Below are positions 1 to 49,309 of a DNA stretch of 49,309 bases, in pieces; within the stretch, counting starts at the first letter, position 1, and every line of letters starts with the position of its first letter. The position numbers and the translations under genes are program-made. Location of the stretch: the IMG/VR virus record IMGVR_UViG_3300009181_000112, positions 1 through 49,309 of that record. The stretch is one strand, 5' to 3'. This DNA is from a virus. The notes below the pieces were generated by a model. The model saw only the letters and a list, made by a program, of their open reading frames with translations. It did no database searches and was not told where the DNA came from.

Positions 1-1591
1 ATGCTGTACGCCAGGCCGACACAGGTGTCTGGGCATAATATGCAGTGCCCGACAGTATAGGTACAACCTCGTGCGCTTGCTCTAATGTAAAGTCCAAAGC
101 TGTGCCAGTTGTTGCCAACACCAATTTCTTGTTGTAAGCAACCATGGCTTGGTGACCGTATTCTAAGCCAGTGACAGGATTCTTTGCGTTAAAAATATAA
201 TGTTTGGGGGCCTGCAAGCGATCAGGTTGCCAGTTCCAATCAAATTGATCGTTAACAAATAACTTTGCTGGCACAAAAAAATAAAACGGAGTCTGGCACA
301 CAGCGGCTGCGGCATGTTGAGACTGTACCCGCCCTTGTATGCCGTTGATACGATGCAATTGACTATGTTGTGGAACTACCTGCTTTAACCGTTCCCAGTT
401 GTGGTCAGCATTGTCTTCGCCGTTACTTAAAAATACAATATCCAAGGGCAATTCTTGGATCAGATGTTTTTGTGTTTTGTTAATGTAAGGATAATCATAG
501 ACCTGATTCTTAATGTGCAATTGTGCCTCTCTTGGCACAATCACAGCTGACGCCCCTGCTGCCAAGGGCACTACTGTTTTAGTTTTGGTTTGCCATAATG
601 GCACACATGGTGTTTGATTAATTTCAACATTGCAATTGGTGTAAATGGCCAATGGTGCAGATTGTTGGGAGTTTTTTATTGTATCTACATGGCAATCATC
701 ATTGTGAGAGATTACAGGCAACGGTCGACGAGTAACTGTTGTGGCAACAAAGTTTATGTCATACCATTCAAGCAGCTCATACTGATTAATACGAGTTGTA
801 AATGTCGGAACATGCATGAAAAAGGTATCGCCAAATTTTTCACCATCGCTGGCAAACACATGCAGCATGCCAGCTTGCCACTGTTCAGGATGCCAACTAA
901 AGTCAAACTTGGTGTAATCACATACACTACTGCAAATCCAGATCCATTCATAATTTCTGGCAGCATTCTTGGCAATCCTTTTTAGTGTATCCTGATAGTT
1001 ATCAAAGTATCGTACAGTCTGTGTCACTGGTAGTTGTTGGGATATTTCTATTGAAGTCGCAACTGCGTTGCCATCTAGATGATCAATAATATACATACCA
1101 GCAGTTGATTTAGTAACATTTGCATGTATTTGATCGACAAATTTGATTTGATTAGAGCCTGGAGTACTGTACCGTGGGCCACCAGTTCGTTGATGTTGCG
1201 TGCCAAATTGGTAAACAAACGGTGGATCTGTGGGATCTGGATGCCAGCTGAAATCAAAGCTTTGCTCTAGTTCAGTATCGGTAGTCCAATTACACTGCGA
1301 CGTTAATCTAGTTATAGTCGGTGCTGTATGATAGTTGGTATCACTGTATCCTTGTTTGGGGATTAGATAAGTGCCAGAATCTTTTTGCCACTGGCTTGGC
1401 CAGGCATGCCGTTGATGAGCTTGCCACGGAGTTGGTTCCCAAAGCCAATCCCACCCTGTGTAGTCCGCTAAGTATGTCACAATCCAACAAAATCTAGTAC
1501 GACTTAACTGTGTTGCATGTTCAATAGACTCGCACTGTTTCTCATGTGAGAACAAGCCCGGTTTAGTCCCTGTATAAAAAACATCAAACAT
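1..1591 (-). CDS. Partial gene: tandem degenerate glycosyltransferase-like modules
   Basis: Reading back from ATG at 1591 gives 530 codons without a stop to the window edge, so the 3' end is missing. An in-frame TAG lies just upstream at 1610-1612, so this is the first possible ATG. The protein is rich in Trp, Gln and His and repeats a D-[FW]-x-W-x-P signature: DWLWEP near residue 48, DFSWHP near 113 and 230, DWNWQP near 451. Residues 384-495 resemble the GT-A-like protein encoded at 21244-22167: LDIVFLS matches LDVVYLSY, and GLEYG matches GLMYG. The metal-binding DGD of that protein is replaced here by PAK. The N-terminus (DVFYTGTKP, then SRTRFCWIV) looks like a further diverged copy. I infer tandem GT-A-like modules that may bind sugars without catalysis. 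Its start shares the CATG at 1589-1592 with the divergent gene. Confidence 0.75.
   Translation of the reverse strand, partial: MFDVFYTGTKPGLFSHEKQCESIEHATQLSRTRFCWIVTYLADYTGWDWLWEPTPWQAHQRHAWPSQWQKDSGTYLIPKQGYSDTNYHTAPTITRLTSQCNWTTDTELEQSFDFSWHPDPTDPPFVYQFGTQHQRTGGPRYSTPGSNQIKFVDQIHANVTKSTAGMYIIDHLDGNAVATSIEISQQLPVTQTVRYFDNYQDTLKRIAKNAARNYEWIWICSSVCDYTKFDFSWHPEQWQAGMLHVFASDGEKFGDTFFMHVPTFTTRINQYELLEWYDINFVATTVTRRPLPVISHNDDCHVDTIKNSQQSAPLAIYTNCNVEINQTPCVPLWQTKTKTVVPLAAGASAVIVPREAQLHIKNQVYDYPYINKTQKHLIQELPLDIVFLSNGEDNADHNWERLKQVVPQHSQLHRINGIQGRVQSQHAAAAVCQTPFYFFVPAKLFVNDQFDWNWQPDRLQAPKHYIFNAKNPVTGLEYGHQAMVAYNKKLVLATTGTALDFTLEQAHEVVPILSGTAYYAQTPVSAWRTA
1573..1580 (+). promoter_or_regulatory. Possible late-type -10 element (TATAAAAA) before the plus-strand operon
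   Basis: The sequence TATAAAAA differs at one base from the T4 late promoter octamer TATAAATA and lies 9 nt upstream of the ATG at 1590. I see no convincing -35 element. It falls inside the coding region of the divergent minus-strand gene, so it could be chance. A promoter is needed somewhere here because the plus-strand operon starts at 1590. Confidence 0.25.
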
Positions 1592-2693
1592 GATTCGAAT
1601 CGACGAAATCTATAATAACACACTTTGGCCGTACATTCGTAAAAATGTGCCAACAACCAGGATGTTTTTTTGTGATCCGCCCGGGAGAACAGATATTGAT
1701 AGTTTGTTTAATTTTGGGCATAACAATGTCGAACATAATTATATTTTGTTCCACGATCAAGAACCTATCCACTTAGACATACATCAACCAATGTTTGATG
1801 CGGTAGTTGATCGTAATCGAGATATTCACAATGTGGTACAAGCAGGCATAGTGACCAGTGAGTATAACAGTGAGTTTGTTGAGCAAGTATGTAGTCAATT
1901 TAACTGGCAGCATTATTATTATTTCTATCATGGGTGGGCCGCATTAGATTGGTATCGAGGATACAATCAAACCTGGCTTGTACTACCGCCCGAACAGCGA
2001 ACAATAACACGTAGCTTTATTTCTCCCAATCGGATTGTAGGCGGCAAGCGAGATCATCGAGTGCTGCTGCTGTATCACCTGTTCCGTAATCAAGTCAAAA
2101 ATGCCTGGATCAGCTGCCCACGAGTGTGCCCTGCCGAAAATATCACCATCGATGATATTGCTGCAAAATTTAATGCCAGGTATCCTGACATAAGCACAGT
2201 GTTTGAACAAGCACCAATACCCATGAACTTTCCCGGCGAGACTGATCATCCCATGCATAGCTGTTGGTTAAGCTTGTTTGATGAGTGTGCAGAGAGCCTG
2301 GCGTATGTGGTAACTGAAACTGTGTTCCAAGGTCGTAGACAGCACTTGACAGAAAAGACTTTTAAGCCCATATGTTTACAAATGCCATTTGTACTGGCTA
2401 GTGCTGCCGGCAGCCTTGAGTACTTGAGGAGTTACGGATTCCGTACGTTCGGTGACCTATGGGACGAGAGTTACGATGCAGAAACAGATGACTTTGTTCG
2501 TTTGGAAAAAATAGGACTGTTGCTTAAAGACCTAGATAATCTCAGTAAGAGAGAACTCAATCAATTGTACCGGGCTGCTATGCCTGCAGTAGAACATAAC
2601 TATAAACATTTCTATGGAGGCACGTTTGAAGCTATATTATGGAACGAGCTTCAACGCATGTTAACGCAAATTAAAAATGATTTTCGAATTTGA
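1590..2693 (+). CDS. GT10-like glycosyltransferase candidate 1
   Basis: This 367-residue protein has no signal peptide or membrane segment. Its C-terminal half carries a signature shared by five proteins in the window: E243 in VVTETVF, TEKTFKP at 254-260, PF at 266-267, then GFRTF at 283-287 and DESYD at 292-296. GT10 fucosyltransferases have a comparable E...TEK segment that contacts the GDP-sugar, so a nucleotide-sugar transferase of GT-B fold is the best guess; the acceptor is unknown. The start is the first ATG after the in-frame TAA at 1575-1577, and it overlaps the divergent gene's start by two bases. The 3' end overlaps the next gene by 17 nt. No clear Shine-Dalgarno is visible. Confidence 0.7.
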   Translation: MIRIDEIYNNTLWPYIRKNVPTTRMFFCDPPGRTDIDSLFNFGHNNVEHNYILFHDQEPIHLDIHQPMFDAVVDRNRDIHNVVQAGIVTSEYNSEFVEQVCSQFNWQHYYYFYHGWAALDWYRGYNQTWLVLPPEQRTITRSFISPNRIVGGKRDHRVLLLYHLFRNQVKNAWISCPRVCPAENITIDDIAAKFNARYPDISTVFEQAPIPMNFPGETDHPMHSCWLSLFDECAESLAYVVTETVFQGRRQHLTEKTFKPICLQMPFVLASAAGSLEYLRSYGFRTFGDLWDESYDAETDDFVRLEKIGLLLKDLDNLSKRELNQLYRAAMPAVEHNYKHFYGGTFEAILWNELQRMLTQIKNDFRI

Positions 2694-3840
2694 TCAACAC
2701 ATCCAGGGTCGCCCTTATCCCAACCTGGCTCGGCATCAAGCTGTACCATACACGCCAGAGTGGCGACAGTTCAGTAGTCACTGGCCCTGGGTCGAGCCTG
2801 CGATGCTGCCAGATTACTTGTGCCAAGCAGGGATTGACACGACCAGTGGAACTCGTTGTTACGTGGTAGCTGTAGGTTGGTTTGATTTTAATATAAAATG
2901 GTTTAATTTAATACCTGAAGTTCGACTCAATGACATGCGCCTGGGTAAATTAAAACTGATGTTTTATTACAGCGAAGGTGATAATCCTGAACGTATTCGC
3001 AACTATCTTCTAGCACAGTGTCTTGCGGCAAGAGTGCCCGAATCTCAATTAATACTAGTAAGTGCAAATTCTGCTGCTGCCCTGTTGCCCAACTCAGCAT
3101 GGTTTCCCGACGACGAATTACTGTACGCAAAAAGAAATCACCATGTCGAGCCTGTCTCTTACCACGAGCGGGCCCGTAATAAACTGTTTACTGCACTGGT
3201 ACGCACACACAAGTTTTGGCGTGCAACCACCATGGCCGAACTATGGCGCCGTGGATGGCATGAACATGCTTACTTCTCTTACAATACACGCTTGTCAGTG
3301 GAGGAGAGTCCGGCAGATAATCCAATTGAGATTTATAAATTTGATGGTCTTAATGTCAACATGTTTGATTTCTTACGGCATCAATTCAAAGCCGACACCC
3401 AGACGTCAGATCAACATAATGACCACCAGTTAATTGTGCCCGAGCACTACAGCAACAGTTACTTGAACGTGATTCTTGAAACACACATGGATGCAGATCA
3501 AAGTAATGGCGTATTCTTAACAGAAAAGACATTCAAGCCCATTAAACATGCACAACCATTTGTTATTTTTGGCGCTGCCCATAGCCTGGCGCGGCTGCGG
3601 GACCTGGGGTACCGAACATTTGACCACGTGTTAGACAACCGTTACGATAGCATAGAAAACACCACTGATAGATGGCACTGCTTGATCACCATGCTGCACA
3701 CAATGTTCAGAGGCGGTGCACCACACATGCATCAGTTGTACTGCGCGTGCCGAGCGGATATACTGCACAATCAACAGCATTTTTTAGCCCCGCGCCGGGA
3801 CCGTTTAAATAATCTACTTAGGAAAATCAATTGCGAGTAA
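2677..3840 (+). CDS. GT10-like glycosyltransferase candidate 2
   Basis: This 387-residue protein is a diverged paralogue of the preceding gene product. The shared C-terminal block is E268 in VILETH, LTEKTFKPI at 281-289, PF at 294-295, LRDLGYRTF at 307-315 and DNRYD near 320. The N-terminal 170 residues do not align by eye with its neighbour, as expected if donor binding is conserved and acceptor binding varies. The assignment rests on the resemblance of the TEK block to GT10 enzymes and is family-level only. ATG at 2677 lies within the end of the upstream gene, and the 3' end overlaps the amidinotransferase gene by 10 nt, so the four plus-strand genes form one translationally coupled operon. 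Confidence 0.68.
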   Translation: MIFEFDQHIQGRPYPNLARHQAVPYTPEWRQFSSHWPWVEPAMLPDYLCQAGIDTTSGTRCYVVAVGWFDFNIKWFNLIPEVRLNDMRLGKLKLMFYYSEGDNPERIRNYLLAQCLAARVPESQLILVSANSAAALLPNSAWFPDDELLYAKRNHHVEPVSYHERARNKLFTALVRTHKFWRATTMAELWRRGWHEHAYFSYNTRLSVEESPADNPIEIYKFDGLNVNMFDFLRHQFKADTQTSDQHNDHQLIVPEHYSNSYLNVILETHMDADQSNGVFLTEKTFKPIKHAQPFVIFGAAHSLARLRDLGYRTFDHVLDNRYDSIENTTDRWHCLITMLHTMFRGGAPHMHQLYCACRADILHNQQHFLAPRRDRLNNLLRKINCE

Positions 3841-4853
3841 ACTCATACACCAGCTGGCAACCACTTGAAGAAGTCATTGTTGGCCAAACATATACCCCGG
3901 ACTATTTTGACTTTATCGATGACCCGCAAGTTAAAAATCAACTGCAACAAATTCTTGCCGAAACTCAAGAAGATCTCGATAATCTTTCTAAAACAATCAC
4001 ACAATACGGTGCTGTGGTACAGCGCCCAGATTTGCCCGATAAAGACGATTTTCAACGTTGGCAAATCAGCGGGAACGGCGCGCCGCTTCCTCCTCTTACC
4101 CCAAGAGACTGGCAAATTACCCTGGGCCAGAAGTTATTGCGAGTGTTGCCCATGCCTGAATTAGATCGTATTTGTGCCGAATACGGAGATTCTGTAATCA
4201 ATCCACATGGCTCTGCCTGGGATGCCAACTGCATTTTAAATGGGGCCAGCGCCAGTTGCATTGTGCGTGTCGGGAAAGATGTATTTTTTGACAATAGTGA
4301 GTTTCTTCGGCCTGATCAGACACGCTGGATTATTGACAACTGCCTGGGATCTGATTATCGTATACACGAAGCGATCACCGACGGTCACGGCGATGCGGTA
4401 TTTGCCATTCTGAAACCAGGTGTTATTTTAAGCAGTAAACATGATGTAAATTTAAATCTTGCTCAAGACTTTCCTGGATGGGAAGTATTAAAAATTTGGG
4501 ATAGCAGCATTTGGGCTGCAATGGAAGTGGGTAAATTCAAATATGAGCATTCACCCGGTGCTTGGTATGTACAAGGCCAAACACCCACTCCTGAGTTCAC
4601 AGACTTTGTTAATACCTACTTGACCAAATGGACTGGGTTTGTTGCCGAAACAGTATTTGATGTCAACTGTTTGGTACTAGATGAATCGCACGTGATCTTT
4701 AGTGCGTATAATAAAGAAGTATTTGCATTTTGCCAGAAACACAAGATTGAACCTATCATATGCGACTTGCGTCATAGTTATTTTTGGGATGGCGGAATAT
4801 CATGCTGTACTCAAGATATTCGCCGCAGCGGCGGCCTAGAATCTTATCTATGA
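3831..4853 (+). CDS. Glycine-amidinotransferase-like enzyme
   Basis: This 340-residue protein matches the amidinotransferase family (arginine:glycine and inosamine-phosphate amidinotransferases), which move the amidino group of arginine to an amine through a Cys-amidino intermediate. Visible landmarks are an N-terminal EEVIVGQ strand, DANCI near 131, RVGKDVFF near 146, the His-x-Asp of GHGDAVF (H186, D188), and the C-terminal GISCCTQDIRR, where C325 aligns with the catalytic Cys407 of human AGAT. H186 aligns with His303. Length is near that of bacterial members. The start is TTG at 3831, preceded by AGGA at about 7 nt, and it overlaps the upstream stop. Acceptor is unknown; an aminated sugar would fit the neighbours. 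I am confident of the fold and chemistry, not of the substrate. Confidence 0.85.
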   Translation: MRVNSYTSWQPLEEVIVGQTYTPDYFDFIDDPQVKNQLQQILAETQEDLDNLSKTITQYGAVVQRPDLPDKDDFQRWQISGNGAPLPPLTPRDWQITLGQKLLRVLPMPELDRICAEYGDSVINPHGSAWDANCILNGASASCIVRVGKDVFFDNSEFLRPDQTRWIIDNCLGSDYRIHEAITDGHGDAVFAILKPGVILSSKHDVNLNLAQDFPGWEVLKIWDSSIWAAMEVGKFKYEHSPGAWYVQGQTPTPEFTDFVNTYLTKWTGFVAETVFDVNCLVLDESHVIFSAYNKEVFAFCQKHKIEPIICDLRHSYFWDGGISCCTQDIRRSGGLESYL

Positions 4854-5542
4854 CAAATCGTGCGTTGATCTTGGGGTGTAGCCACGCAGCCGGCGCCGAG
4901 ATGTACAAAGATCCCAGAATCATCATTGAACATCCACAGTCATTTGGTTATCTTAACAGTTACCCAGTGCTGATCGCCAAACAACTAGGATATATCCCTT
5001 TAAACTATGCAATCGGCGGAGGCAGCAATGATGCCATGTTTAGAATATTTTGCGAGCAATTAGAATATTTAACATCAGATGATATTGTCATTGCTTGCTG
5101 GACTGGCATTGATAGAACTGAAATTTGGCACGAGCTTGATCAATGTTGGTTGCCGCTAAGTGTGGGACAACACAATTTTAATCCAATTAAATCTAGCACT
5201 TATGCACTGTCTGGGGAAAATTACGGAGGAGAAATTTCGTGCTTGGATGAATATAAACAGTATTGCCAGCAATGGGGCAAGTATCATATTAATTCAAAAT
5301 CAAGCAAACTAAACAAACTAAAAAATATAACAGCATTAAATGATCTAGCCCGGGCTCGATCAATTATAGTTATTAATGTTGATAGCTTTTATCCCATTGA
5401 CAATAATAGTAAATGGGCATTTGATGAAACATTTTGTGGCTGGGCCGATCGTAATAATTGCCACCGAACAGACTGGGGGCACTATTTTTTAGATACCCAT
5501 CAACGATTTGCCAATTTGGTTGTAGCTAACTACACACCTTAA
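4850..5542 (+). CDS. SGNH/GDSL-like hydrolase family protein
   Basis: I place the start at ATG 4850, not at an in-frame ATG at 4784, because 4850 forms the ATGA overlap with the upstream stop and directly precedes the conserved ILGCSHAAG strand. The 230-residue product has an SGNH-like order of motifs: GCSHAAG (candidate nucleophile S11), GGGSNDAMFR (Gly/Asn block), and a C-terminal TDWGHYF that could supply Asp and His. SGNH enzymes add or remove acyl esters, often on glycans. It is related to the protein encoded at 47514-48332: both have a strand followed by D-R-x-E-I (IDRTEI here, WDRVEI there). No signal peptide is visible. The 3' end overlaps the convergent carbamoyltransferase gene by 17 nt. 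Confidence 0.62.
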   Translation: MTNRALILGCSHAAGAEMYKDPRIIIEHPQSFGYLNSYPVLIAKQLGYIPLNYAIGGGSNDAMFRIFCEQLEYLTSDDIVIACWTGIDRTEIWHELDQCWLPLSVGQHNFNPIKSSTYALSGENYGGEISCLDEYKQYCQQWGKYHINSKSSKLNKLKNITALNDLARARSIIVINVDSFYPIDNNSKWAFDETFCGWADRNNCHRTDWGHYFLDTHQRFANLVVANYTP

Positions 5543-7010
5543 CACTGTACTGTTGTTCAAAGCGGTCTGCGTCAGCACGATCATTAACAACAGGCTCGCC
5601 CCGAATGTTAAGGCTAGTGTTAAGCAGCATGGGGCAACCTGTTAACATGTGCCAGTCTTCAAGCAACTGTCTAATACCGGATCCGTCTGCCGGCACAGTT
5701 TGCACCCGTGCAGTGTTGTCCACATGGCAAATGGCCGGGAACAGCGCCGGATGTCGACATGGGGCAACAATCTGCATGTAGTGACTAGACTGCCAGTTGT
5801 GCGGCATATCAAAGTGTGTACCGGCGAACTCGGCTAACACAACAGGAGCAAACGGACGGAACTGTTGCCTGCGCTTAATCAAGTTGACACGGTCCCGGAT
5901 GTCTGGACCACGTGGGTCAGCTAGTAAGCTACGGTTGCCCAAGGCACGCGGCCCAAACTCGGCTCGGCCACTGGCTACTCCCACAATCTTGTTGGCCAGT
6001 AGTTCATCAATCACTGCTTGTACCGGGTAAGCGCCTGGGATCCGGTGCCCAAGGAACGCTGTTTTCCAACTCAGCCTACGTCCGTATGCCAATGCTGCTG
6101 CACCCAGGCTGCTGCCGGCATCACCTGGGTTGGGCATGATCCAGATGTGATCAAACACGTTACCCAGTTTACTGTTGGCAACACAGTTCAACGCTACCCC
6201 GCCCATGTACACTAAGTTTCTCTCTCCTGTGAGTGCACGGGCATGCCGCATGATGTTCAGGACCAAGGATTCAGTCAATGTCTGTGCTGCTGCTGCAATA
6301 TCTTCTTTGCACAGAAATGGCAGCTCATACGGATCTAATCCTATGTGTAGATTCTTTTTAAAGCGGGCAGTTTTAATATCATCAATGAAATGATCTCGCA
6401 TCCAAGCTGCACCCAGGTCAGACCCATATGCAGCCATGCCCATGGTGATGTATTCTTCTTCCATGGGCTTCAAGTCCACGGCCCGAGTAATGGCCGAATA
6501 GAAAAGACCAATACTGTGCGGATAACCTTGTCGCCATAACAATTGATACTGTGCGCAGCCATCTTCTGCGGAATAACCTGCACGGTAAATGCTTATAGTG
6601 TCAAGCTCACCTATTGCATCAATTACCACAACGGCCGCAGTTTCAAATGGACTGGTCTGGAAACCTGCAGCAGCATGACTCAAATGGTGGCCGGCACAGG
6701 TAACACCGGCGGACTCTGGATACCAGTGGCCCATGTGTTGCTTTAACGCAGTTCGCAAACGCCAGGGTCCATACCGGTGCTGCCCGCTGCGCCACTGTTG
6801 TATGTTATGCATCCAAGGGCGCTCGTAGTACGCTACAGTAGACCAGTCCCATTGAGCAGCATCCTGTAACAGGTCAGTATGCAGGCTGTTATCGTTTTTC
6901 TTTTTACTGTATCGCTCGCTATGCCCAGCAAACATGATCTCGCCGTCGCTGCGTACCACAGCAGCAGCAGCGTCGTGATAGCCAGCACTAACACCGAGAA
7001 TGTGTTTCAT
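5526..7010 (-). CDS. NodU/TobZ-family carbamoyltransferase
   Basis: This 494-residue enzyme should transfer a carbamoyl group from carbamoyl phosphate, through carbamoyl-adenylate, to a hydroxyl group, commonly on a sugar. It begins with ILGVSAGYHDAAAA (H12), then HHLSHAAAGF (residues 108-117), a DAIGE metal-binding segment at 131-135, GGVALNC at 270-276 and GDAGSSLGAA near 296, all typical of the Kae1-like domain. The C-terminal domain follows with FGPRALGNRS near 352, RPFAPV and NTSLNIRGEP. It is complete, though shorter than many family members. The start ATG overlaps the stop of the 33-residue peptide gene as ATGA. It is the last gene of the long minus-strand operon and ends tail to tail with the plus-strand operon. 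Confidence 0.9.
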   Translation of the reverse strand: MKHILGVSAGYHDAAAAVVRSDGEIMFAGHSERYSKKKNDNSLHTDLLQDAAQWDWSTVAYYERPWMHNIQQWRSGQHRYGPWRLRTALKQHMGHWYPESAGVTCAGHHLSHAAAGFQTSPFETAAVVVIDAIGELDTISIYRAGYSAEDGCAQYQLLWRQGYPHSIGLFYSAITRAVDLKPMEEEYITMGMAAYGSDLGAAWMRDHFIDDIKTARFKKNLHIGLDPYELPFLCKEDIAAAAQTLTESLVLNIMRHARALTGERNLVYMGGVALNCVANSKLGNVFDHIWIMPNPGDAGSSLGAAALAYGRRLSWKTAFLGHRIPGAYPVQAVIDELLANKIVGVASGRAEFGPRALGNRSLLADPRGPDIRDRVNLIKRRQQFRPFAPVVLAEFAGTHFDMPHNWQSSHYMQIVAPCRHPALFPAICHVDNTARVQTVPADGSGIRQLLEDWHMLTGCPMLLNTSLNIRGEPVVNDRADADRFEQQYSVKVCS

Positions 7011-7108
7011 TTATAAATGAACGGGTCCCGCTTGCGCAGCTCTTTGAGTTTTTTACGGTAACGAATTTCTAATCTGATCTTGGCAATTAAATTCCGAATC
7101 CAGTTCAT
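7007..7108 (-). CDS. 33-residue basic peptide, possible carbamoyltransferase partner
   Basis: A short ORF of 33 codons plus stop fits exactly between its neighbours: its ATG (7108) overlaps the upstream stop as ATGA, and its TGA (7007) overlaps the carbamoyltransferase ATG as ATGA. The peptide starts MNWIRNLIAKI, has a middle packed with Lys, Arg and Glu that should form a charged amphipathic helix, and ends DPFIYK. From memory, the small DUF5989 proteins found beside carbamoyltransferase genes also end in a PFIY-type motif, so a docking or assembly role is a fair guess. The double coupling argues strongly that it is translated. A RiPP precursor for the nearby radical SAM enzymes is possible but less likely, because it lacks Cys and a Gly-rich core. 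Confidence 0.72.
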   Translation of the reverse strand: MNWIRNLIAKIRLEIRYRKKLKELRKRDPFIYK

Positions 7109-8199
7109 GTACGATATCCTTGTTGAATAATTTGTATCTGTCGTTGACTATAATTACTATCACTCCAGCAGTAATCATAAACTGCGTGTTGGTCGCTAGT
7201 TTTAATACTCCAAACATCCAGATACTTTATTAATTTATCCCATACAAGTTGGTAGTCAACAGAACCAAATGTTCGAGCTAGATCAACTTGTGCTACCCTG
7301 GGATGTCCAATTGTTAAACCGGGATCCTCTGGATCAAATTGATTGTCCCTGAGCCATTGTCTAAAGCTGTCTAAACGTTGTTTCTGCCAGATAAATTCAC
7401 TTGGGTCTCGCGCCCACTCAATATCAAAATCACCAGCTGCTTCAGATTGCGGGCGCATTGCTGTCGTCACCAAGTGTTCAATTCCCACGCCCTCATCATT
7501 GAACACTTCCCAGTGACTCTTGCCAATGGCCTTGTTGATGCCCACAGTAACACTGCCCAATGGGCGATTTAACTGCTCAATACCAAATAAAGAATAATCA
7601 TCAACCTCAAGTTGAAATCTCGGTGCATGCAGCCAACACATTAATTGACTTCGTCGTGACCACTCGGGCGCTTCTAATTGTTTACGATAACTCAGTGCCC
7701 AGCTTTCAAACTCATGACATAGCAAATTAAGTTGTCTAATATGCCAGCGCACTGCTGGGGTAGCTTGATTAAAATATGTGCTCATGCGGCCACTGACTCC
7801 TTGAAGATCTTCAAAGTATCGATGTAGCCAATTTAGTCGACTGTGTATAATATTACGTCCCATTGGATGGTCAGGGTCTGCCTCAAGATCATCACTGATA
7901 GTATTGTCCATTGAGAAATGATCATTGATGGTATATCCCAGGTTAGCCAGGTTGATAGCAGCAATTGATTTGTTTACTTGATCTAGAATATATACACCGT
8001 TGCGTTGATGCTCAACAAATCCAAAAAAACAATAATTCTTTTCAAGATGATAGTTATTTTGCAAAAGTAAATTTAACGAAGTTAACCATTTTCTCGACAA
8101 GGAGCTGTCGTGCACATCAATGTATATCGAAAAAAGACTATTGTCGTTACGATTTCTCAGTTTAATTTCAATCTGATCTAATACTGTTCCACCACTCAT
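7105..8199 (-). CDS. Conserved unknown protein (364 aa) in the radical SAM operon
   Basis: I do not recognise a family. The protein is soluble-looking, with no signal peptide, membrane segment or Cys cluster. Features that may define the family are HPMGRNIIHSRLNWLHRYFEDLQG near residue 110 (basic and aromatic), CHEFESWALSYRK near 180, and NDEGVGIEHLV followed by an acidic GDFDIEWARDP near 260. The ATG at 8199 lies inside the end of the upstream radical SAM gene (32 nt overlap), and the stop is coupled as ATGA to the 33-residue ORF. Its place between the radical SAM enzymes and the carbamoyltransferase suggests it supplies, holds or modifies the shared substrate; that is context only. Confidence 0.6.
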   Translation of the reverse strand: MSGGTVLDQIEIKLRNRNDNSLFSIYIDVHDSSLSRKWLTSLNLLLQNNYHLEKNYCFFGFVEHQRNGVYILDQVNKSIAAINLANLGYTINDHFSMDNTISDDLEADPDHPMGRNIIHSRLNWLHRYFEDLQGVSGRMSTYFNQATPAVRWHIRQLNLLCHEFESWALSYRKQLEAPEWSRRSQLMCWLHAPRFQLEVDDYSLFGIEQLNRPLGSVTVGINKAIGKSHWEVFNDEGVGIEHLVTTAMRPQSEAAGDFDIEWARDPSEFIWQKQRLDSFRQWLRDNQFDPEDPGLTIGHPRVAQVDLARTFGSVDYQLVWDKLIKYLDVWSIKTSDQHAVYDYCWSDSNYSQRQIQIIQQGYRT

Positions 8200-9475
8200 A
8201 TATTTCTTTGTCCTGTTGTAGTATATCTAGCATTGTGTAGGTGTCGTTGCGAATTTCTTCAAGCTTTAGAATTCTACGCTTGCCTTTGATCAGGCCTGCT
8301 TGCCACGTGTCAGGCCATTGTTGTTCAAACGTGGGGCGGTTCTTTAACTGTAGCAGCACATCACGCAGGGCACCCTCGGGTAGCTGTGCTGCCAGCAGGT
8401 CCACTCGCTGGTCCAGAAGTTCCCTGGGCAATGCCAGTGGACTCAGTACTATGTCTGGACTGAAGCTGAACACTACCTTGGCCAGCACTCCTACCCCATA
8501 CTCCTGTGCCAGTCGCTGTATGTTCTCTACTTCAAACAGGCCCGGCAGTGTTAGTGTAAAGTCTATACGCATTTGCCTTGGATGACGTTGCTGTTCTACA
8601 CCACGTGCAAAGTTATCCCGCCACTGAGAATACTTTAGCCCTGTACGGATGTACTCCCCTGTGGCTCCGGTACCATCCAGGCTAGCACAGATTTGCCAAT
8701 CGCGTATGTTATCAAGTATATCTCGATAAAGATTATTGCCTCTGTAATCTACCCTGCTGAGGTTGGTGTTGTATCTAGCGTAAACACCGGGTCCATCTCC
8801 TAGTTCAATAATTCTGCGCATGTAGCGCCAGTGCTGCTCGTACATCAAGGGCTCGCCACCGACCCAGTATATTTCCTCTACCCGGTGCTGCTCAACTGCT
8901 TGTGAGAACTCAGACTCTACCTGCTGGTCTTGGAACTGTGTAATCTCTTTACGTACAGCAGGCAGCATCCAGTTGTTCCGGGCATTGCCCCAGTCAATCA
9001 TGTTGTGTTGTTGCTGCTCTGACTCCCACTGGCTGCTTAACATGTCACCGCACATGCGACATTTGAAGTTGCACAGGTTACTGAAACGGTAGTCCCAACT
9101 TACAGGTTGCATTGTGGTGTAACCAGCGGCATCTGTACTGCTGGCCACCTCATCGTATTTGTGCTTGAACAAGTGCCAAAAGTAACTGCGGTACACATCT
9201 GTATTCAGCAGCTGATCATTACAGACTTCGCACTCGGGCAAGATCTCCCCGGCTAGCATTCTACGCCGTACACCGCGCATGTGCTCTCCATTCCAGTGCT
9301 GCTCCAAGGTGATGGGAATATAGCGCCCGGTTCCTGCTGCTGTGTCAATGTACTGTTGGAAGTTCTGCGCAGGCTCCCGGCTAGCACAGCACATGCGACG
9401 TTCAGTTTGCGGGCTTAGATAAGTGTGCGTCCAGGGCGCCAGGCACAAGGTGTCAGGTTTATTGATGTGGGCCAT
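8168..9475 (-). CDS. Twitch-type radical SAM enzyme A1
   Basis: The 435-residue protein has the radical SAM CxxxCxxC motif as CNFKCRMC (C135, C139, C142), which should bind the [4Fe-4S] cluster that cleaves S-adenosylmethionine, followed by GGEP at 206-209, the SAM-binding segment. The N-terminal 90 residues hold a second Cys set typical of proteins with an N-terminal twitch (half-SPASM) domain: C11 in CLAPW, paired C29-C30, and C82-x2-C85. This probably binds an auxiliary cluster. Substrate unknown; phage members of this group have no assigned reaction that I know of. The gene overlaps its upstream neighbour by 17 nt. With the next two proteins it forms a sub-family with a paired-Cys N-terminus. 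Confidence 0.85.
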   Translation of the reverse strand: MAHINKPDTLCLAPWTHTYLSPQTERRMCCASREPAQNFQQYIDTAAGTGRYIPITLEQHWNGEHMRGVRRRMLAGEILPECEVCNDQLLNTDVYRSYFWHLFKHKYDEVASSTDAAGYTTMQPVSWDYRFSNLCNFKCRMCGDMLSSQWESEQQQHNMIDWGNARNNWMLPAVRKEITQFQDQQVESEFSQAVEQHRVEEIYWVGGEPLMYEQHWRYMRRIIELGDGPGVYARYNTNLSRVDYRGNNLYRDILDNIRDWQICASLDGTGATGEYIRTGLKYSQWRDNFARGVEQQRHPRQMRIDFTLTLPGLFEVENIQRLAQEYGVGVLAKVVFSFSPDIVLSPLALPRELLDQRVDLLAAQLPEGALRDVLLQLKNRPTFEQQWPDTWQAGLIKGKRRILKLEEIRNDTYTMLDILQQDKEIYEWWNSIRSD

Positions 9476-10676
9476 AGTAGCCTATAGCTGTTGCTAGTTC
9501 TGGGTGGTTGGTACGCAGGTCCTGTTTGCGCTTCCAGTCTAGGTCCTCGACTTTCATGCGCAACACGTCACCATCTAGGCTTACGCCGCGCTGCATAAAC
9601 TCAATAATGTTGTCGAACTCTAGCCTGTTACGATCGGATACTTGTGCTGTTTGTAGTCGCTGGGCAATAGTGTCCTTGGCTGCTTGAGGCAAGGTCGAGA
9701 TACTAAAGTAGTAGGCTTCGTGCATCATGTTCCAGTATACAAAATCAAATGCCTGTTGGTCAATCCAGTTGGCCACCGCTTCAAGGTACGCTACATTAAA
9801 CACATTAACTGTGGTGCATACTTGCAGCTGAATATTAGTGTAACTGCTGCGGAGTTCCCGGAAACGTTGTATGTTTGCCTGCACCTCGTCCCAGACAGCA
9901 TTGGTGCGTTGGTATTCAAAACGTGCTCCCAGATCATCAATACTAAGTGCAATCTCCACAGTCTTGAAATGTCGCCAAATCGCCGGGCCTCTTTCTGGGA
10001 AGTTGGTTCCATTTGTGTTGTAATGTATCTCAACTTGGTGGGCAATTCCCAGATCCACTATGCCTTGCAACATGTCAAAATGCTGCTGGATCATGAATGG
10101 CTCTCCGCCTGTAAATTCAATATAACGTATTTGATCTAGTACACGGTCAATCTCGCCCCAGAACTGCTCATTCTCCTGTGGCCAGGCGCCGGCGCGCAGC
10201 ATCTGATAGTGAAAGCTGATTTTCTTTTCTGTTGGGCCCAAGTATTGAAGTTCCTCGACAGCAAAAGTACTCGAGCTCCAAGAGCCACAAATGCGGCATT
10301 TGAGATTGCAGATGTTGCCCAGTTTAAGATCTAGAAACACCAAGGGCCGTGCAGCCGCAGTCCACTCAGCATCCGGTATCATGTGCTTGAGACGATTTAG
10401 CGTGTGCATACGCTTGCTGGTACGACCCGAGCGTTCCTCATTCCAACACTTGCGGCACGTTGCAGGCTGTTTTTCATCTAAAAAGTCCTGCCGCAGTCGT
10501 TGCATGTATTGGCTGGACTGTACAACAGAGAGATCTGCGGTAGCAAGATCAAACTTTGCGCCCGAATCATCTACAATCTCTTCCTCTGCTAGGCAGCAAG
10601 GACGTACAGTACCGATAGGACTAGCTTCTAAGCTGACCCAAGGCAGGACGCAAAACTTATCGTGTGGTATTTTCAT
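9459..10676 (-). CDS. Twitch-type radical SAM enzyme A2
   Basis: This 405-residue paralogue has the cluster motif CNLKCRIC (C123, C127, C130), GGEP at 190-193, and an N-terminal auxiliary-cluster set of C9 in CVLPW, C27-C28, and C74-x2-C77. The segment after the last Cys pair (NEERSGRTSKR) is the usual link in this group. The C-terminus is more charged than in A1. The ATG at 10676 is coupled to the upstream gene as ATGA, and the 3' end overlaps A1 by 17 nt. As three related enzymes are made from adjacent coupled cistrons, successive or combined action on one substrate is a reasonable inference. No duplication is recent: only motifs are shared. Confidence 0.85.
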   Translation of the reverse strand: MKIPHDKFCVLPWVSLEASPIGTVRPCCLAEEEIVDDSGAKFDLATADLSVVQSSQYMQRLRQDFLDEKQPATCRKCWNEERSGRTSKRMHTLNRLKHMIPDAEWTAAARPLVFLDLKLGNICNLKCRICGSWSSSTFAVEELQYLGPTEKKISFHYQMLRAGAWPQENEQFWGEIDRVLDQIRYIEFTGGEPFMIQQHFDMLQGIVDLGIAHQVEIHYNTNGTNFPERGPAIWRHFKTVEIALSIDDLGARFEYQRTNAVWDEVQANIQRFRELRSSYTNIQLQVCTTVNVFNVAYLEAVANWIDQQAFDFVYWNMMHEAYYFSISTLPQAAKDTIAQRLQTAQVSDRNRLEFDNIIEFMQRGVSLDGDVLRMKVEDLDWKRKQDLRTNHPELATAIGYYGPHQ

Positions 10677-11953
10677 TGTAGTGCTTCTAACTCAGGCATC
10701 ACAGCAAGCATGCTTTCATTTCGGATTCCATCTAATTGGTTTGTCTTTTTCCAGAACTTAGGCAGCAGGCGACTGTTGTCTGTGGCCATCATAAAGTTAA
10801 TAGCACTTTCGAACCCCACAGTGGCGCGGTTGAGAGGATCCTGCGGCCGCAGCCATTCAATGTGATCTTGGAAACGACGCTTTAATCTTTCTTTAAAAGC
10901 AGCAGGTGCAATATCGATTCGATAATACTCGGGATCTTGCAATATGTTTACGTTAAGATCCTGTGCACGAATCAATCCCTGCTCAACCCACTCTCTATGG
11001 AACAAGGGCAAGTGCCAAGCATTCATTATGCTTAGTGTGGGACTAATGTAAAAGTCTACCTTGGGGCAAATCTCTTGCATTAGTCTACGGTTCTCCTCTA
11101 CCTGTGCCCACAGCGTGCCTTTACGAATGTATTCGGCGCGTGGGCCCATTGCATCCAAGCTTGCACCCACAGCCACACTGTCAAACTTGCGCCAGTAATC
11201 AAACACAAGTCTATTCTTTAACCGCACTTCGGTAAAGTTGGTGTTGTAGATCAAGCGAACATCAAAACGTCCTCGACGTTCTAGTTCTTCAAGAATCTTG
11301 TAATGCTCGTCCATGAGCAAGGGTTCGCCACCTGCAAAGTAAATCTGCTCTACGTAGTCTAAGTGCGGTTCTAACTGCGCCCACATATCAGTGGGCGTAC
11401 GGCCTGCGATGTTCAGTACTGTGTTATGCTTTTTCCAGTCACCTCCAGCTAGTTTAGCTTGATCCTGGTACCACTGGCTAGAGAAGATGTGCCCGCAACT
11501 ACGACAACGTAGGTTACACAGGTTGCTGAATCGAATGTCCCAGTAGGTCATTTCGAACTCATCAAACTGTCCGTTCTCTTGTGTGCGACTCACACGGTTA
11601 ATATGATGTCCGTGATGCTTGTTGGCACTGCGGCGGCCACTAAAGAAACCGGACTCTTCTTGTTCATAGCATCTGGTGCAGGCGGCACTGGCAGTTTCTG
11701 CCAGCATGTTCTGCCGCAGCTGACGTTGTGGGTCGCTGTTCCATATTTCCCGCAAGGCGGTTGTGCGACAGTTACCAATTGCTCCAACTCCCATTTCGGC
11801 ATGGCAACAGGGATATGCCTCCCCGGTGGGGTAAGCATGCAAGTGGATCCAGGGGTAGATGCAGAATGTCTTGCTGTCTTTGAGTAGAAATTCTTCACGC
11901 GGGGTTAGAGCAACATCTCGTATCAAGTCACTGCTGTTGTATTTGTATGCCAT
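10673..11953 (-). CDS. Twitch-type radical SAM enzyme A3
   Basis: The protein (426 residues) carries CNLRCRSC (C146, C150, C153), GGEP at 208-211, and N-terminal C31 in CIYPW, C49-C50 and C92-x2-C95, with an extra C62. It has about 25 residues ahead of the first Cys that A1 and A2 lack. FSNLCN and SSQW around the cluster motif are nearly the same as in A1, so A1 and A3 look closest. The gene overlaps the upstream radical SAM gene by 26 nt and is ATGA-coupled to A2. It should be a cytoplasmic iron-sulfur enzyme using S-adenosylmethionine; the reaction is unknown. Confidence 0.85.
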   Translation of the reverse strand: MAYKYNSSDLIRDVALTPREEFLLKDSKTFCIYPWIHLHAYPTGEAYPCCHAEMGVGAIGNCRTTALREIWNSDPQRQLRQNMLAETASAACTRCYEQEESGFFSGRRSANKHHGHHINRVSRTQENGQFDEFEMTYWDIRFSNLCNLRCRSCGHIFSSQWYQDQAKLAGGDWKKHNTVLNIAGRTPTDMWAQLEPHLDYVEQIYFAGGEPLLMDEHYKILEELERRGRFDVRLIYNTNFTEVRLKNRLVFDYWRKFDSVAVGASLDAMGPRAEYIRKGTLWAQVEENRRLMQEICPKVDFYISPTLSIMNAWHLPLFHREWVEQGLIRAQDLNVNILQDPEYYRIDIAPAAFKERLKRRFQDHIEWLRPQDPLNRATVGFESAINFMMATDNSRLLPKFWKKTNQLDGIRNESMLAVMPELEALQ

Positions 11954-13280
11954 CGTACCATTCTTTTAATCCAGGGAAGGTTGCCCCAAAATCTTTACCA
12001 CGACGTTGATCGTATTGTGTATAAAACTGCTTGAAGTCATTTAACAGTTTAGGGCTATCAAATGCCTCACTGTGCGGTGTTTCTACAACCTCTAAGTAAT
12101 CAATCAGTCGCTGTACTTGATTGATCTCGTGCTCGTGCAGCCAGGGGTTGTTGCGGTGACGATACATCCAGTCCTGTAGCCGAACACGGTAACGATGACG
12201 CAGCTCCCGGCTCAACACTAAAGGGCTTTGAAAACTAGGGAAGCGTAGTATGTTCACGCTAAAGTTCACTCGTCCGCGTCCGTATATCTGCTTGAACTCC
12301 ATCAGCTGGTGCAGCAGGTCGGTAAAGCTGTCTAGGCACAGTGCATTAATAGTGCACATGACATGCACAGCCTTGACAGTGTTGGAGTCTAACAAGGTAC
12401 ACACATTCTCGAACCACTCCTGATACGTCAAGCCATCACGAATGTATTCGGCCTGTGCGCCCACAGCTTCCATGCTGGTGTACAACTCCACGTGTGGCAA
12501 GGGGCGGATGGCGTCGATAAAATCTTTCACCTTGGCCAGCGGGAACCCTAGGTTGCTGTTGATTGCTAGCTTGGTAACAGACTTGCCCTGATTCTCTTTG
12601 AACCATTCAATCAGCTTCCAGGTGTAGCCAGACATCAAGGGCTCGCCCCCTGTGATCCTTAGTTCTTGCAGGGTGGCGTGCAGGTCTGTTTCCCACCACT
12701 TGAAGAACGCATCCACGTACGGATTGGCTTGATTAAACGTGTAAAGTTGAGCACCGTCGTGAGTATGAGTAAAGTGGTTACGCCCATCAGACACCAGCCC
12801 GGTATAAGGGCCATGCTTTTTAATGTCATTAACCCAGGTACTACTGAAAGCAGGGTTACAATAACTACAAGCGAACTGACAAGTTCGATCAAATGCAATC
12901 TCCAGAGTTTTGAGGTTAACGTCTTCGGTATATGGGATGGCAGTAGCAGCATGTAGATCCTTTATTGGATAGATTTTTGATTTGTACACACGGTCGCTGA
13001 CAGCATCACGGCCCATGTCTTCAATCTTCCAGCAGTACTCACACCCAGCCGGGCGTTCTCCTGCTAGCATTTTTTTGCGATCGTCTTTTTTCTGGGGTGT
13101 GTTGTGCAAGGCACTGGGACGAGCAGTGACTTCAGCCTGGCTTACTCCATGAGCCGGCGGATGGTGGCAACTGGTTGTTTGTCCGCTGCCTAACCATATG
13201 GTGGCATTGTACCACTTGGCTGCACAGAAACTGCTACTAATGGGGTCCAGGACCGTTTGGCGGAATTCAAAATCATTCAT
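11928..13280 (-). CDS. Twitch-type radical SAM enzyme B1 (CHH variant)
   Basis: This 450-residue enzyme has CQFACSYC (C134, C138, C141) and GGEP at 211-214. Its N-terminus differs from the A group: where A1-A3 have two adjacent Cys, B1 has SCHHPP (C38, H39, H40), and the other Cys are C19 in FCAAKW and C80-x2-C83 in CEYCW. Other features shared only with the protein encoded at 16112-17503 are SALHN near 57, AGERP near 73, and NPYVDAFFKWW near 186. One auxiliary-cluster ligand may therefore be His or absent. The start overlaps the upstream gene by 8 nt. Substrate unknown. Confidence 0.84.
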   Translation of the reverse strand: MNDFEFRQTVLDPISSSFCAAKWYNATIWLGSGQTTSCHHPPAHGVSQAEVTARPSALHNTPQKKDDRKKMLAGERPAGCEYCWKIEDMGRDAVSDRVYKSKIYPIKDLHAATAIPYTEDVNLKTLEIAFDRTCQFACSYCNPAFSSTWVNDIKKHGPYTGLVSDGRNHFTHTHDGAQLYTFNQANPYVDAFFKWWETDLHATLQELRITGGEPLMSGYTWKLIEWFKENQGKSVTKLAINSNLGFPLAKVKDFIDAIRPLPHVELYTSMEAVGAQAEYIRDGLTYQEWFENVCTLLDSNTVKAVHVMCTINALCLDSFTDLLHQLMEFKQIYGRGRVNFSVNILRFPSFQSPLVLSRELRHRYRVRLQDWMYRHRNNPWLHEHEINQVQRLIDYLEVVETPHSEAFDSPKLLNDFKQFYTQYDQRRGKDFGATFPGLKEWYDGIQIQQQ

Positions 13281-13923
13281 GTTGTATAAGTCGGCTATTT
13301 AAATCCCAGGATTTCCAAAGATGAGAAACTTGGTCTAGGTTAATTTGTATCCGGAGCTGCTGGGTTAGTTGTGTCAAGGCAGCTAGATAAGTGTCTAATT
13401 GTAGCATGTCTTCCCACCATATTTCAAGTCTATTAGGTATGGCTGTTAGTAATCGTTGATAGCTGGCAAGTTCCCAGGAATAAATTTGATCATGATGTTT
13501 TAGATCAGGTCTTTTTATTTTAGCAAATTGCACTATTTGATCCAGTGACTTGGCATGGTATCTTATAAAAATAACGTGTGGCCAGACATCAACTGACTCC
13601 CATAACACCTGCTTTCGAGTTTCATTTTCAAATGCACAAGGATGAAATTGATCTATTAGATCAAGATCGGACTGCTCGTAGTTTACAAAATCATTCTTGC
13701 CGGCGCGATACCAAATGTTCAGGGCAGTCTCGGTATGTGTCCAGTCTAGAACATTCCAATTATTGTACAGTTGCAATCGCTGTTCAGAACTAATTTGATA
13801 AGTTGGTTGGCTTTCTGCTAGAGATTCGGGTAAGATTGCTACTGTTTGTTCACTAAGACATAAAGACCTTGATAGTAAATTTCCTCCCGACCCTTGCACA
13901 TAAACAATTACAGCTTTTAGCAT
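13273..13923 (-). CDS. P-loop, sulfotransferase-like protein
   Basis: I start this gene at ATG 13923, one nucleotide after the stop of the upstream gene, not at the in-frame TTG at 13944 that would overlap it. The 216-residue product opens with a hydrophobic strand followed by YVQGSGGNLLSRSL (residues 8-21), which resembles the phosphate-binding strand-loop-helix of sulfotransferases that bind PAPS. A second strand, PHVIFIRY near 117, lies where the family's central sheet would continue. Sulfotransferases act on sugar hydroxyl or amino groups, which fits the neighbours. I cannot confirm a catalytic base, so this is a fold-level guess. Another P-loop kinase-type enzyme is possible. Confidence 0.5.
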   Translation of the reverse strand: MLKAVIVYVQGSGGNLLSRSLCLSEQTVAILPESLAESQPTYQISSEQRLQLYNNWNVLDWTHTETALNIWYRAGKNDFVNYEQSDLDLIDQFHPCAFENETRKQVLWESVDVWPHVIFIRYHAKSLDQIVQFAKIKRPDLKHHDQIYSWELASYQRLLTAIPNRLEIWWEDMLQLDTYLAALTQLTQQLRIQINLDQVSHLWKSWDLNSRLIQHE

Positions 13924-13924
13924 A

Positions 13925-15064
13925 TTAGCTAAACTTATTGACAAAATTTAAAAATTGAGTTGGGAATTCAGTTCGAACAGTCGGGGCCAAGCTGATCAAA
14001 TGCTGCTGATTGTATTTACACACATCATGTGCAGCTACCAAGAAACCAGCTGGCCCTGTTTCACATAGATCTTTAACAATGTCAATAATTCTGTCCATTC
14101 GGTCTTGATGATTGTCAATGCTGTCGAAACTTTCGTCAATCAAATTCCCAAATGTTTTAAAACCTAGCTTATGCATGTCCCGGTAGAAACCTGGGCCGGT
14201 GGCACAAATCCAAGGATGTGCCATTAGCAATGGTTTGGCAATTTTTTCTGTACGGAAACTGTAGGGATAATCAAATACTGTTTCTGTAACCACACTAAAA
14301 TAAGTGTCTTGATATACTTCGGGCACAAGATAAATCTCTCCCCAGAGATTATTAAATAGATCATGCTTGACAAATGGTTGTTCTGAATTAGGGAGAATCT
14401 TGTTGTCTCGAAATTGATCGACTTCATACTCGGTTGGTAGACACTGTATAGGAGTAGAAGTGGTCATTAGATTAACACCAGACTGGGACAACTTAAAATG
14501 TCGACTAGCTGTGGGTCTGCTGTCTAACATGGTCCATAAGCTTCGATCCAATAATCCTAGAGAATTAAATCGTTCCCAAAGATATTTTCGATGAGGTCTA
14601 CTTCGGCCGTTTAAAAAAAGAAAATCCCAAGGCTTGTTACTGGTTGTGTAAATTTTGTCACTGTGTTGAATAGCCGCAATATTCTCATCGTAATCTAGTA
14701 TTTTTTCTAAAAAATACTCATGCAGCATATAAGGGTAGCGGTGGTCCAACTCGCCACCGCTAATGAGTAGTATACGGTTTTCTAGTACAAGATCATGCAA
14801 GTCCAACAATCGAAGTTGGCTTACTAGAGGACTGGATCCCTCGGCTGAATTATTAAATATCATGATATAGTCTGGACTCTGAGCCATGGCTCGAAACTTG
14901 TCAAGATTCTCGGATACTTGTCTACGACCAACAATGTAAATAGATCCCTTGATGGGATCGTGCTGAGAAAAATCCCAAAATTCGGTAGATGCTAGATGTT
15001 TAAGACTAGTGTATACTTCGCTCAAGGTGTCAATGACAATATTATAAGAGTGTAAGGGTGTCAC
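13925..15064 (-). CDS. GT10-like glycosyltransferase candidate 3
   Basis: This 379-residue protein has the family block in its last third: E261 in VVTETVF, RTEKIAKP at 271-278, PW at 284-285, GFKTF at 301-305 and DESFD at 310-314. A second shared segment is FLNGRSRPHRK near residue 150 followed by a helix ending GLL, which matches NRKPREHR and GLL in the next-listed paralogue. The HR-containing region could contact the donor phosphate. The start is GTG at 15064, overlapping the upstream stop as GTGA. N-terminal 140 residues are unlike the other members by eye. No signal peptide. Confidence 0.68.
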   Translation of the reverse strand: MTPLHSYNIVIDTLSEVYTSLKHLASTEFWDFSQHDPIKGSIYIVGRRQVSENLDKFRAMAQSPDYIMIFNNSAEGSSPLVSQLRLLDLHDLVLENRILLISGGELDHRYPYMLHEYFLEKILDYDENIAAIQHSDKIYTTSNKPWDFLFLNGRSRPHRKYLWERFNSLGLLDRSLWTMLDSRPTASRHFKLSQSGVNLMTTSTPIQCLPTEYEVDQFRDNKILPNSEQPFVKHDLFNNLWGEIYLVPEVYQDTYFSVVTETVFDYPYSFRTEKIAKPLLMAHPWICATGPGFYRDMHKLGFKTFGNLIDESFDSIDNHQDRMDRIIDIVKDLCETGPAGFLVAAHDVCKYNQQHLISLAPTVRTEFPTQFLNFVNKFS

Positions 15065-16125
15065 GTGGGCGTTGCCTGGTTAAAAATATTATTATAAAGA
15101 TCTTGCTGTTCTTGTGCAAATTTTAAAAATCTAGTACGATTATGTAACAAGTCAGGCAGCATGTCCTGGTACATTTGTAAAAGTTGCCGACGAGATAATC
15201 CTGATAGGTATTGTATTGCTTGTATTAGTGAACTGTGTACTTCAAGTTCGTTGATCTGTTCTAGTTCTATGCCAGGAAAGTAATGAGTAAATGTTCGAAA
15301 CCCTTGACTCCTTAACCAGGCATATATTTTTGTTTGTCCGTTAAGCAGAAAAGGTCTTAGACCCAGAATAGGTTTCCATGTTTTTTCCGTGACAAACATG
15401 TTGTCCCATGGCAAGAATTCAGTTTCGCTTACCACGGTCAGGAAATGATTCTTCCAGATCATCATGTTGCCCAGGCTGTGTATATCATGCGGTATACCAA
15501 ACTCCATGCTCATGCCCCAGTTACCTTCCTGAGCATAGTCATCTGGTTCTTCTCCCAGTAGTAACTCTCCAGGATGCGTGGCCGAGCCAGTGTAGATATT
15601 GTTACTTTTTCCAAGCGTCACTACTCCTTGCTGCAATAGCCCGGCGTCTACTAGACGATTAACAAAGTTAATACGGTGTTCTCTTGGCTTACGATTGTAG
15701 TTGACATATATCCACTCAACTGTGTCTAGCTGCAACTCTTTCAGGCTATAGTACTTGAAATATCCCGGCAATAATGTGGCAATAAATGTGAATTGGTACT
15801 GTCCATCAAAGTTGCCAAGATAATATGTTTCTTTCGGAGAAATAGAGTCAATTAACTCGTTGATCTGTCCAGGTGACATCATGACAGGATCAACTGATGC
15901 TAACAGGAATAGACGCTCAACTGATTTGAGTTGTTTTGCAACTTGATACAAGTTGTTACTAAATTGCGGCCCGAACCAGGTGGTATTAATTAACAGATTC
16001 TGGCTGTTGGGCCAACGATGATTTATTTGTCGAGTGATGCAATCGATTAGCAAATTCTCATCGGTATGCCACTGACTGCTTTCTATAAAAGTTGTGCCAA
16101 TTACCGTGACATTATTGATTAGCAT
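15061..16125 (-). CDS. GT10-like glycosyltransferase candidate 4
   Basis: The 354-residue protein carries E234 in VVSETEF, VTEKTWKPI at 245-253, PF at 258-259 and LRSQGFRTF at 271-279. VTEK followed by an aromatic residue is the form closest to the VTEKLW of animal GT10 fucosyltransferases. YNRKPREHR near 143 and AGLL at 161-164 pair with the same region of the neighbouring paralogue. The DESYD that follows GFRTF in other members is not conserved here. ATG at 16125 overlaps the upstream radical SAM gene by 14 nt. Two GT10-like genes lie side by side between two radical SAM genes. Confidence 0.68.
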   Translation of the reverse strand: MLINNVTVIGTTFIESSQWHTDENLLIDCITRQINHRWPNSQNLLINTTWFGPQFSNNLYQVAKQLKSVERLFLLASVDPVMMSPGQINELIDSISPKETYYLGNFDGQYQFTFIATLLPGYFKYYSLKELQLDTVEWIYVNYNRKPREHRINFVNRLVDAGLLQQGVVTLGKSNNIYTGSATHPGELLLGEEPDDYAQEGNWGMSMEFGIPHDIHSLGNMMIWKNHFLTVVSETEFLPWDNMFVTEKTWKPILGLRPFLLNGQTKIYAWLRSQGFRTFTHYFPGIELEQINELEVHSSLIQAIQYLSGLSRRQLLQMYQDMLPDLLHNRTRFLKFAQEQQDLYNNIFNQATPT

Positions 16126-17503
16126 AATATCGGCAATCCTCCCACCAAGATTTCATTTCAGGAAATGTTGTTAAAAAATCAGTCTGCCGTCGCTGATCAT
16201 GCTCGGAGAAGAATCTGTAAAAATCTGCGCGGTGACGATTTAGCACAAGAGTGTCCAGGTCCTGCCCGCGTGACATCCAATCAATATCACGATCTAATCT
16301 TTGCACTTCATAGTCTTTAAACCCATGGAACCGAATATCCTCAGTTTCGGGAGTTTGTAGCATCCAGTCTCTTAGTTTCTGTAATACAGCAATATAGCTG
16401 CTGGGTAGAATTTGTAAACTTTGCCAGGCAGGCTGCTGCAACACCGGCATATCAAACCATACCCGTTGATAGGTACTGCTGTGTTTTTTCCTTAATTCTA
16501 GAATACGCCGCATCAACTGGTGTAAGCTGCCTACACTGAGATTGTTCATGGTAATAATAAATGTCAAGCTGTTGCGCTCGGGTAATTCGGTCAAGAAGCG
16601 TTCGACTCGGCTCCAGACCAGCTCAAAATCTAATCCATGTCGTATATACTCAGCTGGCTTGCCCCAAGCATCCAGGCTCACATACTGCATAAAGTGTTCA
16701 ACATTGTTTCCGGAACACAGCTTTTTTACTGACTCTAGATATCTCTCAAATAATCGTTCGTCGACACTGAAATTAGAAGTCACGTTAAGATGCAATTTTT
16801 GACTGGGATTGGCTAGCACATAGTCAAACACACGGTATGTGTTTTTGTCCATTAACGGTTCGCCGCCAGTCATTCGGAAATGTTCTAAGTGAGGGTATAA
16901 CTTAGGCCACCACTTCCAAAATGCATCAACATACGGATTTTCTTCTCTAACTGGAATAATACGGCGATTGCCTGTAAAGTGGTCCGGAGAGTTATGCGGC
17001 ACTTGGGTAGGGTAAGCACCGTGACGGGCAACTTCGTCTGCCCAAGAACTGCTAAACTGCGGACTACAATAGCTGCACTTTAGATTGCAAGAGTGGTTAA
17101 AGTTGACTTCAACATAACTGGGGATAACATCATCTTCATCGCCGGTACTGTTTTTTATCTGATCAAAGTCTACTGCGGCCCAGGGCTCACCGGACCGGTA
17201 GTGACGATCGCTTAAATTTCCAAGATCCTCCATGTTCCAACAGTATTGACATTCCTTGGGACGTTTACCTTCAAGCATGTCTCGACGTTGTTGTTTTTTA
17301 TACGCAGTATTGTGCAATGCACCAGGATTATTTGTGATTTCGTCTACTGGTATACGATGCAGTGGTGGGTGATAACAACTGTTGTTTAATCCAGTAGGCA
17401 GGTGCAAGCTAACCTGCTTCCATTTGGCCAGACACAAGGCAGGTCCCAACTGCTCGCGCATTTGTTCTGCAGACAGCATAAATTTTGATTTATTTTCAAT
17501 CAT
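16112..17503 (-). CDS. Twitch-type radical SAM enzyme B2 (CYH variant)
   Basis: The 463-residue enzyme has CNLKCSYC (C139, C143, C146) and GGEP at 213-216. Its N-terminal set is C24 in LCLAKW, C43 in SCYHPP and C85-x2-C88 in CQYCW, so it lacks the paired Cys of A1-A3 just as B1 does. ALHNT near 62, EGKRP near 78 and NPYVDAFWKWW near 189 confirm that B1 and B2 form one sub-family, although the two genes are separated by three others. ATG at 17503 overlaps the upstream B12-type radical SAM gene by 8 nt. The reaction is unknown. Confidence 0.85.
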   Translation of the reverse strand: MIENKSKFMLSAEQMREQLGPALCLAKWKQVSLHLPTGLNNSCYHPPLHRIPVDEITNNPGALHNTAYKKQQRRDMLEGKRPKECQYCWNMEDLGNLSDRHYRSGEPWAAVDFDQIKNSTGDEDDVIPSYVEVNFNHSCNLKCSYCSPQFSSSWADEVARHGAYPTQVPHNSPDHFTGNRRIIPVREENPYVDAFWKWWPKLYPHLEHFRMTGGEPLMDKNTYRVFDYVLANPSQKLHLNVTSNFSVDERLFERYLESVKKLCSGNNVEHFMQYVSLDAWGKPAEYIRHGLDFELVWSRVERFLTELPERNSLTFIITMNNLSVGSLHQLMRRILELRKKHSSTYQRVWFDMPVLQQPAWQSLQILPSSYIAVLQKLRDWMLQTPETEDIRFHGFKDYEVQRLDRDIDWMSRGQDLDTLVLNRHRADFYRFFSEHDQRRQTDFLTTFPEMKSWWEDCRYYANQ

Positions 17504-19307
17504 TTAGAACTTCAATTGTATTTTTCAATAAGCCTTTTCTTCGATTCGCGTAGAAATCAAATTTATCGTCTAGATCAACAGAAGAATTAATAATGTATCT
17601 GCACTGGACATCTTGCCATGTCTTGATATCAAAATCTAGATTTAACCTGACTGGGTATTGTTGATTTTGATCTAGTATTCCAAATTCTTGTAAACTTATT
17701 ACACCAGGATCTACATCAGTCAACTCTGCCAACATCTGCTGTGACATTTTGTATACCAGTTGTCGATTCTGATATATGAATAACCCGCCCAGATGGTGTA
17801 TAGTATGTCCAGTTTGATTATGATTATCAAACTCTAACATTTTTCCAGTGGTTAAATAATGCTGTAAAACATGCTGTACTTGAGTAAAATATTCTTTGAA
17901 TGGTTCTGTGTTTTTTATTTTTTCAAATAAATTGTCATAAAACTTTCGATAAGAAATATTTTTTTTGTATCGAGCATACTTGGACAGGTATTGAGTATAC
18001 CCTGTAACATGAAAATTTATAATCATCCAGGCATACATAGATCCTTCGACAATATCTGTAGTAGACATTGTATTTGTTGAAGAAATCAACTCTATCTGTT
18101 CGTCAATGCCTTTGTAATCACTGGTGTTGTACGATGCAGTGTAATCACTAGCATTAATCGCTGATATCCCGTATTTTCTACGAGAGATATCTTGTGATAG
18201 TTCACTGTTTTCTAACAGTTGGGCAAACCACACATCAATCGATTTATGTTGCCCCAGTTCCAGGAGTTCGGCTAACCCTTGTTTCCAACTTTCCAATGTT
18301 TCTAGGGGCAATCCTAATATCACTTCTGTATAAGTGCTAACGTTGGTGTTTTCGCTAATTGCCATCATTTTAGCAATGTTGTTAACGTCAAGGTTTTCTC
18401 TGTTTACAGCAGACAGAGTGTCTGTATTCATGCTTTGCACGCTTACAGTTATTCCTCTACTGTACGGGCCTATGATTTTGGCAATTTCAAACACCACGTC
18501 AGTTGAGTTTTTAGCATAGTTGATATTGATCGAATCAAGACGACCACGGTCTGCAGCTGATCTAATCATGTGTGCTATTTCTAAATCACGCTGTTTAAAA
18601 ATGCCAAAGTTTGCATCACCCAACACCAAATAACTTACCGGACGTGTGACCATCCACTCTAGATCCTGGCGTATACGTTCTAGTTCAAATTTTTTAATTT
18701 TACTATACGTTACTCCGCCCCAGTCGCAGAATGTGCAGGCATACGGGCATCCTCGATTGGTTTCTATGGTCACACTCCAGATTGCGCCAGGGTTGTCTAA
18801 CATGATCTGATCAAATACACCGGTTGTATAAGGGCTAGGAATGTCAAGTTGCTGCAATCGTTGTTTTTGACTCAATAGGGGCGGCTCTTTGTTTGCCTGT
18901 ATAGCCAGTAACGACTCAACAAATTTTTCTTCTCCCTCACCTGCCACAATACTATCGATAAAATTATGTTTTAACCATTTCCCATTGGTGTTTGGGCCGC
19001 CAAACTGAATTATACAGTTGGGCCATTGTTTTTTTATCATCTCAGCTAACACCAAACAATACTGTGAATTCCAAGTATAAGCACTAAATCCACAGTATAC
19101 CGGATTCTCCATGCGAGATAATACAACTGCAGGATCTTCACGACGAAAAATTAATCCTGCCAGGTGAAAGTTATCTGTGATTTCTGTAAATTGGCTAGCA
19201 TAGCTCCATAGACATCCAACACTGTAGGGAATCCAATAATTGATTTCTTTCCTAAATTCAACCGCGTGTTGAGGTTGGAACAGATAGATATTATGTTTAG
19301 TAGACAT
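17496..19307 (-). CDS. B12-binding-type radical SAM enzyme
   Basis: This 603-residue protein has the layout of cobalamin-type radical SAM enzymes: an N-terminal Rossmann-like region with FGGPNTN near 102 and AGEGEEKFV near 122, then the core with RGCPYACTFC (C187, C191, C194), TYTEVILGLPLET in mid-protein and a C-terminal extension. I do not see the classic DxHxxG cobalamin ligand, so cobalamin could be bound base-off without a protein ligand, or not bound. Many such enzymes methylate unreactive carbon or phosphorus centres. It differs from the five twitch-type enzymes here in architecture. The gene is separated from its upstream neighbour by 2 nt. Confidence 0.82.
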   Translation of the reverse strand: MSTKHNIYLFQPQHAVEFRKEINYWIPYSVGCLWSYASQFTEITDNFHLAGLIFRREDPAVVLSRMENPVYCGFSAYTWNSQYCLVLAEMIKKQWPNCIIQFGGPNTNGKWLKHNFIDSIVAGEGEEKFVESLLAIQANKEPPLLSQKQRLQQLDIPSPYTTGVFDQIMLDNPGAIWSVTIETNRGCPYACTFCDWGGVTYSKIKKFELERIRQDLEWMVTRPVSYLVLGDANFGIFKQRDLEIAHMIRSAADRGRLDSININYAKNSTDVVFEIAKIIGPYSRGITVSVQSMNTDTLSAVNRENLDVNNIAKMMAISENTNVSTYTEVILGLPLETLESWKQGLAELLELGQHKSIDVWFAQLLENSELSQDISRRKYGISAINASDYTASYNTSDYKGIDEQIELISSTNTMSTTDIVEGSMYAWMIINFHVTGYTQYLSKYARYKKNISYRKFYDNLFEKIKNTEPFKEYFTQVQHVLQHYLTTGKMLEFDNHNQTGHTIHHLGGLFIYQNRQLVYKMSQQMLAELTDVDPGVISLQEFGILDQNQQYPVRLNLDFDIKTWQDVQCRYIINSSVDLDDKFDFYANRRKGLLKNTIEVLND

Positions 19308-19309
19308 TG

Positions 19310-20257
19310 TTATTCGATTAGTGTAATTTCAGTTTTATACTGCTGTGTTTGCAGTAACTTGTAATTATGGTCTAGCGTGTACTGCATATCCAAATACATC
19401 GTTGTTAATTCTTTGATTGATTTTTTTGCTAACATGTCTATCAGTTCTAGTATCTTCACGAACCGATCTCGGCCATCGTACCCGTCGTAGTCTTCGTTCC
19501 AGAAATCTGCAAATGTTCTGAAGCCTATTTGGCGCAAATAAGCAAGATGATCACGGCTGGCAAAAATTATAAATGGTTTTTTTAACCACATGGGACGGCA
19601 TGTTTTTTCTGTAGGATAAAATGTTCTTCCGGCCACATGGGCCTCACTTACTATGTCTACAAAAATTTTTGAGTATGTCTCTATACCGTCGGCCTGGTTG
19701 TAATAATACTGCCACTGTTTTCTAATTCCGTCAAGGGTGCCGGGAAAATAACGCAACGGCATGTGACTCAGTAGATTTGATACATTTGCTAGATTATCAT
19801 TACCAAAAGTTGCTAATTTATCAAATTCAAATAATGTTATAGCATCAACATCTGTTTCATACGGAAAATGAACAATACTAGAATCTCGGTGGTGAGAAAA
19901 CAAATAACTAGCCATGCCCAATCTGTTTGCAGTCGGTCGATGATACATGCTTAAAAAAATATTTTCTTGTGTCCAGCAATGTAATGTTGTATCAATCAAG
20001 GGCGTCGTAGCAATCCAAGGATTATGCCAGCGATTTATTATCTTATAATGCGGATGAGATTCTAATAAGTTTTTAGTGTGAATTGTCACTGACTTGAAAT
20101 CAAACAAGTCCAGGATTTTAAAAACACCTAAACTTTTAAGACAAATAGCTTCTGGATTAATTTTAAACTCAATATCCTGGTGTTGATTTTTTGTTAAATA
20201 TTCGACAAATTCTAATAAGTTCCAAAATTTATCATTGGTTCCCGAAACAATAAACAT
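19310..20257 (-). CDS. GT10-like glycosyltransferase candidate 5
   Basis: At 315 residues this is the shortest of the five paralogues. The signature is E205 in DIVSEAH, PTEKTCRPM at 215-223, PF at 228-229, LRQIGFRTF at 241-249 and NEDYDGYDG just after. YHRPTANR near 105 may correspond to the HR segment of the other members. The gene stops 2 nt before the B12-type radical SAM gene and begins immediately after the stop of the epimerase gene, with no spacer. Its position directly after the GDP-sugar epimerase is the best contextual hint that this family uses a GDP-L-sugar donor; that is inference. Confidence 0.68.
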   Translation of the reverse strand: MFIVSGTNDKFWNLLEFVEYLTKNQHQDIEFKINPEAICLKSLGVFKILDLFDFKSVTIHTKNLLESHPHYKIINRWHNPWIATTPLIDTTLHCWTQENIFLSMYHRPTANRLGMASYLFSHHRDSSIVHFPYETDVDAITLFEFDKLATFGNDNLANVSNLLSHMPLRYFPGTLDGIRKQWQYYYNQADGIETYSKIFVDIVSEAHVAGRTFYPTEKTCRPMWLKKPFIIFASRDHLAYLRQIGFRTFADFWNEDYDGYDGRDRFVKILELIDMLAKKSIKELTTMYLDMQYTLDHNYKLLQTQQYKTEITLIE

Positions 20258-21244
20258 TTAATGTAACTTCTTTCTTATGTCTGTTTGAATTTGTTCATTT
20301 ATCCAGGCGTATGTTTTAATTAGGCCTGATTCTAAATCTTCATCGGGCTCCCAGTTAATTGTTTCTTTGATCAGATTGTTATCACTATTACGCCCCATGA
20401 CTCCAACAGGACCGTCGATATTGCGAATATGCACTTGCTTGTTGTGCAACTTTGCAATCAACAACACTAGATTATTAATAGAAATCAATCGTGTACTACC
20501 TAAATTAACAGGCACTGTGCACTTGCTATTCATGATACGATGTATACCCTCGATGCATTCATCAATGAATAAAAAACTACGGGTCTGCATGCCCGGTCCC
20601 CAAACTTCAATATTTCCCCCTGGCTCGCACATGGCCACTTTACGACACAGTGCAGCAGGAGCTTTTTCTTTACCATCATTCCAGGATCCGCGTGGCCCAA
20701 ATATATTATGAAACCGTGCTATACGAACATTGATTCTATAGTTACGTGCGTAGGTAAGATACAAGCGCTCACTGAATAATTTTTCCCAACCATATTCACT
20801 ATCGGGATTGGCAGGATATACACTATCTTCTGTCAACAAAGGGGTGTCTGGGTCTTCCTGATTATAGGTTGGATATATGCATGCGCTTGAACTGTAGAAA
20901 ACTTTCTTTACTTTAAATTTACGAATTGAATCAAGTACATTCAAGTTGATCACGGCAGAGTTGTGCATGATATCTGCATCATTGTCTCCAACAAAAAGAT
21001 AGCCGGCGCCGCCCATATCTGATGCCAGTTGATAAACTTCATCAAATGTATATGTTTGAAATAAAGACCTCACCAGGAGCTGTTCTCGTAAATCTAAAAT
21101 ATGAAATTTATCTGCTGCTGTGTTTGAATAAAGTGGATACTTTACATCAGCGCCAACAACATAATGTCCTTGCTCTTTTAGACTTTCTACCAGATGTGTG
21201 CCAATAAATCCCCCGGCACCGCAAACTAGAATTTTTTTTTGCAT
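20258..21244 (-). CDS. GDP-mannose 3,5-epimerase-like NAD-dependent epimerase
   Basis: The 328-residue enzyme is a short-chain dehydrogenase/reductase with GAGGFIG at 9-15 for NAD binding and the Tyr/Lys pair Y151-x3-K155. Several stretches match plant GDP-D-mannose 3,5-epimerase closely: SSSACIYP (C122 aligns with catalytic Cys145 of the Arabidopsis enzyme), ARFHNIFGPRG near 176, EKAPAALCRK (K194 aligns with Lys217), TRSFLFIDEC and GRNSDNNLIKE. The expected product is GDP-L-galactose, or the gulose isomer. I start at ATG 21244, which overlaps the upstream stop as TAATG, not at the in-frame TTG six bases upstream. This is the only clear nucleotide-sugar-forming enzyme in the window. Confidence 0.88.
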   Translation of the reverse strand: MQKKILVCGAGGFIGTHLVESLKEQGHYVVGADVKYPLYSNTAADKFHILDLREQLLVRSLFQTYTFDEVYQLASDMGGAGYLFVGDNDADIMHNSAVINLNVLDSIRKFKVKKVFYSSSACIYPTYNQEDPDTPLLTEDSVYPANPDSEYGWEKLFSERLYLTYARNYRINVRIARFHNIFGPRGSWNDGKEKAPAALCRKVAMCEPGGNIEVWGPGMQTRSFLFIDECIEGIHRIMNSKCTVPVNLGSTRLISINNLVLLIAKLHNKQVHIRNIDGPVGVMGRNSDNNLIKETINWEPDEDLESGLIKTYAWINEQIQTDIRKKLH

Positions 21245-22167
21245 TACCAACCTTCTTGCTGCCGTATAACATCAATCTCTCGTACCATGACACCACGGCT
21301 GTGCCAATTGCTACGGTAGTGGTGTTTGAAGAATCTACTTTGATCTGCGTCGAACACATTAACTGGGAGTCCCAGTTGTGTATTAAGTGCCACTGCAGTA
21401 GAGGCAATGATGTGCTGGGCTCCTTGCATATGAACCTCATTCCATATTTGTTCAAGCGCGTCAAACGACTGCACTTCTGTATAGTCCCACTTACTTAGCA
21501 TGGTCTTGAATGTACCTAACCTGGCGCCAGCAATGGCCCAGTCGCCGTGCTCAACATCCTGTCCGACGTTTTGCCATACTGTAAGATTGTCAAGGTTACG
21601 GTAGTGTACACGATCTCTGAACTCGCTTAAGGTGGGCTTGCGTCCTTTGTCCAGGCACATCTTGACGCCTTCTCTAAACCCGGCTCGCCAGGCCTGCTGT
21701 GCAGATCCATTCGGGTATGTGGTAGAGAAGCAGTCATGCATGGACCAGTACAGTGGATCAAAACAAAACTCTACTTGTGTTTCTGTGCGTCCATCCGTGG
21801 CCTCATGTGTACGCATGTTGCGCACAAAAGCACGTGTCCAGGAACTCATGCCCCCGTTTCCATACATGAGTCCATTGATGTGATTACGGGCGCGCCAACG
21901 GAACACTGCGTTTTGGTAATCCGCTGTGGGTAGATCTAGTGTTTGATTAAAGAACGCAGGATCCGGCATGTTGTCGCCGTCGATCAGGATGAACCGTTCG
22001 GTATCACTTGCTTCTGCTGCTGCCTTGTGCGCTGCATCGCTGCCCTTGACTCCGTCTACACGGCGTGCCCACGGCACCATGTTCCGAATCTTGATCCAGA
22101 ACTCTTCCTTCTGCGGTTCATCATAGCTTAGATAAACTACATCTAACTCTGCTACATCAACTTTCAT
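21244..22167 (-). CDS. GT-A-like glycosyltransferase with DGD motif
   Basis: The 307-residue protein starts LDVVYLSYDEP, a nucleotide-sugar-binding strand, continues with ARRVDGVKGSDAAHKAA near 34, and has RFILIDGDN with D63-G64-D65 as the metal-binding DxD motif. GLMYGNGGMS near 114 is a likely acceptor-side loop. Related proteins are frequent in marine T4-like phages as far as I recall. It is homologous to the last module of the partial gene at 1-1591, where the DxD is lost. The start overlaps the upstream gene by 11 nt. Donor and acceptor are unknown. Confidence 0.72.
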   Translation of the reverse strand: MKVDVAELDVVYLSYDEPQKEEFWIKIRNMVPWARRVDGVKGSDAAHKAAAEASDTERFILIDGDNMPDPAFFNQTLDLPTADYQNAVFRWRARNHINGLMYGNGGMSSWTRAFVRNMRTHEATDGRTETQVEFCFDPLYWSMHDCFSTTYPNGSAQQAWRAGFREGVKMCLDKGRKPTLSEFRDRVHYRNLDNLTVWQNVGQDVEHGDWAIAGARLGTFKTMLSKWDYTEVQSFDALEQIWNEVHMQGAQHIIASTAVALNTQLGLPVNVFDADQSRFFKHHYRSNWHSRGVMVREIDVIRQQEGW

Positions 22168-22510
22168 ATTTCTTTGTCCATTTGATATGCGGTGCCTGGA
22201 CCGATACTACAACACTAACATCACCGGGCGCACAGGGTGTGCCGTTCTCAGCATCAGGGATTAATTTAGCAATTGCTGGGGTTTTAGACTCTACTGTTAC
22301 TAATTGTTGATCCACGACCCGTACCTGGTAAGATTGTGTTGCATAGGCAGCATGATCGATCTCAATATAGTTACCTGGCAAATCCTCCATGCTGTACACA
22401 ATTGGCATGCCTGACTCGTCATAATACAGTCTATAAAACACCGGGGCGGGATCAGCACGATCCCAGGCGGCCCAGGCGGCCCAGAAGTTGTCTGTGGTTT
22501 CGTTACTCAT
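22157..22510 (-). CDS. Small conserved unknown protein (117 aa)
   Basis: No function can be assigned. The product begins with a Trp/Ala stretch (FWAAWAAW near residue 9) and contains FYRLYYDESG near 25, SMEDLPGNYIEID near 39 and RVVDQQLVTVE near 64, which suggests a small beta-rich fold. There is no signal peptide or membrane segment. Similar small proteins occur beside glycosyltransferase genes in marine phages as far as I recall, but I cannot name a family. The ATG is ATGA-coupled to the upstream GT8-like gene, and the stop lies 11 nt inside the GT-A gene. Confidence 0.65.
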   Translation of the reverse strand: MSNETTDNFWAAWAAWDRADPAPVFYRLYYDESGMPIVYSMEDLPGNYIEIDHAAYATQSYQVRVVDQQLVTVESKTPAIAKLIPDAENGTPCAPGDVSVVVSVQAPHIKWTKKYES

Positions 22511-23268
22511 AGCCAGGTCTTAACATGATAGTGAAACATTCCCCATTGTGCAACTGTGTTAACACGTAAGCCAGGATCAGTATGTTCCCAGACCAGTTCC
22601 TGGGTCCAGTCGTTGGTATTAATAGGATTTATATATCGTTTCATGTGTACAATCTGCGGCCCGACGCCCGGTGGCAATGTTACACGTTCAGGCCCCATAA
22701 TTTGTGCGGCCATTGCGTACACAACATCAGTGGTAGCAGCCTCATCGGGGAACTTGAGTAAGGTACGGTACTGAGCCCAGTTTTCAAATATACGGCGTAC
22801 CCATTCAAAAAATTCTTGCGCTGTTGCGCTCAGTCGCCAGTAAGTTATAGCGTTGTAGACATCAGGCAGGTTGTTGTCATCAAACAGTTTGCGATAGCGG
22901 CGGCTGGTAGCAGGCTGATCATAAAAATTTCTTGCGCCTTGACTAACAACAACGTCACGGTGTTCAAACATTGTCCACCAGTGGTCAATGGGGGAGGCTG
23001 CAATCATATCAGCTTCTAACTTGATAGTCTGACGGAACGGGCTGGCTCTAAACACTTGCCAATCATTGGCAAAACCACCCAGATTTCCAGCTGGCAGTGT
23101 TCTTACAATATCAAAGTCAGGTTCCGCCACTGCTGTATCAGTTAATAAGCATACACGGGCTGCAGGATGTAGCCGATGTATGCTTCGGGCCAGGTGTCTA
23201 GCGCAATTCACATAGTCAACTGTGTCTGTGTTGACAGCAGGGATTAGGTATCCGCGTTCTTCAAGCAT
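22507..23268 (-). CDS. GT8-like glycosyltransferase candidate
   Basis: I choose ATG 23268 over an in-frame TTG at 23277, giving 253 residues and an 8 nt overlap with the upstream gene. The protein has a GT8 look: a first strand (GYLIPAVNTD), a second strand with CLLTD at 40-44, and TIKLEADMIA, in which E85-A86-D87 replaces the usual D-x-D. NAITYWR near 140 and a late IVHMKRY segment fit the same fold. It resembles the protein encoded just upstream, so the pair probably arose by an old duplication. The changed metal-binding motif might reduce activity. Substrate unknown. Confidence 0.65.
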   Translation of the reverse strand: MLEERGYLIPAVNTDTVDYVNCARHLARSIHRLHPAARVCLLTDTAVAEPDFDIVRTLPAGNLGGFANDWQVFRASPFRQTIKLEADMIAASPIDHWWTMFEHRDVVVSQGARNFYDQPATSRRYRKLFDDNNLPDVYNAITYWRLSATAQEFFEWVRRIFENWAQYRTLLKFPDEAATTDVVYAMAAQIMGPERVTLPPGVGPQIVHMKRYINPINTNDWTQELVWEHTDPGLRVNTVAQWGMFHYHVKTWL

Positions 23269-24058
23269 GGGCAACAATGTCCATTAGAGTACGTTTACCC
23301 ATGGCATGGAAGTCTTGGCCTTTGAGCTCTATCCATTTTCTCTGCGATTGTGCTGTTTGATAGTTGATCCTAAACTGGTCCGCATCAGTTTGTACCAGTT
23401 CATGTTCCGGGGTCAAGCTAGCCAAGGACCAGGCAATGTCGGGTTGGTGCAACACATGCCCATTAACTATGTTAAGTGCTATACTCAGTGCATGATCGTT
23501 ACGGTAAGTGCTGCGCGGGTTTCCGTACAAGTTGCAGTAATGTTTCCAATTTTCTCGGACCATCTGCATACTTTTAAAAATTAACTCAGCCGTGGTACTG
23601 CGTCTAAACATCATAACCGTAGCCCAATGCATTGGCATACAGTTGCGGCCAAAGTAATTTAGGTCATCAAATGTTTGTAATCCTGTAATATCATATGCCA
23701 GGCGGTGACAAAGGAAGTCTTGCTGCGCCTGCAATGTGTACGCAAGTTGCATGCTGGCAACTACATAGTCAGCATCTAATACTAGCGTCTGATCCCAGGG
23801 GGTTAGCTCGTATGCTGTGGTGCGGTTGGCGTTGTGCCAGGAAACATTGGTACCAAAATCAGTAAAATGCCGTGTGCCTGATCCTTCTGGCACAGCGTGA
23901 ATTACTTTGTCAAATGCATCTACACACTCTGTGCTGTCAGTTACCACTGCAACAGGGATATTCAAGTGACGGCGAATCCGGGCAGCAGACCAAGCAGCCA
24001 TGGCCAAATAGTCAATTTCTGAATTGTTAAATGCAAAGATTAATGCACCAGTTGTCAT
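23261..24058 (-). CDS. GT8-like glycosyltransferase candidate with DAD motif
   Basis: This 265-residue protein opens with GALIFAFNN, has PVAVVTD at 35-41 for the nucleotide-binding strand, and TLVLDADYVV with D95-A96-D97 as a standard DxD metal site, as in GT8 glycosyltransferases of the glycogenin type. ATVMMFRR near 147 and RNDHALSIAL near 200 are consistent with the acceptor half. The ATG is ATGA-coupled to the 101-residue gene upstream, and the 3' end overlaps the second GT8-like gene. Of the pair this is the one with an intact metal motif. Confidence 0.68.
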   Translation of the reverse strand: MTTGALIFAFNNSEIDYLAMAAWSAARIRRHLNIPVAVVTDSTECVDAFDKVIHAVPEGSGTRHFTDFGTNVSWHNANRTTAYELTPWDQTLVLDADYVVASMQLAYTLQAQQDFLCHRLAYDITGLQTFDDLNYFGRNCMPMHWATVMMFRRSTTAELIFKSMQMVRENWKHYCNLYGNPRSTYRNDHALSIALNIVNGHVLHQPDIAWSLASLTPEHELVQTDADQFRINYQTAQSQRKWIELKGQDFHAMGKRTLMDIVAHA

Positions 24059-24360
24059 CGTTGTTTGCTAACTTGTTCAAACTCCACTAACCAGGCGTTC
24101 ATTTGTTCTTGCCAGCGGCTATGAGCCAGCAGTTGCAGATCTAAGGTGTTTACTTGAATTGGGGTGTTATAGAGATCTAGCAGTACTACATCTTGTTCCG
24201 GGCAGGCATGCAACAACGTCAGCAACTCTGGTCCGGCACGCCACATGCCGCCGGCATGGGCAAACAGCATCTTGGCTATGTATTTTTCGTTAAGTAACCG
24301 ACGAGCAGACTCGTGGTCAAATCGTGCTCGTGAATGAGCGATAAGTTGATCAGTATCCAT
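24055..24360 (-). CDS. Small conserved T4-like phage protein (101 aa)
   Basis: I recognise the pattern but not a function. It starts MDTDQLIAHSRARFDHESA, with EKYIAKMLFAHAGGMW in the middle, and VVLLDLYNTPIQVN toward the end, before a helical Trp-containing tail. Proteins with the same ARARFDH and GG(M/L)W landmarks occur near structural genes of marine T4-like phages. It is the first gene of the long accessory operon and starts only about 10 bases from the predicted -10 element, with no visible Shine-Dalgarno. It could belong functionally to the tail block and have been left at the junction. Confidence 0.65.
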   Translation of the reverse strand: MDTDQLIAHSRARFDHESARRLLNEKYIAKMLFAHAGGMWRAGPELLTLLHACPEQDVVLLDLYNTPIQVNTLDLQLLAHSRWQEQMNAWLVEFEQVSKQR

Positions 24361-24369
24361 ATAGCGACT

Positions 24370-24398
24370 ATTATACAGAAATACTAGACAAAAGTAAA
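24370..24398 (-). promoter_or_regulatory. Sigma70-like promoter for the accessory operon
   Basis: On the minus strand TTTACT (24398-24393) is followed after exactly 17 nt by TATAAT (24375-24370), a perfect -10. It points into the 24360-to-5526 operon. The -35 hexamer lies inside the 3' arm of the terminator stem. Transcription would start within a few bases of the ATG at 24360, so the mRNA would be nearly leaderless. Confidence 0.6.
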
Positions 24399-24419
24399 GG
24401 GCCTTGTTGGCCCTTTACT
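24390..24419 (-). terminator. Rho-independent terminator of the tail block
   Basis: A perfect 11-bp stem (24393-24403 with 24409-24419) with a 5-nt loop lies just past the stop of the gene that ends at 24435. On the minus-strand transcript the stem is followed by UUUG, a short U tract. The rest of 24361-24434 holds only this hairpin and the promoter. Confidence 0.75.
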
Positions 24420-24434
24420 ATGTTAATTTTTCCT

Positions 24435-25430
24435 TTACACCACTGTGGCAGCAATAGTTGGTGTGCCCCAACTTGCTGTAGTAAGGTAAGTGGAACTTGG
24501 TGGGAGATAGGTAACTAACGTAGTTGGCGCAGTAGCTGCACCAAATGTGGTAGCTGGACTTGTTACTGCGGTGCCGCCGGAGATATCGTCTGACGATCCT
24601 GCACCTGAACCACCAGGATCAACCCAGGTTGTTGTCAGTACCAGCTGTGTGCCTGTTCCTGCTGTTTTGGCATTTATTTGAATGTACTGACCCGTATAAG
24701 GTGAAGTATCAGCAAATTGCTTGTAAATGGTCGTATCAGTCGTAAGTAACTGATACCATCCAGTTGCGGTTAATAATGTTGTCGGAGTTCCTGTTCCGCC
24801 AACTTTGGTGGTACCTGTATAGTTTGTACCAGCAATACTTGCTGTGCCGCCGCCGGTGATATTAATATTACCAACTAGCGTATTTGCCAAGTCATTCCAT
24901 TCAGTATCAGACTCTGTAGTATCAGCAGTCTTTTTTGTCTGCCATCTGACTATGCCACCGGCATTGAAGAAATAACGTGCAGCATCGGCGCTGGCCCAGG
25001 TGATTGTATGAGTAAAGGTAATGGTCCAGGCGGCTGCGCCCGATCCTGTTGCAGTAGTTTTACTTATATTACCAGTAAATGTACCGTACTGAGTGCCACT
25101 TGCTACAGCATTAGCACGGTTTGCTGTTATTGTAGTAAGATCGGTATTTACTGCCGATAATACCGTAATAGTGTTGCCAACCACAGGTGCTGTTCTTGCA
25201 GTAGTTGTGGCTCCAGTATGACTGGCCATTGATTGGATGTTGTTAACTAGTCCGGCCCATTGTGTGGCTGTTACGGTACCTGCAACTGACACATTTGACA
25301 GTGCAGATTGCCCATATCCACTGTTAGTAGCACCAGTTGCCCAAACGTTGTTAACGTTAGCCCCAACGTTTAAGCTAACAAAGCCATTATAATCCGCTGC
25401 TTGAATTAAGCTGCCAACGGTGTAAGTCAT
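24435..25430 (-). CDS. Putative virion structural protein (331 aa)
   Basis: The protein is rich in Thr, Ala, Gly and Ser, as tail and fibre proteins are. It starts MTYTVGSLIQAADYNGFV, followed by WATGATNSGYGQSAL and a helical part with QWAGLVNNIQSMASHTGA, then a long Thr-rich beta region. The opening YTVGSLIQAADYN is a form I associate with virion proteins of T4-like marine phages. It has no signal peptide, which is normal for a phage structural protein. An AAGGA Shine-Dalgarno overlaps the upstream stop, 6 nt before the ATG. It is the last gene before the terminator. Attachment or fibre function is inferred from composition and context. Confidence 0.65.
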   Translation of the reverse strand: MTYTVGSLIQAADYNGFVSLNVGANVNNVWATGATNSGYGQSALSNVSVAGTVTATQWAGLVNNIQSMASHTGATTTARTAPVVGNTITVLSAVNTDLTTITANRANAVASGTQYGTFTGNISKTTATGSGAAAWTITFTHTITWASADAARYFFNAGGIVRWQTKKTADTTESDTEWNDLANTLVGNINITGGGTASIAGTNYTGTTKVGGTGTPTTLLTATGWYQLLTTDTTIYKQFADTSPYTGQYIQINAKTAGTGTQLVLTTTWVDPGGSGAGSSDDISGGTAVTSPATTFGAATAPTTLVTYLPPSSTYLTTASWGTPTIAATVV

Positions 25431-25439
25431 GTTTGATCC

Positions 25440-26810
25440 TTATTTTGATGCTACAATGGCTTCGACAACGCCTTCTGCATCTGTTAATTTATCTTCTAGC
25501 GCTCGGCCTAACACATTAAAATGCGTTGCCTCACCAAGTTTTGCTGATCTAGCAAGTCCATTTCCAGCCGAAACCAAACGGTCTCCCTTGAATACCTTAC
25601 CAACCGCGCGAACCGGAACACGACCAGTCATTGCAACTGGTGGATGGGTTGCGTCGTCACCTGCTGCTGAGTTCATTAGATAAGCTGCTTGAGTACTTAT
25701 TACGCCAAACACATTTTCACTTAGTTCAAGCAAGGATGTGGTGATTTCAGCGGTGCCGCCCAATTCAACCACGGTGCCAGGAGCAATAACCTCGTCGGCT
25801 GCAAATCTCTCAGCAACGTCAGCATACTGTGCTGATGTAGACTTGGCGAATACCGTATTAAAGTATCCGCCTGATGCGCCAATGTTGCCAACCCCGTTAC
25901 CGTTGCCATTAACCAAGCTAGTAACACTCAACACAGTAGGAGAGCTAACTACGCCAGTTGCGCCAGCAACATTAAGCACTGTGGTGTTAACTCCGCCAAC
26001 ATTAACTTGCACTAGCAAGTTGCCGTCTTGTGTTTGATTACGCAGATAGACATCGGCGCCGCTGACCAAGATACGGGCATCGCTATTAAGACCAACAGCT
26101 AGGCCACTATTGTTAAGTATGCCCAACGTCCCAGTGGTGGTATCGTTGCTGGTCGCACTCAAGAAACCAGTACTGTCGATACCATCAAGGAGTTGTGAAT
26201 CAGTTGCAGTGCCACGGAACAGGTTATTGCTGACTGCGGTACTTAGTTGCATGCCTGGACTAATTGTAGCAAATCCAGTAATTAAAGTTTGTGGAGTAAA
26301 CGTAGCATCCTTTGACAGGATTGCAACAACATCGTTCTCAACATAAAACATAACAACCACATGGTCAGCAGACAAGCTGTCAGTAACAGTCATAACAACT
26401 GCGCCCGAAGTGCCTTGGCCAGCAGTGCTAGCCGGCCCAACTAAGATCCAGGCGGCACCAGACCAAACTTTGAGCTGCGCATTGGTACTGTCATACCAAA
26501 GATCGCCCTGAACATTACTGACCGGTGCTGTTGCACTAGCTGTAGCCGAGCCAATAACTTTGAAGACACTACCGTTGTAGACCTTCAATAAATTATTAGC
26601 TTTGTCCCACCACAGCTGGCCCACTAGCGGTGCGCCGGGCTGCACTGTGTTTGATCCATTCTCTAGCAAGTGAATAAAGTTCTCGTCTAGGAATTCACCG
26701 TAACCGGCATAGTTTTTACCAACTAGAGTCATACTCGAGCTAGTGTTAATGGTACCATCTGCTACTGTTGCAAAAATAGTGCCATCTGTTAAGTTAATGG
26801 TATAGGCCAT
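25440..26810 (-). CDS. Tail-fibre-like protein with adhesin-type repeats
   Basis: The 456-residue protein has two copies of a short fibre motif: QLWWDKANNLLKVYNG (65-80) and DLWYDSTNAQLKVWSG (103-118), each ending in a Trp/Phe-V-x-G strand. The middle is Thr/Asn/Gly-rich and probably a beta-helix or fibrous trimer. The C-terminal domain starts at YADVAERFAADE (329-340), with PGTVVELGG and AYLMNSAAG after it. That domain occurs at the ends of many phage fibres and resembles peptidase G2-type chaperone domains; cleavage here cannot be judged. A late promoter motif lies 25 nt upstream of the ATG. It probably helps in host contact. Confidence 0.78.
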   Translation of the reverse strand: MAYTINLTDGTIFATVADGTINTSSSMTLVGKNYAGYGEFLDENFIHLLENGSNTVQPGAPLVGQLWWDKANNLLKVYNGSVFKVIGSATASATAPVSNVQGDLWYDSTNAQLKVWSGAAWILVGPASTAGQGTSGAVVMTVTDSLSADHVVVMFYVENDVVAILSKDATFTPQTLITGFATISPGMQLSTAVSNNLFRGTATDSQLLDGIDSTGFLSATSNDTTTGTLGILNNSGLAVGLNSDARILVSGADVYLRNQTQDGNLLVQVNVGGVNTTVLNVAGATGVVSSPTVLSVTSLVNGNGNGVGNIGASGGYFNTVFAKSTSAQYADVAERFAADEVIAPGTVVELGGTAEITTSLLELSENVFGVISTQAAYLMNSAAGDDATHPPVAMTGRVPVRAVGKVFKGDRLVSAGNGLARSAKLGEATHFNVLGRALEDKLTDAEGVVEAIVASK

Positions 26811-26835
26811 CTTGTCGTTTACTCCGTCTTATTAC

Positions 26836-26843
26836 TATTTATA
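26836..26843 (-). promoter_or_regulatory. T4-type late promoter upstream of the tail-fibre gene
   Basis: The minus strand reads TATAAATA, the exact T4 late -10 octamer, in the 52-nt spacer 26811-26862 before the fibre gene, with GGAG as a possible Shine-Dalgarno downstream. A second, imperfect copy (CATAAATA, 26860-26867) overlaps the stop of the upstream gene. Confidence 0.6.
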
Positions 26844-26862
26844 GGAAAATAATACATCATAT

Positions 26863-27468
26863 TTATGTTGCGCTCAAGTTTGTCAGAGTCTGAATGCGAA
26901 CCGTGTAATCAATTTGAATTTGACGGTTTAGACTCTTCTGAACTGGATGGAATATCACATGAGTGATCAACATAAGATTATCTGAACTACCTTCCCAAGA
27001 TTTAAGTCCTAATTCGTCAAAAACGAATTCACCGTTAAAATTTGTGCTGTTGTCAAACGCTTGTTGCCCGGGTGGCTCGCCATAATCTAGCAAGCAGGTC
27101 ACTAACACATCAGTGTACACTTTACCCGAAGTGTGTAGCACTGTAAGATTATTGCGAGTAGGGTCAGTGTTGGCTGCACTACCATCTTCGACTACTTTGA
27201 TGTAGGTTTGATTGTAGAGGTCTGCGTTTTGCCCGGTGGTATTTGGGGGCAAGTATGTGATCACACCAGTAGGATCCACAGAGCTACCACCATTACCAAA
27301 CGCCATTGCATAGATAAACCCTAAATTTTTGTTAGCAAGAGTCTGTGCCAACGCCAAACTCATATTTTCATAATGGATGGCATTGTATTTGTCCACAAAC
27401 ACTTCTTGGGTGACGGGATCATAAATCTTTAAAAATCCCTCAATTTTGGCAGGTCCCAGGTCCATCAT
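26863..27468 (-). CDS. Virion structural protein (201 aa)
   Basis: The protein begins MMDLGPAKIEGFLKIYDPVTQ and then NAIHYENMSLALAQTLANK, followed by GFIYAMAFGNGGSSVD and a beta-rich second half ending HPVQKSLNRQIQIDYTVRI. This order is typical of a small structural protein that follows the giant gene in T4-like marine phages, to my recollection. The first ATG (27468) forms an ATGA overlap with the preceding 50-residue ORF, so I keep both initial Met codons. Its first 30 residues share a KI[FY]DPxTxEVFV segment with that ORF. Confidence 0.7.
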   Translation of the reverse strand: MMDLGPAKIEGFLKIYDPVTQEVFVDKYNAIHYENMSLALAQTLANKNLGFIYAMAFGNGGSSVDPTGVITYLPPNTTGQNADLYNQTYIKVVEDGSAANTDPTRNNLTVLHTSGKVYTDVLVTCLLDYGEPPGQQAFDNSTNFNGEFVFDELGLKSWEGSSDNLMLITHVIFHPVQKSLNRQIQIDYTVRIQTLTNLSAT

Positions 27469-27617
27469 GATCGTATCTCCACGAAAACTTCTTTTGTGGA
27501 TGGGTCAAATATCTTTACAACTCCATCCACACTAAACCCTGCCACTTCATTAGGGACAGGGCCAGGTCTGGCGGACTGTGGCTTGGGTGTAGGGGTGTTT
27601 TGTTGCTTTTGGTCCAT
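27465..27617 (-). CDS. 50-residue protein with KIFDPSTKEVFV motif
   Basis: This short ORF sits 7 nt after the giant gene's stop and is ATGA-coupled to the next gene. AGG within the end of the giant gene could serve as Shine-Dalgarno. The first half is a Pro/Gln/Lys-rich tail (QQNTPTPKPQSARPGPVP), the second half is VDGVVKIFDPSTKEVFVE, which matches LKIYDPVTQEVFVD at the start of the next protein at 10 of 14 positions. I infer a short structural or accessory peptide that arose from partial duplication, with a flexible tail. The two couplings make translation likely. Confidence 0.7.
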   Translation of the reverse strand: MDQKQQNTPTPKPQSARPGPVPNEVAGFSVDGVVKIFDPSTKEVFVEIRS

Positions 27618-27624
27618 ACGTTAT

Positions 27625-30600
27625 TTACCTGCCGTAATTACCACGAATAAACCTAGCGGCCAAAGTATTTGTATCTTGTAGACAGATTCCGTCACCTGGA
27701 GTACTAACTCCTGGGTGATACCAGCTTAGTCCTTGCCGAATTTGAATACTTACTTGATAACCTGCTGCAGGAGCTGTTGTAAATGCAATTGCAACCGGAG
27801 AGTCAGCAATTATAATGTACCCGCCCATTTGTTTAATCCCGCCCACGTACACTTCAACTGCTTCAACTAGCTCGGTGCTGTCCAGGCTAGATATTGAGAT
27901 TTCTGTTGCAGTGAATACAGTTTCTGTACCATTCCCTAGGAAGTTTTGTGTAATTATTCTATCTTGGTACTCTACTGGCAACAAATTGCCGATACCGATG
28001 TCGTACACTGCTGATCCAACAGCATGATCAGCTGCTGCTGTACCGGCGGTTCCGCGACGCAATCCACTTAGTGTGTTGGTTGCGAGATCCCGGGTACGAT
28101 ATGTGATCCTCTCTCCATTAATTGTAATCAAGCCAAATAATCCTGCAGTTAGATTTGGCTCAGACAGTTTACCTGCGTCATCAACATAGATTACTGTATC
28201 GTCACTATTCAACGCAGATACAAGTTGAGTAGTGGTACCGGCTGTAATTCTGTAAGCGCTTTGTCGTCCGCGCATGTCTTGAAATATACGGAAAGCAATA
28301 CCGCCCGGTACTACACTTTGTGTAAAGCTGGTAATAGCCACCACTGCATTAACCGCAATTGGAGGCCCAGATATTACGATAGCAGTTCCATCAACAACAT
28401 AATCCAGCCCTTCGTATATGTAAAGTCCTGACAATGATACCATGACACGATTAGAATTAGATATAATACGTCCGGTATCAAATCTATTGGTTTGAATAAC
28501 TGTGCCTACACTGTAATCGTATGACCCGGGGTCGCCTGTTATTGATCCAGCATCGTACAGAGTTGAGTCATATGATTCGGTTGTTACAGTACCAACTGTT
28601 TCTGGACCCACAAACACCTGTGTCAAAATGTTTTGCTGTGCAGTATCATTCCAGGTGGTTACTGAAACAACATCGCCTATAATAGGTATGAACCCGCTGC
28701 CAGATTTAAATGTTAACACATTGCCAACAATAGTATAAACAGATGCAGTGCTCACAGTGATTACAACTTCTGTCCCGATAAGTGGGAGTTCGGCTAGAAT
28801 AACAGTTCTTGGATCTCCGGTATACGGTGTTACTGTGAACTGTGATCCTAGTGTCAAGCGAACGTTGTTTACAAACACTGAAACATCATTGTCTGCGATT
28901 AAAGCCTGACTGTACCCACCACGTATAGGCAAATAATATTCAAGACTTGAGCCATCTCCAATATATTCTACACCCTCGACTGGCCGAGCACGAACCCCAT
29001 TTTTCTCAACAATCACGTTGGCCGGATTTGTCCCACCTAGATATTTGCTTAAAGTATATACAAGTTCACCTGCACTAACAAAGTACTCAGTTACTGGTAG
29101 ACTCCAGCTATATGTGGTTGGGAGTTCTGATCCTAGTATTGTAACCACAACATCATCAGTACCGGCCCAGGCCGCAGAAAACACAATTTCAGTGTCTGAA
29201 ATGTTGATTGCGTTATAGGTGTAATCAGTAACAAATATTCCATTCACAAACACCACAACCTCTGAGATAAGACTGTATGCGACAGGAACTACAACAGTGT
29301 TACCGATGTCTGCACCATTGTAACGATTACGGTAGAATTGATTTCCTCCACCTAATTCGTAAACGTTAATCAATAAAGTATTACCTGTAACAACGCCCGA
29401 ATTAACGGTCACTGTTTGATTGACCCAATCAACTACATAATCAACTGATGGCACTAACTCGTTGCCCACGGTCTTGTTAAACAGTCGAATTGCGCTCGGA
29501 AATTCAAGTAAATCAGCAAAACTATAGCTGGTTCCAGCAATAGAGAATTGATAACCAATTGATCCTAACGGGAATCCATGACCGTCACTCTGCCAGTCAG
29601 CTCCCGGGGTAGTGTATACGCGAAGATCTAAGGTGTCAAATATTGCGCCTGGGACAAGTTCCTCTGGCGCGTGACTTGAGTAAGTATCAACAAACGCACC
29701 GCCATCTACATCAATTGCAGCTGGACCTACTCCCAGATACGGATCGACAAAGTTGCTTTCGTAGATAGCATCAAGAATTGCAGGGTCATATGTTGGCAGT
29801 CCCTCTGGCCCGTATGCAATATTATCATAAGGGTTAATATCAAAGTTTCCGACATCAAATCCAGTGTCTTGATCAAAGTCCGGACCATACACTTGAACAC
29901 CTGGATAATCAACGCCAGAAATCAACAGCGCGAGATCAAGTCCCGGCTCGTTAGGGGTCGCAACATAATAGCCCATAGTACGGTTGACACCACTTAGGTT
30001 GCCAGCAGGGACAATGGTCCATTGTTGTGGATCAAAAGTTTCGCTTTGTACACCGGAGCTGTCATCGCTACTGGCTTCCCACACACGGTCGATGTGACGA
30101 ACAAGTGTGCCGTTGTCGTAGTTCTCATTAGGTACCCACTCTTGTACATCAGTTTGGTATTGGTAGCGGTCGTACTTGATAGTAGTTTTAATATTACGCA
30201 CTAGTCCGTTACTCATATTGGCATATGCTCTTGCTCCGACTCCATCACCTACAATGGTAATGACCGGTGTTTCGCTGTACCCTGATCCAGCAGAGATAAT
30301 TTCAATTCCAATTACTCGTCCTGCACTGTTGATTTTTGCAACTAGTTCAGCAGCAACTGCACAGTCTCCTGTGATTACTACTGCAGGTTCAAAAGTATAG
30401 CCTGATCCGTTGTTAATCATAATAACAGAATCTACTGTTAACAAATAGTTTTGATACCACTGATTCCAGGGGAAAGTTTGCCATACCGTAGATGTAGATG
30501 GTACACTTGATGTTGTACTCAATGTGCCCGAGTTATCAAGTACTGGACTTACAAACAATCCTTGAGTAGAATCCCAATAGGCCGGAAGGTCAAAGTCAGT

Positions 30601-33600
30601 GAGCGATCCCAAGAACTGATCAAGGCCCTTGTATATTAGATTAAACTGTCGAATCTGTACATGATACGGTTTAACCTCTTGAATGTAATTCAGCACAAAG
30701 TCTTGATTGTCTTCCCGATAGATCTGATAAGGCAATAGCTGACGAATTGTATGGTCAACATCAATCAAGCTGGTCTTGGTCAACCACAACGGTGCTTGTT
30801 GTTCGCTAAGAATAAAGTTAAACATCAAGGTCAGTAGGTTATTACGTTCGATCGCTAAATCATCAATGAATAATTCCTGATTGATGGCCTGGATTATTTT
30901 GCGTGTTTCTATAGTGGGCTCTTGATCGTAATACTGGGCGTCAAATACTTCAACGTCAAACCCAAAACGGCCGGCCTTGTAATCCCAGAGATAATTGGAG
31001 AATTTAATTGTTCCAGTTTGCAATCCTACACGAACCCAAGTTGCATTAGTATATCGATAAATTTCCCATTTGCCTTGTGCATTAGCAGTAATCTTGACTG
31101 AACTACCTTCGGCCACAGTCAAGGTCAATAATGCAGAGACGTTAGGGACCTCTGTGACAGGGCGTGTTAGTGGATTGTATCCGGCCAGGTACCAATTTTG
31201 ATAACTCCAGTATCTCTTTGTATCATATGTCTGTACCCGATTCAGTACAAGGTACCGCAGTTGTTGTGGGCCAGTTACAGTGATTTGGTAAATTGTCCAC
31301 AAGCCATTGTATTCACTATCGTTAACAACAAGATATCGGTATCCGACCGGAACCTCTGCTAGATTTTGATATGCTAATTCTTCCTGATTTGCTAGACGTT
31401 TATCCCAGGCACCCGATGTAGCCGATGGCTCTGGTTCTGAGCTGTTTAACAGATTGAACTTGCGCATTTCTGTAATCGGAAGCTGGGCTAACAAGGTGTT
31501 AGCTTCGCCAAGATAATTTTGCAATGCCAGGAAACGATTACGGAACATGCTCTGACGAGGCCGTGTGGCCACGCCGTACTTTTCGCTAGGGTTCAAGAAC
31601 GGATCAGGTACTGCAGCACCTTTAAGATCTTCACCACTGAAACTGTCCTGGAACTTTTGATACAAGCCAGCATTTAAGAACCCATCTGAACGAGTGGATA
31701 TCAGTTGATATTCCGAATGCACTGTACTTTCGTTAAACTGTTGATCAAATTCAACATACAATACAGTATCGTTGGCGACAATATATTCGAGCCCGTTATA
31801 TACTGCAACAGTACTGGAATTAACAGGTGCAATATACGGGATACCACTTGCACGCGGATTTGCAATGTACTGTGCAATAGTGTTGGTGCTCAGTGTTTTC
31901 TTAGCTTGTTGGTTTACTGTCACTAGTCCGGCAACCCAGAAGTAGTAAGTAACAATAAACAAGCCTTGCTCATTTACTGATGAGGTTGCAGTGTAGCTGT
32001 TGAAGGCGTAAGGGATTCCCGGACCTGTGTAGTTAATTGGCGGAACTGGGCTTGCTATCCATTGGAATACTTCAATGATACTGCCCGGGAACACTTGCCC
32101 CCATCGACGGCTAGCATACACTATATCATTTTGATTGGGATCAATAAATCGTGTATTTGTTGTGTTCCACCAAATGTGCCCAACTCGGGCTTCGGCCCAC
32201 TGCACCCCGTAATTGTTAACAGTTCCAATGTTGTAAGCAGCCGGGTCAATTGCACCGGTGTAATCAACGTTTTGTGCTATTGCACCAAGCATGCGGCCTT
32301 GCAAAGGATCAAAGTAATCAAAATACTGTTTTGGTGCACCACTGACACGATCATACATGAACACTGTGTTTAGCAAGTTAATGTCGACTACAGGTTGCTG
32401 CACTCTGCGCGGCCGCCAAGCAGGTGCGTGTGTGGGATTTGTAAACTGCACCATTCGCCCCCAATCAACTGACGGGGTTCCGTCAACATTGATAGCGTTG
32501 ATACGACCCGGGGCTCCTACCAGCAGTTCCCCTGTGGTATAGTTAAGTGCTGTTCCAAATTTACCATAAGCTACAATTTCTTTGTCATAGATTTGTTGAC
32601 CAAATACAAATTTTGCCGGATTAGTCAGGCTAGGATTTGCCGCAGGCAACATGTCGTACTCATAAACTGCCCCACTTTCAATGATGACATCAGCAAATGC
32701 AGTACTAAATGAATCAAAATAAGTTTTTCCATGATCAAATGTGGTGGCAGCAATAGTACTGCCGTTGGGCGCACCAATTATCAACGATGTTACTTGGTCG
32801 CTGATAAACACACTCTTACCAAAGCTTGCCCTATCTTGCGGAACTGGGCTAATAAGTGTCTGCACCCAAACATAGGTGTCAAATCCAAGATCATCAAACA
32901 CAGTACTGGCGTTTGACGAATCATCTAGCACAGCACCAGTTCCCGGTAATACCCGAAGTTTGTTTCTTACAGGAGCTGAATTATAATTCTTTACTGCAAA
33001 TACGATACGACCGCTGACTACAACAATTGCTGCACCGGACACTGGAGCAGACACAAATGTGATTTCTTCGGTAGTATTATCATAGGTGTAATCAGTTGTG
33101 TATGTTTGCAACACGTCATTTACATAGACCACAGTAGTGTATGCACTTGCATCAGAATAGATGGATCCGATGTTATACACTGTAGTTGATCCGGTGCCGA
33201 TCAACGTGACGTCGTTAGTTGCTGTCACAGTTACATTAGGCAACGCCCCAGAGTCAATTGTAGCGTTAATGTCACTGATTAGATCAGCAATTGATGTTCC
33301 GGTAACCTCAACAAATACGTCATTGACACTTAGGTAATTTCCAACACTCAGGGTTGGGTTAGCAATTGTTGAGGTGGTTGTTCCGTACACACGGCTGGGA
33401 TTTGATAAAAATTCAACTGAGCCTGCTTGTGGTAATGCAGTACTATCATTTGGGGCACCGACATACAAACTGCAATTATTAACACAGATGTCTAACGCAG
33501 CACCATACGAAGCATTATTATTAGGTGTAGTAGATTCAATTACCTGGACTAGATGAAATTGATTTGTTTCAATTTCAATAGTGTCCCCGACTGTGAGTGA

Positions 33601-36600
33601 GACTGAATTTGACAACGTAACAACATTGCCAGACAGCGAATAGTTGCCGTCAAGATAATCAGCTGAGTTTACTAAGAATTCACCGTTATGCAATACTGCT
33701 ACTGGCTCAATAGGTGTCTCTACTGTGGTATACGACAATTGAGACGCATTTGTAACTTGAAATCTCTGCACACTTCGACAGTAGATATAAACTTTACCTG
33801 CTTTGGTGTAGGTTTCTTCACCGACCACATCAACATCAGGGCAACCAATAATGAGTTGTCGGCCATCTGTAGTGGTCGTAACACTATGTCCAAATCGGTC
33901 TGTCCCGGCTGCTGTAGCCGGAGTCAATGTAGCAATTGGATCCCAATAATCGCGGGATGATACAATAATACTATCACCTAGTGCCGGGAATGTCGGTGCC
34001 AAGTTGTCAAATGTCACAACGCCCGACGAGTAAGTGTAATCAATATAAGGACGATACAGAACTCCGTTAACTGCAACGGTAAACGAGAAGATATTACTTG
34101 AACTAACTGTGGACAACTCAACTGTGATATCAAACGATGCAGTTGTGTCATCGCCAGACCCGGTTTGAACATCGGAGTTCAATTGTGTAATTGGGTTTAA
34201 GTCAGCAAAGAATACTAAAGTATAGCCGACACTAGATGATCCAGGGATTGGAGTGTCAATAGTAAATTGAGTTGCGCTGTCAACTGATACGATTTCTGTA
34301 CCAGCAGTGATTGACCCTGATCCGGAATAATAATATATCTGTTGTCCTGCTTCGAGACCGGTAGTGCTCGATACAGTAAGCTGTGTTGCAGCACCATTGA
34401 CTATTGTGTTATAGGTTGGGCCAGTCTGTTCAACTGTGATCACTAGGTTATTTGCCGGAGATGCCCCGCCAATGTCGGTCCCCAAGATAGTAATCTGATC
34501 ACCAGGGGTATAATTATCTCCAGGCGCAGTAATGCTAACACTATATTTCCCACGTACAACGTTAACCAGGAATGTTGCGCCTGCACCGCCGCCAGGGGAT
34601 ACTGTACCAGACACGTTGTTGTAATTAGCAGTATCAAGTTGAATTACACTACGGCGACTGAGTACTAGTCGTTGTCCTTGTGGTGGCGACTGTCCTAAAA
34701 TAACATTAGTGCCGCTAATCTGATAATCGGTATTAAGAATAAGGATTTGATTGTTTAAAACTACACCAATTTGTGTGTCAGTTAGGGAGGTATTGCCGAG
34801 AATCGGCAATAGAGAATAAACAATAACCCCGGGACTAGTACTGTATTCAGTAACTCGTTCTTCAACCGATTGTAACCCATATGCATAAACTTTGTTTTCG
34901 CCCGGGGCACCAATGTACATCCAGTGCTCGTCTTGACTAATGGTTGCGCTGTAGCCAAACTCAACGATCGTTGAGCCATCTGCGTCGGGTGCAACTAGCA
35001 GTTGCCGTAACTCAAACTGTGGTGTATTAGCCGGGCGATAAATTGTAACTGCATATCCAATGCCGCTGGCACTTTCTGGGGCGCCAGCGATTGCCCAGGT
35101 CTGATTACCGACGTCAATTGTGCTACCGAATCCATACGTGTTAGCAGTACCCAAAGTGATGATAATTTCATCTTGCACATACCGATCCGACGACTCCTTG
35201 ACGTAACTAAAAATGCCACCTTCTCCGCTGTTGTAGCCAGGTGCGCCTACTAATGCGCTAAGATTTCGAAACCCTTGTGCAATCGCTGCACCAAATTTCT
35301 GGCCGTTTTCTTGGACAGTTGGTGTAAATTCTTGTACCCCTTTAAATACGTCGGTTTTTTCCAACATAGTCCAATGAGATTGCCCATTGTTGTCAACCCA
35401 GACCTTGGCACCAGGTAACAAGGACTTAGCATAAGGTAAATTTACAATATCTGATGGTTGTGCAACTCGTGATGTCTGTAGGGTAAATCCTAACCCTGTA
35501 CCAGTTGCAACGTCTCGGCCATCAGTAAAGGTGTAATTGATCAATACCGAGTAAATTCCCGGGATTGACTGCACACGGTAGATGCCGTTGATTGCCGGAT
35601 CAAAATACTTAATAACCAAATAATCGCTTTTCAACAGGCCGTGAGCAGCGTTAAACGTCACTAATACAAAGCCATCAAGATTGTCGCTTACTGTAACAAT
35701 CTGGCCCTGAATAGGGTCTGAACGAAATACACCCCAGTTATAGCTGTTGATTTTTGCGACCCAAATGGTTGTTCCCACACCCACAGTTGACAATGCTGCA
35801 TTTACATTTTGTGGATTATCGAGGCTGAACACAGTAACATCAACATCATCAAGATCAACATATCCTGCACTTGGCAAAATACTATCGCCTACCACGACAT
35901 TGGTAGTAGGTAAGAAATCAGGCGATGTAAGCTTGGCACTGCTTTTCCAGACATTTTCCAACAGAACTATTTGATCAGCCCTGCTCGTCTGTCCAGGATT
36001 AACAACTTGAATCAATGCTGGATCTGATTTGAACAGTGCCTCATTAAGTAACAGCTCAACATAGTTGCGGTTCGCAGTTGCACCGTACTGACTCTTAAGG
36101 ATCGCCCAGTATTCATAAATGTCATACTGACTGGTTTCTTTACCAACGTTAGCATAGGTGAACAACTCGGCGCTGCGAAGTGTGCCTTTAGTGCCCAAGA
36201 ATTGTTGGTATAAGCTAACTTGACTTATGTCGTCAAGATTCAGCGCCTGCATATATTCTCTTGGACGGAATCCGATTAATCCAAACGAGAATAAATCAAC
36301 TTCTTGCTCTAAGTTAGCATCATAGACACTATAACTGGTAGCAAGCTGATCGCTGGCTGTGGCCGAGTTTGGTAACAATCCAATCTGAATCTCATTGTAA
36401 CTGCTCTTGAGCCATAATGCATAGTCAAATTTCTGACTAGGTTCAATAATTTTGCTGGCTGCCCAATAATCATTCTTAAACTGTACAATCTCGCCCTTGG
36501 CATACTTGCGATTAGGGATCCATTCAACTACTGTGTCTTGATTAATAACAAAGCCTGGTGCGTTAACAGTTCCGTTCCAGTCGGCACTGAGCACACCCGA

Positions 36601-39600
36601 TACTTGTACTCGGCTTTGGCGGGCACCAGTCACTGGTTGATAGATCAAGTCAGCAAAAATACTAACATTGTCAAGTGCAATCAAATGCTCAAAGCTGGTA
36701 AAACGCAAATCAATGTAATTGATTGTGTCGTTGTTGATGCTGGTTACTGTGAAGGTATTCTCTAACCGATCAATCACAAGGCTACTACCAGGAATTGGAA
36801 TACGATTCTGATTCAGAATCAAGTTGTTGACTGTTGGTGTCGCAATACTTTCTGCCACTGCTCCCGGCACAGTTATGCTCAACTGGGTAGCAGTTGGATT
36901 CAGATTAATCATGCTGCCCACGCTCCAGCCCTGCTGTATCCAGTACAGAAACTCACGGGCCATTTGTACCCAGTCTAGCGCATATCCATTCTCTCTTGCA
37001 TCAAACGTGAACCCTTTGTCTTTAAGCAAGCGGCCGTAACTGACCAAGAAGTCGCACACTCCATTAAATGTTGTAAACACATATCCATACGGTACCTGCA
37101 CAATGTCATTAGTAAATGTGGTGTTGATTGTTGCTGTGGCATTTACAACTGTTAGATTCTGTTTGGGGCCGGCTGTTCGACTAACAAAAATCTCAAAATA
37201 CGGACGTGTGGTACTGTAGCCAACTACTGCCCATCCGGTGTCGGTTCTCTGCACAATCACCGAGCTATATACAGCACGCTCAAAAGCTTGATTTTTGTAA
37301 AGCAGGATCTGATAGCTTTCATCTGGCAGCATCAATCCAGTGTTCAAACTGTTAGGGGTACCACGCTCAGTGTAAATTTTTAAATATTGTTTATCGGTGA
37401 ACGCTGCGGTGCGCCAGCATAATTGCACACCAATGTTTGCAAGTCCAATACTCAAATCTTCTGTACTGGTATTTCCGCCTAGACGATTATAGTCGATAAT
37501 CCAGTTAATGTAACTGGCCTTGCTTGTGCCATTGCCATACAACGGAGTTAGATTTTTTGCATCCAGCCGATATCGCCCATCCCAGAGATATTGCTCCAGG
37601 GCAGGGTCGTATACATAACGGTCTCTGTCCTCAAACAAACTAAAGAACTTGGCTGGCTTTGTGAGAGCCAGCAGGCGCATGACCGCAAAGGGCCAGGCGC
37701 TGCTGGAACGCCAGGAATTTTCCACCGGACCGTCGTCACCAAATTGCCAAGGGCGACGGAAGCTGGTTGCACTATAATTGCCCACGGTAGCAGATAACGG
37801 GCTTAACAAGTTGCCTTCAGAATCTGATGGGATAACTCTCAGCAAGTCCGGACGCTTGTATTGCTGCAATACATAGAACCCGGCAGGGTCGCGTACAAGT
37901 CCGGCTTGCAAGTCTTCCCATAGCACTAAGTTACCCGAAGTGTACGGTGCCGGACCGTATTCATTTTGCCACCATCCGGGTTCTTGACTGAACCCCAGCA
38001 TTTCCCAGGGACGGGTGTTGGGATAAATTGTATCGTAGAAGTAACTGTAGATGCCTCTCCAGTTACCCGGTAATACATCACCAGTCAATCTATTTCCACT
38101 TTGACTGTAATTCCAGGTAAACTGGTTGTTGGCCAAGTACCGTTGAGTAGTATAATCTAGTTTGTTCCATCCAATCCAGCTCAAGAAACTGGTGCTTAGT
38201 ATCTGATTAATCTCGCCAAGGTTGTAATCTGTAGTGCGGAACTGACCAGGTAAAACATCAGCTAAGTCAATTGGGATTGGTGACTTGATCTTAAGATTAT
38301 TAAAGATTCGTGTTTCAAACTCTAATAATACTTGATCTCGGTAGTCGCCAAATGCGCGAGTAATTGATCCATCGTGCCCTTGAATAACCAGGGTATCAGT
38401 TACGGATGTTTGATCAACAAAAATTTGCGGAAGGTATGCCGGATACAGTCCCATTTTTGTCGGTGTGTTGGGTATATAACTACCATAGGTTGCCGAGTAC
38501 TCTCGAATCGCAATAGTATCACCTACTGCTAGCGGCACTGTGATTGTTACTGTAGGGCTATCGACACCTACTGTGTACTCGTATCCAACAGTTAAAATGT
38601 TGCCGTTCAGGTAAACTAATAGTCCTTGAAAGTTCGACGAAGTGAAATTGTATACCTGATTAGTATCAAATATCGGAGTAGAAATTAACGAATAGGTATA
38701 TGTGTTTAGGATATAAGTTTCGCCAGATGGGATCATGTCCGACCAGTAAAACGGTAGTTGATCAGACTTGCCAACTGAGATTTCAAGTATTACTTGATCT
38801 AGGATTTGAGTAGGAGTATTGTTAACATAATCTCCCTTGCTTACCAGATCCAGAAAAATAGCCTTGTACTTTTCATATTCTTGACCGTTGAATCGCAACG
38901 AGTTAAACAGTTCGTACTGTTGGCGACGTAGAAACACACCAGTCAAAGTTAACGGAGAACTATTTTGAACAATATTAGTACCATAAGGTATAATATCACC
39001 TAAGTCACGTGTGTTGTTTGCCCCGTTGATGTGCCCTTGAATATTTTTAAGATTCTGTCCGATGCTGTTGTAATGATTGCGGATAGTGCCTAGAGTAAAC
39101 GCATCACTATTCTCATTCAACGGATTGTTTTCTAAGTTCAACGGAACTTGATAGTATGCAAAATTACTACGTACATCACTAATAAGCTGTGCCTCGATCA
39201 GTGCGCCTATCACCGGCAGACTTGTAAATGTCACAGTGGTGGTGGTGGCTGTGCTGGTCACAACATATCGTGTGGGCTCAACAAATACACCCTCGATAAA
39301 CAGTTGAAGCACTGGATATACTGTATTGGATGCTGGCGGAACATCAAACTCCAGTGGTACACCAGTGTAAGTAAAGCGGAACACTTGACGACTACGATTT
39401 TCGGCGGCCGCAGTTTGCCATCCAATTAACGGGCTAAACTGGGTACGGTCAATATATTGCCGCACAAATCCCTGGCTGATTGGTATTTCTGAGCTGACAT
39501 TATTCCGCACATAGATAAAGCTGTCAGTGTACAGGTAGTTGGAAAATAAGATATCACCAACATTGTTAATGTTGAGATATTTTAATGCAAATCCTATTAC

Positions 39601-42102
39601 AGCATCAGTTCGCGCTGTACCACCATCAGTATATCCAAACAACCGACTACCGGTAAATGTTGAGCTAGGATATACTGATCGATCAGCATAACTTACTCCC
39701 TGTGCGTCTCGAACATTAAACAACGGCGCCTGGTTGACGCTGGTTTTCGCTTGTGCTAGATTCCATACTGTGCCGTCATACCAAAAGCTTTGTCCTTGCC
39801 GGTTGGTTCCATTAAGACAAACTACTGTTTGGTTGACTTGAGCAAGACTATCAGGGACCGGAACAAGATCAATAATCAAGATTCCAGAATTGTTTGGATC
39901 AATAAATTGAACTTCAAACACACGGTCTCGAACTTGAGCATCAATATCTGCAGCAAAAATTACCCGTGTTCCAGTAACAAATTGATACCCATCAACTGCA
40001 TATCCACGCTGGCCATTGATGTTGGAGAATGCATCTGTCTCAGTAAAATCAATAATGTTTACTGGCAGCTTGCCTTGTGTTCCAAAATTATAAAGTTCTG
40101 TTCCGGCACGTATTTCAACAATAGGACGCTTGGCTCGAGTATTGTTGTCAAGCACAGCAACTTGATTGGTGTACTCGGCAGTGGCGTTGATTACATCAAT
40201 ATGGAACCAACGGTTGCTTCGGCTCCAGGCATTACGATCTCGTGCTGAACGATTGATTGTAAGGTAATCCGGCACAAGTGGCGCATTTAAGCTGCCATCA
40301 TATGCATAAGCATCATACGGAGAGCTGCTGAACGGATCAGTGGCACTGCGAGTATATGTTTCAGGTGTAACAAGTTCGCGTACCGGAATTAATTGAATAC
40401 CATTGCCGCGTGTGGCGCCGGCAATTCCTGTGGCAGGTAGCGCAGCTCCAACTGGACCTCCGGCGCCGGGGTGGGCCAAGCTTTCGGCCACAGTGTCATA
40501 GATATTTTGCTGGTATTCTGCTGCATTATATTCTGAACCTGTTCTCTTTTGATTTTGATAGTAGTGCCAAGGCCCAAAGTATGCTTCGCCGTCAATAAAT
40601 CCTACGCGGAAATCAATGCCCGGTCCAGAGCCAACACCCTCAACATAGAACGAAAGTGTTTGAAATTCTGGCGGATCAACTAATCCACGCAACTGAATTT
40701 TAAGCCCGTTAGTAAACACCACTCCATTAGGGCTGGTGTAAGTACGTGCTCCAATGATCTCATTGATGTCAAGTGGCTCGTTTTGCTCAGGATCCACAAG
40801 ACGGATACGCCCAAACATCTCTGGCGAAGTGCTGTCTTGGTAGTACAATGTGTCAAGCACAGCGGTCAGCAAGGGCACCTGTTCAAAGTACCCTTGCGCT
40901 GTTTTATACCATTGTGTGCTGCTATACTGGGTACCAAACGAAATTTGAAACTTGTCAAAAATTTCAATTGGTCGTGCTGCATTTAATTGCATATACTGTC
41001 GACCATCGCCGTCAGTGATGTACTGTATTTGCCACACACAATAACGATTTGCCAAACCTGTGATTACTGTGGCTTGATCAAACGGCAAGCTGTCGTAGCT
41101 GCCGGGCCAGTCGTCAAGCGGATCAGGTTCATTAACTGGGGCAGTGCGAACTAGCGGATCAAAGAAGGTGGTCTGAGTCCAATCTTGATCAGTAGGGGTT
41201 TGATTGACAAAAATTACAGTGCGCCCATTGAGCCCAGTAATTCCATCAATGCCGCCGGGAAAGCTTGCTTGAAAATCTTCAACATAAACATTGTTTAGAT
41301 CATAGAAACTTACAGTTGTTGACACCAGGTCAGCATTAGGCACTGTTGATAACGTGTAGTAAAAGTCCTGTGCGGTCTTTAAAGGAACATTAAAGGTTAC
41401 AGTTCCTGATTGATTACCATTGTTAACTACACCCAGTACATCGCGGCTGGAAATATTTGGCGATGCTGGCAAGCGGCCGTTGACACCGGGTACAGTTTGA
41501 ATCCAAAATCCATTGCCGGTTTGATTAACATTAAAGTTGTAAGTACCACCGCGTACTAGAGTAACAGATGGGTTATCGTCCCGTAGGCCCGTGAATCGAT
41601 ATGCCTTGGTGTCAAACGTGTCAATTCGCATAACGTCCCAAGAGTACTCTGTGGGATACTGTATTACGCCGATGTTTACGCTATCTGGACCAGCAGGCAA
41701 CCAGTAATACTGACTGTAGTTTACCAGCTTGTCTAAGTCACAAAACGGATCCCAAGTGTAGTATTCGCTTTCAAACAGCCGATCTTCTAATTGCGTGTTT
41801 GCGCCTTCAAGGGCCAGTGCGTCAATCATACCTGGATAGGTGATAGCATCAATGGCACGCTTGGTCTCGGTTTTATAGAAAATAACACCGGGGTCAAGTT
41901 GATAGTTTGTTCTTGTTGCCGTTGGTTCAACTACATAATTGTCCGCTGGATTAACACCGGGCCCTACGCGACTACCGACCCAGCCAAACGTCTTTTTAAC
42001 CGCAGGTTCTTGTGTTAACTGATCTAGTGTTGCTGCAAGAAACTTTTTGTTAGTGTCAGTGCGGAATATTTCTGGTAATAAATCTACAGTTTTGCGTGCC
42101 AT
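27625..42102 (-). CDS. Giant virion protein (4825 aa), marine T4-like
   Basis: A single uninterrupted 14.5-kb frame. The N-terminus (LPEIFRTDTNKKFLAATLDQ, then RVGPGVNP, DPGVIFYK, FESEYYTWDP and YYWLPAGPDS) is the form I know from giant structural proteins of marine T4-like phages. Residues about 2260-3220 hold seven FG...GAP motifs, suggesting a seven-bladed beta-propeller. About ten beta-hairpin repeats of the type V-x-V-N-G...D-Y...G-x-x-[IV]-x-[IV] occur near residues 930, 1160, 2440, 2670, 2800, 2990, 4280, 4400, 4550 and 4750. Two WxPNxxY...V...YWxAS motifs (about 1857 and 3985) look like CBM5/12 carbohydrate-binding modules. Residues about 4620-4705 form an ERITYR...GLRRGTAGT domain. 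A strong AGGTGAG Shine-Dalgarno lies 8 nt upstream. It is probably a baseplate-linked fibre or host-recognition protein. Confidence 0.88.
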   Translation of the reverse strand: MARKTVDLLPEIFRTDTNKKFLAATLDQLTQEPAVKKTFGWVGSRVGPGVNPADNYVVEPTATRTNYQLDPGVIFYKTETKRAIDAITYPGMIDALALEGANTQLEDRLFESEYYTWDPFCDLDKLVNYSQYYWLPAGPDSVNIGVIQYPTEYSWDVMRIDTFDTKAYRFTGLRDDNPSVTLVRGGTYNFNVNQTGNGFWIQTVPGVNGRLPASPNISSRDVLGVVNNGNQSGTVTFNVPLKTAQDFYYTLSTVPNADLVSTTVSFYDLNNVYVEDFQASFPGGIDGITGLNGRTVIFVNQTPTDQDWTQTTFFDPLVRTAPVNEPDPLDDWPGSYDSLPFDQATVITGLANRYCVWQIQYITDGDGRQYMQLNAARPIEIFDKFQISFGTQYSSTQWYKTAQGYFEQVPLLTAVLDTLYYQDSTSPEMFGRIRLVDPEQNEPLDINEIIGARTYTSPNGVVFTNGLKIQLRGLVDPPEFQTLSFYVEGVGSGPGIDFRVGFIDGEAYFGPWHYYQNQKRTGSEYNAAEYQQNIYDTVAESLAHPGAGGPVGAALPATGIAGATRGNGIQLIPVRELVTPETYTRSATDPFSSSPYDAYAYDGSLNAPLVPDYLTINRSARDRNAWSRSNRWFHIDVINATAEYTNQVAVLDNNTRAKRPIVEIRAGTELYNFGTQGKLPVNIIDFTETDAFSNINGQRGYAVDGYQFVTGTRVIFAADIDAQVRDRVFEVQFIDPNNSGILIIDLVPVPDSLAQVNQTVVCLNGTNRQGQSFWYDGTVWNLAQAKTSVNQAPLFNVRDAQGVSYADRSVYPSSTFTGSRLFGYTDGGTARTDAVIGFALKYLNINNVGDILFSNYLYTDSFIYVRNNVSSEIPISQGFVRQYIDRTQFSPLIGWQTAAAENRSRQVFRFTYTGVPLEFDVPPASNTVYPVLQLFIEGVFVEPTRYVVTSTATTTTVTFTSLPVIGALIEAQLISDVRSNFAYYQVPLNLENNPLNENSDAFTLGTIRNHYNSIGQNLKNIQGHINGANNTRDLGDIIPYGTNIVQNSSPLTLTGVFLRRQQYELFNSLRFNGQEYEKYKAIFLDLVSKGDYVNNTPTQILDQVILEISVGKSDQLPFYWSDMIPSGETYILNTYTYSLISTPIFDTNQVYNFTSSNFQGLLVYLNGNILTVGYEYTVGVDSPTVTITVPLAVGDTIAIREYSATYGSYIPNTPTKMGLYPAYLPQIFVDQTSVTDTLVIQGHDGSITRAFGDYRDQVLLEFETRIFNNLKIKSPIPIDLADVLPGQFRTTDYNLGEINQILSTSFLSWIGWNKLDYTTQRYLANNQFTWNYSQSGNRLTGDVLPGNWRGIYSYFYDTIYPNTRPWEMLGFSQEPGWWQNEYGPAPYTSGNLVLWEDLQAGLVRDPAGFYVLQQYKRPDLLRVIPSDSEGNLLSPLSATVGNYSATSFRRPWQFGDDGPVENSWRSSSAWPFAVMRLLALTKPAKFFSLFEDRDRYVYDPALEQYLWDGRYRLDAKNLTPLYGNGTSKASYINWIIDYNRLGGNTSTEDLSIGLANIGVQLCWRTAAFTDKQYLKIYTERGTPNSLNTGLMLPDESYQILLYKNQAFERAVYSSVIVQRTDTGWAVVGYSTTRPYFEIFVSRTAGPKQNLTVVNATATINTTFTNDIVQVPYGYVFTTFNGVCDFLVSYGRLLKDKGFTFDARENGYALDWVQMAREFLYWIQQGWSVGSMINLNPTATQLSITVPGAVAESIATPTVNNLILNQNRIPIPGSSLVIDRLENTFTVTSINNDTINYIDLRFTSFEHLIALDNVSIFADLIYQPVTGARQSRVQVSGVLSADWNGTVNAPGFVINQDTVVEWIPNRKYAKGEIVQFKNDYWAASKIIEPSQKFDYALWLKSSYNEIQIGLLPNSATASDQLATSYSVYDANLEQEVDLFSFGLIGFRPREYMQALNLDDISQVSLYQQFLGTKGTLRSAELFTYANVGKETSQYDIYEYWAILKSQYGATANRNYVELLLNEALFKSDPALIQVVNPGQTSRADQIVLLENVWKSSAKLTSPDFLPTTNVVVGDSILPSAGYVDLDDVDVTVFSLDNPQNVNAALSTVGVGTTIWVAKINSYNWGVFRSDPIQGQIVTVSDNLDGFVLVTFNAAHGLLKSDYLVIKYFDPAINGIYRVQSIPGIYSVLINYTFTDGRDVATGTGLGFTLQTSRVAQPSDIVNLPYAKSLLPGAKVWVDNNGQSHWTMLEKTDVFKGVQEFTPTVQENGQKFGAAIAQGFRNLSALVGAPGYNSGEGGIFSYVKESSDRYVQDEIIITLGTANTYGFGSTIDVGNQTWAIAGAPESASGIGYAVTIYRPANTPQFELRQLLVAPDADGSTIVEFGYSATISQDEHWMYIGAPGENKVYAYGLQSVEERVTEYSTSPGVIVYSLLPILGNTSLTDTQIGVVLNNQILILNTDYQISGTNVILGQSPPQGQRLVLSRRSVIQLDTANYNNVSGTVSPGGGAGATFLVNVVRGKYSVSITAPGDNYTPGDQITILGTDIGGASPANNLVITVEQTGPTYNTIVNGAATQLTVSSTTGLEAGQQIYYYSGSGSITAGTEIVSVDSATQFTIDTPIPGSSSVGYTLVFFADLNPITQLNSDVQTGSGDDTTASFDITVELSTVSSSNIFSFTVAVNGVLYRPYIDYTYSSGVVTFDNLAPTFPALGDSIIVSSRDYWDPIATLTPATAAGTDRFGHSVTTTTDGRQLIIGCPDVDVVGEETYTKAGKVYIYCRSVQRFQVTNASQLSYTTVETPIEPVAVLHNGEFLVNSADYLDGNYSLSGNVVTLSNSVSLTVGDTIEIETNQFHLVQVIESTTPNNNASYGAALDICVNNCSLYVGAPNDSTALPQAGSVEFLSNPSRVYGTTTSTIANPTLSVGNYLSVNDVFVEVTGTSIADLISDINATIDSGALPNVTVTATNDVTLIGTGSTTVYNIGSIYSDASAYTTVVYVNDVLQTYTTDYTYDNTTEEITFVSAPVSGAAIVVVSGRIVFAVKNYNSAPVRNKLRVLPGTGAVLDDSSNASTVFDDLGFDTYVWVQTLISPVPQDRASFGKSVFISDQVTSLIIGAPNGSTIAATTFDHGKTYFDSFSTAFADVIIESGAVYEYDMLPAANPSLTNPAKFVFGQQIYDKEIVAYGKFGTALNYTTGELLVGAPGRINAINVDGTPSVDWGRMVQFTNPTHAPAWRPRRVQQPVVDINLLNTVFMYDRVSGAPKQYFDYFDPLQGRMLGAIAQNVDYTGAIDPAAYNIGTVNNYGVQWAEARVGHIWWNTTNTRFIDPNQNDIVYASRRWGQVFPGSIIEVFQWIASPVPPINYTGPGIPYAFNSYTATSSVNEQGLFIVTYYFWVAGLVTVNQQAKKTLSTNTIAQYIANPRASGIPYIAPVNSSTVAVYNGLEYIVANDTVLYVEFDQQFNESTVHSEYQLISTRSDGFLNAGLYQKFQDSFSGEDLKGAAVPDPFLNPSEKYGVATRPRQSMFRNRFLALQNYLGEANTLLAQLPITEMRKFNLLNSSEPEPSATSGAWDKRLANQEELAYQNLAEVPVGYRYLVVNDSEYNGLWTIYQITVTGPQQLRYLVLNRVQTYDTKRYWSYQNWYLAGYNPLTRPVTEVPNVSALLTLTVAEGSSVKITANAQGKWEIYRYTNATWVRVGLQTGTIKFSNYLWDYKAGRFGFDVEVFDAQYYDQEPTIETRKIIQAINQELFIDDLAIERNNLLTLMFNFILSEQQAPLWLTKTSLIDVDHTIRQLLPYQIYREDNQDFVLNYIQEVKPYHVQIRQFNLIYKGLDQFLGSLTDFDLPAYWDSTQGLFVSPVLDNSGTLSTTSSVPSTSTVWQTFPWNQWYQNYLLTVDSVIMINNGSGYTFEPAVVITGDCAVAAELVAKINSAGRVIGIEIISAGSGYSETPVITIVGDGVGARAYANMSNGLVRNIKTTIKYDRYQYQTDVQEWVPNENYDNGTLVRHIDRVWEASSDDSSGVQSETFDPQQWTIVPAGNLSGVNRTMGYYVATPNEPGLDLALLISGVDYPGVQVYGPDFDQDTGFDVGNFDINPYDNIAYGPEGLPTYDPAILDAIYESNFVDPYLGVGPAAIDVDGGAFVDTYSSHAPEELVPGAIFDTLDLRVYTTPGADWQSDGHGFPLGSIGYQFSIAGTSYSFADLLEFPSAIRLFNKTVGNELVPSVDYVVDWVNQTVTVNSGVVTGNTLLINVYELGGGNQFYRNRYNGADIGNTVVVPVAYSLISEVVVFVNGIFVTDYTYNAINISDTEIVFSAAWAGTDDVVVTILGSELPTTYSWSLPVTEYFVSAGELVYTLSKYLGGTNPANVIVEKNGVRARPVEGVEYIGDGSSLEYYLPIRGGYSQALIADNDVSVFVNNVRLTLGSQFTVTPYTGDPRTVILAELPLIGTEVVITVSTASVYTIVGNVLTFKSGSGFIPIIGDVVSVTTWNDTAQQNILTQVFVGPETVGTVTTESYDSTLYDAGSITGDPGSYDYSVGTVIQTNRFDTGRIISNSNRVMVSLSGLYIYEGLDYVVDGTAIVISGPPIAVNAVVAITSFTQSVVPGGIAFRIFQDMRGRQSAYRITAGTTTQLVSALNSDDTVIYVDDAGKLSEPNLTAGLFGLITINGERITYRTRDLATNTLSGLRRGTAGTAAADHAVGSAVYDIGIGNLLPVEYQDRIITQNFLGNGTETVFTATEISISSLDSTELVEAVEVYVGGIKQMGGYIIIADSPVAIAFTTAPAAGYQVSIQIRQGLSWYHPGVSTPGDGICLQDTNTLAARFIRGNYGR
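32440..35310 (-). repeat. Seven FG-GAP (integrin-type) repeats in the giant protein
   Basis: In reading order the repeats start KFGAAIAQ, GFGSTIDV, EFGYSATI, RFGHSVTT, SYGAALDI, SFGKSVFI and KFGTALNY. Each is followed some 10-15 residues later by GAP (GCP in the fourth). Blades 1-3 are spaced about 55 residues apart. Blades 3-4, 4-5 and 5-6 are separated by longer inserts that hold the VNG-type beta-hairpin repeats. Seven is the number needed to close an integrin-alpha-like propeller. Confidence 0.72.
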
Positions 42103-42104
42103 TA

Positions 42105-45100
42105 TTAATACTCACCTGTTTGGCTAATTGTTGTTGATATTGTAGAACCTGTTACATTAACAGGATACAGACCCGCTACTGGCGTCTGACTGCGGATATT
42201 ACTCTGTGTGAGTGCTTCGATCACTTCAACATCAGATACAGTGGCTGCGCTCACAAAAATCTCATTGGGAGCTGATCGAATTTCATAGAGATCACCAAAC
42301 GTCTTTAATGGATTCAGTGGTACTAGTACCACTGAACTCACAATAGAACCCATTTGCTTGTGCAGATATGCAGATAGTTCTGAGAAGAAGAAACTGTCAC
42401 CAAAATCCCATTTATCAATTGTAAAATAAGAATTAACATTGGCAATAACTTGACTCTTGATTTCGCTTATACTAGCAGTGCTCTTGGCAGCACGGACTAC
42501 TTTGATAGTTGCACGTAGTTCCGGGGCTGCTTTTGCGCCAAACAATGGTTTAAATACCACACTGTTAAGAACGATATTATCAGATATCATCTTAAAGTCA
42601 TTTAACCTGCCGTATGCAGTACTGAGATCAGCAATGGTCGGCATAGTCGGCATCGGTACAGTACCAGTGGTATCCTTGATGTAGTTTTGATACGCGGTAT
42701 AATACTCCTGCACCACCACATAGATATCAATAATATTGGTTGCACCCGGGTCAATTACATTAGTAAGTGCACTGTTATGTCGGTACTGATAGTACAAATC
42801 TTGTCTACCGGTACGTGCAATAAAATCAGTACGTTGCGTTAAGGTACGCTGAACAAGACCGTTAACTGTTGCTACTGTTAGTTCATAGAACAATTTTGAT
42901 GTGGTAGTGTAAAATATTTGACCGTTAACAAATTCACTCTTGACTAACTCAATTGCATCAAGCGTAGCGTACATGGTATTAACAATACCAGACGCCAATG
43001 GCAAGTATCTTTCTAGATTATCAAAGTCAGTCACTAGCTGTAAAAATACCAATTTGGTAGTGGGACTAACATTAGGTGCAACTAAGTCGTTAAAAAAGTC
43101 TGGGTTGTCTGCTACACCATCCCCGTCACTGTCAGTAAAACTTACAACAACTTGATAGTCATTAACAAACCCATCACTTTCAATTGGTTGTGCAATGATA
43201 TCCATTGTGACGTCAGACGGTAACGGTAGATTTGAATCTGGCCGACTATTGCTCTTGAGAGCCCGCACAAAGTCATTGATGACTAGCCCGGTCTTGGGAT
43301 CATATACTTTTTCACTACCATCAAAGAAGAAGCGTGTCTCAATAACACTAGCAAAGAAGTAATCAAGCCCACGGCTAATTACGGTGTACTTGGCTCCATT
43401 TGTGGTAAACTGGACTAACCAAGAAGCATCAAGATTTAATCCTGCTGTATTCTGAGCATTAACCAGGCTAAATGCCGAGTCAGTTGCTAAGTTTGTGCTG
43501 GTGATGAGATACCAGGTTGCATTGAGGTAATCATACCCGAGTCCAAAATTACGTGCTAGTTCAACTTGTTGCAGTATTTGTTGTTTCAGTGCAGTAGGAA
43601 GTACATCAACAAACTTAGGAATAACTTCTAGTGCTAGTGCACCAGCCGGTACAAAATTGTTTAGTGCAACAGGACCTATTCCGTCAGGCAAGTTACCTAA
43701 CCCTTGTGCAGTGCCATCTAACACAACTGCAATTACTGTTGCCCAGATAACTATCTTGTCGCCAGGAGCAGTAGGTGTTCCAGCAACCAACCGATTGTTA
43801 CTGTTAAAATAATAACCAGCAGGCGGACCAAACTTGATCAAGCTACCTTGTGTAAGATATTTGCAATTGTTTGTGGTATAGATGCCAATTGGTTGCGGTA
43901 ACCCTTTGTTATCTTTAAAGTAACCAGTGGTTTGATTGACCACAGTTGTGGTTTGTTGCCAAGATGTGCTTAGTACAGCAAGATTGGGTCTTGGAAAGTT
44001 AGTCGGATTATAGTAAAACTGTAAGATGCTTCGGTTGCCTAGCAATGGTTCAACTGTTTGTGTAAGAACATCCACGATGTCATTGACATTTAACCAATCA
44101 AATTGAAAGCTTGGCAATACATTTTCGCGGTATAACACTCCGTCGCTGCCAAAAATATTGGTACTAGAGTATTTGCCTGTAACGTCAGTTAAGTCAGTAT
44201 AGCGGCTGGTGCCAGTTGAACTGCGTGCAACTGCCTTGCTCTTGAGCAGAGAGTTATACTGTGTGAATGGGAAGTTGTTGTAGTCCTCGCCATTCACCAT
44301 ACGGTTCTGAGTGTAGTAACGTGCAGGTGCACGTTGCTTGATCTCGTCAATTGTTTCGCGACTCTGTGCATTACTAACCGGAGTGGTAATGCCGCAATTA
44401 AATGTAAGTGTTTCCAGGCGTCCATAGCGGCTAACATAACTCACCTGGATTGCCACAGACTGCATTTCTTCAGGATTGATAACATACTCAAGCCCGTTGC
44501 TGGCACGAACATACGCACGGAATATCCCGACTGGAATTTCCGCAAATACGCCGTCGCCGAATGTTAGTGTGATCTGATCGTTAGCTCTGCTGGTAATGCT
44601 GTAAGTTTTCCGTTGATCCGGGGCCAACTGATTAACTGCGGCTGTATATGTGTTTTGCACATACAGCCACTCACTAGCAATACTGCCCAAGCCGTCTAGC
44701 TTGTACAGCCAATGGTCCTGATCGTTACAGCCTTCGATGTTGATGTTTACTGTGCGATTAGGCAATGCTTCGGCCAAGTTGAAGTCTTGGTTTTGTAACA
44801 CGCCTTGCTTGAACAGAAAGAAAAACCCGGTATTGTTGCTGCCAAAACCTAATTGGTCATTTCGGTACAGCATATTAAATGCGCCGCTGGGTTTTGGAGC
44901 CGGTTCGTATACATAGTCTTTGCCTTGCGAGGTTCCACTCACTGCTGCAAATGGCATAGTGATACCATCGACGCTGGAAGTGTAGGGCACAACTGGCAAA
45001 AAGCCCGGTACAAGATTAATAGTGTACTCGTCTGTTCGAATTCCCAACAGAGTTTGATCATTAGCAGGACGGCCAAACTTTTGACTGTCAACAAGCGAAG

Positions 45101-45584
45101 CATTGACAATAGAGATAAACTGCTCAAACCAATTTGGATTAGTTGGATCGTTCCAGTTGATAGTTAAGTTGCTGAGATTTACGCCGTTATAATCAATTAC
45201 GCTTTCGCTAGTTGAAACTGAAAATACTTTAAGAAATCCCTGTGCTGCCTGATTGCGTTTGGGTGTATAGCTGACCAGATTAGCCAGGCGAACTACACTG
45301 TCACGCCGCTCGGCTGTGTCTAAGAAGTTTTCGCGAGCGTTTAAGTCATTGCGGAATGCCAGCGACTGGCCCATAAATGCCATAACATCCAGTAGCGCAA
45401 CAAATTCCGATGATTCGACATAGTCGTTGAATGTTTCTGGATAATAAAGTCGCAGATAATCTATGAAACTTTTTCGTAATGTCTCAAAGTCGTAACTTTG
45501 AAAATCGGCTTCGCGATAGGTCTGATATAATCTCTTCCAGTCCTCTACGCCGAATATAGCAGTTTGTCGTGCAGTCTTAGCCAT
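42105..45584 (-). CDS. gp6: Baseplate wedge protein gp6-like
   Basis: The 1159-residue protein is the T4 gp6 counterpart, which forms the inner ring of the baseplate wedge. The N-terminal part is diagnostic: YREADFQSYDFETLRKSFIDY-type segment near 23, YPETFNDYVESSEF near 53, LDVMAFMGQSLAFRNDLNARE near 65 and LVSYTPKRNQA near 103. It is far longer than T4 gp6 (660 residues), as in cyanophage relatives. Residues near 814 include DSDGDGVAD, an EF-hand or dockerin-like calcium loop. The gene stops 2 nt before the giant gene and provides that gene's Shine-Dalgarno in its last codons. A CATAAATA late promoter motif lies in the 47-nt spacer upstream. Confidence 0.9.
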   Translation of the reverse strand: MAKTARQTAIFGVEDWKRLYQTYREADFQSYDFETLRKSFIDYLRLYYPETFNDYVESSEFVALLDVMAFMGQSLAFRNDLNARENFLDTAERRDSVVRLANLVSYTPKRNQAAQGFLKVFSVSTSESVIDYNGVNLSNLTINWNDPTNPNWFEQFISIVNASLVDSQKFGRPANDQTLLGIRTDEYTINLVPGFLPVVPYTSSVDGITMPFAAVSGTSQGKDYVYEPAPKPSGAFNMLYRNDQLGFGSNNTGFFFLFKQGVLQNQDFNLAEALPNRTVNINIEGCNDQDHWLYKLDGLGSIASEWLYVQNTYTAAVNQLAPDQRKTYSITSRANDQITLTFGDGVFAEIPVGIFRAYVRASNGLEYVINPEEMQSVAIQVSYVSRYGRLETLTFNCGITTPVSNAQSRETIDEIKQRAPARYYTQNRMVNGEDYNNFPFTQYNSLLKSKAVARSSTGTSRYTDLTDVTGKYSSTNIFGSDGVLYRENVLPSFQFDWLNVNDIVDVLTQTVEPLLGNRSILQFYYNPTNFPRPNLAVLSTSWQQTTTVVNQTTGYFKDNKGLPQPIGIYTTNNCKYLTQGSLIKFGPPAGYYFNSNNRLVAGTPTAPGDKIVIWATVIAVVLDGTAQGLGNLPDGIGPVALNNFVPAGALALEVIPKFVDVLPTALKQQILQQVELARNFGLGYDYLNATWYLITSTNLATDSAFSLVNAQNTAGLNLDASWLVQFTTNGAKYTVISRGLDYFFASVIETRFFFDGSEKVYDPKTGLVINDFVRALKSNSRPDSNLPLPSDVTMDIIAQPIESDGFVNDYQVVVSFTDSDGDGVADNPDFFNDLVAPNVSPTTKLVFLQLVTDFDNLERYLPLASGIVNTMYATLDAIELVKSEFVNGQIFYTTTSKLFYELTVATVNGLVQRTLTQRTDFIARTGRQDLYYQYRHNSALTNVIDPGATNIIDIYVVVQEYYTAYQNYIKDTTGTVPMPTMPTIADLSTAYGRLNDFKMISDNIVLNSVVFKPLFGAKAAPELRATIKVVRAAKSTASISEIKSQVIANVNSYFTIDKWDFGDSFFFSELSAYLHKQMGSIVSSVVLVPLNPLKTFGDLYEIRSAPNEIFVSAATVSDVEVIEALTQSNIRSQTPVAGLYPVNVTGSTISTTISQTGEY
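42111..42117 (-). promoter_or_regulatory. Strong ribosome binding site of the giant gene
   Basis: AGGTGAG on the minus strand lies 8 nt before the ATG at 42102, within the last codons of the gp6 gene. It is the clearest Shine-Dalgarno in the window and supports this start and high expression of the giant protein. Confidence 0.7.
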
Positions 45585-45603
45585 GGTCGCCCGTCTGTTT
45601 AAG

Positions 45604-45611
45604 TATTTATG
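45604..45611 (-). promoter_or_regulatory. Late promoter motif upstream of gp6
   Basis: CATAAATA differs at one base from the T4 late octamer and ends 19 nt before the gp6 ATG. A 6-bp hairpin (45609-45614 with 45620-45625) overlaps it and could attenuate readthrough. No gene lies in 45585-45631. Confidence 0.5.
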
Positions 45612-45631
45612 GTTATCAAAACCATGCAGTT

Positions 45632-46006
45632 TTAGACGTAGCTGGCTCGTCGGGTCTCTTGATTAAAGAATATAGACAACAGTTCTGTGGTTTGATTTGG
45701 CACCAGCTGTACCAAAACCTCAATTAACATACCGTTTTCCTGAGGATATAAATTAGCACTGGCAATATAAATCCTAGGGTCTTGCCCGGCAACACGCTGT
45801 ATTTCAGCAAGGATAGCAGCTTCAGTATCTGCTGTTTGATTCTCAAACATGTAATGCCAAATTGTAGTGCCATAGGCCGGACGACCCGGTAGTTCACCCT
45901 GTTGGATATTGAATGCGTTTGAAAGATCCCGCTTGATCAATGCAAAATCCAACAGTGTGAATTTTTTGTATTGATTGATAGTACTAAATCCAATGAATGT
46001 AGACAT
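45632..46006 (-). CDS. gp25: Baseplate wedge protein gp25-like
   Basis: The 124-residue protein is close to T4 gp25 (132 residues) and to the GPW/gp25 family, which caps the sheath-baseplate contact of contractile machines. It shows the typical order: DFALIKRDLSNAFNIQQGELPGRP-type opening (the phage start-up loop near 20-43), YGTTIWHYMFE near 45, ILAEIQRV near 65, DPRIYI near 75 and a late EVLVQLVP strand. It precedes gp6 as in other T4-like phages. The upstream gene ends 11 nt before its ATG. Confidence 0.9.
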   Translation of the reverse strand: MSTFIGFSTINQYKKFTLLDFALIKRDLSNAFNIQQGELPGRPAYGTTIWHYMFENQTADTEAAILAEIQRVAGQDPRIYIASANLYPQENGMLIEVLVQLVPNQTTELLSIFFNQETRRASYV

Positions 46007-46017
46007 GCCGATATTTA

Positions 46018-47517
46018 TTATAGAAAACGCCGAGCAATTGGGCCAAACACAATTGCCGGGATTTTTGGATCACCTAATATTGATTTAGCTGCTGCGTCAA
46101 CACTGGCCCTGTCCACAGTGCCCACAATTCCTGCTGGGTTAAAGGCTGCCTTGGCTGCTGCTTCTGCGCCACCAAGTAAACCACCTAGTCCTCCAACAAT
46201 CCCCCCTAGACTACTTCCTAAGCTACCAATTGCACCTGACAATGCACTATTGAGCTGACCTGTTAACGCAGCAGCCGGATTCCCGAGTGCTCCTGTAATT
46301 TTTCCACCGATGCCGCCTAGTGCACCTTGTAACTGTCCAGTAATGCTGCCAACTGCACCTGATGTGCTACCTAGGCTACTTAACGCACTAGCAGCGCCGC
46401 CTAATGCGCTCGAAGCGGCACTACTAAGTGCTCCGGTAACGCTACCCAATGCCCCCGAGGCTGCACTACTTAACGCTCCAGTAGCACCGCTTAATGCACT
46501 TGAAGCAGCGCCACTAAGGGCCCCGGCTGCGCTGGTAATAGAACCTCCTAGTATACTAGTGGCCTGAGTAGGTAAACTACCAAGACCAGGAATTTTGTTT
46601 AGCATAGCAGGTGCATTAGCCAAGTCTGTTATGGTCTTAAGGGCCGGGTTGTCTGCCAGTGCCGGAATTTTTGTAAGGCTCGCAACACTGCCGATCCCTG
46701 GTAACGAGTTTAATTGATTGGTAACCAAGTTGACTGCTTGCTGGCCGCTCTTGGCAACATCATTAATCTGCCCCACAAGAGCTGCAGGAGCTTTACCCGC
46801 TGCCCAAGCTGCTACGTCAGTCGCACCAAACTTACTTGCTGCTTGCACTAACCCGCCCAAGTTCTTTGCTGATTCTAGGCCGTTGACTACACCGAGTTTT
46901 TTCAACTGCGACATCCCGGCATTCATAATGTTTTGTTGTGCTTCGCTTTGAAGCTTAGAGTTAGTAACAAATCCGCCCAGGTCAGAAACTCCGTTTTTAC
47001 CAGTCCACATCGAGGGACTAGCAAGTAAGCTTTGTAATTTTTCTGGGTCGACCCCGGCACTAAAATATGTTGCTACAGTTCCGGGTTTTAAAAATCCCTG
47101 CTGCTCAAGCTGACTTGGGCTTAATCCGTATGTGCCTATTCCAGCTGCTAGTGGTGAGGTGCCAGTAGGCAGCAATGATCGTGCTGTTGCGGTAAGAGAT
47201 TGGGCCTGTGCTAACAGTCCTGTAACTTGCGAAGTATTCAACGATCCAATCGAGATACTGGCCACACCTTGCTTTAACACATCTGACGCAGACACAGCTT
47301 GTTGAATTGGCACTGTGGCTAATCCTGCTATTGTAGCAGCAGTCTGTGTTCCTATAGCAGACAGCCCTTTTAATGCTTGCCCGGGACCAATTGCGTTTAA
47401 TGTTCCGGCGTTGAGCTGGCGCTCGTACACTGTCTTTGCCTGATCAGGGGTTGTGTCGTTTGGCACCGTGACGGTATAGTTAGCACCGTTTGAATCTGTA
47501 AAATTAAAATCTTTCAT
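46018..47517 (-). CDS. Tail-associated protein with Ala/Gly/Ser repeats (499 aa)
   Basis: The N-terminus FNFTDSNGANYTVTVPNDTT (4-23) with DQAKTVYERQL is a small domain seen in virion proteins of marine T4-like phages, to my recollection. Residues 129-200 (TYGLSPSQLEQQGFLKPGT, then SMWTGKNGVSDLGGF) form a second recognisable domain, possibly for peptidoglycan or hub contact. From about 318 to 450 the protein is nearly all Ala, Gly, Ser, Leu and Ile, with four 15-residue repeats at 332-391. It ends with a conserved VFGPIARRFL. The start is ATGA-coupled to the SGNH-like gene. Its place between the spike and gp25 suggests a baseplate hub or tail role. Confidence 0.62.
   Translation of the reverse strand: MKDFNFTDSNGANYTVTVPNDTTPDQAKTVYERQLNAGTLNAIGPGQALKGLSAIGTQTAATIAGLATVPIQQAVSASDVLKQGVASISIGSLNTSQVTGLLAQAQSLTATARSLLPTGTSPLAAGIGTYGLSPSQLEQQGFLKPGTVATYFSAGVDPEKLQSLLASPSMWTGKNGVSDLGGFVTNSKLQSEAQQNIMNAGMSQLKKLGVVNGLESAKNLGGLVQAASKFGATDVAAWAAGKAPAALVGQINDVAKSGQQAVNLVTNQLNSLPGIGSVASLTKIPALADNPALKTITDLANAPAMLNKIPGLGSLPTQATSILGGSITSAAGALSGAASSALSGATGALSSAASGALGSVTGALSSAASSALGGAASALSSLGSTSGAVGSITGQLQGALGGIGGKITGALGNPAAALTGQLNSALSGAIGSLGSSLGGIVGGLGGLLGGAEAAAKAAFNPAGIVGTVDRASVDAAAKSILGDPKIPAIVFGPIARRFL
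46345..46524 (-). repeat. Four 45-bp coding repeats (15 residues each)
   Basis: Residues 332-346, 347-361, 362-376 and 377-391 follow the pattern (G/S)ALSxAAS(S/G)AL(G/S)xxx. The unit is itself a 7+8 residue half-repeat. At DNA level the copies differ at many third positions, so the array is old and selected at protein level. The fourth copy is degenerate. Confidence 0.75.
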
Positions 47518-48332
47518 TGTGGTTTAGAATCCTGAGTGAGATTAAGTTTTTTTATTACAAAATCAGCAAATATATCGCTATTGTTTGGATCATAATGAAA
47601 TCTTGCATTACCTTTGCCAGTAAGTAATCTATAATTAAATTCAGTACTGTATACTGTATTTTCTGACGGTAACCAATTGATATTTTTCTCGCATGCTCCG
47701 GCAAATAACGGATGAACAAATATTATAAACGGAATTCCACTTTGTTGCAGACGGCGGCAAGCATCACTAATAATCCAACAATCTTGTTGTTGTTTTACAT
47801 TTGAATCATATAGATTTAACATGTATAGTTTTAGTGCAGTTATTTGTTCATCATTTAATTTATAAAAATCATTAACTTTGGCTTCAGGAAAAGCCAAATT
47901 ATTCAGTGATTCGCTAATAGTAGTAGGGTCTGTTAAAAATTCATGTTTACTAGACAAATCAGGATGTGGTCTATATTGTATGTTTGAAAGACCACGATAA
48001 AGTTTGTACCCGCGCCTCTGAATTTTAAACCAGTCGGCCCAATTAAATCTTTTTCTGTACCAGGCAGATTGCTCTTCATTAACAGAATTTAAAATTGGTA
48101 TTTCAACCCGGTCCCAAGTGTCAGGTCCAACTACTACATAATCCACACCAAGTTCAATAGCTTTATCAATCTGAAGAGCTATAGTAAAATTGCTGCACCC
48201 TCCACGGGCTAGACTTACTAACTCAAGCCCTACTTTTTTTGCAAGTTTTTCTCCAAAGCTCAGTCTTGGAAATTTTAAATCAGAGGTAAACCAACTGGCT
48301 CCGCAGATTGCTATTTTTTTACGAGTAGTCAT
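47514..48332 (-). CDS. SGNH/GDSL-like hydrolase family protein in the tail block
   Basis: This 272-residue protein has IAICGASWFTSD at 7-18 (candidate nucleophile S13), SLARGGCSN at 40-48, VVVGPDTWDRVEI near 66 and a late FHYDPNNSD that may supply Asp/His. The order matches SGNH hydrolases and the protein encoded at 4850-5542, with which it shares the D-R-x-E-I strand. It is A+T-richer in codon choice than the structural genes around it, and it interrupts a spike-to-gp25 series, so it looks inserted. The ATG overlaps the spike gene's stop as TAATG. It might act as a virion-linked esterase or as a glycan acyl hydrolase. Confidence 0.6.
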   Translation of the reverse strand: MTTRKKIAICGASWFTSDLKFPRLSFGEKLAKKVGLELVSLARGGCSNFTIALQIDKAIELGVDYVVVGPDTWDRVEIPILNSVNEEQSAWYRKRFNWADWFKIQRRGYKLYRGLSNIQYRPHPDLSSKHEFLTDPTTISESLNNLAFPEAKVNDFYKLNDEQITALKLYMLNLYDSNVKQQQDCWIISDACRRLQQSGIPFIIFVHPLFAGACEKNINWLPSENTVYSTEFNYRLLTGKGNARFHYDPNNSDIFADFVIKKLNLTQDSKPQ

Positions 48333-49309
48333 TATGCTACAGTTGCCTCTTCTGTTACGGTAGTATCCGGCGGTACTTCTTCAGTTACTACATCGTTAGC
48401 GGCTGTGTCCGCTTCCACAGGTGCAACTCCTCGATTGTGATACGGATACGGCTCGTGTGTGGGTGCCCGAGTCACAGAACTTATCAGTGTGCCGGGCTCA
48501 ACTTTCCAGCCTTCGTTAGCAACAAATTTTACATCAGGCAATTCCTTATCGTCAATCTTGACTCCAGGAAGCACATTAGGCGGGGCACCGGAGTTAAGTC
48601 CAATTGTAGTGCCCTTGAAGTTTAATGTGCTTTCAGAATTCCATCCCCCAACACCGGCTGACTTTAGTGCCAGTGCGCCGGACGAATTGATGCTGACTGT
48701 GTTGGTTCCATCAAGTATCAGCTTGTTAGTGGCAACCAAGTTCATGGCAGTGGCGGTCAGCTTGACGTTGACACTTTTCAAGTTGATGTTCTTTCCGGCA
48801 TACATGTTGATGTCGTCGTCGGCGTGGAGATTAATTGTGCCTTTTGTTCTTACATTGACTGAGTTAGTTGAGAATACATCCACGGTGCCCTCTGACCCTA
48901 GTTCAATCCAGGACTGCCCGTTGGCATGTGTTATATAGAAACAATCGCCATCATCACTCATGGTAATCTGATGGCCTTTGCTGGTACGAATACGTACCAA
49001 GTTGTCGTATCCGTCAATGTCACCATCGTCCATGATAACGCTGTGGCCTCCTCGACGACCAATCACATTTAAATTCGCAAGAGTAACCTGACCTGACGCT
49101 AGCTGTTGTTGAAGTTGTTCATCAGTGAACCCACCTTGATAGATTGCACGACCCGGTGTTGAAACTCCATAAACCGAGCTAGGGCTTTCTCGCTGGCTGC
49201 TGGATGTGATGGGACCGCGGATAACATCATCGATCAGTCCTTGCTGTAACATGATAGCAGCCACGTAAGAATGTATTGGTTTGGGTGCATCAAAAAATCG
49301 CGGGCTTTC
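48332..49309 (-). CDS. gp5: gp5-like central spike, C-terminal part (5' end missing)
   Basis: A GTG at 49264 could be read as a start, but the frame stays open to the window edge: the preceding codons give SPRFFDAPKPIHSYV, which reads as protein, so the gene starts outside. The visible 325 residues contain the segment linking the OB/lysozyme region to the spike (VIRGPITSSSQ, SSVYGVSTPGR) and then a run of short strands (VDVFSTNSVNVRTKG, INLHADDDINMYAGKNINL), the approximately 8-residue repeat of the gp5/VgrG triple beta-helix. The end is acidic and Thr/Val-rich. It should form the membrane-piercing spike of the baseplate hub. Whether a lysozyme domain is present cannot be seen. Confidence 0.78.
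   Translation of the reverse strand, partial: ESPRFFDAPKPIHSYVAAIMLQQGLIDDVIRGPITSSSQRESPSSVYGVSTPGRAIYQGGFTDEQLQQQLASGQVTLANLNVIGRRGGHSVIMDDGDIDGYDNLVRIRTSKGHQITMSDDGDCFYITHANGQSWIELGSEGTVDVFSTNSVNVRTKGTINLHADDDINMYAGKNINLKSVNVKLTATAMNLVATNKLILDGTNTVSINSSGALALKSAGVGGWNSESTLNFKGTTIGLNSGAPPNVLPGVKIDDKELPDVKFVANEGWKVEPGTLISSVTRAPTHEPYPYHNRGVAPVEADTAANDVVTEEVPPDTTVTEEATVA

Follow-up and report, generated by a model that had tools for sequence, protein, structure and literature searches.

A recurrent set of five N-terminal-twitch radical SAM proteins in large phages, with same-type relatives in Bdellovibrionota and a possible role in surface glycan editing

Why would a phage carry five far diverged radical SAM proteins of one architecture in a single operon, and on what substrate might they act? 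The question is raised by positions 8168-17503, on the minus strand, of IMGVR_UViG_3300009181_000112, a viral record analysed here over positions 1-49,309 (the window, i.e., the whole stretch of 49,309 nucleotides). An earlier note on this DNA had recognised five twitch-type radical SAM proteins in the locus by their CxxxCxxC and GGEP motifs and their N-terminal cysteines. In the list of open reading frames, five translationally coupled genes on the minus strand fall exactly inside this stretch, namely R1 (8168..9475, 435 aa), R2 (9459..10676, 405 aa), R3 (10673..11953, 426 aa), R4 (11928..13280, 450 aa), and R5 (16112..17503, 463 aa). Their products are all N-terminal-twitch radical SAM proteins that match the NCBIfam model NF033640 (N_Twi_rSAM, curated cut-off 170 bits) over model positions about 1-398 at 282-397 bits (R1 281.9, R2 325.1, R3 396.7, R4 310.1, and R5 318.9 bits), which bears out the motif-based recognition. 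Besides, the N-termini of R2 and R3 match Pfam SPASM above the cut-off (residues 31-96 in R3). Alignment of R1-R5 revealed that four N-terminal cysteines, CxxxCxxC and GGEP are invariant, and the five are as far diverged as had been claimed, R1 sharing 24, 26, 18, and 22% identity with the other four. We know of no NF033640 member with a known function, and a literature search found none for any member of the family.

Co-occurrence, gene order and selection

A sequence search with R4 matched 465 viral stretches. The viral sample comprises about 150 contig clusters (148 for the counts of flanking genes), whose loci were picked by similarity to the window, and the exact percentages are thus biased towards close relatives. 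Within this sample, each of R1-R5 forms its own single-copy clade, with UFBoot/SH-aLRT support of 100/99 (R1), 100/93 (R2), 100/99 (R3), 100/100 (R4), and 100/100 (R5); a quick tree from a larger set is in line with this one. All five genes were present in 43/43 loci seeded with R4, 39/39 with R3, 37/38 with R2, 33/34 with R5, and 31/35 with R1, and of the 110 distinct loci with full flanks, about 107 have them in the same order, some phages having extra family copies inserted inside the core. The phylogeny that had been proposed as a check on specialised steps thus yielded a separate phage clade for every gene, and the clades co-occur. Neighbours within this coupled operon or next to it served as an internal control and turn over while R1-R5 stay: a B12-binding radical SAM gene (17496..19307) is present in 2/148 contig clusters, an accessory gene at 13273..13944 in 5/148, EKT2 (15061..16125) in 19/148, and an epimerase gene (20258..21250) in 30/148. 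The phages that carry the fixed five-gene operon are large lake phages.

The three radical SAM cysteines and GGEP are found in 100% of the orthologues (145-157 per gene), and the four N-terminal cysteines in 99-100% of those in each clade; chance can therefore be excluded as the reason for their retention. Judging from dN/dS to the nearest relative, which ranges from 0.06 to 0.10 where measurable (R1 0.061, R2 0.063, and R4 0.098), R1-R5 are under purifying selection. In one closest relative, R1, R2, and R4 are 92-96% identical to those of the window and R3 and R5 only 73%, an unevenness showing that single genes have been exchanged. Single-copy clades, fixed order, motif retention, and the type-specific residues described below lend good support at the sequence level to the distinct, non-redundant roles that the earlier note had put forward. 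In the reading that we prefer, these five different enzymes form a constant set and work as one unit; they may also take successive steps on a single substrate, as the note had considered.

Five types older than their phages

The nearest outgroup of each phage clade in the tree is the same type from Bdellovibrionota, and all five types occur in one chromosomal array (L444) of Bacteriovoracaceae UBA6144. A single phage clade excluding the bacteria was rejected by the AU test (p = 2.9e-80). Moreover, each type has 30-81 type-specific invariant residues; the same-type Bacteriovoracaceae gene retains 60-78% of them, whereas genes of the other types retain few if any. We conclude from these comparisons of sequences and trees that the R1-R5 types are older than these phages and diverged before the phage/Bdellovibrionota split. 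Recent tandem duplication with decayed motifs, the outcome named in advance as refuting the idea of specialised steps, is ruled out by the motif retention, the dN/dS values, and the AU test. The description of the genes as ancient phage paralogues consequently needs to be divided: they are ancient, but they were not born in phages, since the types had split before the phage and Bdellovibrionota copies. Likewise, five is the correct number for the window but not the full number, as related phage records of 168-364 kb carry 11-21 family members each.

The bacterial neighbourhoods are of several kinds. L444 lies next to the housekeeping genes obg and rsfS, not in a glycan locus, while bacterial R4/R5-type genes are close to a GT4 glycosyltransferase, an ABC-2 exporter with its ATPase, a DegT aminotransferase, or an epimerase; around solitary bacterial relatives, Glycos_transf_2 is the commonest neighbour family (6 of 71 neighbours). 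A PqqD-like protein adjoins R4/R5-type genes in three bacterial loci (L530, L535, and L538), which suggests, from gene adjacency, a peptide substrate there. A small S74 chaperone-domain protein stands beside one of these PqqD-bearing loci; Peptidase_S74 was dismissed as a general neighbour, being adjacent in this case only.

A-type Fe-S carriers were detected in 12 of 14 related large records, which fits a high Fe-S demand, and a search of 14 records for flavodoxin as a phage-encoded reductant returned none. The only tblastn matches among isolated phages were distant ones, in Vibrio phages K566 and K567 and in a marine single-cell virus.

Flanking genes and the candidate substrate

The genes around R1-R5 are likewise on the minus strand. 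A NodU/CmcH-type carbamoyltransferase gene (5526..7010; PF16861 163 bits, PF02543 127 bits; phrog_1601) belongs to the core (124/148), as does a gene for a 364-aa protein adjoining R1 (7105..8199; 136/148). For the AF2 model of the latter (pLDDT 86.6), Foldseek returned nothing below E 0.1, and VIA-align gave weak partial cyclophilin-like matches (about 140 residues, Z no higher than 8.8). Its homologues in 3/9 Bdellovibrionota genomes stand alone, so that a link to N_Twi genes in bacteria was discarded.

The core gene EKT1 (13925..15064; 116/148) encodes a protein with no Pfam or PDB sequence match, whose AF2 model (pLDDT 90.1) gave no E below 0.001 with Foldseek alone. With VIA-align, Z reached 12.9 to T4 beta-glucosyltransferase and 12.3 to the GT10 alpha1,3-fucosyltransferase (14% identity), at an rmsd of 4.5-4.7 over about 275 residues, and many GT-B enzymes aligned at Z 12.9-10 across about 280 residues; the two Rossmann-like domains of GT-B are present. 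On the strength of this model, EKT1 is a GT-B-fold glycosyltransferase. No EKT1 homologue was found in nine Bdellovibrionota genomes. EKT2, an accessory paralogue, shares the same conserved EKT segment, and a further family member, EKT3 (19310..20257), occurs in 47/148. The accessory gene at 13273..13944 has no family match. The KedN5-like B12-binding protein scores 175 bits with NF033712, below the cut-off of 700; it is a sixth radical SAM protein, adjoining R5 and absent from the earlier note. The accessory epimerase is nucleotide-sugar epimerase/GDP-fucose synthase-like (NF047922, 1.4e-30; phrog_540).

Upstream of it, three core genes probably encode GT-A-like proteins, as judged from motifs and without a Pfam match: a transferase with invariant DGDN (21244..22167), which is the most conserved flanking core gene (143/148), a protein with a putative GT-A-like sequence pattern (22507..23277; 128/148), and a distant relative of the latter with an LDADY motif (23261..24058; 118/148). 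Sequence profiles of EKT1, of the 364-aa protein, and of the 21244-22167 protein returned nothing meaningful when searched against the PDB. Directly upstream of the module, and conserved in adjoining it, are genes for two virion/tail-fibre-type proteins (24435..26810), of which the 25440-26810 product has weak PHROG structural and tail-fibre matches; that of 24435-25430 has no PHROG match and is assigned to the tail-fibre type by its position and Ser/Thr/Gly-rich sequence. Amidinotransferase-like gene(s) also lie near the module.

Multi-step editing of a surface glycan fits these data best, and we give it about even odds. It is favoured by the phage context (the GT-B fold of EKT1, the carbamoyltransferase, and the epimerase) and by the glycosyltransferase, ABC exporter, and aminotransferase neighbours of bacterial R4/R5-type genes, whereas PqqD beside such genes, the obg/rsfS neighbours of L444, and the motif-based nature of the GT-A calls speak against it. 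The main rival, namely that the set acts on a protein or peptide (for example a Ser/Thr/Gly-rich tail fibre or a ribosomal peptide), we regard as rather unlikely. SPASM/twitch domains are typical of peptide maturases, PqqD-like proteins adjoin the bacterial genes at three loci, with the S74 protein beside one of them, and in phages the module comes right after genes of the tail-fibre type. PqqD, however, was absent at E 0.01 from all 14 virus records (the window and 13 large phage records), and a PqqD-guided peptide pathway in phages was rejected on this ground; besides, none of the small frames surveyed stood out as a precursor gene in the core, whose neighbours are glycosyltransferase- and carbamoyltransferase-like.

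We consider it improbable that the five constitute a small-molecule, nucleotide, or tRNA pathway that redirects host metabolism without a surface role. Radical SAM enzymes act in many such pathways, and the nearby amidinotransferase-like and carbamoyltransferase genes recall aminoglycoside-type chemistry, but the location in a tail gene region, the regular occurrence of GT-B and GT-A-like genes alongside, and a core without recognised nucleotide or cofactor enzymes argue otherwise. Slightly less probable still is an arms-race repertoire, in which all copies would catalyse one reaction and differ a little in their targets. The 11-21 members per large record, the extra copies within some cores, the variable neighbours, and the exchange of single genes would agree with this. 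A repertoire would nevertheless be expected to gain and lose members, whereas the five types are almost always present once each in constant order, with type-specific residues that are mostly kept in a bacterium.

Under the preferred reading of glycan editing, the set would have entered these phages whole, from a donor resembling Bdellovibrionota. The radical SAM cluster of each enzyme would generate a 5'-deoxyadenosyl radical, and the second, N-terminal 4Fe-4S cluster may serve in electron transfer or substrate binding. Together, the five might alter the sugar residues of a single glycan in several radical steps (epimerisation, dehydration, dehydrogenation, or similar); this glycan would be built by the GT-B and GT-A-like glycosyltransferases of the module, carbamoylated by the NodU-type enzyme, and perhaps displayed on the adjacently encoded phage tail fibres or the infected-cell surface. 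Only tentatively do we propose the fuller scenario, in which large aquatic phages captured a five-step Bdellovibrionota pathway for a new surface structure that now decorates the virion or the infected cell; the capture is possibly due to phages infecting or competing with such predatory bacteria.

Whole multi-enzyme pathways are rarely kept by phages, and five oxygen-sensitive, costly enzymes are retained here motif-perfect in about 150 contig clusters while their neighbours change. If the captured-pathway reading is true, no phage known to us would have a larger fixed radical SAM set. That phages and relatives of predatory bacteria both have the five types together speaks for a multi-step pathway of ancient origin, which probably alters a surface sugar structure, and ties large phages phylogenetically to these bacteria. 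An uncharacterised enzyme family thereby gains a defined, ordered, and testable set of reactions, and the substrate question becomes answerable by comparing a bacterium that has the five types with and without them.

Comparison with known systems

R1-R5 match NF033640 over nearly its full length, with the N-terminal twitch followed by the radical SAM core; the model, however, lumps the five types and carries neither a function nor a fixed set. The L444 array resembles the phage operon in having the five types, sister to the phage clades, in tandem and mostly on the same strand, but it differs in its order (R4-R1-R2'-R3-R2-R5-R4), its extra copies, its position next to obg/rsfS, and in being without adjoining EKT or carbamoyltransferase genes. 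Two Vibrio phage isolates of 255 kb, K566 and K567, also have radical SAM genes grouped side by side, although at about 23-24% identity and outside the five clades. The T4-like ocean virus TARA_ERS488813_N000010 is described (PMC5332604) as having Fe-S assembly genes along with 12 radical SAM genes, and is thus similar in its many radical SAM genes, Fe-S carriers, and large T4-like genome; compared by description alone, it is marine, and the part of the account available to us does not describe paralogue types, operon, or pathway. In pelagimyophages, a host recognition cluster combines tail fibres with neighbouring glycosyltransferases and radical SAM cassettes in a region described as hypervariable (PMC7029224), whereas here the five genes form a fixed core in a variable region.

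The five radical SAM genes and their module

The window, an uncultivated virus record of 49,309 bases, carries T4-like tail genes in its right part, including baseplate wedge proteins (42105-45584 and 45632-46006) whose nearest isolates are large phages such as Phosso, Atu_ph07, SCTP-2, CBB and GAP32 (32-35% identity); a 4,825-residue virion protein with a match to phrog_10938 is encoded at 27625-42102. The minus-strand module comes after the tail genes, and within it the five radical SAM genes lie exactly where the earlier note had placed them (8168-17503), namely R1 at 8168-9475, R2 at 9459-10676, R3 at 10673-11953, R4 at 11928-13280 and R5 at 16112-17503. All gene junctions within 7105-19307 overlap, by 4 to 32 bases, and the genes are therefore probably translationally coupled. 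Inserted in the same operon is a gene for a KedN5-like B12-binding radical SAM protein (17496-19307; 175 bits, below the family cut-off).

R1-R5 are all full-length members of NCBIfam NF033640, the N-terminal-twitch (N_Twi) radical SAM proteins. R1 shares 18-26% identity with R2-R5, and four N-terminal cysteines, CxxxCxxC and GGEP are invariant across the five, which bears out the previous description of diverged proteins with a Cys-rich N-terminus and these two motifs. The radical SAM cysteines and GGEP are present in 100% of orthologues in every one of the five clades, and the four twitch cysteines in 99-100%. Compared with the closest relative, contig IMGVR_UViG_3300042484_002041 (L007, L089, L230, L247 and L326), dN/dS was 0.061 for R1, 0.063 for R2 and 0.098 for R4, while synonymous sites were saturated for R3 and R5. 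R1, R2 and R4 are 92-96% identical to this relative and R3 and R5 only 73%, a pattern that suggests single genes were exchanged at fixed positions.

Co-inheritance among viral loci

Searches of IMG/VR seeded with each of R1-R5 yielded 393 loci (the best 80 matches per seed, a sample that leans towards relatives of the window phage). After overlapping or near-identical DNA had been merged, these loci and the window formed 176 contig clusters. The earlier note had called for a phylogeny and a look at co-occurrence, and both agree with its proposal of distinct, non-redundant reactions. In a tree of 800 representative sequences, R1-R5 formed five clades of 145-157 sequences each, with more than one copy per contig cluster in only 1 to 7 of about 150 clusters. 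Counted in full-flank loci, one per cluster, all five types were present in 43/43 R4-seeded, 39/39 R3-seeded, 37/38 R2-seeded, 33/34 R5-seeded and 31/35 R1-seeded loci. Save for occasional extra family members, the genes always stand in the order R5-R4-R3-R2-R1 there, and 77 of about 110 distinct loci hold exactly the five and no other member. The same types with R1 and R2 exchanged were found on three marine-type contigs (L438, L440 and L441), which are binned as unrelated bacteria and look like misbinned phage contigs.

The operon served as an internal control, neighbour genes being counted in the 148 clusters with all five types. Core neighbours were EKT1 (13925-15064; 116 clusters), a NodU-type carbamoyltransferase (124), 21244-22167 (143), 22507-23277 (128), 23261-24058 (118) and a 364-residue protein of unknown function beside R1 (7105-8199; 136). 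Accessory neighbours were the B12 radical SAM gene (2 clusters), 13273-13944 (5), the EKT1 paralogue EKT2 (15061-16125; 19) and an epimerase (30). R1-R5 are retained, and it is the genes between and beside them that change. Close to the module, on the other strand, 74/148 clusters encode an amidinotransferase-like protein (3831-4853 in the window; phrog_25854, unknown function).

Bacterial relatives and the age of the types

When bacterial and archaeal genomes were scanned, most relatives came from Bacteroidota and Bdellovibrionota (Bacteriovoracaceae, Oligoflexia, Halobacteriovorax); in the latter, three to ten of the genes often form an array. All five phage clades are monophyletic, each with UFBoot 100, in a careful maximum-likelihood analysis of 61 phage and bacterial sequences. 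Each clade has as its nearest outgroup bacterial genes of its own type: L444:7401 with L528:8957 for R1 (99/96), L444:11208 for R2 (100/99), genes of L444, L443, L450 and L447 for R3 (100/98), two L444 genes for R4 (94/81, the weakest of the five), and L444:12859, then L450, for R5 (98/83). Because long branches meet at the deep nodes, the tree does not settle how the types relate to one another. L444, a chromosomal contig, comes from a Bacteriovoracaceae MAG, and its array, which contains all five types, directly follows obg and rsfS. Another genome of that class was found by eye to have two such loci, one with R3, R1 and an R2-like gene, the other with R5 and R4 types plus one obg-like and one L21-like gene. 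Within the class searched, few genomes (8/129) have R1-type genes. R1-R5 are a set of identified genes, co-inherited, under selection and common to phages and bacteria.

Forced-topology tests rejected a single clade of all phage sequences (p = 2.9e-80) and the grouping of phage R4 with R5 (p = 6.9e-41). The former, together with the retained motifs, contradicts recent tandem duplication with decay, the outcome that the earlier note had named as refuting it. Type-specific residues number 81, 39, 30, 64 and 70 for R1 to R5; the same-type L444 gene keeps 49, 24, 23, 44-50 and 47 of them, and genes of other types 0-6. The outgroups by type, the rejected single clade and these residues show that the types predate the phage lineage. 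The phage clade is nested among bacterial sequences in every type, and we infer a direction of transfer that would have brought the set from bacteria into phages. On L508, a contig of either phage or bacterial origin binned as Rickettsiales MED657, thirteen N_Twi radical SAM genes lie at 3943-20600, and eleven of them form a tandem array on a single strand.

Possible function and gene numbers in related phages

EKT1 has no family match, and Foldseek alone returned no significant match for its AF2 model (pLDDT 90). Among the many GT-B glycosyltransferases with which the model aligns, T4 beta-glucosyltransferase (Z 12.9) and alpha1,3-fucosyltransferase (Z 12.3) score highest. EKT1 is thus a putative GT-B glycosyltransferase, assigned at fold level given the Foldseek result. 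Conserved acidic motifs of GT-A type occur in 21244-22167, 22507-23277 and 23261-24058, whose products may be of GT-A type. The window has another expanded family, the five EKT proteins (1590-2693, 2677-3840, 13925-15064, 15061-16125 and 19310-20257), which match no Pfam or PHROG family; judging from the one member modelled, a GT-B fold is probable.

In Bdellovibrionota, the R4/R5-type genes of L538 and of a Halobacteriovorax locus (L535, continued in L540) have glycan-type neighbours at distances of up to some 12 kb: a GT4 glycosyltransferase, an ABC-2 exporter with its ATPase, and either a DegT aminotransferase or an epimerase. With such neighbours in phages and bacteria, we give about even odds to a multi-step glycan edit by R1-R5, for which we infer the substrate, the number of chemical steps and the site of the product (virion or host) alike. 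A purely glycan reading is countered by PqqD-like small proteins encoded 0-140 bases from R4/R5-type genes in three Bdellovibrionota loci (L530 5424-5723, L535 17477-17779 and L538 5152-5430), which would fit modification of a protein instead; these lie within or near glycan-type loci. No PqqD-like protein was found in 14 phage records, the window included, and we consider protein modification, the main rival, about half as likely as the glycan edit. In Halobacteriovorax, a small Peptidase_S74 protein of tail-fibre chaperone type (L535 16936-17367) adjoins R5-type and PqqD-like genes.

Fourteen related phage records (G001-G014, e.g. L401-L437; 168-364 kb) have 11-21 NF033640 matches each, and most of their N_Twi genes are dispersed beyond the five-gene core. 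A-type Fe-S carriers were matched in 12/14, usually twice, which is consistent with a large Fe-S load. Our literature search turned up no fixed five-type set. The multiplicity of radical SAM genes in one phage is already known, since a 2017 report describes an ocean T4-like genome with 12 such genes and Fe-S assembly genes (PMC5332604).
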